A stretch of DNA of 64,000 nucleotides from contig NC_065545.1 in assembly GCF_932294415.1 (NCBI RefSeq), positions 22,367,357 through 22,431,356 on the forward strand. The letters are read 5' to 3'. This DNA comes from Quercus robur. Lineage: Eukaryota > Streptophyta > Magnoliopsida > Fagales > Fagaceae. The position numbers and the translations under genes were made by a program. Within the stretch, counting starts at the first letter, position 1; every line of letters starts with the position of its first letter. The notes beneath the pieces are model-generated. The model was not told the origin of the DNA and searched no databases. It saw only the letters and a list, made by a program, of their open reading frames with translations. This document shows, in pieces, positions 1-64,000 of this stretch.

Positions 1-262
1 ATGTCTAGCCAATTAGAAAGAATGAGAGCCCAGACAAGAACGAGCTGCTGCTACCAAGGGATCTTGAAGAGGTACATAACCCTTTCTCATCCAAACCACT
101 TTGAGATCAATGCACAGGTCCTAATCCAACCTAATATTTATTCTAATGAAATTCAATTTTTATACCAAACAAAAAAAAAAATCGATTTTGTTATTTTGGT
201 TTTTATTTTCTACTGTTAAAAAGGATGTCTCTCACATAGATAAATAAAGAGAATAAGATAAG

Positions 263-473
263 TTTTTTTTTGGATAAGTAATAAGATTTATTGATATTAA
301 AAAAATAAAATAAAATAAAAGTACACCCTAGTACACAGGAAGTGTACTGGGGTCAACAAATCAAGCACAAAAATTACATAAATCAAGAATAGAAGAAAAT
401 GATTGGTTTCGCAAAGCTAACAACCAATCCAATAAGGTTCTACAGAAAATAACTTGAGGTTTGGCATGGATCT
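263..473 (-). mobile_element. 5'-truncated LINE 3' end
   Basis: A roughly 210-bp insertion flanked by the 10-bp direct repeat ATAAGATAAG (253-262 and 474-483). It starts with a T run at 263-271, which is the poly(A) tail of an element on the minus strand. Next to the tail is an AT-rich segment and the motif GTACACTTCCTGTGTACT (minus strand), which I associate with 3' ends of plant LINEs. No coding remnant is visible. The repeats and tail show target-primed retroposition; the LINE assignment is from general similarity. Confidence 0.6.
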
Positions 474-1249
474 ATAAGATAAGATTCTTTTTTATAACTC
501 AATTGCTACAAGTGGGGGAGGGGGCGATTCAAACCTTTGTTCTCCTAGTAAAGAAGGCCAATTGATGCTACTAAGGTACGAGACTCTTGGCTAAATATGA
601 TCTTTCCAAAAAAAGAGACTCTTGGCTAGATATGATAATTATACAAGTGGAAAAAGGTTATAAACAAGGTTTCAATCCCGAAAGAGGACCCAAAAATAAA
701 ATAAAAACTATTAAAGGGAAAGAGTAGTAAGGAAGACAAAGCCAACATGAAGTTATTTTTACAATTGAAGTGGAGAGACACTTTATTCCTAGATAGAGAA
801 AGAACTAATAAACATGGTGCCTCAGAATATGAGTACATTTTGTATGGCAAAAACTGGAACTAACAAGTTATGTAAAATATCACCAGAAGCAACTATGTGA
901 CAAGAAAAAAGTAGAGAATGTAAAGGTACTTGCAAGTACTGAGAAAGCAAGCATAAAGAGTTAATGCCAATGAAGAGTAGGAAGTCAAGTAATTTATAAA
1001 TTATAGAAAGCATATGGCACAAAAAGCAATACATAACTATAGAAAGCAGGTTTTTCCCCCCTTATCTCAAATTTAAAGAACAATGAGAAACAGCAATAAT
1101 GTGTAAGCATAGATATCTCCACAAATATCGATCGGCTTTACAATAACAACTGGGGACAGAACGTGGATCTGGATGAAAGAGACGGTGCAAGAAAACTTTG
1201 CACAGATAACACAATACATAGGTACAAAACCAGCTTGCAAATGGCTTAC

Positions 1250-2004
1250 CTTGGCATAGTAGTCCTTCCAGACTCTGCGAGCAATCTGATGACCTCCCAA
1301 ATCAAATGCTTTGAACTTAATTTTCCCAATACTCAACTCCTCCGATGTAGGGTATTGTGTTGGCTGGTGCTGTACTAATCTCTGAAAATCAATCAAAGAA
1401 GGCTCAACATCACCCCGTGACACCGAAAAAAAATTGCCCAAATGGACATACGACAATGCAAGGATCATGATATTCCATAACAAATATCATCCCATTAATT
1501 TGAACCTTCATAATTCATAAAACTCACACACATTTTCAGCTTAACTAGGCCTTGCACAAAGAACATGATAGATGCCGAGAGAGGCTTGAAGCTAAATTGG
1601 CACTTGCTATTGTTCCCAACCAGGTTCAAATCCCCCTCCCCCCCCCCAACTATAAAATTATCAAGCAAAAAAAAGAAGATATTCCAAAACGAATATCATC
1701 CACTAATTTAAATCTCGATACATATTCAGCTTAATAATTTACTGAGCTCTTAAGTTCATAGACATAATAATATATACATATAGAAACAGTTTCAAATTCC
1801 AAATTGAACCTCGAAATTTCAAAAAAAGAAAATTGACGCATATATATATATATAAAATTTATGAGAAAAGAGGAACCTCGTCTTTCAACATATGGAGCAA
1901 GGTAGTCTTGCCGGCATTATCGAGTCCTAGGAACAAGATCTTTGCCTCCTTCTGCCACAGACCCAACGACGCCAACACACCATAGAACCAGTCGAATAGA
2001 AACA

Positions 2005-2005
<1 letters not shown>
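1250..2005 (-). CDS. SAR1: SAR1-type small GTPase (partial, first two coding exons)
   Basis: N-terminal 87 residues of a SAR1 GTPase, the protein that starts COPII coat assembly on the endoplasmic reticulum. Coding exon 1 is complement(1877..2005), 43 residues, with the amphipathic N-terminus starting MFLFDWFYG and the P-loop GLDNAGKT. Coding exon 2 is complement(1250..1381), 44 residues, with the effector segment QPTSEEL-like and the switch II motif DLGGHQ. Donor GT at 1875-1876, acceptor AG at 1382-1383, and next donor GT at 1248-1249 are canonical and phases are 0. The remaining ~105 residues (starting at the conserved VDA segment) are not found at 1-1249, so they lie beyond the left edge or are lost. 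The start is the conserved SAR1 Met, directly preceded by a CT-rich leader. Very sure of family, less sure that the gene is complete. Confidence 0.88.
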
Positions 2006-2035
<30 letters not shown>

Positions 2036-2145
2036 TATCGGATCCGAGAGAAAGGCGGATCGTCCGATTTGGATTCACAGCCTCACTCGCTCAAAGAGTC
2101 TCTCACCTCAGGCTCAGGCTCAGGCTCAGGCTCAGGGAGGCTCGC
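2006..2145 (-). repeat. Microsatellites in the SAR1 5' leader
   Basis: A (CT)n run on the plus strand (about 2007-2031, GA on the gene strand) abuts the SAR1 start codon. A short array of GGCTCA hexamers lies at about 2108-2137. Both fall in the likely 5' UTR or proximal promoter of SAR1. Confidence 0.7.
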
Positions 2146-2508
2146 TGAGGTCGGGTAGGTCTTTCAGTTTTCTGGCTCCCTCACGATAGAATGTGAATGC
2201 GAATGAGACGGTACCCTTCTGTTTGTTTGTTACGTTAATTTTTATTTGGTTTGGTATTTTAGTCTTGTAGTCTTGTGATGTGGTTGTGGAGTAGTAGTGT
2301 AGTACTAATTTTTTTTTTCAAGTTAAACTTAAAAAAATTTAGTTGGGCTGGCTTAGGCTCAGCTGGACCTGGTTTCCCATGGTGGGGCCCCACTCCACTG
2401 TCTTGTGTAATAGTTTCGCTTTTGAGTTTTGACCATATCCAAAATACAACTATTACCGACAATTTTACTCTTTCTTTTAGGACCTGCGGCTGCGGGAAAT
2501 AAATAAAA

Positions 2509-3679
2509 TGGTAAATTTAACAAACTTTACCTAAGGTTTGTGATAATATCAATTAAGTCCAAAATATTTACAATCTACCAATTTAATCCTCAATAGACAA
2601 CTTTGTCCCTAACGAACCAAACACCATTTCTCTTCTGTCTTGTTCCTCTCCTCCTTTCTTCTCTAACTTCTCTCTCAAAACTCTCCCACAAAAACAAAAA
2701 ACTAAAACAAAAACAAAAAAAAAGCACAAAAAATGAGGGAATACAGTCCAAACTTGCTGCACCAATTACCATATTGGAGATCCAACTTCAACTATGTACT
2801 CTATGGATCTATATATCCTATATGCATAGATAGAAAGGGAATCCAAACCCTAAATCCTAATTGATTTATTCTCTCTCTCATCCGAATACCCAACCCCTAT
2901 TTTTTGAATAAATAAATAAATATGAAATCAGCATCTATGGATATGGAGGAGACTAGAGCCGGTTCATCAATGATGTCAGAAAGGGGAAAATGATGAATTT
3001 GAGATCATTTTATGTGGTTATAATCCGGCCAAATCACGTGGTGTTTTAGAGACGAAGCGGTATCGCATTAAGCTCTCAGACCCACACTGTTGTGGTTCAT
3101 ACCCACATTGTCGTAGTTCATACCCACATCGCCACAAAAAATCCAGCAAAAAGCCAACAAAAAATTCCAACCAAACAACACAGAAAATCAACACAACCCT
3201 AACTATAAACCTCATAAGAGAAACCAAAAGGCATACCATATTATAAGAAGCACTAGCCAAATCTAAATCTAAAGGTCAGGCCGCAATCCACTACGTCACC
3301 ATGAAGAGGATGAGAGAGTCCGTTGAAGGCGAGATCTAGATTAAAGCAACACCACTACGTGGGTTCCGATTTGAGAGAGTGACGAGAGTTCTTTGACGAT
3401 GCTGATGACGTCAATCATGCAATGGGAATCGGGATGACCCTTGGGTGGTGGTGTTGCTGAATGACCAAGATCATGGGTTTTGTCGTGACTGATGTTCGGT
3501 GAGAGAGAGAGAGAGAGTTCTGATAGAAAACTCAGAGAAGAGAGAATGAAAGAAGAGAAACAGTGTTTGTTCTGTTAGGGACAAAATTGTCTTTTGAGGA
3601 CCAAATTAATGGGTTTTAAAATGTTTTGGACCTAGTTGGTATTATCACAAATCTCAAGGTAGGTTTGTGAAATTTACCC
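2509..3679. mobile_element. Non-autonomous Mutator-like element with long TIRs
   Basis: A 1171-bp element flanked by a perfect 9-bp target duplication TAAATAAAA (2500-2508 and 3680-3688), the size made by Mutator transposases. Its ends are long imperfect inverted repeats, about 130-190 bp. The left end begins TGGTAAATTT and the right end reads AAATTTACCC, and both arms share segments such as GATAATA and TTTGTCCCTAAC. The interior holds no recognisable transposase. A GA microsatellite lies at about 3502-3517 in the right arm, and the left arm has a matching pyrimidine-rich stretch. Confidence 0.8.
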
Positions 3680-3688
3680 TAAATAAAA

Positions 3689-4587
3689 ACAAAATTGTCA
3701 AAATTCTAAGTTAAACCCCTAGTATGTTTTGTTGAATTTTCAATTTCATCCCTAAAGTTTATTCTTTGCCATTTTAATAAGTTTTTAGACTTTATCATTT
3801 TTGTCCATTTTTGCTAATAACACTATTGTTAATTCTAGCAAAACAATATCATATCACAAAAAAGTGGAAATTTTACAAATTACAATAGACATAAAGACCA
3901 ACTTGATTATAATGTTAAAACTTAAAGACAAAATTAAAAAATAATAATAATAATAAAAGTAGCAAAAGAATAGTTGTTTTCCCTAATTCATGCCCCATTC
4001 CTTAATTTCTATTAAAAAAACAAAAAGAGAAATTATCAACTCTGTAAATTTAGTTTGTTAAATTTTAGAAACAATTCAATTTTTGTTTTTATTCCTCTTT
4101 CTCTTCTAGAAATGTAGTAAATTTCATGAAATTATCTTAAGATCAAATAACTAAACTTGTAGTAAGCTTTAATCTTTATTAGTTAAAAAATAAAAGGTTT
4201 AAAAGAGACAAGATTGTATACAACTAACCTTTTTTTGATGAATGATTGTATTCAACTAACCTAATAGCAAATAGAAATAAATGTAACATTGAACCCCCCC
4301 CCCCCCCCCCAAATCGCAAGACAAGATTGCTTTCTCTAGATTCCTATCACATTGTAGATTTTTTTCTTTTCTAATTTTCCTTTTTTGGCTTAAACCGATG
4401 CTCTCACATGAGTTTCGAGGTTGTTCTATGTTGTCCATAGATGGCCTCCACATAGACTAGCACTTCAAACTTGTTCTGTGTTCCAACTTGAGTAACCCAC
4501 AATCAAATCAATTTACCAATGGTTGCACACTACTAGAGTAATAAAAACTCTACCCATAGCTTAGGAGCATTACAACACACCATAAAC
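3689..4587. other. AT-rich intergenic DNA, no gene seen
   Basis: No coding exon is recognised. It contains a C homopolymer of about 18 bases at 4293-4310 and the small duplicated insertion at 4212-4262 described separately. Confidence 0.6.
4212..4262. repeat. 19-bp near-perfect direct repeat around a 13-bp T-rich insert
   Basis: GATTGTATACAACTAACCT (4212-4230) recurs with one mismatch at 4244-4262. Between them is only TTTTTTGATGAAT. The layout matches the footprint of an extremely truncated retroposed insertion, with the T run as the minus-strand poly(A) tail. A simple slippage duplication is the alternative. Confidence 0.5.
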
Positions 4588-4595
4588 ACACTAAG

Positions 4596-4760
4596 TGTCC
4601 GTTTGGGAATAGCTTATTTAGCTGAAATTGAAAACTTTTTATTGAAAGTACTGTAGATAAAAGTAAAAGTTAGTTGAAATAGTACAGTGAGACTAATGAA
4701 TAGTAGCAAAAATAAGCTGAATAGTAAAATAAGTTGACAAAAATAATCAATGTCAAACAC
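4596..4760. mobile_element. hAT-type MITE
   Basis: A 165-bp AT-rich element flanked by a perfect 8-bp duplication ACACTAAG (4588-4595 and 4761-4768), as expected for hAT elements. It begins TGTCCGTTTGGGA and ends TGTCAAACAC, so the terminal inverted repeats are short and imperfect. Its reverse complement resembles the paired copies at 37215-37615, including segments like CTACAGTACTTT and TATTTCAACTAA. Confidence 0.72.
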
Positions 4761-5178
4761 ACACTAAGAGAATGCAAAGCAAAAGAGTGGAGTGGAGTAA
4801 TGGTCTAAGGCTTTACTCCATTGAGTAACTCCTCTCCTGAACGTTACTCTTGGTGAGGTATACGAACGGGCATGCCCACTTTGACATCCCTTTATATTCC
4901 TTAAACTTTCTAATACCATGATAACTCACAACCTCACTTTTTTAAGAGTAGTCCACTACTCACGTATAATATGCCACAGAAACTACAGAAGGACCAATCA
5001 TGGTAGACTTCATTGCTTGAACAAGCATAGCCCAAACAATGACCAACATTTTGGATAGCTTATTATTGGTAAATTTGGGACTTTTTATATAAGTAGGCTT
5101 TGATAATTGTTTGAGGCTTCAAACACAATAATTAGAATTAGTGTGTTACATGCATGTTTATTTCATATGTACTCCTAT

Positions 5179-5561
5179 GCTATGTTTGGATGTTGGGAGA
5201 AGGAGGGAGAGTAGAGTAGAGGGAGGGAGAGTAATTAAATTACCTTATTTGGATGTTTTTTAGGGAAAGAGAGGGAGGGATTTGGAGGGGTTTGAACTAC
5301 TTCTAACCCATCATTTTTAATTCCCCCAAATTGGAGAGATTTGGAGGGAGAGTGGAGCATAAAAATGCTTAACCAAATGAATTACCAAATTTGCCATTAC
5401 TATATTAACAAAATTTCAAATGAAAAGACTAATTATTCCTTTCCCCTTACTTAATTTTAAAAACATCCAAATAAGGTGGAGAATAACCATTCCCCTCTAC
5501 TCTCTTCTCCACTACTCTCTTTCTCTCTACTCTCCTCTCTCTCAAAACTTCCAAACATAGC
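5179..5561. mobile_element. Foldback MITE
   Basis: Terminal inverted repeats GCTATGTTTGGATGTT (left) and the complement of CTTCCAAACATAGC (right) bound about 383 bp. A second inner pair is CCTTATTTGGATGTTTTT (5243-5260) and its complement at 5459-5476. The left arm is GGAGGGAGAG-rich and the right arm CTCTCCTCT-rich, so the single strand could fold almost entirely back on itself. No clear target duplication was found and no ORF is present. Confidence 0.65.
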
Positions 5562-6044
5562 GTTAAATTCAAACACAACTATGTTTTTTTTTTTAGTGTG
5601 GAGCACGTTGGTGGGCTTTATAGGACAGAGCATAAAATAATTTTTCCTGCCCAAGGCCTCCTCCGTAATGGCATAACCCTCTTCACTTTTCAGGCCCTAA
5701 CCACCACCGATGACTTACAGTTATAATAACTTTTTACAAAACCACCATATTACATAATACTAATACATGCATTGTGTTCATGGTTTTAACCTACGGTTTT
5801 TTTTTTTTTTTTTTTTTTTTTGTGATATAGATAAATCCCAAGTTTTTGAGAAACCAGAGGTACTCAAGGAAGCACAACAAGACAAACGAAACAGTAGATC
5901 AACAACTGAGCAGGAGTGGATGTTATAAAAAGAGGTATTATTATTAAAATGTAGTTGTGATAGTTCTGATTATAAATGAGAATTATGAGATAGTTTTTGT
6001 CAAATAATTCAATAAAGTTGTTAATTTTTTTATGGAAAAAGTTT
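5562..6044. other. Intergenic DNA with a long T run, no gene seen
   Basis: Contains a run of about 25 Ts near 5797-5821, followed by sequence that could be the 3' end of a minus-strand retroposon. No flanking duplication was seen, so it is left unassigned. Confidence 0.4.
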
Positions 6045-6161
6045 AGCTACAATGTAGCCTTAGGTTACAAAATTGGTTGTAGCAACCTTACTCAATATCT
6101 TTTTATTGAAAGTAAATTTTGATAGATCTACCATTGGATTACATCTTCCTCTTATATCCTC

Positions 6162-6930
6162 TGTGGGGATAAGGCCAAGAATGACATGTTGGGCCTTGGG
6201 CCTTTGTTCGGGAACGCTGGATTGTCCAAGGAGAAGCAAGCAGTTATTAGAAGCCTCTAGTGAAAGTCTTATAAATGAGAAACGAACAAAAGGTGATCCG
6301 AGGAGGAACTCCTCCTCGGATATGATGAATGCAGCTCAAGCATGCATTCCAGCAACTAAGGTAATCCTCCAAAAAGCTCCAGCAATAGGAACGTGTCTCA
6401 TGAACGTGCAAGAAGGAAGGAAACTCAAAATATCTAAGGGAAAGCTGCTACCATCGCATTAAATGCACTATAGCTACTTTTCTAGCCGCATTTATGTGGA
6501 GAAGACCTCTATATAGTGCTGCCTTGGCAAAAGCAACTCACAGAAAGCCAAAGAGGGTGTCTGATGGGACATGTACTCGAGTAAGGGCTCAAATGATCAA
6601 CAAGTGTAGGATCAAGATAGTCCAAGGAGGGCTATATAACGTGAAAGACCCTCCATGAAAGAGGGAGGGAAAAAACTGTAAACAAAATCTGTAATAAAGT
6701 TTTAAGAGCTAATATTCAAGAATCAATGTTCTCGGACCAATCCGAAAGCATTATTCCTTAACCAACTCCTTTTATCTTTCTCTTTTTAAGCATTAAAATC
6801 TATTTTTTTTGTTATCTGGTTCACGAAGGCCCAATTTTCCAAACTATTCTCTACAAATTTATTGTTTTGGGCTGTTTTGGACCTAAGTCCATATACCCGT
6901 TAGGCTAGAAGTCCAAACCAGGTCCTTATA
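6162..6930 (+). repeat. Element 1, 5' LTR
   Basis: 769 bp, TGTGGGGATAAGG to CCTTATA. It holds a near-perfect hairpin TCCGAGGAGG-AACT-CCTCCTCGGA near 6297-6320. Close in length to the 3' LTR (768 bp). Confidence 0.93.
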
Positions 6931-6932
6931 AT

Positions 6933-6950
6933 TGGCGCCGTCTGTGGGGA
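6933..6950 (+). promoter_or_regulatory. Element 1 primer-binding site
   Basis: TGGCGCCGTCTGTGGGGA starts 3 bases after the 5' LTR. It begins TGG, the complement of a tRNA CCA end. The same motif, with one change, occurs on the minus strand beside the 5' LTR of element 2. I do not assign the tRNA. Confidence 0.85.
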
Positions 6951-6999
6951 GGAATACTTGGGTGTTAGCGAGCTCAACGTTCAACCATGGCAGGTTCAA

Positions 7000-8500
7000 A
7001 TCTACGATAGGCAAAATCCATAGAATCCCAACGTCAAAATCCTTTTGTTAACCTCGAGCGAAGAAGGGATCGAGAGGGGAGTGTACATAGTGCCCAGACT
7101 GAAAGAAGCCAGTCACGGGGAAAGGGTCATCTCTCTCAAGAAGAGAATACTAGAGCACTGCAACTAGAAGTTGACCAATTGAAGAGAAAGTTGAGTCGTG
7201 CACAGCGAAGGCAAGCCTCTTCTAGCCCGAACGCCTCCCCTGACGGTAAAAAGGATGGTAGCTACAAACGAAGGTCAAAGACCCCACCCAGCAAATCTTT
7301 CTCCTACGAAGAGGAGCACCACCACAAATGTAGGCATAAGAGCCCTCTTCGAAAAGGTGTGGGAAACGACGCTATGGGCAAGGCATTGGATCAAATCTCT
7401 AGGTCACCTTTCACACGAAGAATTGAGTGAGCAGAACTCCCCTGGCAGTTCAGTCAACCCACGTTTACCATGTATAATGGCAAAATAGACCCCATAAAGC
7501 ATGTGAGCCACTTCAATCAGAGAATGGTCGTCCATTCCAAAGACGAAGCCCTAATGTGCAAAGTCTTCCCATCCAACTTAGGACCCGTAGCAATGAGATG
7601 GTTTGACAGCTTGAAGGCTGATTCCATAAGCTCCTTTAAGGAGCTCACCCAGGCATTTGGTTCTTGCTTCATCACCTATAGGAGAGTCCCTCGACCCCTA
7701 TCTTCCATACTATCCTTGAGTATGAGAGAGGGAGAGACCCTGAAAACATACTCGGACAGATATTGGGAGATATACAATGAGATGGACGGTAACTTTGAAG
7801 ACATCGCCATCAGTACCTTCAAGAGCGGCCTCCGTACCCAACATGGCTTAAGGAAGTCCCTAACGGGAAAACCTGTCACCAATCTGGCCAACTCATGGAC
7901 CGTATTGACAAGTATAAAAAGGTCGAGGAAGACCAGTAAATGGGTAAAGGAAAGGATAAGGTTATCCCTCAGTAGATGAGGGATTTCAGGTCAAACCGAT
8001 ACAATAACAGCTGGCCACGGAGAGATTTTGCTGGTCAGTCAGGACCTACCAACACTCAGGTGGTCAATGCAGTATTCCGAGAACCGGTGCACCAGGTTCT
8101 TGAGAAGGTTAAGAACGAACCGTTCTTCAAATGGCCAAACAAAAGGATAAGGTTATCCCTCAGGAGAGGAGGGATTTCAGGTTGGATCGATACAATAACA
8201 GCCGACCACGGAGAGATTTTACTGGTCAATCAGGACCTACCAACACTCAGGCGGTCAATGTAGTGTTCCGAGAACCGATGCACTAGGTTCTGGAGAAGGT
8301 TAAGAACGAACTGTTCTTCAAATGGCCAAACAAGATGGCTGGGAATCCCTTGAGACGAAACCAGAACCTTTATTGCCAGTACCATCAGGACCAAAGGCAC
8401 ACTACAGAGGATTGCAGGAATTTGTGGGACCATTTGGACCAGCTGGTCTGAGAAGGGAAGCTGAAACATCTGTTGCATCACTCCAATAGCCGAGGGGGCC
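7000..8500 (+). pseudogene. Element 1 gag (broken)
   Basis: The best-preserved part is 7470-7979, about 169 codons, with a retrotransposon gag core (RWFDSL, then the GETLKTYSDRYWE region). This domain would form the capsid-like particle. An upstream basic serine-rich segment lies at 7179-7430 in another frame. A partial zinc-knuckle-like segment (YCQYHQDHRHTTEDC-like) follows near 8370-8420. A 191-bp tandem duplication (units from about 7951 and 8142) is not a multiple of three and shifts the frame. No continuous gag remains. Confidence 0.8.
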
Positions 8501-9460
8501 AAACAAATTCAGAACCCAGGAGGGATGATTCTTCAAGACCGCCCTTGGGAACGATCAATGTCATCTTCACTGCTCCCGGTAGGACCGGTTCCTACCTCTC
8601 CAGAGTAATGTCCGTAGCTCGACTTTCCGCTAAGAGCAATAATCCGAAGCCTAAAAGAGCCAGAGTGGAAATCCGACCAGTTTTGGGCTTCTCGGACGAG
8701 GACAAGATCGGAACCATCCAACCCCACGATGATGCTCTAGTGGTCACACTCAAGATAGGAGGGTATGATGTGAAGAGTGTTAGTGGATCAAGGTAACACT
8801 GTTGAGGTCATGTGCCCCGACCTGTATAAGGGGCTAAGGTTAAAACCCGAGGACTTGACAACCTACAATTCCCCTCTGATTAGTTTCGAGGGGAAGACTG
8901 TTATTCCAAAGGGTCAGATCAGACTACCTATATAGACTAGTTCGAAAGTGGTGGAGGTAAACTTCATTGTGGTGGATGCCTATTCCCCCTACACGGCTAT
9001 TATGGCCAGACCCTAGCTCTATGCTCTGGAAGCCGTTTCATCCACCCTACACCAGAAAGTAAAATACCCCTCGGGGGGCCGCATCGAAGAAATTGTGGGA
9101 AATCAACCTGTGGCTCAGCAATGCCTTGCGGCCGCCATTTCATAGCAACATGAAACTAGCTCCTAGGCCACTGCCAAAAGGGACTTATAGCAATCAAAAA
9201 CTCCGAAGTCGCCATCCCATGAACCAGCCGAAGAGCCCAAATGCGAGGATTTGGAAAAATTTGTCATAGGTGGTGATCCGGAGAAGTTCTTTCAGGTCAG
9301 GGCTCAACTACCCCCTCAAGAAAAGGAGGAGCTATTGCTATTCCTCAAAAGAAACATTGATGTGTTTCCATGGGACGTTTATGAGGCTTCGGGGGTGGAT
9401 CCAGATTTTATCTAACATCATTTAAACTTTAACCCATCCGTCATTCCTAAGAAGTAACCG
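8500..9460 (+). pseudogene. Element 1 protease region (broken)
   Basis: Translation in pieces recalls the retropepsin part of plant gypsy polyproteins, for example PLISFEGKTVIPKGQIRLP near 8870-8935, then VNFIVVDAYSPYTAIMARP. Several in-frame stops interrupt it. The catalytic DNGSS or DTGSS motif is not cleanly visible. The segment after 9240 leads into reverse transcriptase with KKAGAIKEV near 9520. Confidence 0.6.
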
Positions 9461-10530
9461 CCTCGACACCCATCCAAAGAACATGCAGAAGCTATCAGGG
9501 AAGAGGTGACGAAGCTTAAAAAGGCAGGGGCTATCAAGGAGGTCTAATACCGTAGTAGTGAAGAAGAAGAGCGGGAAGTGGCAAGTATGTGTGGATTTCA
9601 CAGATTTGAATAAGGCCTGCCCAAAAGATCCCTTCCCTATGCCTTAAATAGACCAATTGGTAGATGCAACGGTAGGCCATCCTCGGATGAGCTTCTTAGA
9701 CGCCTTTCAAGGATATCATCAAATACCATTCGCCTTGGACGATCAAGAAAAAACAGTGTTTGTCACTCCCACTGGAAACTACCACTATAAGGTGATGCCA
9801 TTCGGCTTAAAGAAAGCAGGGTCAACCTATCAAAGGATGATGACAAGAATGTTTGAACCCCAATTGGGCAAAAGCATTGAGGTCTACATAGATGACATGG
9901 TGGTGAAAAGTAAGGTGGTGTCCAAGCACATTACAGACCTCGGGGGCATCTTTGAAATCCTGAGGAAACATAGGTTGCACCTAAATGCTTCCAAGTGCTC
10001 TTTTGGTATCGGATCAGGCAAGTTCCTGGGATACATAATGACTCACCGGGGTATTGAGGTCAACCCCAATCAAATCAAAGCCATTAATAGTAGGCCATCC
10101 TCAGATGCAACGGTAGGCCATCCTCGGATGAGCTTCTTAGATGCCTTTCAAGGATATCATCAAATACCATTCGCCTTGGACGATCAAGAAAAAACAGTGT
10201 TTGTCACTCCCACTGGAAACTACCACTATAAGGTGATGTCATTCGGCTTAAAGAACGCAGGGTCAACCTATCAAAGGATGATGACAAGAATGTTTAAACC
10301 CTAGTTGGGCAAAAACATTGAGGTCTACATAGACGAAATGGTGGTGAAAAGTAAGGTGGTGTCCAAGCACGTTACAGACCTCGGGGCATCTTTGAAATCC
10401 TGAGGAAACATAGGTTGCGCCTAAACGCTTCCAAGTGCTCGTTTAGTATCGGATCAAGCAAGTTCCTGGGATACATAATGACTCACCGGGGTATTGAGGT
10501 CAACCCCGATCAAATCAAAGCCATTAACAG
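9460..10530 (+). pseudogene. Element 1 reverse transcriptase with an in-frame 441-bp duplication
   Basis: RT motifs are clear: [13 protein letters not shown] near 9590, MSFLDAFQGYHQI near 9690, PFGLKKAGSTYQRMM near 9800 and the catalytic YIDDM near 9890. A second copy of the palm region starts at 10104, exactly 441 bp (147 codons) after the same point at 9663. In the second copy the catalytic box reads YIDEM and there are stops near 10302 and 10402. The first copy is open from 9657 to 10304. The duplication alone would prevent a normal RT fold. Confidence 0.85.
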
Positions 10531-11030
10531 TTTACAACCACCCCAGAAGCCCAAAGAGGTCCAGAAGCTTATAGGAATGGCTGCCACCCTGAACCGGTTT
10601 ATTTCTCGGTCGGCGGATAGGTGCAGACCTTTCTTCCTTTTGATGAAAATGTGGAAAGGATTTGAATGAACTGAAGAGTGTGCGTTGGCTTTCCAACAAC
10701 TTAAAGAATACCTATCGCGGCCACCTATCATGTCTAGTCCTGAGGTGGATGAGGTCCTATTCGCATACATCGCCATGGCCCCTCACACTGTAAGTTTGGT
10801 ATTGCTACGAGTTGATAATGGCGTACAACGGCCAGTTTACTATGTAAGCAAATCACTACACGAGGCCGAGGTTCGGTATTTACCACTAGAAAAAGGTCGT
10901 CTTGGAGGTGGTGCTTGGCACACGAAAGCTTCCCCATTACTTCTAAACGCATACAGTTGTCATCCTGACTCAGCTCCCACTCAAAACTATACTTCGAAGT
11001 GCTAATTACACAAGGAGGATTGTTAAATGG
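10530..11030 (+). pseudogene. Element 1 RNase H domain (broken)
   Basis: Connection and RNase H part of pol. It shows LIGMAATLNRFISRSADRCRPFF (read in two parts, about 10570-10640), then RPVYYVSKSLHEAEVRYLPLEK near 10830. A stop at about 10667 and frame changes near 10890 interrupt it. Confidence 0.7.
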
Positions 11031-11063
11031 GGCACAATCCTAGGAGTTTTTGATATCAATTAC

Positions 11064-11669
11064 ATGCCTCGTACCTCTGTCAAGGGCCAGGTCCTCGCGG
11101 ACCTAGTGGCCAAGTTCGCCGAACCCCCATTAGAAGAAGTGACAGAAGCACAACACATGGATGGAAAATCGGTTGGCATGATTTCCCAGCAGGATCCACT
11201 ATCCTGGAAAGTGTACGTTGATGGCGCAGCAAACCAAAAGGGGTCCGAGGTAGGATTAGTACTAAAATCCCCCAAGAAAATCACTATTGAGAAGTCACTA
11301 AGACTGGGATTCTCGGCCACAAATAACGAGGCTGAGTATGAGGCCCTGCTAATGGGAATGACCATGGTTCAGAAAATGAGCGAGAAGGCGATAGAGATGT
11401 TCTCGGACTCAAGATTAGTCGTTGGCCAAGTAAAAGGAGAATTTGAGGCGAGGGACGAAAGAATGCAAAGGTACTTAAGTCAGGTGGGACACCTACAGTC
11501 AGGATTCGAATCTTTCAACTTGTTGCACTTCCCCAGAAGTGGAAACACCCATGCTGACTCCCTGGCCATGCTTGCTACCTCCTCGATACAAGGTCTTCCT
11601 CGGGTCATCCTTGTGGAAGATTTGTACAAACCAGCAGGGGTCGAGAAAGAAATGATCCATGTTCACTAA
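11064..11669 (+). pseudogene. Element 1 second (archaeal-type) RNase H
   Basis: An open segment of 201 codons with WKVYVDGAAN (11207-11236), NNEAEYEALLMG near 11325-11360 and FSDSRLVVGQ near 11400-11430. These are the D, E and D acidic positions of an RNase HI fold. A second RNase H placed between the pol RNase H and integrase is a mark of Tat-type plant elements. The frame ends in a stop at 11667-11669. Confidence 0.8.
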
Positions 11670-11675
11670 GTCAGG

Positions 11676-12926
11676 GTGGGGCCTAGCTGGATGGACCCCA
11701 TAATATCATTCTTGAAGGACGACATCCTGCTTGAGGAAAAATCAGAAGCAATAAAGGTGCGTAGGAAGGCTCCTCGATTCTGGCTGTCTGAGGACCAAAA
11801 GTTATACAAACGCTCATTTTCTAGGCCCTACTTGTTGTGCATACACCCTAAAGCAACAGAATTACTGCTAGAAGAGCTACACGAGGGGATCTATGGGAGC
11901 CACACTGGAGGTAGATCTTTGGCACACAAGGTCATCACTCAAAACTACCGGTGGCCAAAAATGCAAAAGGAAACACAGGAATACGTAAAGAAATGCGATC
12001 AATGTCAAAGGTTCGCGCCAAACATGCATCAACCGGGAGGAGTCCTTAATCCTCTATCCAGCCCTTGGTCGTTTGTGCACTAGGGCTTAGACATCGTAGG
12101 CCCTTTCCCCAAAGCAGCAGGGAACAAGAGATACCTACTAGTCGGCACAGACTACTTCACCAAATGGGTAGAAGTTGAGCCCTTGGCAAACATCAGGGAT
12201 GTGGATGCCAAGAAGTTTGTATGGAAAAAAATTGTCACCCGATTCGGAGTCCCTCATACCCTCATCTTGGACAACGGCCTTCAATTCAATAGCAAATCTT
12301 TCAGGAGATACTGCTGTGACTTGGGAATCAAGAACAGATACTTTACCCCAGCCTATCCCCAAGGGAATGGTCAAGCCGAGGCCATTAACAAGGTCATAGT
12401 GACTGGACTCAAGAAGAGATTAGACAATGCTAAGGGAAAATGGGTAGAAGAACTGCCACATGTCCTCTGGGCATACTGAACCACACCTCGCAGATCCACT
12501 GGGGAAACTCCCTTTTCGATGACATATGGCGCCGAGGCAGTTATTCCTCTAGAGAACGGCTTCCCTACACTAAGGACTAGCTCTTTCAATATGAGCAATA
12601 ATAGTGAATTACTATAAAAGAGTTTAGACTTTATTGAAGAAAGAAGGGAGAACACAATGGTTCAATTGGCATACTACCAACACAAGCTCAAGCAAGGTTA
12701 CGATGCCAACTTGAAGCTAAGGCCATTAGCTCCGGGTGACTTGGTATTAAGAAAGGTCCTAAGTACTGCAAAGAGCCCAGCATGGGGAAAGCTAAGGCCT
12801 AATTGGGAAGGACCGTACTGCATCACCTTAATGGCTGGTATAGGAGCGTATTTCTTAGAAGACTTAGATAAGTATGTAATACCACACTCTTGGAATGTAA
12901 ACAACCTGAAAAGTTACTATTATTAA
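11676..12926 (+). pseudogene. Element 1 integrase (broken)
   Basis: The zinc-binding part is intact: HEGIYGSH then CDQCQRF (about 11880-12012). The core follows with LDIVGPF, LILDNGLQF and a GQAEAINK box, the DDE triad. Stops at 12081-12083 (just before the core) and 12477-12479 split it. A C-terminal part follows at 12657-12926 with PRKVL-like and NWEGPYCI segments. Confidence 0.82.
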
Positions 12927-12974
12927 TGAAAGCTTTCTTTCAATACGTCCATTCATTGTATAAGTGCGTTGTTC

Positions 12975-13335
12975 TTCCTTTATAAGTGTTTAAACAGAAC
13001 CTTAGTCATGTCTGAAGTCCTCGGACCAAATGCTTTGGGGAAATTAATACACTATTACATTTTTTACAAGTGTTTAAACAGAACCTTAGTCATGCCTGAA
13101 GTCCTCAAACCAGATGCTTTGGGGAAATTAATACACTATTACATTTTTTACAAGTGTTTAAACAGAACCTTAGTCATGCCTGTCCTCGAACCAGATGCTT
13201 TAGGGAAATTTACTATTACGTTTTTTACAAGTGTTTAAACAGAACCTTAGTCGTGCCTGAAGTCCTCAAACCAGATGCTTTGGGAAAATTAATACACTAT
13301 TACATTTTTTATAAGTGTTTAAATAGAACGCTATT
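12975..13335 (+). repeat. Element 1 tandem array (~84 bp x ~5)
   Basis: GTGTTTAAACAGAAC recurs near 12985, 13070, 13154, 13231 and 13314. Units are about 84 bp, with one shorter unit of about 77 bp. The array lies between the end of pol and the end of the antisense gene. Confidence 0.85.
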
Positions 13336-13642
13336 GTATCAAGAGATGTGGTCAACTCGTATATGGCTGGTACTCAATTAGATCGGCCCAATAGTTACTA
13401 ACGTATTGTTATCTGTTTTTAAGTATAAGGTAGCAATGACACAACGCTATTCATGATGGTGATAATCCTCAAAACATATAAAATAAAAGTGCAAGGGATT
13501 TCTGAGATAATAAAAAAAAAATTAAATTAAAAAAAAAAAAAGAGAAAGAAAGAAAGACATTTCTATTAAATAAGATGAGTACATTATATTCAGATAAAGT
13601 GTCACCACAAAATCCCTAAGTACTACAAAAAGTTCCTAAGTT

Positions 13643-16204
13643 CTAAGCCTTCGCCCTAGGAGTAGGAGGATCTTCTTGCTGGCCTAGTTGAGAGGAAGGA
13701 GCATCCTTGGCCTTATTACTAACTTCCTTAGTCCTAGCCTCTACTTCTTTTGCCTTAGCTGCAGCAGACTTGCCCTTGGCGGCATCTTTGACTTTGGAGG
13801 GGGACTTTTTCTCCTTACCCTTGCCCTGATCTTTGGGCCCCTCGACCCCTTGTAATTGGTCACCGGTCAGGCTAGATCCCTGAGGAACCTAGGGAAGAAG
13901 GATTGCAGCTTGAGTAGTCAAATGCTGCTCCAAAGACTCAGGGGCAAGGGTAGAAGGAAGTGGAAGGCCGCTCGAGATCGCACGGATATCAGGGTGGTAA
14001 AAGGTCTTTCCCTGCTGCCTCCACTCTGAGTCTGCATGAACTCTTGCAATGTTAAAGGTTTCAACCCATGTGGCATCTTAGTATTCTGTACATGCCTCAG
14101 CTAGCTCCTCAGTTAGCCAGGCTTGTGTCTCCTCTACGCCAAGGGTATAGGCTGCTTACTTCTCGGCCTCCAATGCCTCCTTTGCTAGCTAAGCTGCCTC
14201 TTTGGCCTTCTGTAGCTCCGCCTTCAGATCCAGCACAAGTTGCTTAGAAGTGGCTAGCTCTATCTTTGTTTGATAAAGAAATTTACGCTGATCCTCGACT
14301 TAAGTCTCAGCATTCTTTAGGCCAGCCAGGGCGCTATTCCGATCCCTCTCCGAGGCGATTAGCTTGGTGGCTAGATCTTTATTCTCCTCCTTTACGGCCC
14401 CCAAATCCTTCTCGACATCAAGATGAGGGTTAGCCTCATGCCTGGCATCATTCCTAGCTCTGTTGACCCACTCCTTGGCCACATAAACCTCTTGGATAAT
14501 CTGCATAAGAACAATAATGTCATCCCTTGCAAACAGACGAGAACAAAATCTGCATACTAGTGCTAAAGTAAATAAAAAGGACGAGAATTTGGACTTACCA
14601 GAGCAAGGTCCCTTTTTAGGGACAGGAAAAGGTCGTGCTGCTTCAGCTTCCTCAAGGCCTCCATATCCTTGGGCAGGAGAAGTGGCTGCTCCAAGGACTC
14701 AGCCACATGCGCGAAATGACCTCTCTGATACTCCCTAACAGAGGCATTCCACGGAATCACAGCCCCGTCAACCTCTAGTCGAGGCGACCACACACGCTAT
14801 GCTAGGCGCACCTCGGTCTAGTTCTGCTCTTTTCGGCTGTCCACAGATGAGGACCTCTTATCCTTTGGATCCTTAGCAGTCTTTTGCTGTTTCGTACCCT
14901 TCTGAAGGGGCAACTCTCCCTCCTCAATCTCTTGCAACGGCCTTTTCTTCTTTAGGTCTCTCATCGCGTGCAGGCCTAGATCGGTAGGGAGAGGAGTGGG
15001 AGGGGGAGGAAGAGTTGCAGGAACTTGGGATTTGGGTACTTCTTATGAAGTTACCCCCTTGTACCTGAAGGCCATGTAGTCTCACAGGCTTCTCCTCTAA
15101 TTTAAGGCCATTTCTTCTTCCTCGGATTCAAAGTCAATCTGAGTAACCACCAAACTCGGAGTGTTGGCTACCAAAAGCCTGTCAATATCGGCCTTGGACT
15201 CCGAGAGTATTATTGGCCCGCCTGAAGCTTCACCTTCGTCCTCAAGGCGAAACTGGTCTATCTCGGCCGAGAGGGACAAGTGTGCAGAATTTGTCCCTTC
15301 TCTTGGAGCAATTACCTCCTGGGGAACACGCTAGATGGGCAACTGGACGGGTGGAAGATCTCCCCGAGCAAGAAATCCTGGCTTAGAGACGTCTATCCGA
15401 TTCAATCGAGGATCACCAACCTTTATTGCTTGACCTACGTCCTGGAATATACGAGATAGAGGCTCGTAGTCCAAAATTAAAGGAGCAGCCCGTAGTTGTC
15501 CATCCTCGCTTATGAATACCTCAGATCTCAGCAGTTTGTTAAGGGCCAGTACGTTCACCAGACTTAGCCTAGAAGCAATGTGGTTTTTGTCTGCAAAAAA
15601 ATCATCCGAGAAAGAAACGTTGGTTAGGACAACAAAACTATCATCCGAGAAGACAGAATATCAAGGAAACTAAACTGCGGGACCTAATCCTAATGCACCC
15701 CACCTGGATCCCTCTCCCAAGTTGGGCAGTGAAGACCGCCATGCCACTCCCCGAAGACTAGGAGGTAATTGTCCTTCATACCCTTGTTTGACTTGGAAAG
15801 GCACGATATCAGTCTGACGATGTCAGACCGGGACCTTAGGTAATACCCGTACCGGCAAGCTTATGGCACTCGTATAGGTGGACCACATCAAGCCACGTAA
15901 GCCCCAAGCCCATTTGCTTGTTAAGAGCATCTACACAACCCAATACCCTAAAGAGGTTGAGGGCGCACTGGTAAGGAGTCAGCCTGTGGTTAATGAGGTA
16001 GTCCTTAGTTACCCTACCCATGGGTAGTGTCATTCCTCCCTCCAAGAAGGCAATCATCGGAATGATAACCTCACCTACTTCTCTATCAGTAAGAATTCGG
16101 TCTGGGGCACAATATTGCAGGGCTACTCCCTGCAGAATACGGTACTTGGCCCTGAAACCCTCCATAGCGGCTGGGGAGTCTACTAAGTACTTGAACCTAC
16201 CCAT
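13643..16204 (-). pseudogene. Element 1 antisense gene, decayed (gypsy-type transposon domain plus charged tail)
   Basis: Read on the strand opposite to gag-pol. The first segment, complement(15836..16204), opens MGRFKYLVDSP and carries the region CALNLFRVLGCVD, similar in pattern to the domain in the antisense gene of element 2. A one-base loss near 15850 shifts the frame, after which YYLRSRSDIVRLISCL continues. Further pieces lie at 15331-15558, 15097-15279, 14599-14793 and 14300-14500. The last is heptad-like (EENKDLATKLIASERDRNSA), and the gene ends at about 13643 in a Lys/Ala-rich tail. A GT-AG intron is visible (donor at 14597-14598, acceptor just above 14500), and another in the leader (16205-16304). 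Family name PF04195-like is from memory; function unknown. Confidence 0.7.
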
Positions 16205-16407
16205 CTAAGTAAACACAAGGGGCACTAAAAAGTCTTTCGAAAGAAAAAAGAGCCGAGGAGGCCAGCCGAGGAGAAAACAGTCTGAGGAAGAAGTGAAAAC
16301 TTACGAAAAACGAATGAGCGATACTGCAGAGAGTTCGAGAGAAGTTGAAAGTTCTTGAAAATTTGAAAGCTTTTGCAAAATGAGGAGAGAGAAGTCCTTC
16401 AGGTGCC

Positions 16408-16414
16408 TTTTATA
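16408..16414 (-). promoter_or_regulatory. TATA box of the element 1 antisense gene
   Basis: CTATAAAAGGC on the minus strand, about 205 bp upstream of the antisense ATG, and outside the LTR. The leader between them has no ATG and contains a likely intron (16205-16304), with the acceptor TTACTTAG abutting the start codon. Confidence 0.55.
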
Positions 16415-16674
16415 GGGGGGAGAGATTAAATGAGAGTTATCTCACTCGAACTTTGAAGAAAAAGGTCCACCGTTGGATATGCGCCTCACCATCAAATTTG
16501 GGGAACAAGGCGTCGCCTGGAGCAATCAATAACGCCTTGCGAACTTCGAAAAAAACAGCAGCAATTATAAGGCACATTAAACTATACTCCCACACGTGTA
16601 AATCAAGGGATCAACTGACTTCATCTTTTGGGAATCAAAATCCCACCTTTTCTCCTCGGATAAGAGGGAAAAAC

Positions 16675-16693
16675 CAGGATTTTGAGGGGCTAT
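16675..16693 (+). promoter_or_regulatory. Element 1 polypurine tract
   Basis: The purine-rich segment TTTTGAGGGGCTATT precedes the 3' LTR start (TGTGAGG at 16694), the place where plus-strand priming is expected. Confidence 0.6.
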
Positions 16694-17461
16694 TGTGAGG
16701 ATAAGGCCCAGAATGACATGTTGGGCCTTGGGCCTTTGTTTAGGAACACTAGATAGTCCGAGGAGAAGCAAGCAAATATCAGAAGCCTCCAGTGAAAGTC
16801 TTATAAATGAGGAACGAACGGAAGGTGATCCAAAGAGGAACTCCTCCTCAAATATGATGAATGAAGCTCAAGCATGCATTCCAGCAACTAAGGTAATCCT
16901 CTAAAAAGCTCCAGCAATAGGAACGTGTCTCATGAACGTACAAGAAGGAAGAAAACTCAAAATATCTAAGGGAAAGTTGCTACCACCGCATTAAATGCAC
17001 TATAGCTACTTTTCTGGCCACATTTATGTGGAGAAGACCTCTAAACAGTGCTGCCTTGGCAAAAGCAACTCACAGAAAGCCAAAGAGGGTGTCTGATGGG
17101 ATAGGTACTCAGGTAAAGGCTCAGATGATCAATAAGTGTAGGATCAAGATAGTCTAGTGAGGGCTATATAACGTGAAAGACCCTCCTTGAAAGGGGGAGG
17201 GAAAAAACTGTAAACAAAATCTGTAATAAAGTTTTAAGAGCTAATATTCAAGAATCAGTGTTCTCGGACCAATCCGAAAGCGTTATTCCTTAACCAACTC
17301 CTTTTATCTTTCTCTTTTTAAGCATCAAAATCTATTTTTCTGTTATCTGGTTCACGAAGGCCCAGTTTTCCAACCCATTCTCTACAAATTTATTGTTTTG
17401 GGCTGTTTTGTGCCTAAGTCCATATACCCGTTGGGTTAGGAGTCCAAACCAAGTCCTTACA
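16694..17461 (+). repeat. Element 1, 3' LTR
   Basis: 768 bp, TGTGAGGATAAGG to CCTTACA. Differs from the 5' LTR at about 29 positions in the first 390 bp by eye, mostly transitions. The hairpin arms present in the 5' LTR have lost pairing here through G-to-A changes. Confidence 0.93.
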
Positions 17462-17962
17462 TCCTCCATGCTTGCAAAATTTATAGAAAATTAAAGACCA
17501 ATAGCTATGTCATCAATAAATTGTTTAAATTGCAAGTTTTTGTAATTTAAAATTATGCATAAAAGATAAGTTTATAAATCATAGAATAAATAATATCTGA
17601 TTAATACAAAACTTAACACGTGTATTATGAGCGAAAAGAACATGCAATTTAACAGTTAGATTTTCAAAATATGAAATAATATTTATTTTATTAAGTAAAG
17701 TTGTAACCTTAGGCTACAACCAATTTTGTAACTAAATTTTGTTTTTTTTTTATTCTATATATGCAATTCTTTTATTTTTTAGAATGCTTAGCTAACAATA
17801 TTCCTCTTTAAAGGTACTGTTGTTGGCAGTGACTTTCTCTATAGCATGATTCATTGTTTGCGTGCGTCTGAGAACTACCTAATAGGTCAATGTTAGCTAA
17901 CCAAGTTATTAAGTTTTACTTTCTCAAAAAAAAAAAAAAAAAAAAAAAAAGTTATTAAATTT

Positions 17963-18585
17963 TGTAAGGACCTGGGGTCAGTAACCAAGACTGACCCAGC
18001 ATTGTTGGGATAGGCCTAGCCTAGTAACCGTAATTTGTGGACATAGGATCAGTACTCGGGGATAGCTAGTAGTTGTTGAACTGGGCTTGGCCCGATGTCA
18101 ACAAAGGGGCTGGGTATGACTGAAGACTCACTAGTCAAATATGGGGTCGATAGCTGAACACTATTAGTGCCTTGGGGGAATCCACTGCCGAACACTGTTT
18201 GGCGTCTATTGTAAGTTTCAAGAAAATTTTCAAAATGGGTCAATTTACGAGGGATTCTGGGCAGAAGTGGGGGCCACGTGGGATAAGGTAGAGAAGTAAT
18301 CAGTTGAGTCTCCACTACGGGGAGACTATAAAAAAGAAGGGAGGAAGAGTGAAAAGGGGTTGACAAACACAAAGAGGAGTGTGAGATAACAAGAGAAAAA
18401 GAGAGAGAGAGGAGGAATCGAAGTGAGTAAGGATTAGGCTTATACAAAGAAGATTTGAGGATTGGGCTATCAAGGAAGCGTTTGAGACAATAACTAGTAG
18501 TAGTGTAAGGAAACCCACCAACAAATAAATTGAGAGCCTGAATTCTCCATCCCTAAAGGAAGGACCACTGGGTTTGGGTACCACA
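17963..18585 (+). repeat. Probable solo LTR
   Basis: Starts TGTAAGGACCTGGGG, ends GGTACCACA, and has a TATA-like ACTATAAAAAAG near 18323-18334. Flanks AATTT and AGTTT agree at 4 of 5 bases. No internal region follows. The start and promoter resemble gypsy LTRs, but the 3' border is a guess. Confidence 0.45.
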
Positions 18586-18589
18586 AGTT

Positions 18590-19760
18590 TTATTTTAGAT
18601 TTGATTCTGAAAAAAGAAAAAAGTTTTGTATTAGATTTTGTAGAACTATATTTGCTAAATATGATACAAAAAGATATAGTTTTAGTAGTTTTTATGTTAA
18701 ATATGTGACAAAAAAATTAAAAACTAGTTTATTTTTAAAAATATATAGTTTAGTTAATTAAAAATAATAAAAAATAAAACAAAACTGAGAACAAAAGCAA
18801 AAGGCAAAAAGCTAAAATTTTTGTAGTTTGGTATAGCTTATTTTAGGACACTTATTTTTAAAAGTGGGTATGTTTTAAAAACCTGTATCTAAACAATAAA
18901 TGAGATTTTAAAAAGTAGTACATTCTAGGCATTTTATATTAGATCTTGATAAATTAAGGTCTTCTTAGCTAGTATGAGCTGGGTTGATATTGTTGTCGGT
19001 TTTGTCTAATCCAGGGTCTTCCTAGTGCTTTCCCAAGTGATTTTATGGGGGAAAAGCTTCTTGGTTGATAGCACTAAGGAACATTGAGGTGAAGGTGCCA
19101 CCACAATATGTCTTTGTAGTTGTTCTGCCACATCTAATAGAGTAATAGCGTTTAGATTGTGTCATGCAGCTTTTACATTGCAATCCACTATGCCACATTA
19201 TTGTCCATGAATGTAACTAGTCATTGATAGGCACAATGGGCTAGTTGTTGATGACTTATTTTAAGCAAACCTTGTGTGGCCAAGGTCTCATGTCCAAAGC
19301 AATTAGGCAGGATTGGTTAGGAACCAAGACCTATGGCTGTAAGCAGCATCATACCAATGAAGAGGAGATTCGGTAATATGAACTACAAAAATAACACTGC
19401 CTCTCTGTCTTCTTCTTTTTTAATTGTAGTGTCTTGTTATTTTATTTTGAAACCTCCAATAAGTAAGATTCATGGTGGAAAGACTACATAGAAGATTAGT
19501 TTTAAGTTCACTTTTTTGAGTTTGTTTGAAGAACCATGTCTAAGGGATGCTTGCTATCAACTGAAGAATAGAGGTGTAGAGAGGCCCACAACACGAGTGC
19601 TTCATGGTTAATTCAACATGAATCTCTGTATAGTAATTGAAGTACTTAAACGAGGGATCTAGAGATCCCTCAAGAGTACTGGCTCTGTTTGTATATACGT
19701 GTTGGTGATAATGACCTCTTAGGCACTTATTAAGGGAGTCAAAAACCTTGTAGATTTTTG
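18590..19760. other. Intergenic DNA, no gene seen
   Basis: AT-rich at 18600-18960, then more balanced sequence to 19760 with no exon I can recognise. It could include decayed coding sequence or untranslated RNA, but nothing supports a call. Confidence 0.5.
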
Positions 19761-19764
19761 ACCA

Positions 19765-19877
19765 ATAAGCCATGGCTTAATTGGTACTTCCTCCTCCTCT
19801 CATAATAATGGGTTGGTGGCCAAGGTTTTGGGTTCAAGACCCATTGAGTGCATGTAATTTACCAATCCAAAAAAAAA
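19765..19877 (+). mobile_element. tRNA-derived SINE
   Basis: An RNA polymerase III A box TGGCTTAATTGG at 19773-19784, a B box GGTTCAAGACC at 19831-19841, and an A run from 19868. Total length is about 110 bp. The 5' border and target duplication are not resolved. Confidence 0.65.
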
Positions 19878-19879
19878 AC

Positions 19880-21657
19880 TTGGAGATGCTATGCCCATTG
19901 CTTTGCATACTATTCTTTTGAGGGTTACCCTGCTACCTTAGTAGTTACAACTGTCAGTGTGTTGAGGTTATTGTTTTGTATCTGGATCATCTTTGTTCAG
20001 AGGAAAAATGAAGCTGCCCTATGGAAATAATTGCCGAATACTCAAACCTAGTGGGTGGTCTTGGGAGTACAATGATTAAGGACATCGTATAGTGATGAAG
20101 TAGTGATTTGTTGTGCTACAAGTAATTGATTTTCCATCCAAAGGGTCCACTTCTACACTCCTGAATATATAAGGAATTGTGTATTAATGATCCTGTACAG
20201 CTGTTAGGCAATCAACTGGTTTGACTCAGTTTGGTAGCACCTCGAGCGTGTGCAGGTAGTCCTTCCTCCTAGCTTGTCTGCTTTGTATTTGAGTATGGTT
20301 GACAGAGTTTGAATGTTTGGTATAAAGTAGTGACATTGTAGTGGAAATTTCCAATTTGTATATTTCTTTCCTTTTTTTTTTCTTTTTTTCTTTTTTCTAT
20401 TATTGTGGCCTTAATTTTGGTGGAAGTTGAAGCCTTCTGCTATGGCATTAAATAGGATTTGTTGCTTTATTTAGGCTTTGCTTTCTTATGTGAATTTTTA
20501 GTTGGAAAGTGAGAGAGGGGAGGAGAGATGCTCTTTCTGTCATGCCTTTTGATATTAAAGAGTAATAGGAATGTACCTTTTCACCTGAAAGAAAACAAAT
20601 AACAATTAGGACAAATTTTATCTCCAAACAAGTTTGGAGAAAAATACCTCAAACCTATTATATGGAGACTCGAACAACCATCCACTTATTTAATTAATTT
20701 AATGAATCATGTGATTAATACACATGGATGGTTTTATGAATCGCCACATAATGAGTTTGAGGAAAATTTTGTCTTAAAGAACTACATTCTCTCTAATTTT
20801 TGTGTTTACATTACGTCAAAGAACAAAGGAAAGAATTCAAGATTCACATGTTATAGGTTGGTAGAGAGAATTGTATAAATAGCTACTGTACATTATAACG
20901 TATCATATTGTCCTTTGAGAGGTGGAAGAATATATTAATTTCTAGTATTGTTTAGATAACTGATTAGCTGAGCTGTTTAGATTGTAAACCAGTTGTTTTG
21001 GCAGTGTCTGCCAGTGGTATTGGGGCCTACTTTTGCATATAAACTTTGGTAATACCTTGTCTTGTTCTAATATTCTCTGCTAACATTTTTCAATTGATGT
21101 TCATTCTAATAAGAAAGTTGTCTTTAGCTAGAAATTTCATCTTGTCATGCATCCTTCTGGAGCTTAAAGTCAAAGGTTGATTTTCAAAAGGGTGAAATGA
21201 GAATATGATTCTGTAGAATTAGCAAACAGCTGTACCAATTCTCTTCAAAGTCTTAGCATTCTTGTTTCATTTAAGTAAATACTAGGAATCACATACCATA
21301 AACTTTATATCATTTCAGTTTTATTATTGGTGCATTTTTTCTATTGGGAACAAAGCATAATTTGCCATTCCCGTATCTTTCTTTTGATGCAACCACATCC
21401 TTTTATGCAATGTTGTGCTCTGTTTCTAGTAAGACATTAACATATAAAATTTTCTTATATATACAACTATATATGCTTATAGAAAACCAGAATAATCACT
21501 ATTATTTCTTTTGTCTTTTGTTTTTTTTCTTTTTTTTTTTTTTTTCTCGCAAGATTTGGACAACTAAGCCTTAAGCCACTGATTACAATCACCAAGCCAA
21601 GTCTGGGTGGTGAATACTCATTCATAATCATAAGCTAAGAAAAGGACATCTAGAAAC
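19880..21657. other. Intergenic DNA downstream of the stress-protein gene
   Basis: No gene recognised. At about 20606-20778 a segment starting TTAGGACAAATTTT and ending AAAATTTTGTCTTAA looks like a small MITE with imperfect inverted ends. T-rich runs occur near 20373-20395 and 21520-21545. Confidence 0.45.
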
Positions 21658-22725
21658 TCATTTATCATCTGTATGCTTCACGATCACCACAGGACACTTC
21701 ACATGCTTAGCACAGTAGTCACTCACACTCCCAAGAAGAGCCCTGCTAATATAAAAAGAGAAGTCATTTCTTTGATCCTAATAGACAAAGAACCCAAAAT
21801 AATAAGAATAAGGTAGAGTTCTGAGGTAATTGAAAATGATCATCATCACTCAAACAATACCATAAACTTAATGTGTATTTTGGTACCTTTTAAAAAAGCC
21901 ATATCCATGGCTTCCCATTACTAGGGTGTCAGCCCCAAGTTTGTTCACAATACTACATATCACATCCTTGGCTTCTCCACTTCCAGTTATTTTCTCCACG
22001 TTTATCTGCACAGAGTCCATCAATAACTGATCAATACTAGGAACACTTTTTCACAATATTTTTCATAACTTGATAAGGTGGTAAGTTGTCATTGAAACAA
22101 TATCATTTTCATACAACCCCAACACTAAACAACTTTTATTAGAAACCAATCACAAGAATTTATTTAAGTAGTTATGAAATTGTTTATGTCCCTGTACTTT
22201 TTGAACTAAAAAGGCTGGTGTATCAAATAAGAGAGGATTACATTGGTGCCATTGCTCCTGATGACAGATTCTGCTCTTGTCATCACTGAATTCACCAGGT
22301 CACTGCCATATTTTTCCAAGGCTGAAATAATATCACTTGAAAACACATACCCTGTAAAATCAAGTAATCTTTCTCTATTAATATGGATGCACTAAAAATT
22401 GGCCACAGAAATTACTTCTTGCAGACTAATTTTGTTGTTTCATTTCAGTTCAAATCGAGATTAAACTAAAACCATATAGTGACTTTATATTCAGTAATCA
22501 AGACTATAAAAACTTCTCTAAAGTAAGAAACAATTGCAAACCTGCAGCATCAAAGGAGGTGTATACAGGAGGTGGTGGTTTCACATAGAGAAGCACAAGG
22601 GTGTTCCTGCTATTATGAGAAACAAGGTTGCTGAGACACCATGACAAGGCATGCATGCTCTCCTTGCTCTCATCCACTGCCACCACAATCTTGCTCTCTG
22701 TGTTCTTCATATATGTTCCTTCCAT
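21658..22725 (-). CDS. Universal stress protein (UspA domain)
   Basis: A four-exon gene: complement(21658..21742, 21887..22005, 22242..22351, 22542..22725), 165 residues, with canonical GT-AG introns and matching phases. It begins MEGTYMKNTES and has the first UspA strand IVVAVDES at residues 13-20. The ATP-binding signature G-x2-G-x9-G-S is complete: GSHG at 129-132, then GS at 142-143. This places it with the ATP-binding class of small plant stress proteins, which occur as soluble dimers. Length is typical (about 160). The middle exon holds the helix DIISALEKYG and the segment VINV. No signal peptide is seen. Next Met upstream is not needed, since the first ATG fits the family start. Target process unknown. 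Confidence 0.9.
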
Positions 22726-22729
22726 TCTC

Positions 22730-23720
22730 TATGACCTTAAAAAAATAAAAAGAGTGTTTAGCCTCAAGTCTCTAATATATATGGCTCTTAGTAATTTCCC
22801 AGCCTTAAAATGTTGATAACAAAGAGAAAAGGAATCAACATTTATAGCTGTCAGTTGTTGTGGGCTTTGTTAGTCAATGTCTTCCTGTTTTCAAGTTCTG
22901 TGGGAATTTTAGATTAATTTACATAAAATTTACAATATTATTTGTCATGGGTTCGAAACTAAAAAGGCTGTCTGTTAGTCAAACATTAATGAAAATATAA
23001 CAAAACAAGTGGAAAAACCTTTTTGGTTAGGATGAACATTACTAAACCAAAACCAATAGTCGTACCATGCTTTTTTTCTGGTACATCTAAAGGTCAACAT
23101 CTTGCTGAGCAAAGCTTAGCCACAACCAAATATCTAACTAGCCAAGTGGAGCCTTTTTTTTTTTTTTTTGAGAGAAAGCCAAGTGGAGCTAAGCATACCA
23201 TATATGTTGCATTCATAAGCTGATCCAATAATCCACTAGCAGGTGACAGGTGTCACATTCTTCATGAATGATTTTATACTGTCTTATTCCTTGAGAGAGT
23301 AAGTACCAAGTTTCCCTGATAGATTCCAGAATTTGGGCTAGCCGTTTACCCGTTTGGATAATGGGCTTTTTTTCTTTTCCTTTCTTTTTTTCTTTTTTGA
23401 GGAAGGATAATGGGCTAATGAATAATGATACAACTAGATTCATTAAATTCACACACATAATTCAAGACCAAGACCCCTCAAATTGAACCATAGAAAGCGT
23501 CATTTTTGTTTTTTTTGGACGATCAATTACTACGCCTAATAGGTTCTATCACAAATATCTCCTAATAAAATGAGTATAAATTGATGGAAAAAAAAAAAAA
23601 GGAATTTCATCACAAATATCTCCAAATAAGATGATTATAAATTAAGGAAAGTTTTCTTGAAGAAAAACTCATCAAATTCCTCCTTTTTTTTTTTTTTCTT
23701 TTTTTCTTTTTTTTACTGAA
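22730..23720. other. Upstream region of the stress-protein gene
   Basis: Includes the promoter of the minus-strand universal stress protein gene. T-rich runs lie near 23154-23170 and 23683-23714. No other gene seen. Confidence 0.5.
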
Positions 23721-23980
23721 TGTGAATTTTGAAAATCTAATCGTTGAATTGCGTGTTCTTATTATATTATTCATTCTTGCAAAATTTAAAAAAAATCAAA
23801 GATCAATAGCAATGTTATCAATAAAAAATTAAAATTTCAAATTTTTGTAATTTAAAATTGTACATAAAAAATAAGTTTATTGATCGAATAATAGATAACA
23901 TCTTATTTTAGCGAAATTTGACATGCGTGTTGAGAACATAAAAAACGTGCAATCCAACCCTTTGATTTTCAAAATTCACA
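23721..23980. mobile_element. MITE, uninterrupted relative of the element 1 host repeat
   Basis: Ends are inverted: TGTGAATTTTGAAAATC on the left and the complement of GATTTTCAAAATTCACA on the right. The interior aligns with 6106-6161 joined to 17467-17690, across the insertion point of element 1. Confidence 0.65.
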
Positions 23981-26026
23981 ACAAATAAAAAAATATATGA
24001 TGAGTTTAAAAGGTTTCTTTCTATACTAGTTTGGAGAGAAACCTTGTAAAGAAATTAATGGGAAAATTTTGGAATTTCATATTTACCTTTTGATGAAGGT
24101 CAAACCAAATGAAACTATTGGGCTGCTTGGTTCATTGTACAAAGCAGGAAATGGTCATTTTAAACACCCGAAAAATGCAAATAATTGAAATAAAACACTG
24201 GATAGTCCAAATTGGTTTCTGTCTTTGATATTACTTGTGCAACTTGAAATGAAAGGTGGTGTCATTTTCTATAGGGTATTAGCTGCAAAGGAGGACCTCA
24301 TTTCCTGATCCATTAGCGAGTGGTTTCAAAACCACGCTAATCCCTATAGCCTAAAACTATATTCTTAAATTTCCTTGCATGGAAAAGAATATTTTTGCTT
24401 AAGAGGTAAGGAAGGAACAGAAGAGTTTTTTTTCTTATTTAGATAATGACTGCTCGTTTAGAAGGCTACTCCTACTGCAGTGTGACAGCTTCAGCTGCTT
24501 GGGCTTGGCCCTCCTCTTGTTGGCAACGAATGAACTTGACACTTTGCCATCTAGAATGACAAATCAAAGACCAAACTAGCCATGACTAGTGACACTAATC
24601 CTTAGTGTAAAACGAGAAATAAACTTGACTACTTAATTCGGGTTCTTCTAATCCAAGTAAGATTTTTTTATTTTGGCATTCAATTCCCTAAATATGAACC
24701 TAAACACAAAAATTTTAAGGTAAATACAGAAATTATCCTTAAAGTTTGGACTAAGGCCAAGTACTACCAAAATTGTAAAAATATCCTATTTTCTCCCTAA
24801 TCACAATTAGCTCTTTTTTTGTGTGGATAATTCGACAGTTTTGAGATGGAGTATTTGAACCCTAGATATTATTATTAAAAACATTAGGAGGTGTAAGTTG
24901 AACTATAAGGCCTCTATTTGTGGCGTTGGATGCACAATTAAGCAACAACTTAAAATCAGTTTATCTTGCTGCATCAAACTATAAGTCCGAGTCACATGTT
25001 TAGTAAAAGAAAAGAAAAAGACATCAATGGATTGGATGTTCTAACTGTATCAGGCTGGGCTTTACGCCTAGGCCTAATCCAAATGGACGTGACCTTTAAA
25101 GTAAGACTTTAATTAAGACTGGACGTAATAAAAACTTAAAAATATTGGGCCATGGCTTATTAAAATAAACATATTTAACCAAAAGTCATGGGCCACCTTA
25201 TCTGAAAGTCCTTCTCTGTGATAGTAGTCCATAAATGAACTTTGAAGCTAAGGGTTCTTCAACCACTCTCATTCCTGGTCAGGTTGTTAAATTCACAATC
25301 ATCCTTTGTCATAAACAAGTGGAGACTCGTCAAACTTTTATATCAGACCAACGCTAATGTTTCTCAAAGCGAGTACAGCTTTTACTTAATAGGCCTGTAA
25401 TACTTTCGTGTGCCTAAGCAATTCATTTAATTTTTTTTTTTTTTTTTTTATGTTCCCCCAACCCCCCGCCCCCCCAACCCTTCCTTTTAAAGAAAAAAAA
25501 AAGTATTTTAAGTACACGTTTGATTGATATAAGTCTTGTAATTTAACTAATTGACACATTTTAATATTTTTAAAAGAAAATTTTAGTATTCAACTAATTG
25601 ACAATTCTTGAATTTATTTTTGTGTGTATATATATATATATATATATAATGAGTGAGTTCTTAAAAAGTTGTATAGTAAAAAATGTATTATAAAAAAATA
25701 AGCTTATTTAAACAGAATTTACTATGAATATCAATAAAAATACTCAAAACTTACTTTGATTGAATTATAAAAAGATTTGTTTCTTTGAATATGTGAATGT
25801 AGGGTGATAAATTATTTTTATTTTAAATTTGTACCTAGAAAGGATGCGGAATCAATCAATCACTAATGTATTTTTCTTTTTTGAAAACATGTGTTATTAT
25901 AAAGGTTAACGCGGTTCTATTAAAAACCATAAATTCACCATATTAAAATAATTTCAAACAAAATTAAAACAAAAATTATATTTTTTTCGAAAATTTTGAT
26001 AATAGAATTTTAATCGAAATAGAATA
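23981..26026. other. AT-rich intergenic DNA, no gene seen
   Basis: No coding exon recognised. Contains a T run near 25431-25450 followed by a C-rich stretch (25455-25480), and a (TA)n run at about 25626-25648. Confidence 0.55.
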
Positions 26027-26031
26027 GTATT

Positions 26032-26508
26032 TGATGGAACACAAGTCCGTCAGTGAGTGAGCAGATGGAATCACTCGTGGAATGTGAAGATTTGCTCGAC
26101 GAAGGACACCGGTGTGGCGCCTGCCACAAAGTCTCCGATGCCAAAGTTAGGATCACAATTAAACACAATAAAGGAATCAAAGATAGTTTCAGAGTATTTT
26201 TGCATATATATTCTTCTGTTGGTTGTATGAAAGTTTTATACCTGAAACTTTAAGGGCTAGCCGTTGAGGCTGTTAATGCCTTCTTTTGTAACGCACCTGG
26301 TCAGTAATGAGACTTTTAAGAGGCTCTTCAACGGTCTGCTTGGTCGATTTGGTAACTGCTCGGATCATTGATTGACTGCATTGAATAACTCCCTGCCTTC
26401 GTCAATGATGATGGCTTTCTTCGTTGTTTCTGATTACCTCGTCATGGATGACTCTCCCGTCCATACTGTTATCTTCGTCAGTGGGATGTAGAGTCGTCAT
26501 TCCCGTCA
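26032..26508 (-). repeat. Element 2, 3' LTR
   Basis: 477 bp. Differs from the copy at 35324-35800 at three positions, all transitions. Confidence 0.95.
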
Positions 26509-26524
26509 GTTGCCCCCCAAGTTC
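26509..26524 (-). promoter_or_regulatory. Element 2 polypurine tract
   Basis: GAACTTGGGGGGCAAC on the minus strand directly abuts the 3' LTR. Confidence 0.75.
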
Positions 26525-26716
26525 TGGGGTCGTCGGTGACCCGTCATGACGATCACAGAAGGTGAAAAGTTTTTCTTGTGACTCTTGGGGTTTTGTTCCG
26601 CTTTTAATGCTTAGTGGCGGCGCTACACGCAATCATGGCCACGTGGCGCTTGATGGTCTGTGGAATTAATGGCATGGCCCTTGGGTTTCCCGCTGGTTTT
26701 TCAATCGTTTTTGGGC

Positions 26717-26726
26717 CCATATTTAA
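26717..26726 (+). promoter_or_regulatory. Possible TATA box of the element 2 antisense gene
   Basis: CATATTTAAAAC on the plus strand near 26717-26728, within the element but outside the LTR. A possible leader intron follows (donor GGAG/GTATG at 26865-26866, acceptor TTTCAG at 26988). The ATG at 27232 is about 500 bp downstream before splicing. Confidence 0.4.
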
Positions 26727-27231
26727 AACTTCTCCTTTTCAATTTTTCGTCTATTTCTCAGAGAGCAAAAACCAACCAATTTTTTAGTGATACTCTGAGC
26801 ACTTTGAGACTTCTTTTCTTCTCCGATTTGCCTTACGCTGTGCTTCTGCCGTTCTGCCATTGGAGGTATGTTTTTCTTTCCTTTTTCTTTCTTCTTTTTC
26901 TTCTTTTACTGTAGCATAATTACTGATTTGCTATTCCCTTTCGTTTCTATTCTGGTGTTGGTTTTTGTTCTTCTTTTGGGGGTTTCAGTTTCGTACTTTG
27001 TTTTTCTGCCTTTCGATTTCTGTATTGTCCATGGTTGATAGCTTGGAGGTTAGGATAGCTTGCCCGTCGATCTCCTTCCTTTTTGCGCATCTAGGGGGGT
27101 CTTTGGGTACTTACCCTTTTTTAGAAAATTTTGTGTACGAGGGCAATAGTCTGAGCGTCGTTTTGAGTGAATTGTTGCCTTTGCTCCGTCAATCACTGAA
27201 TTGGTTTGAGGGTTTAGGAGGGAGAGGATTA

Positions 27232-29212
27232 ATGTCTGAGGTTAGGTCTAGTGACCTCGAGACTGGGCTATCGTCCAGTGGTGGCCCGGCTGAAGGAGAT
27301 ACAGCCGTCTCTGGTTCTCGAGAGGTTAGGGTTTTTTATGCCCTTAGGGAGATTTGTGGTCTGGATGACGAGACCGTGAATAGATTTAAGGATAGGTTTC
27401 AATTTCCGTCTAGGGTTCGTGTCCGTCGTCCTAGGGAAGAAGATAGGGCTTGTCACTTCTTTCCAGGCGAAATATGCTTTTACGAGTCAGCCTTCACCTG
27501 TGGGCTTAGGTTCCCCATCCACCCGTTCCTGATGGAACTTTTAGATCATTTTGGTATAGCCCCTGGACAGCTCATGCCAAACTCGTGGAGGATCGTCATC
27601 AACTGTATGCAAATATGGTTGGCCTCTAACGGGGATATGATCAGGATAGGTGAGCTCACCTACCTGTATCGTTTGAAAGAGTCTAAGGAGTGGGGGTATT
27701 ATGAATTAGTCCCTTGGGAGAGAAAGATTAGGATCGTCAAGGGATTGCCCTCGTCATTCAGGTATTGGAAGTCGCGCTTTTTCTTTGTGTCTGGGGACGA
27801 CTTCGAGACCCAATCTAGCCGTGATTGGGGTGATATCCCGAGGTTGCTCCGTCGGTGGGGAACCCCGACCTTAGGTGCGTCAGTATTTCTCCCCGTTGTT
27901 TCAATCTTGCCAATTTTGAAGTTCTGGTCTTGCTGACTTCTTTGTTTCTTCGTTTGGTGTAGTTAAGAGACGGCCTGGGCTGAAGAGACGATATAAGGAA
28001 CGCATAGAGACCGCCATCGGGTACGCTGAGACGATTGAGAGCTGGGACGAACTGGTTGACCCCAGGTCTCTTGCATTTTACAACCTTGGTCCTGACCCAT
28101 CTCCTTTCGTTCTTCGTCAGCTCGGCATTGAAGGCAAAAAGAGTAAGTTTCAACTTCGTCAATGCTGATTCTTCTTATGTATACTTAAGCAAATTTTTGA
28201 CATGCTTTCTTCTTGCAGAGATGACGACAAAATTCAACAAGGACATGTATGCAAAGATGAGGTCAAAGAAGGACGAGCCCCTGTCCAGTCTGGGAAAGAA
28301 GACTGTGCGAGTCACCGGCAAGGGTCCTGCCTCCATCCCCCTCAGCATCGTTCCTTCCATAGCTTCTGAGACGACGAGGACTGCTTCCCCGACCGTTTCA
28401 ATAGAAGAGCTTCCTACTCCCGGCTCCAAAAGGTCGCGCGTGTCTGGTAAAGGGAAGGAGAAGACGGGTACCCGTTCATCCACCATATGGGATGACGAGT
28501 CTCTGGCCGTGGAAAGAGCTCACGAGGTTGTTACTTCATCGGACTTGAAGGCTCTCTCTGACCTATCCTTAAACGATGTGGCCTCTCGTCACGTCCACAA
28601 ACTTGTCCAGGTGTGGGGTTCTTCTCTCTTTATCATCATTTTTTTTTTTTTTTTTTTTTTATAGACGACCTCATGATTCCCTTCCAGGTGCTGGGAGAAA
28701 GTCTCCATATCACTGCTGAGTACCTCACTCAAGGGGCCAAGGTGGCGTCTTTGGTAACCCGGATGGAGGCTTTGGAGAAGGAGAACTCCGACCTGAGGAC
28801 GAACCTGATCACTTCCATGGACGAGGCAACGACGTTGAAGGAGAAGGTCAAGGTGTTGGAGGACGACCTCAGAGTTGAGCGCGGTTTGACTCTCGAGAAG
28901 GACGAGCAGCTTCAGGCAGCCAAGGAGAAACTGGTGACCATCACTGCTCGATCTGTGGAGGCTTTCCAGACTACTGACGAGTACAACACCGTGCTCTTCA
29001 GTTGGTATTTTAAAGGTTTTGAGCTTCTCCGGAGGTACATGATCAAGCATCCTTCTGGAGTCAACCTGGAGAGCCTGGATTTGGAGGAAGTGGACAAGGA
29101 GATGGCTCTGGAGGAGGCGGCTTCGTCTTCTGCTCCTGGTGATGATGCTCCCGATGATGCTCCCGAGCTTGTTGCTGACGTGCCGGCCAGTGAAGGCACA
29201 GCTGATGCTTGA
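27232..29212 (+). CDS. Element 2 antisense gene, intact: gypsy-type transposon domain with coiled coil
   Basis: Lies opposite to gag-pol and converges on it. Four exons join in phase: 27232..27874, 27963..28142, 28219..28610, 28688..29212, giving 579 residues with no internal stop. All introns are GT-AG, 76-88 bp. The start MSEVRSSDLE is chosen as the likely family start; the frame is open upstream to 26965. Residues ~35-230 form a globular domain (for example FPIHPFLMELLDHFG, WGYYELVPW) that I recognise as the plant 'putative gypsy type transposon' family (PF04195-like). Exon 3 encodes a basic, Ser/Thr-rich linker (KRSRVSGKGKEK), perhaps nuclear-targeting. Exon 4 is strongly heptad-like (LEKENSDLRT, LEDDLRVERG), then an acidic Ala/Pro tail. 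Role unknown. Antisense ORFs are known in some Tat elements. Confidence 0.75.
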
Positions 29213-29524
29213 CTCTTTTTACTTAGGAAAAATTTTTTGTTTTATTGTGGGTGCCCGTCTGGTTTTGGGCCTTTCTTTTTGTAAATCTAATTCCAAAACA
29301 ATTTACTTTATTTTGAAAACAATGATATTGGCCCAGTGTTTATGGGCTGGAATGAAGGGTACTTACTTTTCTCCTTGAGGTTCTGGCTGATTTACATCCG
29401 TCCGTACTTTTTGTGCTTTGTTAATTAGTTGTTGATTCAATGCACTGTGCTCTTTCGTCAACTGACTTCTGCCATTTGACTTATGCCCGTTCAGGCGGAC
29501 TCCTGTCACTTGATCTTTTAACCT

Positions 29525-29980
29525 CATTATTATTGTCGTCAGTAACTTACATCCGTCAAGGCGGAATCTTGTTAGTCTTTTAACCATAGTATTATGGTCG
29601 TCGGTAACTTACATCCGTCAAGGCGGAATCTTGTTACTTAGTCTTTTGACCACAGTATTATGGTCGTCGGTAACTTACATCCGTCAAAGCGGAATCTTGT
29701 TACTTATTCTTTTAATCATAGTATTATGGTCGTCGGTAACTTACATCCGTCAAAGCGGAATCTTGTTACTTAGTCTTTTAACCGTAGTATTATGGTCGTC
29801 GGTAACTTACATCCGTCAAAGCGGAATCTTGTTACTTAGTCTTTTAACCGTAGTATTATGGTCGTCGGTAACTTACATCCGTCAAAGCGGAATCTTGTTA
29901 CTTAGTCTTTTAACCATAGTATTATGGTCGTCGGTAACTTACATCCGTCAAGGCGGAATCTTGTTACTTAGTGATTTATA
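29525..29980 (+). repeat. Element 2 tandem array (66 bp x 7)
   Basis: TAACTTACATCCGTCAA recurs at about 29543, 29605, 29671, 29737, 29803, 29869 and 29935. The period is 66 bp (first step 62). Being a multiple of three it leaves an open frame of 22-residue repeats at 29631-29981, which I regard as a by-product. The array sits between the antisense gene and the end of pol. Such 3'-UTR arrays in plant gypsy elements are known satellite sources. Confidence 0.92.
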
Positions 29981-30072
29981 GGCCTCATGGTCAACCTGTA
30001 CTGCCTGCGCAAAAACATTGAAGGAGTAATATTTTTATTAACTTCAGTAACGAGTGCATTCGTGTATTACAT

Positions 30073-33000
30073 TTACTCATGGTATTTCTTTAAATGCTCA
30101 ATGTTCCAAGGACGAGGGAGCTTTCGTCCATCCATAGTTTCCAGATGGTAACTCCCTTGCCTAGAGTAGTGAACGACGCGATATGGCCCTTCCCATGTAG
30201 GGCCCAGCTTCCCTTGAGTAGGATCTTTAGTAGCTATAGTGACTTTGCGAAGGACGAGGTCCCCTATGGCCAGACGCCTGAGTTTGACCCTCTTATTGTA
30301 ATATTCTGCCATTTTCTTTTGATACTTTGTCATTCTACTGGACGCATTGTCTCTTACTTCATCCAAGCAATCCAAGTTGAACCGCAACCCCTCGTCATTG
30401 AGTCCCTCTCTGAAAGCTCCTCGCCTGATGCTTGTTACTCCAACTTCTACTGGGATCACTGCTTCTGCGCCGTAGGTAAGCCTGAAGGGTGTCTCTCCTG
30501 TCGGGGTTCTGGCTGTAGTCCTGTATGCCCATAAGACACTAGGCAGTTCTTCTGGCCAGGCACCTTTTGCTTCGTCCAGCTTGGTTTTGATTATCTTGAG
30601 CAACGTCCTGTTTGTTACTTCCGTCTGTCCATTTGCCTGGGGGTGTCCCGGGGATGAGAACTGATTCTTGATCCCGAGGTCCGAGCAGAACTCTCTGAAG
30701 CCTTGGTTGTCGAACTGCTTCCCATTATCAGATATGATCGTCAAAGGGATCCCGAACCTGCAGATTATGTTTTTCCACACGAAGCTCCGGATCCGAGCCT
30801 CAGTGATGGTTGCTAGGGCCTCTACTTCAACCCATTTTGTGAAATAATCAATAGCAACTAGAAGGAATTTTACCTGACCTTTACCTTGGGGCAGAGGACC
30901 GACGATGTCGATTCCCCATTGCGCGAATGGCCATGGGGAGGATATGGTCGTCATCTTCTCTGCTGGAAGCCGTTGTACATTCCCGTACCGCTGGCATCTG
31001 TCGCATCTTCTGACGAGGTCAGCGGCATCCCCCTGCATGGTTGGCCAAAAGTACCCCGCTCTTATTACCTTGTTTACTAGGGATCTGGGGCCGGCATAGT
31101 CGCCACAGACTCCTCCGTGTACTTCTTCTAGGATGTATTTGGCCTCATCCTCGTCGACGCACTTTAGGTAAGGCATAGAGAAGCCTCTCTTGTACAATAC
31201 GTCATTTAGGATCGTGAACCTGGCCGCTCTCTTTTTGACCTTTCTGGCTTCGTCAGTATTCTGAGGTAAGTGTCCGTCTCGGAGGAAGGATATTAAGGGC
31301 GTCATCCAAGTGTTTGTGCTCTGGGTGGTGAGTACTGCCACCTCTTCAATACTTGGGTATTTCTGAATTTCTATTGCCACGTCTGTGCTCGTCATTCCTG
31401 CTTCTGACGACGCTAGCTTCGACACTTCGTCAGCTTCTATATTCTGGTTTCTTGGTATCTGGACGAAATCCACTGTGTCGAACTCCTGAGTTAGTTGCCT
31501 CGTTAGTTTAAGGTATTTCTGCATCCTTTCTTCCTTTGCCTCGTACTCTCCACTGATCTGTCCGATTACTAGCTTTGAATCACTCTGGACCAGCAAACTT
31601 TTGGCACCAAGAGCTTTTCCAAGCCTCAAGCCCGTCAATATTCCTTCATATTCGGCTTCGTTATTGGTGGCTGGGAATTCCAGTTGAACTCCATATTTCA
31701 TCACTTCTCCGTCGGGGGTAGTTATGACGACCCCTACTCCCCCCCTCTTTTGGGCTGACGAACCATTCGTCTGTATTGTCCATTTATCAACTTCGTCTGT
31801 AGTTTCGTTCTCGTCTGGAAGAGTGAATTCAGCGATGAAGTCAGCCAGAGCTTGTGCCTTGATAGCTGCTCTCGGATGGTATTCGATGTCAAATTGGCTG
31901 AGTTCGATTGCCCATTAGACCATTCTCCCTGCTGCTTCCGGTTTGTTCATTGATTTCTTAATTGGCTGATCCATCATCACGAGGATAGGATTTGACTGGA
32001 AATACGGCCTGAGTTTGCGCGAGGCTACTATAAGCGCGAACGCAATCTTTTCGATCCTTGGGTACCTGAACTCAGCTCCTTGAAAGGCTTGACTGACGTA
32101 GTACACTGGGAGTTGCTTCTTGCCTTCTTCTCTAATCAAGGCTGCGCTTACTGCCGAGGCTGACACCGCCAAGTACAAGTATAGGTTCTCCCCTCCTTTG
32201 GACGGGCTCAGGAGAGGCGGACTGCTCAGGTATCGCTTCAGCTCTTGGAACGCTGCTTCGCATTCATCAGTCCAAGCAAAAGCCTGCTTGAGGGTTTTGA
32301 AAAAGGGCAGGCATTTGTCTGTGGCCCTAGAGACGAACCTATTTAGAGCTGCTATCCTGCCTGTAAGTTTTTGTACATCCTTGACGGTCTTGGGTGGGGC
32401 CATGTCAATGATAGCTTGTACTTTTTCTAGATTGGCTTCTATTCCTCTCTGGGACACCATGAATCCCAAGAATTTTCCCGAGGCTACCCCAAAAACACAT
32501 TTGTTTGGATTCAACTTCATCTGGTGTTTTCTCAGTGTTGCGAAAGTCTCCTCCAGGTCGTCCAGATGAGCGAGCTCTTCCTTACTCTTGACGAGCATAT
32601 CGTCTACGTATACCTCCATGTTTCTGCCAATTTGTTGGTTGAACATTTTGTTTACCATCCTCTGATATATAGCTCCAGCATTTTTCAACCCAAAAGGCAT
32701 CACCTTGTAACAATAGAGTCCCTGGCTGGTGATGAAGGCGGTCTTCTCCTGGTCTTCTTCAGCCATCTTTATCTGGTTGTACCCTGAGAAGGCGTCCATG
32801 AATGTCAATAACTTGTGTCCAGCGGTAGAGTCCACGAGCTGGTCTATCCTTGGTAGAGGGAAGCTGTCCTTTGGGCATGCTTTATTCAGGTCGGTGAAGT
32901 CTACACACATTCTCCACTTTCCATTTGGTTTCTTTACCAGGACGACGTTGGCGAGCCATTCTGGGTAGTATACCTCCCGGATGAACCCAGCCGTCAAGAG

Positions 33001-35247
33001 TTTGGTTACCTCCTCTGCTACTGCCTGATCTCGCTCTGGAGCGAAAGTTCTTCGTCGTTGCTGAACGGGCTTCCTGTTGGGGTCCACATTCAGTCGATGC
33101 TGGATGATCTCTGGAGATATGCCTGGCATGTCCTCGTGACTCCATGCAAAGACATCAAGATTCCCTTTAAGGAACTTTATGAGTCTCGCTCTCATCTCAG
33201 GGCTTAGCGTCGTCCCTATCCTGGTTGTCCTGTCCGCATTTCCTTCTACCAATTCCACTGCTTCCAGGACCTCCACTCCGTCTTCCTCTTTTTCTTCTAT
33301 CGTCCACGTGTGGTTCTCCTTTCTGGCCAATACGGCCTGGTAGCACTCCCTTGCCAGGACCTGATCACCCTTCACTTCTCCCACACCATCGTCTGTTGGG
33401 AATTTCACCTTCAAACAGTAAGTTGACGTTGCTGCCTTCCACTTGTTTAGGGTAGGCCGCCCAATGATGACATTGTAGGACGAGGGGCAATCTACAACCA
33501 GGAAATCTACTTGTTTGGTCAGCTGCAACGGATAGGTCCCTGCTGTCACCGTCAGAGTTACTATACCCCTGGGGTAGACCCTGTCTCCACTGAAACTGAC
33601 AAGCGGAGAGTCGAATGGACGAAGCCTTTTTGGATCTAACTTCAACTGCTGGAAGGCTGGGAGGTAGATGATATCCGCTGAGCTCCCGTTATCAACAAGG
33701 ATCCTTCTGGTAGTGAACCCTTCTATATTCAGCACTATGACCAGGGGATCATTGTGAGGCTGCTTCACTCCCCTGGCGTCTCCTTCATTAAAGGACATAT
33801 CTTGGTATGTTCGTTGGTACTTGGACGGAGGAATGGCGTGGACGCTATTTACCTGTCTGTGGTATGCTTTTCTAAGTGATCTGAATGACCCTCCTGAGAT
33901 CGGTCCTCCCGTGATCGTGTTTATCTCCCCGATCACTTTGCGTGGAGGTTGGGACGTATGGTCGTCATCCCGAGTGAAGGATTCATTTTGGGTCCTGTTG
34001 TCGTCTCTGAACTTGCTGTATTCTCCTTTCTGTACATATTTCTGCAACTTTCCTTTCCGTATTAACTCTTCTATTTGTTCCTTCAGGTCTCTGCAATCTT
34101 CTGTGTTGTGGCCGTGGTCTTTGTGGAACCGGCAATACTTGTTCTTGTCACGTACGTTGGGGGACGAGTGTAATGGCCTGGGCCATTTGAGATAATGCTC
34201 GTCCTTGATCTGCGTGAAAATCTTGTCAACAGGCATAACCAAAGGAGTAAATTTTACCTGACGAGGATTTTTGTCATCTCTCCTTCTATTCCCGTCACTG
34301 TTCCGACGTTCTGGTCTGTCTCTCTTTTGCCCTCTGCGGTCGTCTTCCCTCTTGAACTTGTCTCCTAGCCTCTCGGTATCTTTTATGGCAGCTAGAGCGT
34401 CTTCCGCGTTCATGTATTTTTGGGCCTTCAGGAGCATCTCAGCCATTGTCTTCGGGGGGTTTTTGGCAAGAGAGGCTACAAGGTCTCTGGATTTCAACCC
34501 TGCCTTGAAGGTCGTCAGTTGTACCTTGTCATCAGCTTCGTCCACCTCCAGAGTTTCCCGGGTGAATCGCTTGACATATGACCTCAAAGTCTCCTTCTCT
34601 CCCTGTCTTATGGTGAGTAAGTAATCTACTGGTCTCCTTGGGCGTTGTCCCCCTATGAAGTGACGCAGGAAAGCACTACTTAGCTGATCGAAGTTGTCTA
34701 TGGACGAGTTTGGCAACTTAGTAAACCACTCTCTTGCAGCTCCTTTGAGGGTCGTAGGGAAGGAACGACACAATATCTCGTCAGGTGGTTGCTGAAGGCC
34801 CAGAGTCGTCTTAAAGGTATTAAGATGATCCTGAGGGTCCTTGAGTCCGTCGAATGGTTCTAATTGAGGCAGGCGAAACTTTGACGGCACGGGGCAATCA
34901 AGTACCGCAGCAATCAAGGGCGAATCTGTAGCCCTTACCATCTTGTCTACACTCCGGTCTATCTTTTCCTTGATAGCGCTCCTTAGTTCGTCCATTTCTT
35001 TCCTCATTTCTCGAAGAAGATCTGAGTTCTGTTCGTCCGGAGTAGTTGGTCTCCGGGGGGTTTCCCTCTGTTGGCTATCCCCCTCTCCCTCCGTGTTACC
35101 CTTGGACCGGTTTTCTTCCTGTTGAGCTTGTTGAACCTGTTGGAGCCGCAGCTTCATTTCCTGGTTCTGTCGGGTGAGTTCCTCAATGGTAGCTGCCAGG
35201 GCTTGAACTTGCTGGGCCAAGGTCGTTGAATCTGGGTTGGATTCCAT
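30073..35247 (-). pseudogene. Element 2 gag-pol polyprotein, one in-frame stop
   Basis: One frame of 1725 codons on the minus strand, broken only by TAA at 31915-31917. The first part (1110 residues) has a coiled-coil start (~10-45), gag core (~125-245), zinc-knuckle-like [14 protein letters not shown] (372-385), protease DNGSSAD (519-525), RT with [11 protein letters not shown] and YVDD (880-883), and RNase H (from ~985). The stop falls at its C-terminal end, just after GRMV. The frame continues with the second RNase H: the first acidic position reads TNGSS rather than the DGA seen in element 1 (near 31770). Integrase follows: HGGVCGDY then CDRCQRY, then DDE as D-59-D-35-E (GIDIVGP, ISDNG, QTEV). 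The second zinc His is Tyr here; element 1 has His. Confidence 0.93.
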
Positions 35248-35302
35248 CTGGATATGGTGAATTGAAGGAAACTACGTTTTCGAATGTAAATCTGAAAACT
35301 CG

Positions 35303-35320
35303 TTCCCACAGACGGCGCCA
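35303..35320 (-). promoter_or_regulatory. Element 2 primer-binding site
   Basis: TGGCGCCGTCTGTGGGAA on the minus strand, 3 bases inside the 5' LTR. It differs from the element 1 site only in the next-to-last base. Confidence 0.88.
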
Positions 35321-35323
35321 AAC

Positions 35324-35800
35324 TGATGGAACACAAGTCCGTCAGTGAGTGAGCAGATGGAATCACTCGTGGAATGTGAAGATTTGCTCGACGAAGGACA
35401 CCGGTGTGGCGCCTGCCACAAAGTCTCCGATGCCAAAGTTAGGATCACAATTAAACACAATAAAGGAATCAAAGATAGTTTCAGAGTATTTTTGCATATA
35501 TATTCTTCTGTTGGTTGTATGAAAGTTTTATACCTGAAGCTTTAAGGGCTAGCCGTTGAGGCTGTTAATGCCTTCTTTTGTAACGCACCTGGTCAGTAAT
35601 GAGACTTTTAAGAGGCTCTTCAACGGTCTGCTTGGTCGATTTGGTAACTGCTCGGATCATTGATTGACTGCATTGAATAACTCCCTGCCTTCGTCAGTGA
35701 TGATGGCTTTCTTCGTTGTTTCTGATTACCTCGTCATGGATGACTCTCTCGTCCATACTGTTATCTTCGTCAGTGGGATGTAGAGTCGTCATTCCCGTCA
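35324..35800 (-). repeat. Element 2, 5' LTR
   Basis: 477 bp. The start of the LTR on the minus strand (35800 downward) holds several TGACG motifs within about 110 bp, the core site of TGA-type bZIP factors. Confidence 0.95.
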
Positions 35801-35805
35801 GTATT

Positions 35806-35975
35806 CAATTAAAAAAAAAACTTTGATAATCAAGCTTACTAAACCACATGATCAAAGCACTTTGTGGCAAATGAGGGAAAAAAGAATAAGAAGAAAGGAT
35901 GTCTATTAGTGTAAATGATTTGAATTTCAAAATGTGTTCATTTATGGTATTTTTGAAAAAAAAAAATTTTAAAAA

Positions 35976-36015
<40 letters not shown>

Positions 36016-37214
36016 TTGATCTTTAGGTATGTGTGGGTGCTGACATCTGTGCTTATCCCTTCTTGTTCTTATCGCCTACCCTACAATTTTGGATTTGTCT
36101 AATTATATGCAAATCAAACGGCACAATCCAAAGGGATATTGCATTTGATTTTTGAACCTTTAAGCAAGTTGGTATGCCCTGTGCCTGTGGGGCCATTGAT
36201 GTTAACATCGTCAACCTGATCTTACCCGCCCACTTATAATTAGGATTGTGCTGTCCACGTCTTTCATCGAAATTTTTTTTTTATATGCAAAATTAATTAA
36301 TATATTAATTAAGTGGGAAATAAAATAGTACGAGAAAACTATATATTATCTAATTATTTTGTTTGATCGTGCCGCTACAGGCCATGCTATCAACGCCACG
36401 TGTACTTACAAGAATTCTTTGTCTTTTTAGGTGTCATCAATAGATTGGTTGTAATAAGCGTGATATTTATGCCATTTTCATAAAGCTAATCTCTTTTTTT
36501 TTTTTTTTTAAATCATAAAGCTAATCTTAGTAATGAATAGTTGAAACACAAAATTATTTTGGAAAATAATAATAATAAATGATTACAAAACTAATAATAT
36601 TAATAATGTGTCAGTAAAGATTTTTTGTTTTTCATCTCAGCTTTAAATAATAATAAAAAATAAAAATAACAAAACTACCTTTTTAAAACTCAACTAATTT
36701 TTATAAAAACTATCAAAAATATATATTTTTTATCTTATATTTAATAAATAAGTTATCAAAAATTATTGACACCAAATATTAATTCTACTTTAACTTATAT
36801 TTGTCTTTGTAATCTTTAGATATTGTTAAAAAAATAAAATAAAACATTGAGAGGGAGAAAAAATAGATAATTAGCGAGTGTGCCCAATAAATCACAGCTA
36901 GCTACTAGCTAGTGGCCACTCATACGGATACTTTTCGGTGACCGCGTTTTCTATTTTCTAATCTAAAAGGGGGGCCCAGAGTTTAAATTTTTTGAAGTTT
37001 AAATGATTTGGGCCGTTGATTGGAGATCTTAGGTTCTACATTCAAACCTGGAAAGGAGAATTTTGAAATGGCAACGAGGGACAAGAAAGGGTATAACAAT
37101 TAAATATATATAAAATAAAAAGGTCATTTTCATTTCAATAATTTTCAGTCTGTCTAATGGAAAATATTAAATCTATGTGACAACTCTGCCCCTCTGTCCT
37201 TAATTGAAAATATC
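35806..37214. other. AT-rich intergenic DNA, no gene seen
   Basis: No exon recognised. Contains A runs and a (TA)n(CA)n microsatellite at about 35983-36014. Confidence 0.55.
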
Positions 37215-37614
37215 AAGTGCGAGCTTGAATTCAAATGAAAAAACTAGCTTATTTTACTATTTATTTTATTTTTATTATTATTTATGAGCTCTATTATACT
37301 TTTTAATACTATTTATGGATCTCACTATATTATTTCAACTAATTTTTACCTTTACTTACAGTATTTTCAGCAAAAAAAATTCAGTTTTAGCAAAATAAGT
37401 AAATCTCAAACAGACCCTATGTGTGCATTTGGCTCCAAATTAAAAAATTAGTTTATTTTACTATTTAGCTTATTTTTGTTACTATTCATGAGCCCTACTA
37501 CACTTTTTGATATTATTTATAGATCCCACTATACTATTTCGGCTAACTTTTACATTTATCTACAGTACTTTTATCAAAAAGTTTTTAGTTTCAGCAAAAT
37601 AAACAGATCCTAAA
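37215..37614. mobile_element. Two adjacent copies of the hAT-type MITE
   Basis: Copies at about 37215-37417 and 37418-37614 share GCTTATTTTACTATT-like starts, TATTTCAACTAA or TATTTCGGCTAA segments, and AGCAAAATAA ends. The reverse complement of 4596-4760 matches both. They are head to tail, with no clear separate 8-bp duplications, so they could be a tandem insertion or a duplication. Confidence 0.55.
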
Positions 37615-39122
37615 AGGAGTTTATGACAAGGTGAGGCTTTTGTAAATAATAAATAAAAATACTAAATACACAAGTTTTAGTATTAATTTTCATAATAATT
37701 GGGTTAGCAAAAATCTTATTTGGATTCATCATTAATAATTTCTACCTACTGTTAACAACTTTACTTTGATAGTTGTAAAATTTTTGTGCCTCTACAGTTA
37801 TTGATAATTTTTTTTTTAAATGATAAAGGCATATTTTTACAATCAATATTTTTTAATACCTTTAGTTAGGTTTTTTTTTATAGTAATTTATCTTTCATGT
37901 CTTATTGGAGGATGTATGTACTATGTAGTTTTTTTTTTTTTTCGGAGAAAGAATGTAGTTTGATATTCATCTAGTCATTTTGCTTAAGCACAATACATGA
38001 TTAGTGAGGTAGTGTAGCATCCTTATATAATAAAGGAAAAAAAATTGTCTCTTCCTTTCATACACGCAACAATTGATAAAATAATCTATGTATAGTTTTG
38101 GTGCATGACCTATTAAATGAATCATATAACTTATTCAAATAATGCATGTGAATGGTTTTTGAGTCATCACAAAATGGATTGGAATAGATTCCTCAACCCA
38201 AAAAAAAAAACCTTTGTTATATTATAAAATTGAAATACTAAGAATATATAGGATATGCTTGGCATAACATGTTTTAAGTTAAGCTCTAAATAATACCTTC
38301 AAATAAATTCACTAATGTTGTAGTAATATTTGGGCTTTGAAAATTTCCCATCTATTCATGTTGATAAGCTTAGTAGTAGATACTAGAGAGTACTTTTCAA
38401 TAAATTTACTAGTTAATGATGGTTAAATAAAAACTATCAACTTTAATTAAAAAAAAAAGAGGTAATCATCATCTAGCTTCTAATTATTATAGTTGCCTAC
38501 ATATGCTGATTACAAAAATGATTGTTTTTTATTACAGGTAACAAGATTTATTTTGTGCAAAGTACTCAAGGGCAGTCTTTCATAGAACTAATTTTGTAGC
38601 TAATGCAAAATTTCCATGAGGGTTACAAATCAATCATGTTTGAGATCCTCAAAAGAAAAAACAGTGAGTTAATCCCACATTGAAAAATGAGTGCAAGTTA
38701 AAGAAATTTAAAGTCTGTACTGTGTATTTAAGAGTTAAGCCTTTTTGAATATATACCATTGTAAGTTTGTTTAAAAAACCTTCTCCTCTCTCTCCGTGTG
38801 TGTGTTAAAAATACTTAATATTCTCAAAAAAAAAAAAAAAAAAAGTTTAAGATCATTATCACCATGAAAAAAATGCCCAATTTTGAAAGCAGCAATGATA
38901 ATTTTAAACAAGAAGAAGATGATGCTTAGGGAAATAAAAGAAGGTCCACATACTTCAATTTTTTTTTTTTTTTTTTTTTTCACCAAACCAATGAAAATAA
39001 CTCTTTTCCAAATAAGTTCATGTTGGATTTTCATATTTGTTGCTCCTCTGGTTAGACCAAACACACAACTTCGAAACTTTCTAGCCTCTTAAGAAAGAAA
39101 AAAACAACAAAAATCTGAAGGA

Positions 39123-39153
<31 letters not shown>

Positions 39154-39848
39154 TAGAAGTCAAGAGATAGCTGATTCTTACCATTAAGGATGTTCTGCCA
39201 TGTAGGAAAAAAGCCTACTTAAAACTTTTCCATAAAGACAATTCAAATCACAAAAGCCTGACCGTTACACAATTTGAAAATACTTTAAACTTTATTGTTT
39301 TCATACCAAACATGCATGCTCAGTCCCAAACCTACATAATTATTCGTACAATTTGCAACCACACAGGATTGAAGCGAAGACCACCAAATTTATAGAATTT
39401 AAGGTGGTTTTTTTTTCTTTCATTAAGGTTGATTTCGGTTTGTCCACATTTAAATTTTGCTTTTTGAGTATTTCTACATATAGAAATTGAAAGATTGTTT
39501 CTTTGTATCTATACATTGGAATTTTACCTTATATGACTACTGAATATGCTCTCCTTAGTTTTCTTGATTATTATAGATCTGCAGAAACAATTTATTAAAG
39601 TTGTGTTTATCTCCTCTCAAAAAAAAAAAAAATAAAATAAAGTTGTGTTTATCTCAATGAATTTTATAAATAGCATAATTACAAGTAGGACAAACGAATG
39701 GATGTACAACATTACCCGGGTGAATTTTAAAGTATTTTATTGTATTGTCATGTGCTGTTGATTGTATTTTAAATATGTAAAAAAAATTTGTTTGTTGCAC
39801 TTGTTAAATGCTAGTATGTATATAAAATAAAGAGATTAGCAAATTGAA

Positions 39849-39888
<40 letters not shown>

Positions 39889-40036
39889 GAACGTCAATGC
39901 AGCTCAACCTTAGCGCCTAAGTTTATTGCATAAAACTTTAAATGGTTACATCTTTATTATTTGCTTTTGTTCATTATATTTATGTTTTAGTTATTCTTCA
40001 AAAAAAAAAAAAAATTATACGTTTTCATTAAAAAGT
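37615..40036. other. AT-rich intergenic DNA, no gene seen
   Basis: No coding exon recognised. Holds T and A runs (38826-38843, 38960-38981), (TA)n runs at 39124-39150 and 39856-39885, and at about 38660-38770 a segment with ATCCCACATTGAAAAATG that recalls fragments of copia-type LTRs. Confidence 0.5.
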
Positions 40037-40815
40037 TGTAGGGGTGAGAGCCCAAGATCGTATATTGGGCCTTAGGCTTTGTCCGAAGACATTGATAGGT
40101 CCAAAGATGAGCAAATAATTATTAGATATTCTCAGTTAAAGTCTCATAAGTAGGGAACAAATGAAAGATTGTCCAAGGAGGAACTCCTCCTCGGACATGA
40201 TGAATATAGTTCAAAATATGTACTCCAACAATTAGAGTGATCCTCCAAGAAGCTCCAATGATAGGGATATGCCCCATGAACATACGAGAATGAAGGAAAT
40301 CTAAAAATATCTAAGGGAAAGCTGTCACTACCACATTAAATGCACTGTAGCTACTTTTCTGGCCGCATTTATGTGGAGAAGACCTCTGAACAGTGCTATC
40401 TTGGCTACCACAACTCACAAAAAACCAGAAAGGGTGTCTGATGGGACATGTACTCAAGTAAGGGCTCAGATGATCAACAGATGTAGGATGAAGATGGTCC
40501 AAAGAAGAATATATAATGTGAAAGACTCTTCATGAAGGGGAGACCGGGAAAAATAGAGAAAAAAAAACTGTAGCAATCTAAGTTATCTTTGTATCCATTT
40601 GTGATTAATTTATACAAGGGGGATCTCCTCGGACTGAAAATATATTAAGATCAAATCTCTTATCTGTGTTTGACAGTCATTCAAATTAAATCTATTCATT
40701 GTTCAATTCATTAGGGCTTAGTTCTTCAACCCACTCTCTACAAATTTATTGTATTGGGTTCATTAGGCCAACGTCTCATACGTTTTGGGCTTGGACTGTA
40801 TATCGAGACCCTACA
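40037..40815 (+). repeat. Solo LTR related to element 1
   Basis: About 779 bp starting TGTAGGGGTGAGAGCCC and ending GACCCTACA. Flanks AAAGT and AAAGC agree at 4 of 5 bases. It aligns along its length with the element 1 LTRs, including the hairpin GGAGGAACTCCTCCTCGGA and the CGCATTTATGTGGAGAAGAC block. No internal region adjoins it, so it probably arose by LTR-LTR recombination. Confidence 0.8.
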
Positions 40816-41109
40816 AAAGCAAACATGGAAATATAGTATAAAAAAGTGATAATATCAAACCATTGTGATATTACAAAATCTATAGTATTTATGGTAATTA
40901 TTATTTTATCAAATTTTTTAGATGAAATACAATTTCAATATAGAATAGAACTTATGTTCCATAACGTGTGACCCTCAAATTTCTTATTCAATTATAGCAA
41001 GTAGTAACAATGGAGTTATACTAATGTATTTTATCACTTAAAAAAAAGATCTATATGCACTTAAAAAATATTATAAAAAAAAGATTCAAATAAAATTCCT
41101 AGAAAGTTA

Positions 41110-41690
41110 TATTTTCTTAAAACTAGTGTGTAACCCAGTGCATAAGCGCGGGTACAATTAAATAAATTACAATTACACAATTTAAATTATACATTTTTTT
41201 TAGAAGAGGTTCAAATTATACGTGGTATTAGTTTACACATTTTTTAAATCATACATTTCTAAAATATGTAATGGTTTCTTATATATATATATATATATAT
41301 ATATGATTTAGAATTTAATTGAATTTATATTCTTTGGTTTTTGCATCTAATGATTCACTTGCTACAAAAATTTAAAAAAATTATATGGATACATGGCACA
41401 AAATTGGATTCCAATTAAAATTCAATTTAAAATTTAATTGGATTTGAACTCTTAGATTTTTACTCTTAACTAATATGTAACCCTATGCATATGTGTACAG
41501 GTACAATTAAAAACAATCACAATTACACAGTTCAAATTATACATGGCATTAGCTTACACTTTGAATTTAGACTCTTCAATTTTTACACTCAATAATTCAC
41601 TTGGTACAAAAATTAAAAATTAAATGAAATATATGGTGCAAAATTGAGAATCCAATTAAAATCTAATTGAGTTTTCTCTAACTTTGGCTT
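41110..41690. repeat. Imperfect tandem duplication
   Basis: Segments from about 41118 and about 41468 both run TGTAACCC, GGTACAATTAAA, CAATTACAC, then TCAAATTATAC. A (TA)n run sits at 41281-41304. Possibly two fragments of a dispersed repeat. Confidence 0.45.
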
Positions 41691-41701
41691 TTAATATATA
41701 A

Positions 41702-41943
41702 GGTAAATTACAGATTACACTCTTAAAATTTGGAAGTGTTTGAATTTTACACTCAAAAGTTTCAGAATTTAAATTTTATCCCTGAAGTTTAAAGGTATTT
41801 GGATTTACATCATAACGTTTCAAAATTTAAATTTTACCTTTTAAAGTTTTAGGGTGTTTAGATTTTAGACCTTTAAATTCTAAAATTTCAAGATTTATAA
41901 TTTAAATATCCTTAAACATAAACATTAAGGGTACAATTTACCC
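41702..41943. mobile_element. Possible small MITE with internal subrepeats
   Basis: Starts GGTAAATTACA and ends with the near-complement ACAATTTACC. Inside, AAATTTAAATTTTA-like segments recur every 50-60 bp. No duplication resolved. Confidence 0.4.
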
Positions 41944-42321
41944 CGATATGTGGCACACTGAGGCATGTTTGACCCGAAGTTTAAGAAGCCTCTCATCTCT
42001 CGTGCCCAATTTTATTACGTCAAATGTCAATGATTTTCACTTCAAGTTTTTGATTTCTTCAAAACGCGTCTTGATCCAGCTTCCAAGTTCAGACAAACCT
42101 CATGCCTGCCCAACTCACAATTTAAAAACAAAAAAGTATTAAAACCAAAGCGAATGTTCATTTCCATTTTCCCATTTCAAAAAACAAGGGCAATTTTGTA
42201 ACTCCAACTTCCTTCTGTTTTATTTAAAGTGCAAAACTCAATAGATGGAGACACAGAGAGAAACAGAGAAAGGAATAAACAGAGAATTTTTGAAATAAGA
42301 GAGAGAAGGTTGTGAAAAAAC

Positions 42322-45307
42322 ATGGGAGATGTTGTAGTTTTTGTGGATGATTTGAAATCAAATTATGCATTTTCATACTGTAGAATTTGCCATGAAGAAG
42401 AATTACAGAGCTGCAAGAGCTTGGAAGCTCCTTGTGCTTGTTCAGGAACCGTTAAGGTAAAGAAAAAGCCTGTGTTTAGCAAAAAAAAAAAAAAAAAAAA
42501 AAAAAAGGGAAAAAAAGCTTGTTCTATTTCTTTGTTCTTGTGGGCGTGTTTTAATCCTGGTAATATTAAACAAGGTTGTAACCTTTTTTTTTTTTTTTTT
42601 TATGTGGGTGTGTTTTAATCTTGCTTTTCAATTTGTTTTCCACAACAAAATTTCATCTTTCTTTTGTTTTCTTGTTTTCAGTTTGCACACAGGGATTGTA
42701 TACAGAGGTGGTGTAACGAGAAGGGCAACACCACTTGTGAAATATGCCTCCAGGTTTGTATCTGAGTTTTGAGTTCTAAGTTTCTTTTTTAATGTTCTGT
42801 TTTTTCTGTTGTAGAAACTTTGTGTTTTTAAAAATACCTTTTGTATTAAATGAATTCTTTCTTTTTCTTTTCTTGTAATTCAAACTCAAACTGGGTCTGT
42901 CTTTTTTAAGATTGAGTTGTTAAAATTAGTATGCATCATCATCCTCTTATTCTGGTTTTAGAATTTGGGTATCTCAAATTTGTCGTTTGCCTAACTTTCC
43001 TTTATGTTTAAGTATCTTTTTGTCTCTCTCTTTTTATAATTATGAGAATTTGAAATGTCATTTGGTTTCACCGTGACATACAAAAACAAAACTCATTTTG
43101 TATTTTGAAAATTTTAATCATATTTCCTTAATAAAAACGAGAGAATAGAATTATCTTCCAGTAATATATCAGTTGGGGAATGTTTTAATTGCTGTCAATA
43201 TCCATAGCTTTTATAAGTAAAGACGTGACAAGTTTTCCATTATTAATGAGAATGAAATGTGAATTTTCACAGCAATATGAGCCAGGATACACAGCACCTT
43301 CTAAGAAGTCTCAGTCGTTGGTTGATGAAGCAGTAACCATTAGGTACTTTTTCCAATCCATTATTTGTTATTAGTTATTATTACACAACTTAGAAAGTAA
43401 GGGCGCATGAGCGTGACAAGTGGCTCGTTTTTAAATTCTAGTAAAAGTCACTCACCTTTATTTTCGTGTAGTTTATGATTGAAGTAATAATCCACAAAAG
43501 ATAACATTCCACATTGCTAAAAATAAAAAATAAAATAAATAAATAAAAGGATAATATTCCATAAAACATGCCTTGCAACTAATTGTTTTTTTTTTTTTTG
43601 TTTGTTAACATGGGACATTTTTTTTCTTGGGTCAAATTATAGAGTAGGACCAGGAGCAACTTTAAAATGTGCAAACTTGGCCTTGACCCAAAACCCATTT
43701 TGGCATTTTTCGGTTTCATAATTAATTCAAGTATTTATATTTTAATTAACAGTAACAGAGATGGCTTGCAAATTCCAAGAGGAGAAGAAGAGACAAGAAT
43801 AAGGCCAAGATTAGTAGCCATAAGTGAGTATCCCGAGTGTACATCCGCCGCACACAGAAGTGCATCTTGCTGTCGATCACTGGCTCTAACTGTAAGTTTG
43901 GCTGATTCAAATCCATTTTTACCTTATTTATAGGGTACCCCCATATTATAGTGACACCTTGCTTTTGTGGTGTAATTTTTATCTTATATTAGCTAGTTGT
44001 TATTTGTTAATTAATCCAATCTTTTTTTTTTTTTTAAACAAACCAAAAAAAAAAAAAAATGATGATTAATTTAGTACAATTATTGTAAACACATGTTGTA
44101 ATCAGATTATTTGGAAAATATGGATAGGATTACTAATATTGCGTACTTGGTTGACTATTTGTTTGCATGCGATTTGGCAGCCACATAGATTTAGGCTGTA
44201 AACTTAGTAACGTACATTGACCTTAAATATAAAAATAGAAATTTTTTAGTTGGATTTACTAAGTGTACAGTTGTTCTGTATTTGATAGTTTGTCTGCTAA
44301 GTATGTGTTCAAAGTTCAGACTGCCTACATTTTGGTTTGTTTTTACGGTTGGGGCCACAAACCCACAATCTTTTGAAAGGAAAATCAGTTATTATGTTTC
44401 TTTTTTAGAAGCTAATGACTTTGTGGTTGAGTATTATTCAGTATTTTGGGAGTAAAGCTCTGTCATCTCACATAATATTAGATTTCAATTAATTAAATTT
44501 ATAACATGATCCACCACTTAGTTTGCATATCATTATATATGATTATTTGTTTGATTGAATTTTGCAGTTTACAGTGGTCTTGCTAATGAAACATATGTTT
44601 GCCGTGCTTCATGGTGGTACGGAAGATTACCCCTTCACACTTCTTACTGTAAGTCAGCCCCATTTCATTTTTCACCTGTGTTCTGCAACTGGGATTCTGA
44701 ACTAGATTCTTAATTCCGTATCATTTAATTTGATCATGTTCTTGTATTTTGCAGGTACTTATTCTAAGGGCTACTGGAATTATTTTCCCAATGTTGATAT
44801 TGATGCGGACAATCACAGTAATTCAAAATAGTATCCGGAGGCAGTACCAGTACCAGTACCAGTACCAGGTTGGTGACCTTTTCTTACTCCAATAAAAAAA
44901 AAAATAATAATAATAATAATAATAATAAAAGAACAGAAAAAAGAGTGGCCCTAATTCAACTAACAGAGTGGCCTTTTCAAATTCATGTTTTCAATTTTTA
45001 TACAACATTACACGTATTTTCACACTTTTTCACCCACACGTATTTCAAAAAAATACAAACAACATTACTCAAATTCTTCTACCAAACAGGCTCTAGATTC
45101 TACATCTTAAGTAAAACTTGGATGGGAATATGGGAATGATTGTGAGTTTTCATTTGTATTGTCAAGACATATTAGGAACACATAATTGAAACTATATGAA
45201 ATGTATTGGAGCTTTACTGATTTTTATTGATTTATCAGGATTCTGATGATGACACCTCAAACTTTATTGGAGCCAGTGAAGATGAAGAGCAGCATCATTC
45301 AGTCTAA
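42322..45307 (+). CDS. Membrane RING-CH (RING-variant) E3 ubiquitin ligase
   Basis: Seven exons: 42322..42456, 42682..42753, 43273..43343, 43753..43891, 44568..44648, 44755..44868, 45239..45307, giving 226 residues. Introns are GT-AG and phases agree. The C4HC3 RING-CH finger is complete: C20, C23, C38, C40, H48, C51, C64, C67 (from CRICHEEE to CEICLQ). Two hydrophobic segments at about 140-153 ([13 protein letters not shown]) and 167-190 ([10 protein letters not shown] onward) are likely membrane passes. The tail after them is YQ-repeated then acidic. This matches the plant RING-CH family with a DUF3675-type C-terminus, related to MARCH ligases. It would recruit a ubiquitin-conjugating enzyme at a membrane; substrate unknown. 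The start lies after a GA-rich leader (42235-42321). An A run follows the first donor at about 42481-42506. Confidence 0.9.
44848..44868 (+). repeat. In-frame TACCAG hexamer repeat
   Basis: CAGTACCAG-type repeats encode (YQ)4 at the very end of exon 6 of the RING-CH gene, adjoining the donor site. Length variation here would change the protein without a frameshift. Confidence 0.6.
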
Positions 45308-46091
45308 GGCCAATCCTCCTAAAGTAGTCTATCATTATTTAAATTTGAATTAGAGCCTTGTATCAATGTTCACTGTCAAAATTCCCCCTTTTTGGGATAC
45401 AAATGAAAAAAAAAAAAAAAAATTCCTTCATGAAAAATTCAGATCAGGTAGATCCCTATTTGCATTTTGCACTATCAAGTTCGTGACATAACAGTTCTTA
45501 TCCATCTCACCCTACTGACCCATCAATCCAAAAATTAAAAGCGAAAACCAAAAGTTAGTTTGAAACATTGTGAAAGCTACACCAGTTAGTTAGATGAACA
45601 ACCTAATTTAACCCATATATATGTGTTAGCTTCAAAAACAAGTAAGTCGGATGAAAAGCCAAATTCATAGATTAAGGACAAAGCCAACAACTTTTGTTTT
45701 GTTGGTTGAAAGTTGATGCCACTATATCGAATGTGACATCCAACTGTAATTTAAATCAGCTACACTACTTACAATTCGGGCATAAAAAATTAGCCTAAAA
45801 AGTTCTCTCACAAATTACTATACAAAAATGTTGGTCACTCCCAACTTAAAAAGTGAGATTCTTACACAATAAAATTAGACTTGTGTCGTTCTATATAGCA
45901 AGTTCTGACAAGCATGGCTGGATATTCACTTTACACCCTCAGCTGGTCCTGAAAATATGAACTGTGCTTCAACACTATTGACAGTGACTAGGAAGTAGGC
46001 ATGAGGAATCATGATAAACGGTTCTAAATTTACATCATTAACGGCTGAAGCTTGGCCACCCAAGTCTCACAAAGCAATACATTCAATCAGT
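45308..46091. other. Convergent 3' regions of the RING-CH gene and MSH6
   Basis: No gene in this 784-bp gap. It must hold both 3' UTRs. An A run lies at about 45405-45422. Confidence 0.6.
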
Positions 46092-49000
46092 TCAAATTTT
46101 CTGTAGAAGTATTTGTGCTCTATGTTGAAGTTCAGTCGGGAAGCTGGCACCAGTGCTCTCCGGAGACTTGTTGCAACTAAAATTTTCTGTAATGTCTATA
46201 AACTTTCTGACAAATTCTACCATTTCCCCAATCCAACTTTGATTATTCAAGTTATCTTCAAATGTCTTCAGGTGTTTACCATATGTAGTCTCAAATTCTC
46301 TGGACTTAGCAGCAGCTTTTTGAAGTACAGATTCGGGAAGTCCTGAAATAAATAATAGTAACTGGACTTCATGACAAAGCAGTAATAATTACACCCAGTA
46401 ACAAAATGGCAATCAATAAGAGGAGTTTTAGGCAAAATCTCTTTTGGTAATTAGTATTAGGCAAAGCCTTCATAAACAAAAACTGATAATTTGCAGGGGT
46501 AAGCATTTTTTTTTTCCAAGTAGTTGTAAGGAGGGCATGAGGCCTATAAACGAGTTCTCATCTTTACCGTAAAAGTACCCTTAAGTCTTAACTCCTATAG
46601 TAGTAGCTTTGAAAAGCATAAAGGACATGGAAGCAAAGAGATCATTCCCAAAAAAAATGAGTTTCTTAACCATGCTACCATATCCACCTAATGAGCTTCT
46701 TAACTAAGGTAGCACATAAGTAATACCCTCAGGCCCAGGTCCTTATCTCTGAAAGCCTAATCGTTGTTAACAGTCTAAAATCACATAAACCAAATCATTG
46801 TACCTCAGCTACGTTTCTTCTGGTTAATGAAGAGAGCTTCTCAACAAAGAGGCAATAATACAAAAAGAATCTTACCAGCTAACCGTGCAACATTAACACC
46901 ATAGCTTTTAGGGCATGCACCAGGTGTCAACCTATAAAGAAATGTAACTTCTTCCACATCTCCAACTCCATTCCCAACTCGGCATCCCATATGACAAAGC
47001 AAAACCTATTCCAAACATGAAGAAGAACAAATTAAACAATGTTCAGAATATTTGTGCCCATTGGTAGTGCGCCAATATCATGGCCTTTATGTCTAAACCA
47101 TGATGAATCTAATGTAAACTATGATACCATTATATATGGTTATCACATGGCCAATCATGCTAAAAACTCATTTGTCTTGTTTTTTGAAGATTAAGAAGAT
47201 ACCCTTAGCTTGTGAATCAAAAGCATCTGTGATGAAATAGAAAAATAACAGAAAAAGCAGAGGTATACCTTAGGATCATTCTGATAGTCTACAGCTAATC
47301 GGTGATAGTGAGTAGAAAACATTCCTCGACACTGCACCTTGTGGACAAAATGTTGTAGAACTGATTCACTGCAATGGATAGAGAACCAAAGTAGAAACAA
47401 AGGTCAACCAGATACAACCTTCAGAGAAAAGGAAAATTTGTAGAGAATTGATCATTAATATTGAATTCACTGAAAGACAAGTTAATCCAATAATTTACAC
47501 ATACGCAATCGCTTGCCCATCTGAAGTTGATGTTCCACGTCCAAGTTCATCCAATGCCACCAATGAATTACGAGTTGCAGAAGACTGCATCAAGTCATCA
47601 AGTCATCAACCATCAAAAATATGTCAATGGCATGAAAATTATTCGATCATATTCATCTTAACTCATAAAATTTACATTTGCAAACTATTCTTTAAAAGTT
47701 CTAAAGCATAATGATCAAACAAGAGTGAGTTTTTCTTATGCAAGAAGAAACTTCTCATGAGATGAGATACGGGACAAATATGCAAGAATAATAAAATTTC
47801 GAATGTAACTGAGGAAATTCTTAGTATGACTCAACATAAAGTAAATGCGGAGAAATTTGTGATAGGCTTGTCCTTTGACAGTTAAGATCTAATTAATTAT
47901 GCTAAAAATCAGAACCAATATGGGCAGACTAATCAATTTGTACATACTCAAGAACGTTGTCTTTGATTCTACAAATAATCTATAAAATCACAGGCATAAC
48001 AATAGTGTGCAATGAAAATCCTTTGATCCACTGACAAATCTCACCAGCATTAATGCAGTTTCTGAGAGTTCAGTTAAAAATGTACTTTGGCCTGCCATGA
48101 TATGATCTTTGGCACCCATCCGAACAAAGATTCGGTCCACAGGTGACAACTCAAAACTGTCTGCAGGGACATCTGCTCCTACCTGAAAAGAACCTTTAAG
48201 GTGAAAACCACAAAATAATAAAACTCAGAGTTGCACAACAAAAACCACAAAAACATTACCTGGGCCAAAATCACAGCCAAGCAAACTTGGCGAAGAAGAG
48301 TTGATTTCCCCCCCATGTTAGGACCAGTGAGAAGGATGAAGCTAGGATGACCAGAACCACCAATCATAATTTCATTGGGAACAAAGGTACCCTTGCCTAA
48401 AGAATCACTTCTAAGAACAGGATGTCCTAAACTTTTTGCAGAAAAGCACGGCACTTCATCCGAACTTGATGAGTCTAATATAATTGGTCGGCTTGTTGGC
48501 CCTTCATAATATTCACTTGCAATTGCTAGACTGATCAAAACATCCAACTCTGCAACATGTACCAATTTTAGCCATAGAAAATGAAATACATTTTGTATAA
48601 TGTAAACTACTATATAATGTTGTTCTTTTGTTCATGAAAACATGAAATCTGACAATATGCCAGATAACTTAGTAACAAAATAAAATTCCAAGACATAAAG
48701 TTAAATTTTGAGATACCATAGAAGCAGACATTAAAAATCCATCATGATCTGAAGATCTACTACCATTATTACCCCAAAAGAGGACTATGACAATGTGACA
48801 TTTCCCCAAAAGAGAACTATGACCTTGTGACATCTCCACTCTTCTATATGCACAATCACACTTGTTTGCATGTATGTTTGAGTGTATCTGAAAGAGAAAA
48901 AGAGAAGGGTATGCATACCTGCAGTAGCAGAAACTAATTGCCTCCACTTATTATGATGCTCACAGAAACGTCCAATCAACCTCTGAAGAATGCTTTTCAG

Positions 49001-50507
49001 CATGGATTCCTTTTCAGACTCAGCTTGTGAAAGCTCTCCCAACAACTTCTTGATACTTGGAGTCCAATACCTAAAGAAGCCCTGAAAATGCCAGGCAAGA
49101 AACAAAATAAAAAATAGTTATGAGATATAAAACCCAAATTAATGTGCTGCTAAATAAGGCACTTTAGAATTATTTTAACCAGGGATTGAAACTGGCAAAG
49201 ATAAAATCTTAACCAAAAGAATCAATAAATCCTGGTACTACTATAAACTATGCCATGTTATTCAACATGACAGAGATTACTTCATTGCATTATCACATTA
49301 AAATTCACAGTTCAATATGATTGTCATAATGAGTGCTCAATGTTTTCCATTAAGTTGCAATTAAGATAAGAAAGAGGCATTACACCTGGTTGTTAATTAG
49401 TCCAGGTATCTAAAATATGTTCAATTACAGGATCAAAAATAATCAGTGTAGCTACTTCATTCACCACAACTTTTGCTTTCACCTTTTTAGATGATCTTAA
49501 CTCATAGTCACGAGGAATTCTCTCGCGCAAACTTTCTGGTACTTCTAAGAGATATGCCTCTTTTCCAATTGTGACATATGTAATCTGTTACAGATTGTTA
49601 AATAACAGAACTTGGTTATTGTTGTTGTATATAAATAAACAAAGAAGTAGACTACTAAAAATTCAAAGACCAAACAGTTTGCAAAAAAATTCTTACTGAT
49701 GCATCTCCAAGTAATTTTTGCTGATTCTTGAGGTGTTTTGTTAAACTAGACTCAACCTCCTTAACTTTTTTACAGGCAGAGTCATACTCCAGATCAACTC
49801 CTTCATGAGGTATGATACGTCCTGAATTATTGGCTTCTACCCAATCAAAAGCATCCTTGAAATGATTTATAACCGAATCAATGTTAGGGAGACCTACACC
49901 TGCATATATAAAAGATAAGACACTAAACTAGACTCTTTGAATAGCATATTGCTTAAAAAATCAAAGCTGCTCATACCAAGTGTTAACAAATGATGAAGGA
50001 CTCTAGATTCAACATTTTCCAAAATAACACTAAGAGAGGAACATGATTGGGCCATTGATTCACAACCACGTAGCACTAATATAAACTCTTGGAGCTGTTT
50101 TTTTGCTGCATCCTCATATAGAACCACTTTGTTGGCATTCCTTCCATTAGCCTCACTGCATCAAATTAATGTCCATAAACATAAATCATCCTTCATAACC
50201 ATCAATAGATTATGTATCTAATATATATTCTAATACAAACGTGTGTTCCTAGTCAGATTGGCTTTACCTGCTAGCAAAAACACGTGCAAGTAACCGCTCC
50301 ATGTCTGGTAGCCTGGACAGTGCTTTTCTAAATTCAAGTGCAAAAGCTAGATTAACTCCCTAAAAAGAAAAGTAAATATCAAATGCTGCCAAAAAGCCTT
50401 GATGTCAAGTGAACGGCTGTGAAAACACTGCTAAAAAATTTTCATGTCCTGCCTCATACAAGCATAGTATGATGTGTAACAGTAACAATTTATGTAGTCC
50501 ATGTAGG

Positions 50508-50541
<34 letters not shown>

Positions 50542-53500
50542 TTGTTTAAGAATTAACAAAGAGCAACAGGCTCAGACCATAACTTGGACTTATAATTTCA
50601 ATATTATTGTTAAATTACCGATTGTCCCAAAAGCTTAAGCTATTAGGAAATGGTGAATTTAATCACCTAACCATAAGTCTAACACTCCCCCTCACTTGTG
50701 GGCCTAAACTTCCCCTTAATAAGTGGGGGCCCAACAAGAGGGAATTTAACATTTAAAATGGGATGTAAAGTAAAGCTAGGGATTGAACTCAGGATCTCCT
50801 GCTCTAATACCATGTTAAATTACCGATTGTCCCAAAAGCTTAAGCTATTAGAAATGGTGAATTTAATTACTTAACCATAAGTCTAACAGTTATCATATGA
50901 ATTATCAACCACTTAAAACCCTCCACCAAAAGCAATATGTGAAATCACCCTTTCTCCCTCCCCAATTTAAAAGAAAAAAAAAATAAAGGCAAAAGTTGCA
51001 ATCATTAGCATTTGAAATATGTTCTACTCTAATTAAGTTTTTTTTTTTTTTTTTTGATAAGTTCTCTATTTAAGAAGTCCATAAACATCAAAAGATAATT
51101 TAATAAAAACAAAATTGCTAACATATATCCTAAAAATGAAAATTTTAAGACCATAGCCAACAATATCATTTTGCTATAGCTTGAGGGATATGTCAAACCA
51201 AGAAACCTTGGAAGGAATTAATAATAGTGGAATATAAGAAGCATATCGATGTGGAACTCACCCGCAAACCTCCAACAGCATCCTGCCGTTCCCTAATTGA
51301 CTCTGGATGATATAAAGGCCTTGCAAGCCATGTCTTGAGCAACCTCTTCCCAATTGATGTCACACAGTGGTTCAATTGGGCATAGAGCGTCCTTAAAAGA
51401 GGAAGGAAAAAACAATCAGAAGAAGGTGAAAATGGCAATAAAGATGTATGTATATGAGCATACATAAAGGTTACCCTGAAGAGTCTCCATTTCTGCTATT
51501 CTCAAAAATCTCAAGGTTCTCCAGGGCAGCTGCATCAAGAACCATGTATGGTTTTGAGACGATATTAGCAAAACCAGAGCATGGAAGTAACTCAAACTTT
51601 GCAAATCGAAGTAATGTCTCATCCAGGAAAGCCTGCTTAAGATAGAATATTGTGCCTCCAAGAGCAGAAAGTGCACAGCTGCCATTCTCGCCTGCCTTTA
51701 CCAGATCTGACAGAACATCTGGTAGCCAGCCCATACCATTTTCCTCCACTTGAGACTGAAGACCATCCAAATTTGTTTCATTTAAAGATCCAGAAACTGA
51801 TTGTTCAACAATACGGCTGTAGCTACTTTTGAATTCATGCACGGTTTTCTCAGCATCCCAGAATTCCAAGAGTGGAACCAAATCATTCACTAATGGATTT
51901 CTTGTATGTCTCAGCAGCACTCTCTCTGTTTCAGGACTGAGCTGTTTAGCAGGTTTTACAATTTCAACTGGCCTTAGCTCAGACAATAGACAACACAAGG
52001 CACTGCACTCTGCATCATCCCCAAACTGGTAGAGTAACATGCTTAGTCAAATAAACCACATCACACACAAAATGCATGATTTAATCGAGCTATTAATGCA
52101 AAATCTGATAAATCTACAGCAAAGTGCAGAGCATTGTCTATATGTAAAGACTTGTGATCATGACAACACTCAGAACTGAAGCTTAAAAAAGGGAATGCAA
52201 TGGTCACCCGTCACAGCCAATTGTTAACAAAAGAATAAAACACACATAGACAACCAACAATCAATCCATAAGACCTTTTTCACAATATTAAAAATCATGC
52301 ACATAGTCCCTAAGCAACCCCCAACTGGGCAGAGGGGCACAATCCAAAAAGGAGAAGAAAAAGAAAGGATCAGATGCATAAGAGTACTTCTCATTTGACA
52401 ACTAATCAATCCAACCCAGCATACAGAACAAGAGTCAGTAAAATCATATTAGTCTGATTTTCCGTAGCATACACCCGCATACATGTTACACCTGAGAACA
52501 GGAGATACACATGTAAGCTGTTGAACTTGAAGATTCTACTAGACTCATACCTGTCCAAGAATAATCCTGCTGGTTGTAACATCAACCACACAAACACCAA
52601 AAATGCGGTCTGCATTTTGGTTTGCCAATCTCTGACAGCCTTCAGTCACTGCCATTAGGTAAGAAGCATCAGGATTTGCTGACAGCATCTCTCCCTCAGT
52701 AAGTGTTCCTTTTGTAACCACTGCACATATTTCACGTTTCACAACCTATCAACACAAGGAAGAATGTCAAAAATGCTGAACATTTATTTTATCTTTATCT
52801 CTTTTTCTTTTATTCTTTTTTCATTTTCAAAAATCCACCTTGGGATATTAAGATAGACACCAAACTAAGAAAATAATTACCATAAACAATCAAAGAGAGG
52901 AGTAACAAGATGATGACTCAACTATATATAATACTTTCTACCCATAATGATTCTTTAATCAACATCCTAAGCCATAAACCATTCTGAAAGGGTAGTATGA
53001 TTATGACCATCACAAAAATGCATTCAAACTTTCAGTTAATGCTATCAAGACAGAGGTCCACACTTCAGTTTAATAAATTAACCATCTAATTAATCTTTGA
53101 ACAGGAATTTCCTAGATTGGACCTTACCATTAGACCACTAGAATCAGATTTTTACCTTTATACAAAATAATATTAGAATATCTACATATCTTCTCAGTAG
53201 TTTTAGGTACACAGACCTTATCCTTAGAACCTTTCTCTTTGCGACGAAGCTCTAGTTGTTCAGGGGTTTCTGTCTGCTCTACAACAAGAACCCGATAACC
53301 CTGCTATGTCAAGACAGCTTATATTAAATTTCATCTCCAGGGTACAAAAGGGGCTCATCAAAGAAATCTAAACAGCATGAACACGATAGAGACAACCAAC
53401 TGGAAATAGAGATATATGAATGAGCCAACCTTTCTTGCCAATTTCTCCAAATTCATAGAGAAGTTCTTTTCTGGAAATCCACAATGCGGTTGTTCTCCCT

Positions 53501-55972
53501 ACAAATGCAAGTAGTTGACAATTATCAACTTACAAAAAAGGGGGAGGGGGGTTGCACATCATGAATATACTGAAACAAACATCAAAACTATGTGTGTTAG
53601 AATGAAAACACATCTTGTTATTTTTTTCCCCTTTTCTTCTGACTATTTAGATGATGCAATACCCTCCAGGGTGAACAATAACTGATTTTTTTTTTTTTTT
53701 TTTGGGGGGGTGGGGTGGGTGGACATTGCACAAAAACAGAATATCGGTGTTGAATGCACCCAGTCTAATTAATACCTTCATATATTGCAAGTCAAGTTCC
53801 TTTGCTCCTATATGTGCATCCATTTCAAAAAGTTCATAAAATTTTCCCATCTGCTCCAGCAAAAATGAAATGATTATTACTTTATCAGTTTAACTGCAGT
53901 AACAACAATGACAACTTGGATAACAGAATCTAGCTTTGCTTAGTTAAAATCAGCTACATGTAATGTATACCTTGAAAAATAACACCTTGTCCATATGCTT
54001 TGACTTAAACTCCCACCATTGTCTCTGCACAAAAATAAAGGTCTCTAGATTAAAATACAAGGTGAAAATGGCATAAAAGATCATTGAGCCACATATTGTC
54101 TGAAAGCAAATAAGCAATCACCTGGCCACCTGATAAACTCTTTAGAAAATCAGGAGGCAAGTAAAGTGTCCTCGGATCATAGTTTGCATCCCCAGGACGC
54201 CTTCTTTTTGCATCCCTGCGTTCTCTGTAGCAAGACTAACAGTTTCAGCATATACGAATGGTAAGGCTATCCACATTACTATCTGAATGCCACAAAAGTT
54301 ATAAATAGAAATTTGAGCATAGTATTATTTCTATACTAAATCTTAGCATAACAATGCCTACTTCCATTTTCCCACTCAACATATTCCAATCCTGTCACAC
54401 AATTACATATGGATGCAGTAGTAAAGAGAGGTATATTATTCCATAAAATATTAGGCACAAAGTGCAGTTATTGGACAAAAGATAATTGGAAAAAATTAGC
54501 TACAAAGATTATTGAGAACTCACTCCCCAAGGAAGCGAAACTTTACAGCTTCACGCGTACCAAACCTCTCTGTGGCATCACCCGTTAAGGCATTACCAAG
54601 TTCATTAGATGCCTTTCCACCTACAGAAAATGCAAGCTCAAGTTCAGTTCTCAATAAGATATAAATCGCAAATATCTGCTCCTGTAATTGTAACTTCCAT
54701 TTTCACAGCATACATCAGAACCAAAAACAAGGAACAACTAAGGAAGGAAAACATAGTAAGTGATAAATCATAAGAAAACAGTGAATACAGACACATTAAT
54801 TTATAAATTAAGAACTAACTATAGTTTTCTATTTGATAAAAAAAAAAAATACAAACATAGCAATTACACTTTAGCACAAAATTTCCACATTTAGTGCAAA
54901 AAACCAATACAAATTAAAGAGGATTGCCATTGCAATAGATATATCCAAAAATAAAGAGGTCCACATAACAGCCCCCGCATATGAACTATAAATTATTCAA
55001 ATAATACAGTTCCATTTGCAAGCTGTGCTATAACATAAAGGAATACTCTTTTCACCCTAACATTTCTTGTCTCCAAATACTAAACCAATGAGATACACGC
55101 AAATATAATACTCCAATTTACTTACTTTCAGCATTATTACTAGTAGGCACCAGCAAGGAAAACTGGAAAGCTCCCTTGTTCTTCTTAGCAGACCCCAATT
55201 TCTCCCCCTCACTCGCTTTCCTCTTCCTCGACCCACGCTTCCCTTTCGACCCCTTCCCCTTCACAACATCCTCTTCTTCCTCCTCATCCAAATCCATAAC
55301 TTCCTCGACCGCCTCTTCCCCCACATTCTTCCCCCAATCTTCATCACTAGAATCATCCTCATCCTCAACAACGGCCTTCACGCCTCTCCGCCTCTGTACC
55401 GGCTTAATTTCCTTCACACCCTTCTCTTCCTCAACAATCTCCACCGCCTCACTCGAATCCAATGCACCCCGGCGCAACCGCTTGAATTTCTTGAGGGTCT
55501 CTTGGACCCACTCAAATTTCTCCTTCTCCAAATCCAATAGCTCCTCCTCATCATCCTCGTACTGAACCAAATGCTTGTTAGCTACCTTATCGAAAGATTT
55601 CACAGTGCCTTCATACCACGCCTTATCCAAGGGCCAAAAAACCCTAATCCTCTTCCCCACAACATCATCACCGTACGATCTCTTATCGTTAGGAGTTAAC
55701 GGTGAGGCGGAGATGACTAAGAGGGGCTTGTTCTTGGACTTGGATTGGAAAGGAGAAGGGGTTGTAGGGCTTGGACTGGAATTGGGGGTGGGGGTAGAGC
55801 TAGGGTTAGGGTTAGGGACAGAACTAGAAAATTTGGAATTTTGCTTGGAAAGAGTGGGAGATGGAGATGGTGAAGGAGAAGACGAGGTCGTTTTGGTGAA
55901 GAAGGCAGTGATTTGGCGCTGTTGGTTTACGATTGGGGATCGGCCATTGCTTTGGCGCCGTGACGATGCCAT
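46092..55972 (-). CDS. MSH6: DNA mismatch repair protein MSH6
   Basis: MSH6 pairs with MSH2 as MutS-alpha, the nuclear sensor of base mismatches and small loops. Twenty-one exons on the complement: 55126..55972, 54524..54620, 54122..54224, 53971..54024, 53776..53850, 53430..53498, 53217..53300, 52551..52745, 51475..52025, 51262..51391, 50268..50359, 49977..50155, 49697..49899, 49483..49584, 48919..49081, 48260..48549, 48045..48182, 47505..47584, 47269..47368, 46876..47005, 46092..46342. They total 3933 bp, 1310 residues, phase-consistent and without stops. Residues 18-25 form a PCNA-binding PIP box (QRQITAFF). A Tudor domain lies at ~103-156, as in other plant MSH6. Exon 5 has the mismatch-reading motif [10 protein letters not shown]. 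The ATPase has Walker [11 protein letters not shown] (exon 16) and Walker [14 protein letters not shown] (exon 18). A TRIM sits in the intron at 50360-51261. Confidence 0.95.
50509..50540. repeat. (TA)n microsatellite in an MSH6 intron
   Basis: About 15 TA units within the MSH6 intron that also holds the TRIM. Confidence 0.8.
50608..50888 (-). mobile_element. TRIM retrotransposon in an MSH6 intron
   Basis: A 281-bp element with terminal direct repeats at 50608-50684 and 50813-50888, about 95 percent alike. On the minus strand each reads TGTTAGACTT to AATTTAACA. Directly after the right (5') repeat comes TGGTATTAGAGC, one base from the classic initiator-Met tRNA priming site. Before the left (3') repeat is the purine tract GAGGGGGAG. 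Only 128 bp lie between the repeats and no ORF is present. Flanks ATTAT and GTTAT agree at 4 of 5 bases. It sits in the same orientation as MSH6, between exons 10 and 11. Confidence 0.82.
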
Positions 55973-56091
55973 TGTGATTTGAATGAAAAATGCGTTTGAT
56001 GAGAGAGTGTGAGAAATGAGAAGAAGAAAGTGAAAACAAAAAAAGAAAAAGGTGAGTTTAGATTATAGAAATTCGGGAGTGTGAGTTTGGG

Positions 56092-56166
56092 TATGGCGGG
56101 AAAATTCCCGGGGTTTGGGGGTTTCGGTTTCTGTTTCGGAGATGGATAGATTGGCTTTGGCGGGAA
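56092..56166 (-). promoter_or_regulatory. Two E2F-like sites in the MSH6 promoter
   Basis: TTTTCCCGCC (minus strand, 56095-56104) and TTCCCGCCAAA (minus strand, 56156-56166) lie 120-195 bp upstream of the MSH6 ATG. They fit the plant E2F consensus TTTSSCGC or its reverse TTTGGCGGGAA, which drives S-phase genes. A further TTTGGCGC lies inside coding exon 1 near 55912. Confidence 0.55.
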
Positions 56167-56299
56167 TTTTGGTTTGGGGAGTGTGAGTAGAAATGCTGCG
56201 CCGCGCGCATCCATCCTCTCGTTTTTTTTGACGCGCGAACCTGTCCTCTCTTTGTGTCTTCTAACTGGATACAGTAGTTTTTTTTATACAAACATATAA

Positions 56300-56935
56300 A
56301 TTTTACTTTATATAAGTGTACGTGAGTCCCCTTTTTGAAGTATTAAACTTCGGCATTTATCCTCCACACTTTACAATCACTTATATTTATAAAGTAACCA
56401 TCATTTTAAGAGTGTGCAGTAGTAATTCAGTAGTATTTTTTATTTAACGTACAAATTGTATAGTTTTTTTTTTTTTTTTTTAAATACTAATTTCACAGCT
56501 ACCATTAGAGAAAAGGGATTTGAATTAATATCACTAGAGTTCCAAAAATGGTAAGTTGAGTTAGTACTTGGTATTTTAACTTAATTTAAAACTTTATTTT
56601 ATCACAACTTAAGTTTTTTGGCCAATTAATAATTTAATATGGTATATGTATGCAAGTCTCCTTCTTGGAGACTTAAACCCCGACCCTTACCCTCCACACC
56701 CTACAATCACTTATACTTGTGGAATGACTATCATACCAAGAGTGCATAATAATAATTCAATAGTATTTTTTATTTAACGTACAAATTGCATAACTTTTAA
56801 AAAAAAAATACTAATTTCACAGCTACTATTAGAGAAAAGGAGTTTGAATTAAAATCCCTAGAGTTCCAAAAATTGTAAGTTGAGTTAGTACTTGGTATTT
56901 TAAATTAATTTAAAACTTTATTTTATCATAACTCT
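56300..56935. repeat. ~310-bp imperfect tandem duplication
   Basis: Units at about 56300-56608 and 56640-56935 share TTTTTTATTTAACGTACAAATTG, AATTTCACAGCTAC, GAGAAAAGG and GTTGAGTTAGTACTTGG in the same order. No function seen. It lies upstream of MSH6. Confidence 0.8.
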
Positions 56936-56939
56936 CTCA

Positions 56940-57205
56940 CGGGCTCTATCACCCCTCCTGCCAGTATCTACAATTTGATCTCAGGGTCCTTACTTCAAGC
57001 TACTCGATCCAAGGAATGCTTGTTTTCTGTTGTGCCATGGTGTGGTAATAAAGTAGCACATGGGTTAGCCCAACACACTAAGTCTTTATCAGATTCTCTC
57101 ATTTGGTTAGGAACTTGTCCTCCTTTTGTGGAGCAATTAGTGGCTTTTGATGTAATGTTTTCTTCTTCTTAATAAATTTGTCGTAGTTCGCATCAAAATA
57201 ATAAT
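56940..57205 (+). pseudogene. LINE RNase H tail fragment
   Basis: An open segment at 56975-57172 reads like the end of the RNase H domain found in plant LINE or reverse-transcriptase-like proteins (VPWCGNKVAHGLAQH, then LIWLGTCPPFVEQLV). A stop and an AATAATAATA tail follow. It is 5'-truncated. Confidence 0.65.
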
Positions 57206-58730
57206 AATAATTTAATATGCTATCAAAGTATGAGGAATTCCCTATCTCCTCTACTATTGCTCAAAAATAACATGTTATAAAAAAATAAAATAAAGAAGTA
57301 AAAGCTCTCACTTTGGGGAAAAAGTAAACAAAAAAAAAAGGGAAAAAATACATCTTTTATAGGCCGATAGAAAGGAAAAAATACATCTTCAATTGGGCAA
57401 TAGAATATCTTGTCTATTTATGGTACAATGTAAACATTTTAATTAAAGCCCAAAATTTTAATAAATAACATTTAAAAAAATAATATACTCTTTTTTTATA
57501 TTCAACATTTTGCTAATATTCCTTCAAAAAAGAAACATTTTATTAATATGTTTTATTATGTTTGTTGTAATCTAAGAAATCAAAAATTTTCAATCCTCCA
57601 AAAAATTTACTCTTTCTTTCTCTTTTATAAAAATTATAGTTATAATTAATAGCTTTTGAGACGAATTCATTACTGAAATTTATTATTCAATAACTAAAGT
57701 CAACGTTGCCAAGAGAGACTATAACTATCTAAAATATGATATTTATTATGATACTATTCTAAAATACATTTTATAAATATACGAAAATGGTCTAATTAAT
57801 GTAATAAATTATATAAAAAGTGTTGTATTTTTTTTATAATTCAAGTATCGCTTATAAAATATTAAATAAAAATACATTTTACACTTGCGCCTGGCCCTAA
57901 AATGTGTTAAGTCAGCCCTAGATTAGACTATATTTTTTAGGGCCGTAAATTTAAGCGAGATTTCAAAAGAATCTGTTTGAAATTGAATCAAGGTATCCAA
58001 TAAAAATACACCATTTATAATTTACAAATCTTTAAAAATATATATTTAAATTTAAAATATTTTACGTATATGAAAAATCTTCATATAAGTATGGTCATAT
58101 TTGCATGAAGACATTTAACGTGCCAATAAAACAGTTAGTATTTCATGATTTCTGCATGATCATGATTGTATTAGTACAAAGAAACCAATAAAGTTGTTAA
58201 AAAAAAAAAAAAAAAAGCAAACATGAAATTGAAAGCTTTGCAAAAAAGTGTTAAACGAGTATCATCATTAGGATATTGAAAGAAACTAATATCTCTTCAT
58301 AAAAGGCATCACTTTAAATTGTCGCATTAGATCACAAAATGTGTTGAGTTAGCATTGCTTAGACATCCCAACAATTAATAACCCCTCCAAGTCTCGTATA
58401 ATCATTCTCACACCAATATTTTCCTCCCTAATTATCACACCATCAAAATTTACCTTAAACTACCCTTGACATTAAGCTATTTATTTTAGATTTGGGTGCC
58501 GTTGTTAAGTGTTGCTTGAACTCTCTATGATACTTAAGGTAGACATAGCGAGTTTTCAAGGATCTATTTTGTGGTTCTCAAATAACAATTTGTTGCATAA
58601 GGTCCAAATCAATGGTCAATTTCTCTAAAACACGCCCTTCGTCCTTCTCCATAACCTGCCAAAACCAAATTGTGAGTTAAGCAAGCTATAATCCCAATGA
58701 TGCACATATCACCTACTTCAACCATAGTGA
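57206..58730. other. AT-rich intergenic DNA, no gene seen
   Basis: No gene recognised. The right part (58480-58730) may be further decayed LINE sequence on the minus strand. Confidence 0.45.
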
Positions 58731-58798
58731 CCCCATCAACACTAACTCATCATGTTGAGATAAATTGTGCAATGGCTTTGATTAGAACTTCCCTACCG
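58730..58798 (-). pseudogene. LINE reverse-transcriptase fragment
   Basis: The minus strand encodes GREVLIKAIAQFI at about 58760-58798, a segment typical of plant LINE RT proteins. Stops follow. It ends abruptly where TGTAGACATCGC begins, so an insertion may have cut it. Confidence 0.45.
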
Positions 58799-60300
58799 GT
58801 GTAGACATCGCATTTTGCACCCGTTAATAAATTTTAGTCCCTGGTCCCAATGATGAGCTTAACATGTCTACAAAAAGGTAATTGAAGTTATTTTGATAGT
58901 TTGGAAGTAATGACAACTCAAAAGTGCTCAAATCGCTTTGAAAATGATGCTAACAAATAACATTTTCTCATTATTTTGACCATAACTTTTGATCCACAAA
59001 GATTTTTTGAGTGAAATTTATTTCATTGGAAATTAGACATCCTGGGTTTCAATTTAAACACAAATTTTGTCTAATTTGGACTTATATTAAGTGAGTTATG
59101 ACCGTTTGAAATCGGGCCAACTCAGCAGTCAAAATTAGGGTTTCTAGGGACACATGCATGCATGCGCATCCCCAAACCTGCATACGTAGGCTGATTTCCA
59201 AAAGCCCAAATTTCATTTTGTAGGGCCCAAAGCCTCCCTCTTTGATGGGCCCCAGCCCCTAGACCCTTTGGAACGTCTAAAACCCTCTAAATGAGTCTGA
59301 AAACCCTAGTTTAAACATATAAATACAACCTTATGCCTCCAAACTCAAACCCTAGCTAGAGAGAGTAGATTTTTGACCTAATATATTTCAAAAACTCTTT
59401 CTTTTCTCTGCATCTTCTGTACACAACCACCAAGCACGTTTTTTAATCCTTAAAAAACCTCTTTTTAGTTAATTCTAAGGCAGAAACTTGTTCTCATTTG
59501 AATTTCTCAAACCCTTTTCAAAACTAATATTGTTTTAGAGTTGTGATTACAAATCTTCTGTTTGCTTTGATATCTTAGTGAATCTTGTTTTGTAGGCACT
59601 GAATGGCCGATTAAATATCAACCAAGTTGTGTTCCATAAGTAAGGTGAGTCTCTCTTCATGAGTTTTCCTTGATTAGAGTTTTTATAACTTGTGTTCTTG
59701 TCGTTCTTAATTGACTTATATGTTATATATTCTTAAAAATATGCTTTGCTTTGTTTTTTATTTTGTTTTGTTGTATCTCATCATGTTTTGATTGGAGAGT
59801 TTAGTGATTGGATATATTGATGAACATGTTTTGATGTGCTAAGTATTGTTCTTGTTCGTTGTTAGATCTAATGCATGTTTAGGAATAGATTTTGTTTTGG
59901 ATATCTTTGTTGTTAGTTTAGGCTGTTTATTTTTTATATTAGAAGCATGTTTAGGTTGTTAGTTTCTTTGTTTTAAGTTTCTGCTTTGTTTTTCTTTGCA
60001 TTATCGTGTCTGGGCTAGGGCTTTCTGGGCATGTATGCATATGCATACCTCTTGCATGCATACGTAAACTTGAAGTATGCATACACATACAACTAGGCTG
60101 CATACGAAGACCTATGTATGTGCATACATACTCGTGCCCAGAAACCCTAATCCAAGTTTTTCTACTTTTGTTTCCTTATTTCATTATGCTTCTGTTTTGA
60201 CCATTCTTTTTGTTTTTTAGTCTTTATTTCTTTGTATGTTTACCTTTAACATGTTAGATTAGGTTTTTCTCCCAATGTTTTCCTTAGGTGGCGTTTTTTT
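58799..60300 (+). other. Promoter-bearing repeat, possibly an LTR
   Basis: Begins TGTAGACATCGCATTTTGC, an LTR-like start, right after a LINE fragment. A TATA-like CATATAAATACAA lies at 59316-59328, followed by a pyrimidine-rich leader. Clusters of CATGCATGC and GCATACG motifs occur at 59150-59195 and 60030-60130. No 3' border, duplication or internal coding region was found. Confidence 0.3.
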
Positions 60301-60369
60301 TAGCGACGTACTTAAATTCGCCGCTACAAGTGGTATACTGTGACGTTTCTAAAAAATGCTACTAGAGAG
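60301..60369. other. Left part of a possible CACTA-like end
   Basis: TAGCGACGT and GCCGCTACAAGTGG here, and GCAACGTTTT and ACGTCGCTATA at 61880-62045, look like one set of inverted subterminal repeats split by the hAT insertion. The class is a guess. Confidence 0.3.
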
Positions 60370-61170
60370 CATAGTTTTAAAAACCGGACCGGACCGGCCA
60401 GTCCGACCAGTTCAACCGGGAACTGGTCTCTAATCCGGTCCGGTTATGATATAAAACCGGAAATCATTAAAAAACCGATGAACAGTAAAAACCGTCCGGT
60501 TCAACCTGAGAACCGGAAAAACCGGAGGTCGAACCGGTTAATGACCGGTTGGAATTTTTTTTGATTTTCCTGGGAAAGCTACGTCATTTTGCTGCCGTTT
60601 TGGTGCTTTGAATTTCCACAAATGTCCTAAAATGTAGAAACAAACCCTAACTCCTAACTCCTAAGTCTAAAGTTCTCTAACTCTCCCATTCCCATCTCAC
60701 TCACGAAATCACTCTGCCTCAGCCCTCAGCCTCACGATCACTCTGCCTCAGCCTCAAATCTCAACTCTCTCATCTCACAATCGGTCAAGCACTCAAGCTC
60801 TCTCTGCGTCACGCACCGCGCACCGGCACCGGCACCGTTACGCACCGCGCACAAGCTCTCTCAGCTGAGGTTTTTTCTTCTTTCTTTTTTCCAAGCCCGC
60901 CCTCGCCCTCGCCCTCTCCCTCGCCTTCACTATTTGCTTCGCGCACAGCGGCAGCGGCACCATCTCCCTCAGATCAGTCAAGCTGAGGTTTTTTCCTTTT
61001 TCTTTTTTCCAAGCCAGCCCTCGCCCTCACCCTCGCCCTCGCCCTCACTCTCTGCTTCGCGCACAGCGACAGCGGTAGCGGCACCCTCTCCCTCAGATCG
61101 GTCAAGCTGAGGGTTTTTTTTTTCTTTTTTCCAACCCCGCCCTTGCCCTCGCCCTCACTCTCTGCACCCT

Positions 61171-61219
<49 letters not shown>

Positions 61220-61838
61220 CGGCTTCATCAGGTAATAAACTAATAGTTAATATATATATATATATATTTATATGTGTATATTTTTATTAGAAGACAAAGC
61301 TATAGATGAGTTGAGTTTGTTTGGATGTCCTTTGGCTTTGGATGCCCTACATTTTTTGTGGTTGGGTTTGGATGGTAACTTTGGTGGATTTGAAGCAAAG
61401 CAGGGAGAATGATAAGCCAAGTCACCATTTTGTATAAATTGTTGAGTCTGTTGAATAGGATATGAATATGTGTATCTATTGAATAGAATAGAATATGAAT
61501 GATAAGCCAAATCATCATTTTGTATAAATTGTTGACTGATTTTCCTGTAATTGCCTAATTGGAGGAGGATTTTTTTGATGGGCTTTCAATGACTTGTTGA
61601 TAAATGTTGTAAATCAGTAAATGTGTGGCATTAAACTCTTTGTGATGTGCTAGTCATGAGTCTAATTATGTTTTTAGTATATTAAAAAATTATTAATTAT
61701 TTATATAATTTAAATAAATATTAATTAAATTATTTATGACGTCATCGGTTCGACCATTGGTCGGACCCCGGTCCGACCATAAAACCAGTAATTAGTTCAT
61801 TTTTCGGTTCTTTCACCGTACCGGTTTTTAAAACCATG
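60370..61838. mobile_element. Non-autonomous hAT element with GC-rich internal repeats
   Basis: 1469 bp flanked by a perfect 8-bp duplication CTAGAGAG (60362-60369 and 61839-61846). Terminal inverted repeats: CATAGTTTTAAAAACCGG on the left and CATGGTTTTAAAAACCGG (complement of the right end). Subterminal DNA is dense in ACCGG and CCGGTT motifs on both sides. The interior (about 60700-61170) is unlike its surroundings: three imperfect units of roughly 125 bp with CCCTCGCCCTCGCC, GCTTCGCGCACAGCG and TCAGATCGGTCAAGCTGAGG. A T run of about 50 ends them near 61219. A (TA)n run lies at 61249-61267. No transposase is visible. Confidence 0.8.
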
Positions 61839-61846
61839 CTAGAGAG

Positions 61847-63640
61847 TGAGCGTTAATTGATGTTTTTTAAAACGATAACGATGTTTTTGAAAATGCTGCA
61901 ATAAATATAGTTTTAGCAACGTTTTTCTAGTTTATACTGACGTTTTAAGAAAACATCATTGTAGGTATTAAAGAAGACTACCAACAAGTTGCAAAAGAAA
62001 AAAAAAAAAAAAAACTCTATAGCAACGTTTTGGAAACGTCGCTATAAATTTCCCCCATTTTTGACTTTTCCGCACAAACTTTTGCCAACATTTCATTTCC
62101 CACACTTTTTTCCCTCCTTTTTTTTTTCCACTTTGTTTTTCTTTCTTTTCTTTTGTTCACCGTGTCCCACACTCTTTTTTCTTTTTTTTTTTCCTCCACT
62201 TTGTTTTTCTTTTGTTCACTTTGTGTCCCACACTCCCAGTTCTCTTAGTTCTATAGTCTCTCTTCTCCCACTTCTCTAATCTCCAAAGCAGCCACACCTC
62301 TTCTACCTTAAGCTGCCACACATCTTCTCTCCTCCCTTGCCACCCCTAGCCACCGCCATAGCAACCCTAAGCTATCGCTAACCCACCGTTTCTTTAGAGT
62401 GTAAGTCTTTGTTTTTGGCTTATGAGTTTGCTTTGATTTGGTTTTTCTTTAATGGGTCATGGAGCTTTTGTGCTAATTTTGCTCTTTTTTTTCGTTTTAG
62501 TTGGAAATTGGTATAGAAAGCTCTTATTCAGATTTGGCTTTTTGAGCAAAAGGACCTAAGGATCAAGGGCCGAATGATTGTAAGTTTATGTATAGGTTTG
62601 TAAATCTTGTATTTTTTTTTTCTACTTAATTTTTTTATAGTTTGTAAATTTTGAATTTTTTGTTATTGGTTTTGTGGTTTAGCTAGCTTGAGATTAATTT
62701 TTAAAAAGAGCCCATTGCCCACTAATGGCCGCATATAGGGACTTGGACAATATGGATTCCTCAAGATTGGTGTATTGAGGAAGTAATACACTAATATCAT
62801 AAGACATTAGTAAAAATAAAATTAGGTAGATGGTCTTCCAACAATAACAACACCTATGCTTAGAATAACAACACCTTTGCTTAGAAATAGATTATTCTTC
62901 CATAGCTTAAATATGTATTTGGTATCTATACTACAGTTATGAACGTATTGGTATGTTTTCCAATGTTGTATTATTGGAAACGACTACCTGTAGCTTGGAA
63001 TGATAATGACTGATTTATCTTATACTAAGCAAGTCCAAATAACCAGCTCTTTATTGTTTGGACAAGGTTTTTAGTGTTTGATAAAAGTCGAATCATGTAT
63101 TAAGAAGTTAAGGTAAGGTCCACATCCATATAATCCAATTTATATAGGCCTACTTAATTCTTCCAACTGTGTATATGGGACCTATCTCTCATACGCTTGG
63201 AATTTATCTCAATAGTAAACTATGTACAAATTATGGCCTATATCTGTGTCAAGGTGAATATGTCCAAATGAATCATGTTAGTTTTTGTTTTTATGCTAAA
63301 AGCCAATTAGTTAATATGTCATAGGTGCTTTAGCAAAGCCAAAATAGGATCTTGTTAATTGTTATGCATTTTGCTTGCCCTATGTCAGTTTAAACTTGGA
63401 ACTTTTACTCTATAAGTGTATATGGGGTTTTGTGGGCAAAGTGGTCCTTAATTTTTCTGCCTAATTGTACCAAGTCCTGACTCATTAAATTTTTTTGCAA
63501 TGGCACCCTTATTTGCCTTCCACATCATTTAAGTGTCCTCTTTTATACCTCCACTCATTTATTGTGATAAGTTTGGATTTTTCTTTTTCTTTTTCTTTTT
63601 TGGAAAGGTGCATACTTGGTTTGAGCATGGTAAGTAATTT
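61847..63640. other. Intergenic or transposon-derived DNA, no gene seen
   Basis: Begins with the possible CACTA-like subterminal repeats (to about 62050). A pyrimidine-rich stretch at 62050-62330 then GT/AG-like signals (GAGTGTAAGT near 62397, TTTTAG near 62499) hint at a transcribed leader, but no coding exon follows. Confidence 0.4.
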
Positions 63641-63649
63641 TTGCTTAAA

Positions 63650-64000
63650 ACTTTGTACTTGAGATGTTGATAATTGTGTTGGTGTGGATTGTTGAGTTAG
63701 AGCAAGCAGGTGGCTTGTATAGTGCTATAAGGCGGTTTACATTCATATTGGAAGTGTTTATTATTTTTTGACAATTTGGATGGATATTTTTGAGTTATAA
63801 TTGTTGATTACTTTTTGGACTTCAATACTTGTAAGCATTCTATATTTGTGATTATGATAATTGTATTGGGAGGATTATTGTGTTAGAGCAAACAGGTAGC
63901 TTGCATGGCGTTATAAGGTGGTTTACATTCATATTGTGAGTGTTTATTATTTTTTGAAAATTTGGATGTTTTTGAGTTATGTTTGTTGATTACTTTTCAT
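63650..64000. repeat. ~190-bp tandem duplication at the window edge
   Basis: Units from about 63660 and about 63850 share ATGATAATTGT or TTGATAATTGT, GTTAGAGCAA, CAGGTGGCTTG or CAGGTAGCTTG, GTTTACATTCATATTG and GTTGATTACTTTT. The second unit reaches the end of the window. Confidence 0.75.

Follow-up and report, generated by a model that had tools for sequence, protein, structure and literature searches.

A Retand-type Ty3/gypsy retrotransposon of Quercus robur appears to carry a real multi-exon accessory gene, placed antisense in the spacer between pol and the 3' LTR and predicted to encode a protein with a PF04195 (TRP28) domain, a basic linker, a coiled coil and an acidic tail. We give this reading a probability of about 0.8. 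At the level of the DNA, we show a gene model, splice sites that have been retained across copies and strong selection on the protein over successive rounds of copying. The features concerned are collected in table 1, with positions counted along the 64,000-nucleotide stretch analysed here (the window).

Table 1. Features of the young element and of the older related element in the window.
Feature	Position	Strand	Remarks
3' LTR of Ty3/gypsy element	26032..26508	-	477 bp; direct repeat of 35324-35800
Probable 5' leader intron of antisense gene	26866..26988	+	GT...AG; GT and AG in 21/21 rows
Probable N-terminal extension of exon 1	27031..27231	+	67 codons, ATG in CCATGG; from ATG conservation, N/S and L071
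Coding exon 1, as first reported	27232..27874	+	holds PF04195 (TRP28), residues 81-122 of 579-aa reading
Intron 1	27875..27962	+	88 bp, phase 1, GT-AG
Coding exon 2	27963..28142	+	in-phase join
Intron 2	28143..28218	+	76 bp, phase 1, GT-AG
Coding exon 3	28219..28610	+	part of basic linker; in-phase join
Intron 3	28611..28687	+	77 bp, phase 0, GT-AG
Coding exon 4	28688..29212	+	long helices (coiled coil), acidic tail, stop codon; in-phase join
Tandem array	29495..29972	.	66-bp unit, 7.3 copies; between antisense gene and pol
gag-pol, sense	30073..35271	-	gag, RT, RNase H, additional RNase H, integrase; protease without Pfam assignment
5' LTR of Ty3/gypsy element	35324..35800	-	direct repeat of 26032-26508
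Older related element	6162-17459	+	LTRs 93% alike
Decayed antisense gene of older element	13646..16204	-	pieces with frame breaks and stops; same place
Candidate intron, older element	15591-15703	-	phase 1, after TRP28 exon
Candidate intron, older element	14501-14598	-	phase 0, before coiled-coil exon

The host element and the antisense gene model

The element lies on the minus strand and is flanked at both ends by the 5-bp duplication GTATT. Its two LTRs differ by 3 mismatches in 477 bp, all transitions, which, if LTRs acquire 7e-9 to 1.3e-8 substitutions per site per year, corresponds to an insertion age of approximately 0.24 to 0.45 million years. The gag-pol reading frame is broken by a single in-frame TAA (31915–31917), the stop in the sense polyprotein that an earlier reading of this DNA (the initial annotation) had pointed out. 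Gag-pol was searched as two separate pieces, and its Pfam matches are PF03732, PF00078, PF17917/PF17919, PF13456, PF17921 and PF00665. An additional RNase H (aRH) is present between the RNase H (RH) and the integrase (INT), with PF17917/PF17919 in the first pol piece and PF13456 (50–167) and PF00665 (329–425) in the second. A domain order with aRH between RH and INT is that of Ogre and Retand elements, and PF04195 is among the most prominent lineage-specific extra domains, occurring in 23% of Retand elements (PMC6317226). In the accessible text of a survey of Retand elements, an antisense PF04195 ORF is placed between pol and the 3' LTR in all but two of 63 clusters, with sizes of 315–1194 bp for the LTR, 7380–12869 bp for the internal region and 2933–6566 bp from POL to the 3' LTR (PMC11963269). 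The element studied here has the same layout, and its own sizes, taken by hand from the coordinates (LTR 477, internal 8815, POL–3' LTR 3564 bp), are inside these ranges. Both its domain order and its layout agree with placement in the Retand lineage (Tat clade) of Ty3/gypsy elements. Antisense TRP28 ORFs are known from Retand elements (PMC11963269); the initial annotation had mentioned antisense ORFs in some Tat elements.

The gene was first described as antisense to gag-pol, which is correct for its orientation; it does not overlap gag-pol but lies beside it, on the plus strand of the spacer between pol and the 3' LTR. The claim of four exons joined in phase to 579 codons (plus the stop) was confirmed, as were the GT-AG introns of 76–88 bp (88, 76 and 77 bp). 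To assess how unusual this is, up to three GT-AG introns of 60–150 bp were allowed and the openness of the stretch was compared with that of dinucleotide shuffles and of control stretches of the window. None of the 120 shuffles (maximum 1251 nt) and none of the 40 control stretches matched the 1740 coding nt, the best control being a 1566-nt reading in another element's pol region. The longest intronless ATG-to-stop reading on the plus strand of the antisense-gene stretch is at most 906 nt. Left to itself, the optimiser finds a reading in the real stretch that is longer than the gene model (2118 nt, with a start at 26868), so its choice of introns is not necessarily biological and the test speaks to openness alone.

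The start at 27232 given in the initial annotation yields the in-frame 579-codon reading, but a conserved ATG upstream adds 67 codons. This ATG (27031) was found in 21 of 21 rows, namely the window copy and 20 of the 39 other copies described below; a stop interrupts the frame that follows in one copy, leaving it open in 20 of the 21. The shared variants of the extension comprise 12 synonymous and 4 missense changes versus 5.0 and 10.6 expected (N/S 0.15), and a diverged relative, L071, has the 67-codon extension as well. Because the ATG is kept, the frame is open and the extension itself is constrained, the true start is probably 27031 rather than 27232, giving a protein of 646 aa. A leader intron upstream of it is likely: scored with a plant splice matrix, its donor is at the 99.9th percentile and its acceptor at the 93rd, and both sites are kept in the same set of 21 rows. 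A strand test based on codon usage was uninformative, giving no preference for the plus strand in the extension, exon 1 or exon 3.

Selection on the protein across copies

Copies were collected by searching the 785.7 Mb genome with exon 1. Of 526 candidates the best 40 were taken, the window copy plus 39 more, all of them matching exon 1 over 643/643 bases; exons 2–4 played no part in the choice. Being the best exon 1 matches, the set leans towards young copies, with older, broken ones under-represented. All six splice dinucleotides are retained in 39/39 other copies, of which 27 have a gene that is intact over all 579 codons. The second pol piece, which holds the additional RNase H and the integrase (hereafter the integrase piece), is open in 23 of the 37 copies that cover it. 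L071 retains both ATGs and each of the six splice dinucleotides; over 617 codons aligned with the window gene (87 coding positions unaligned), amino-acid identity is 80%, with dN 0.107, dS 1.16 and dN/dS 0.09.

Variants were counted over the 40 rows with the window copy as reference, those whose rarer letter occurs in two or more rows being classed as shared. Among the shared variants of the antisense gene, 166 are synonymous, 44 missense and 1 nonsense, where the mutation spectrum predicts 69.8, 135.5 and 5.7 (relative N/S 0.13; exons 1 to 4: 0.12, 0.07, 0.16 and 0.15); the singletons number 84, 113 and 8 in these three classes (relative N/S 0.67; shared versus single, Fisher p=2.6e-15). For the integrase piece, scored in 38 rows (the window and 37 of the 39 copies, L089 and L092 being dropped since the fetched pieces did not cover it), N/S is 0.54 for singletons and 0.25 for shared variants, and the shared variants differ between the antisense gene and the integrase piece (p=2.9e-4). 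Constraint on the antisense gene is at least as strong as that on the integrase piece. The simplest reading of these sequence data is strong selection on the protein during spread of the family, then near-neutral decay after insertion.

The initial annotation had proposed dN/dS among copies as a check. Against the window copy it is far below 1: of the 39 copies, 26 have dS >0.1, and over these the median is 0.08 for the antisense gene and, in the 25 that have a value, 0.13 for the integrase piece. In closer copies the ratio scatters between 0.13 and 0.56, one of them lacking any synonymous change. When the commonest letter serves as reference, N/S in the other frames is 2.83 (+1), 3.72 (+2), 2.38 (-0) and 3.41 (-2). 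The phase-locked reverse frame alone is low (0.24), with 5 shared nonsense variants against 0 in the true frame.

These counts bear on two alternatives. A neutral passenger or captured gene, functionless for the element, would account for the near-neutral singletons, whose N/S is as expected after insertion; it is refuted by the shared variants, the low median dN/dS, the universally kept splice sites and L071, short of a severe bias in alignment or sampling, and we consider it extremely improbable. It has also been proposed for such ORFs that the RNA has a role (PMC7264820), so that the antisense transcript itself would matter rather than the protein, by forming dsRNA or interfering with the sense RNA, and the antisense position near the 3' LTR would suit this. 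Amino-acid selection in every exon and the kept splice sites argue against a purely antisense-RNA role. As the sole function it is strongly disfavoured and, in our estimate, highly improbable; it could coexist with a role for the protein.

An intact gene in an otherwise crippled copy had been taken in the initial annotation as a sign that the gene is used or selected. The conclusion is supported by dN/dS; the argument is not, as neutral decay suffices. Considering substitutions only, the neutral probability of remaining intact at the age of the LTRs is 0.76–0.83 for the antisense gene and 0.48–0.59 for pol. The stop in the window's pol is present in 0/37 readable copies (two of the 39 are unreadable there) and looks private and late. 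Stops also fall at 12 other places in the integrase piece; two copies have one of these in common, and each of the rest is confined to a single copy. Since the neutral odds of intactness are high and the stop looks private, normal decay of an individual copy is enough to leave a broken pol next to an intact antisense gene, and such intactness was discarded as evidence of selection.

An older element with a decayed counterpart

The older related element carries its decayed antisense gene in the same place, and its two candidate introns match introns 1 and 3 of the young gene (at 27875 and 28611) in phase, at similar places; two matching phases would arise by chance alone about once in nine. For this second family, 150 rows were scored among 3853 candidates and 20 copies without a stop in exon 1 were picked. 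In these 20, the first candidate intron keeps its donor in 20 and its acceptor in 17, and the second in 16 and 13, respectively; exon 1 has a shared N/S of 0.37 with the commonest letter as reference. At the level of sequence, PF04195 gave no match in six pieces of the older antisense gene, the exon 1 pieces of the two elements align with an E value of 0.62 and the linkers have no similarity (636/1000 shuffles reach the score). The coiled-coil exons are weakly similar (1/1000 shuffles), and four TRP28 positions (G, P, L and N) are common to the two genes. The case for homology of the two genes comes from their place, the four shared TRP28 positions and the places and phases of the introns.

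The older element also has a direct duplication in its RT region (9662–10091 and 10103–10531, 96% alike) and a 191-bp tandem duplication in gag (7951–8333), and a stretch at 40062–40572, approximately 78% alike to its LTR, is perhaps a solo LTR. Pieces of a host gene lie on the minus strand at 48179–56062, where MutS domain V is over the cut-off and MutS domain II and a PTM/DIR17-like Tudor domain are below it; the gene looks like MSH6.

Predicted product, family-specific words and possible functions

The product matches PF04195 (TRP28) with an E value of 1.5e-10 and 41.6 bits, above the curated cut-off of 26.2, covering profile positions 1–41 of 69. The conserved residues of PF04195 are G21, P25, L34, P46, N47 and F55 (PMC11963269); by hand, five of the six were located at the same spacing (G91, P95, L104, P116 and N117), with C125 replacing F. 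The Pfam search, suggested in the initial annotation, upheld its assignment to a plant gypsy-associated family; the folded state it assumed for the domain is not supported, the model of exon 1 (predicted together with the older element's piece) having a mean pLDDT of 34. The long coiled coil and the acidic tail that it described both gain support, the former from long predicted helices in exon 4 (mean pLDDT 68) and the latter from composition, with 16 D/E versus 2 K/R over 55 residues. A sequence search of the PDB with exon 1 found no relative, viral contigs held no relatives of exon 1 or of the RT–RNase H stretch and no enzyme domain in the product was over the Pfam cut-off. PF04195 itself is highly abundant in this genome, with 4148 candidates; all 150 matches that were scored exceed the cut-off.

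By analogy with maize Grande gene23, reported as an antisense gene with its own promoter and a nuclear protein (PMC7264820), the gene would have a promoter of its own close to the 3' LTR, from which transcription starts. The transcript would be spliced and translated to a coiled-coil protein of approximately 646 aa, which, if it resembles the products of related antisense genes, may enter the nucleus and regulate its own element. The antisense orientation would let the gene retain its introns, because only the sense RNA is reverse-transcribed and the introns read CT...AC there and stay unspliced; the splice sites kept in every copy fit this explanation.

What the protein does for the element can be framed in several ways. 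Like the accessory proteins of retroviruses, it might assist steps of transposition, for instance by helping to bring the cDNA complex into the nucleus or by taking part in integration. The constraint, no weaker than that on the integrase piece, agrees with this, and a transposition-type role has been proposed and nuclear localization of the Grande protein reported (PMC7264820). The lack of an enzyme in Pfam and of a solved relative of exon 1 counts against it, neither strongly, and we hold the idea tentatively, as a possibility that falls well short of even odds.

A further lead concerns short words in the DNA. Across the element (26032–35800), from the LTR through the antisense gene and the array to pol, GACGA/TCGTC and CGTCA/TGACG are over-represented, in coding and non-coding parts alike. 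Among 512 words, CGTCA ranks 1 in the LTR, 3 in the antisense gene and 2 in pol, compared with 394 in the older element and 183 and 241 in the two flanks. Against synonymous-codon shuffles, which preserve protein and codon usage, GACGA/TCGTC ranks 1 of 467, 498 and 475 five-letter words in three separate coding pieces, where CGTCA/TGACG ranks 6, 2 and 2. The top word of a 942-nt host ORF used as a control scores 4.6 versus 4.6–5.9 for GACGA, and as comparable single scores arise in short controls we place weight on the recurrence of GACGA across pieces. In non-coding parts outside the array, GACGA occurs 11 times versus 1.7–2.3 expected and CGTCA 11 times versus 1.8–2.7, about four to six and a half times expectation. 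Both orientations are represented, with plus-strand counts of GACG and CGTC of 20 and 19 in the antisense gene and 32 and 45 in pol; the LTR is skewed (1 GACG versus 7 CGTC).

The word recurs across copies: GACGA ranks 1 or 2 in 39/39 antisense-gene pieces and 39/39 integrase-side pieces, and 1 in L071, which shares 20/36 of the word places. At L070, another PF04195 locus, GACGA ranks 3 and CGTCA 134. In the 20 second-family copies GACGA ranks 19–271, CCGAG 1–24 and CCTCG 1–128, and in the pooled coding pieces of that family CCTCG ranks 1 and CCGAG 2. The idea that the CG of the word is protected from decay was not supported, since the fully kept CG are 12/38 in GACG/CGTC versus 17/53 elsewhere, and 10/33 versus 12/46 and 6/12 versus 9/19 in two other pieces; mean CG retention is slightly higher for GACG/CGTC in two of the three pieces. 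Compared with other CG, third-position conservation of CGTCA is significant in the antisense gene (p=4e-5) and not in the integrase piece (p=0.33).

These observations raise the possibility that the protein is a sequence-specific DNA-binding factor for the word of its own family, countering host silencing or activating transcription in the manner of the VANC proteins. PF04195 is predicted to bind DNA (PMC11963269), and the top rank of GACGA in separate coding pieces, its enrichment in non-coding parts and its recurrence in all 39 copies, with different top words in the second family, are consistent with such a role. Against it stand the strand skew in the LTR, the similar single-word scores in short controls, the low rank of CGTCA at L070, the similar retention of CG inside and outside the word and third-position conservation that reaches significance in the antisense gene and not in the integrase piece; we consider a factor of this kind rather unlikely. 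The VANC21 motif is YAGTATTAY (PMC5735166), and it occurs six times in the array, 66 bp apart (29587–29925), with two more occurrences in the 64 kb. In a post hoc look, the motif stretch ranked 54 of 66 for conservation over 92 units, no better than the rest of the unit, which also counts against a VANC-like factor, and the motif was set aside as evidence. More specifically, each Retand family could have filled its DNA, including the coding parts, with a short word as a barcode, GACGA/CGTCA here and CCGAG/CCTCG in the older family, which its spliced coiled-coil TRP28 protein would read and thereby protect or activate its kin, a proposal by analogy that we regard as doubtful.

The nearest known counterparts of the gene are the Retand antisense TRP28 ORFs, which are alike in orientation, domain, place between pol and the 3' LTR and a tandem array in the spacer (PMC11963269). 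According to the accessible text, that survey identified ORFs with ORF Finder, whereas the reading here requires three coding introns, and protein selection and splice-site retention were measured. Grande gene23 is likewise an antisense gene between pol and the 3' LTR (PMC7264820), and Ogre is a Tat-clade element with a spliced intron whose expression uses splicing (PMC6317226). The VANC proteins of VANDAL elements resemble the present case as element-encoded proteins with family-specific short words and non-coding tandem repeats (PMC5735166, PMC10398659), and the dense family-specific word typical of such systems is seen here in GACGA/CGTCA, as compared with the flanks and the older element. 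VANDAL, however, is a DNA transposon, and here the enriched word also fills coding regions. HTLV-type retroviruses have antisense genes such as HBZ (PMC11963269), with an antisense promoter in the 3' LTR (PMC7264820) and a nuclear protein, a parallel of layout only.

Retand antisense ORFs are described as open reading frames of unknown function, and in the accessible survey text the word 'intron' occurs 0 times (PMC11963269). None of the titles and abstract openings found describes introns in such an ORF, most subscription papers being outside the search. A call to examine antisense and spliced transcripts has been made (PMC7264820), and the present gene suggests that ORF-only surveys can miss multi-exon versions of antisense genes. 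Antisense placement may be a way for a retrotransposon to keep an intron-bearing gene. Because constraint is at least that on the integrase piece and none of the copies compared has lost a splice site, the sequence comparisons suggest that the antisense product is needed for spread in this family. The family-specific word offers a testable candidate target for binding by the protein and, if the barcode proposal is true, word and protein together would be an LTR-retrotransposon counterpart of VANC anti-silencing systems.
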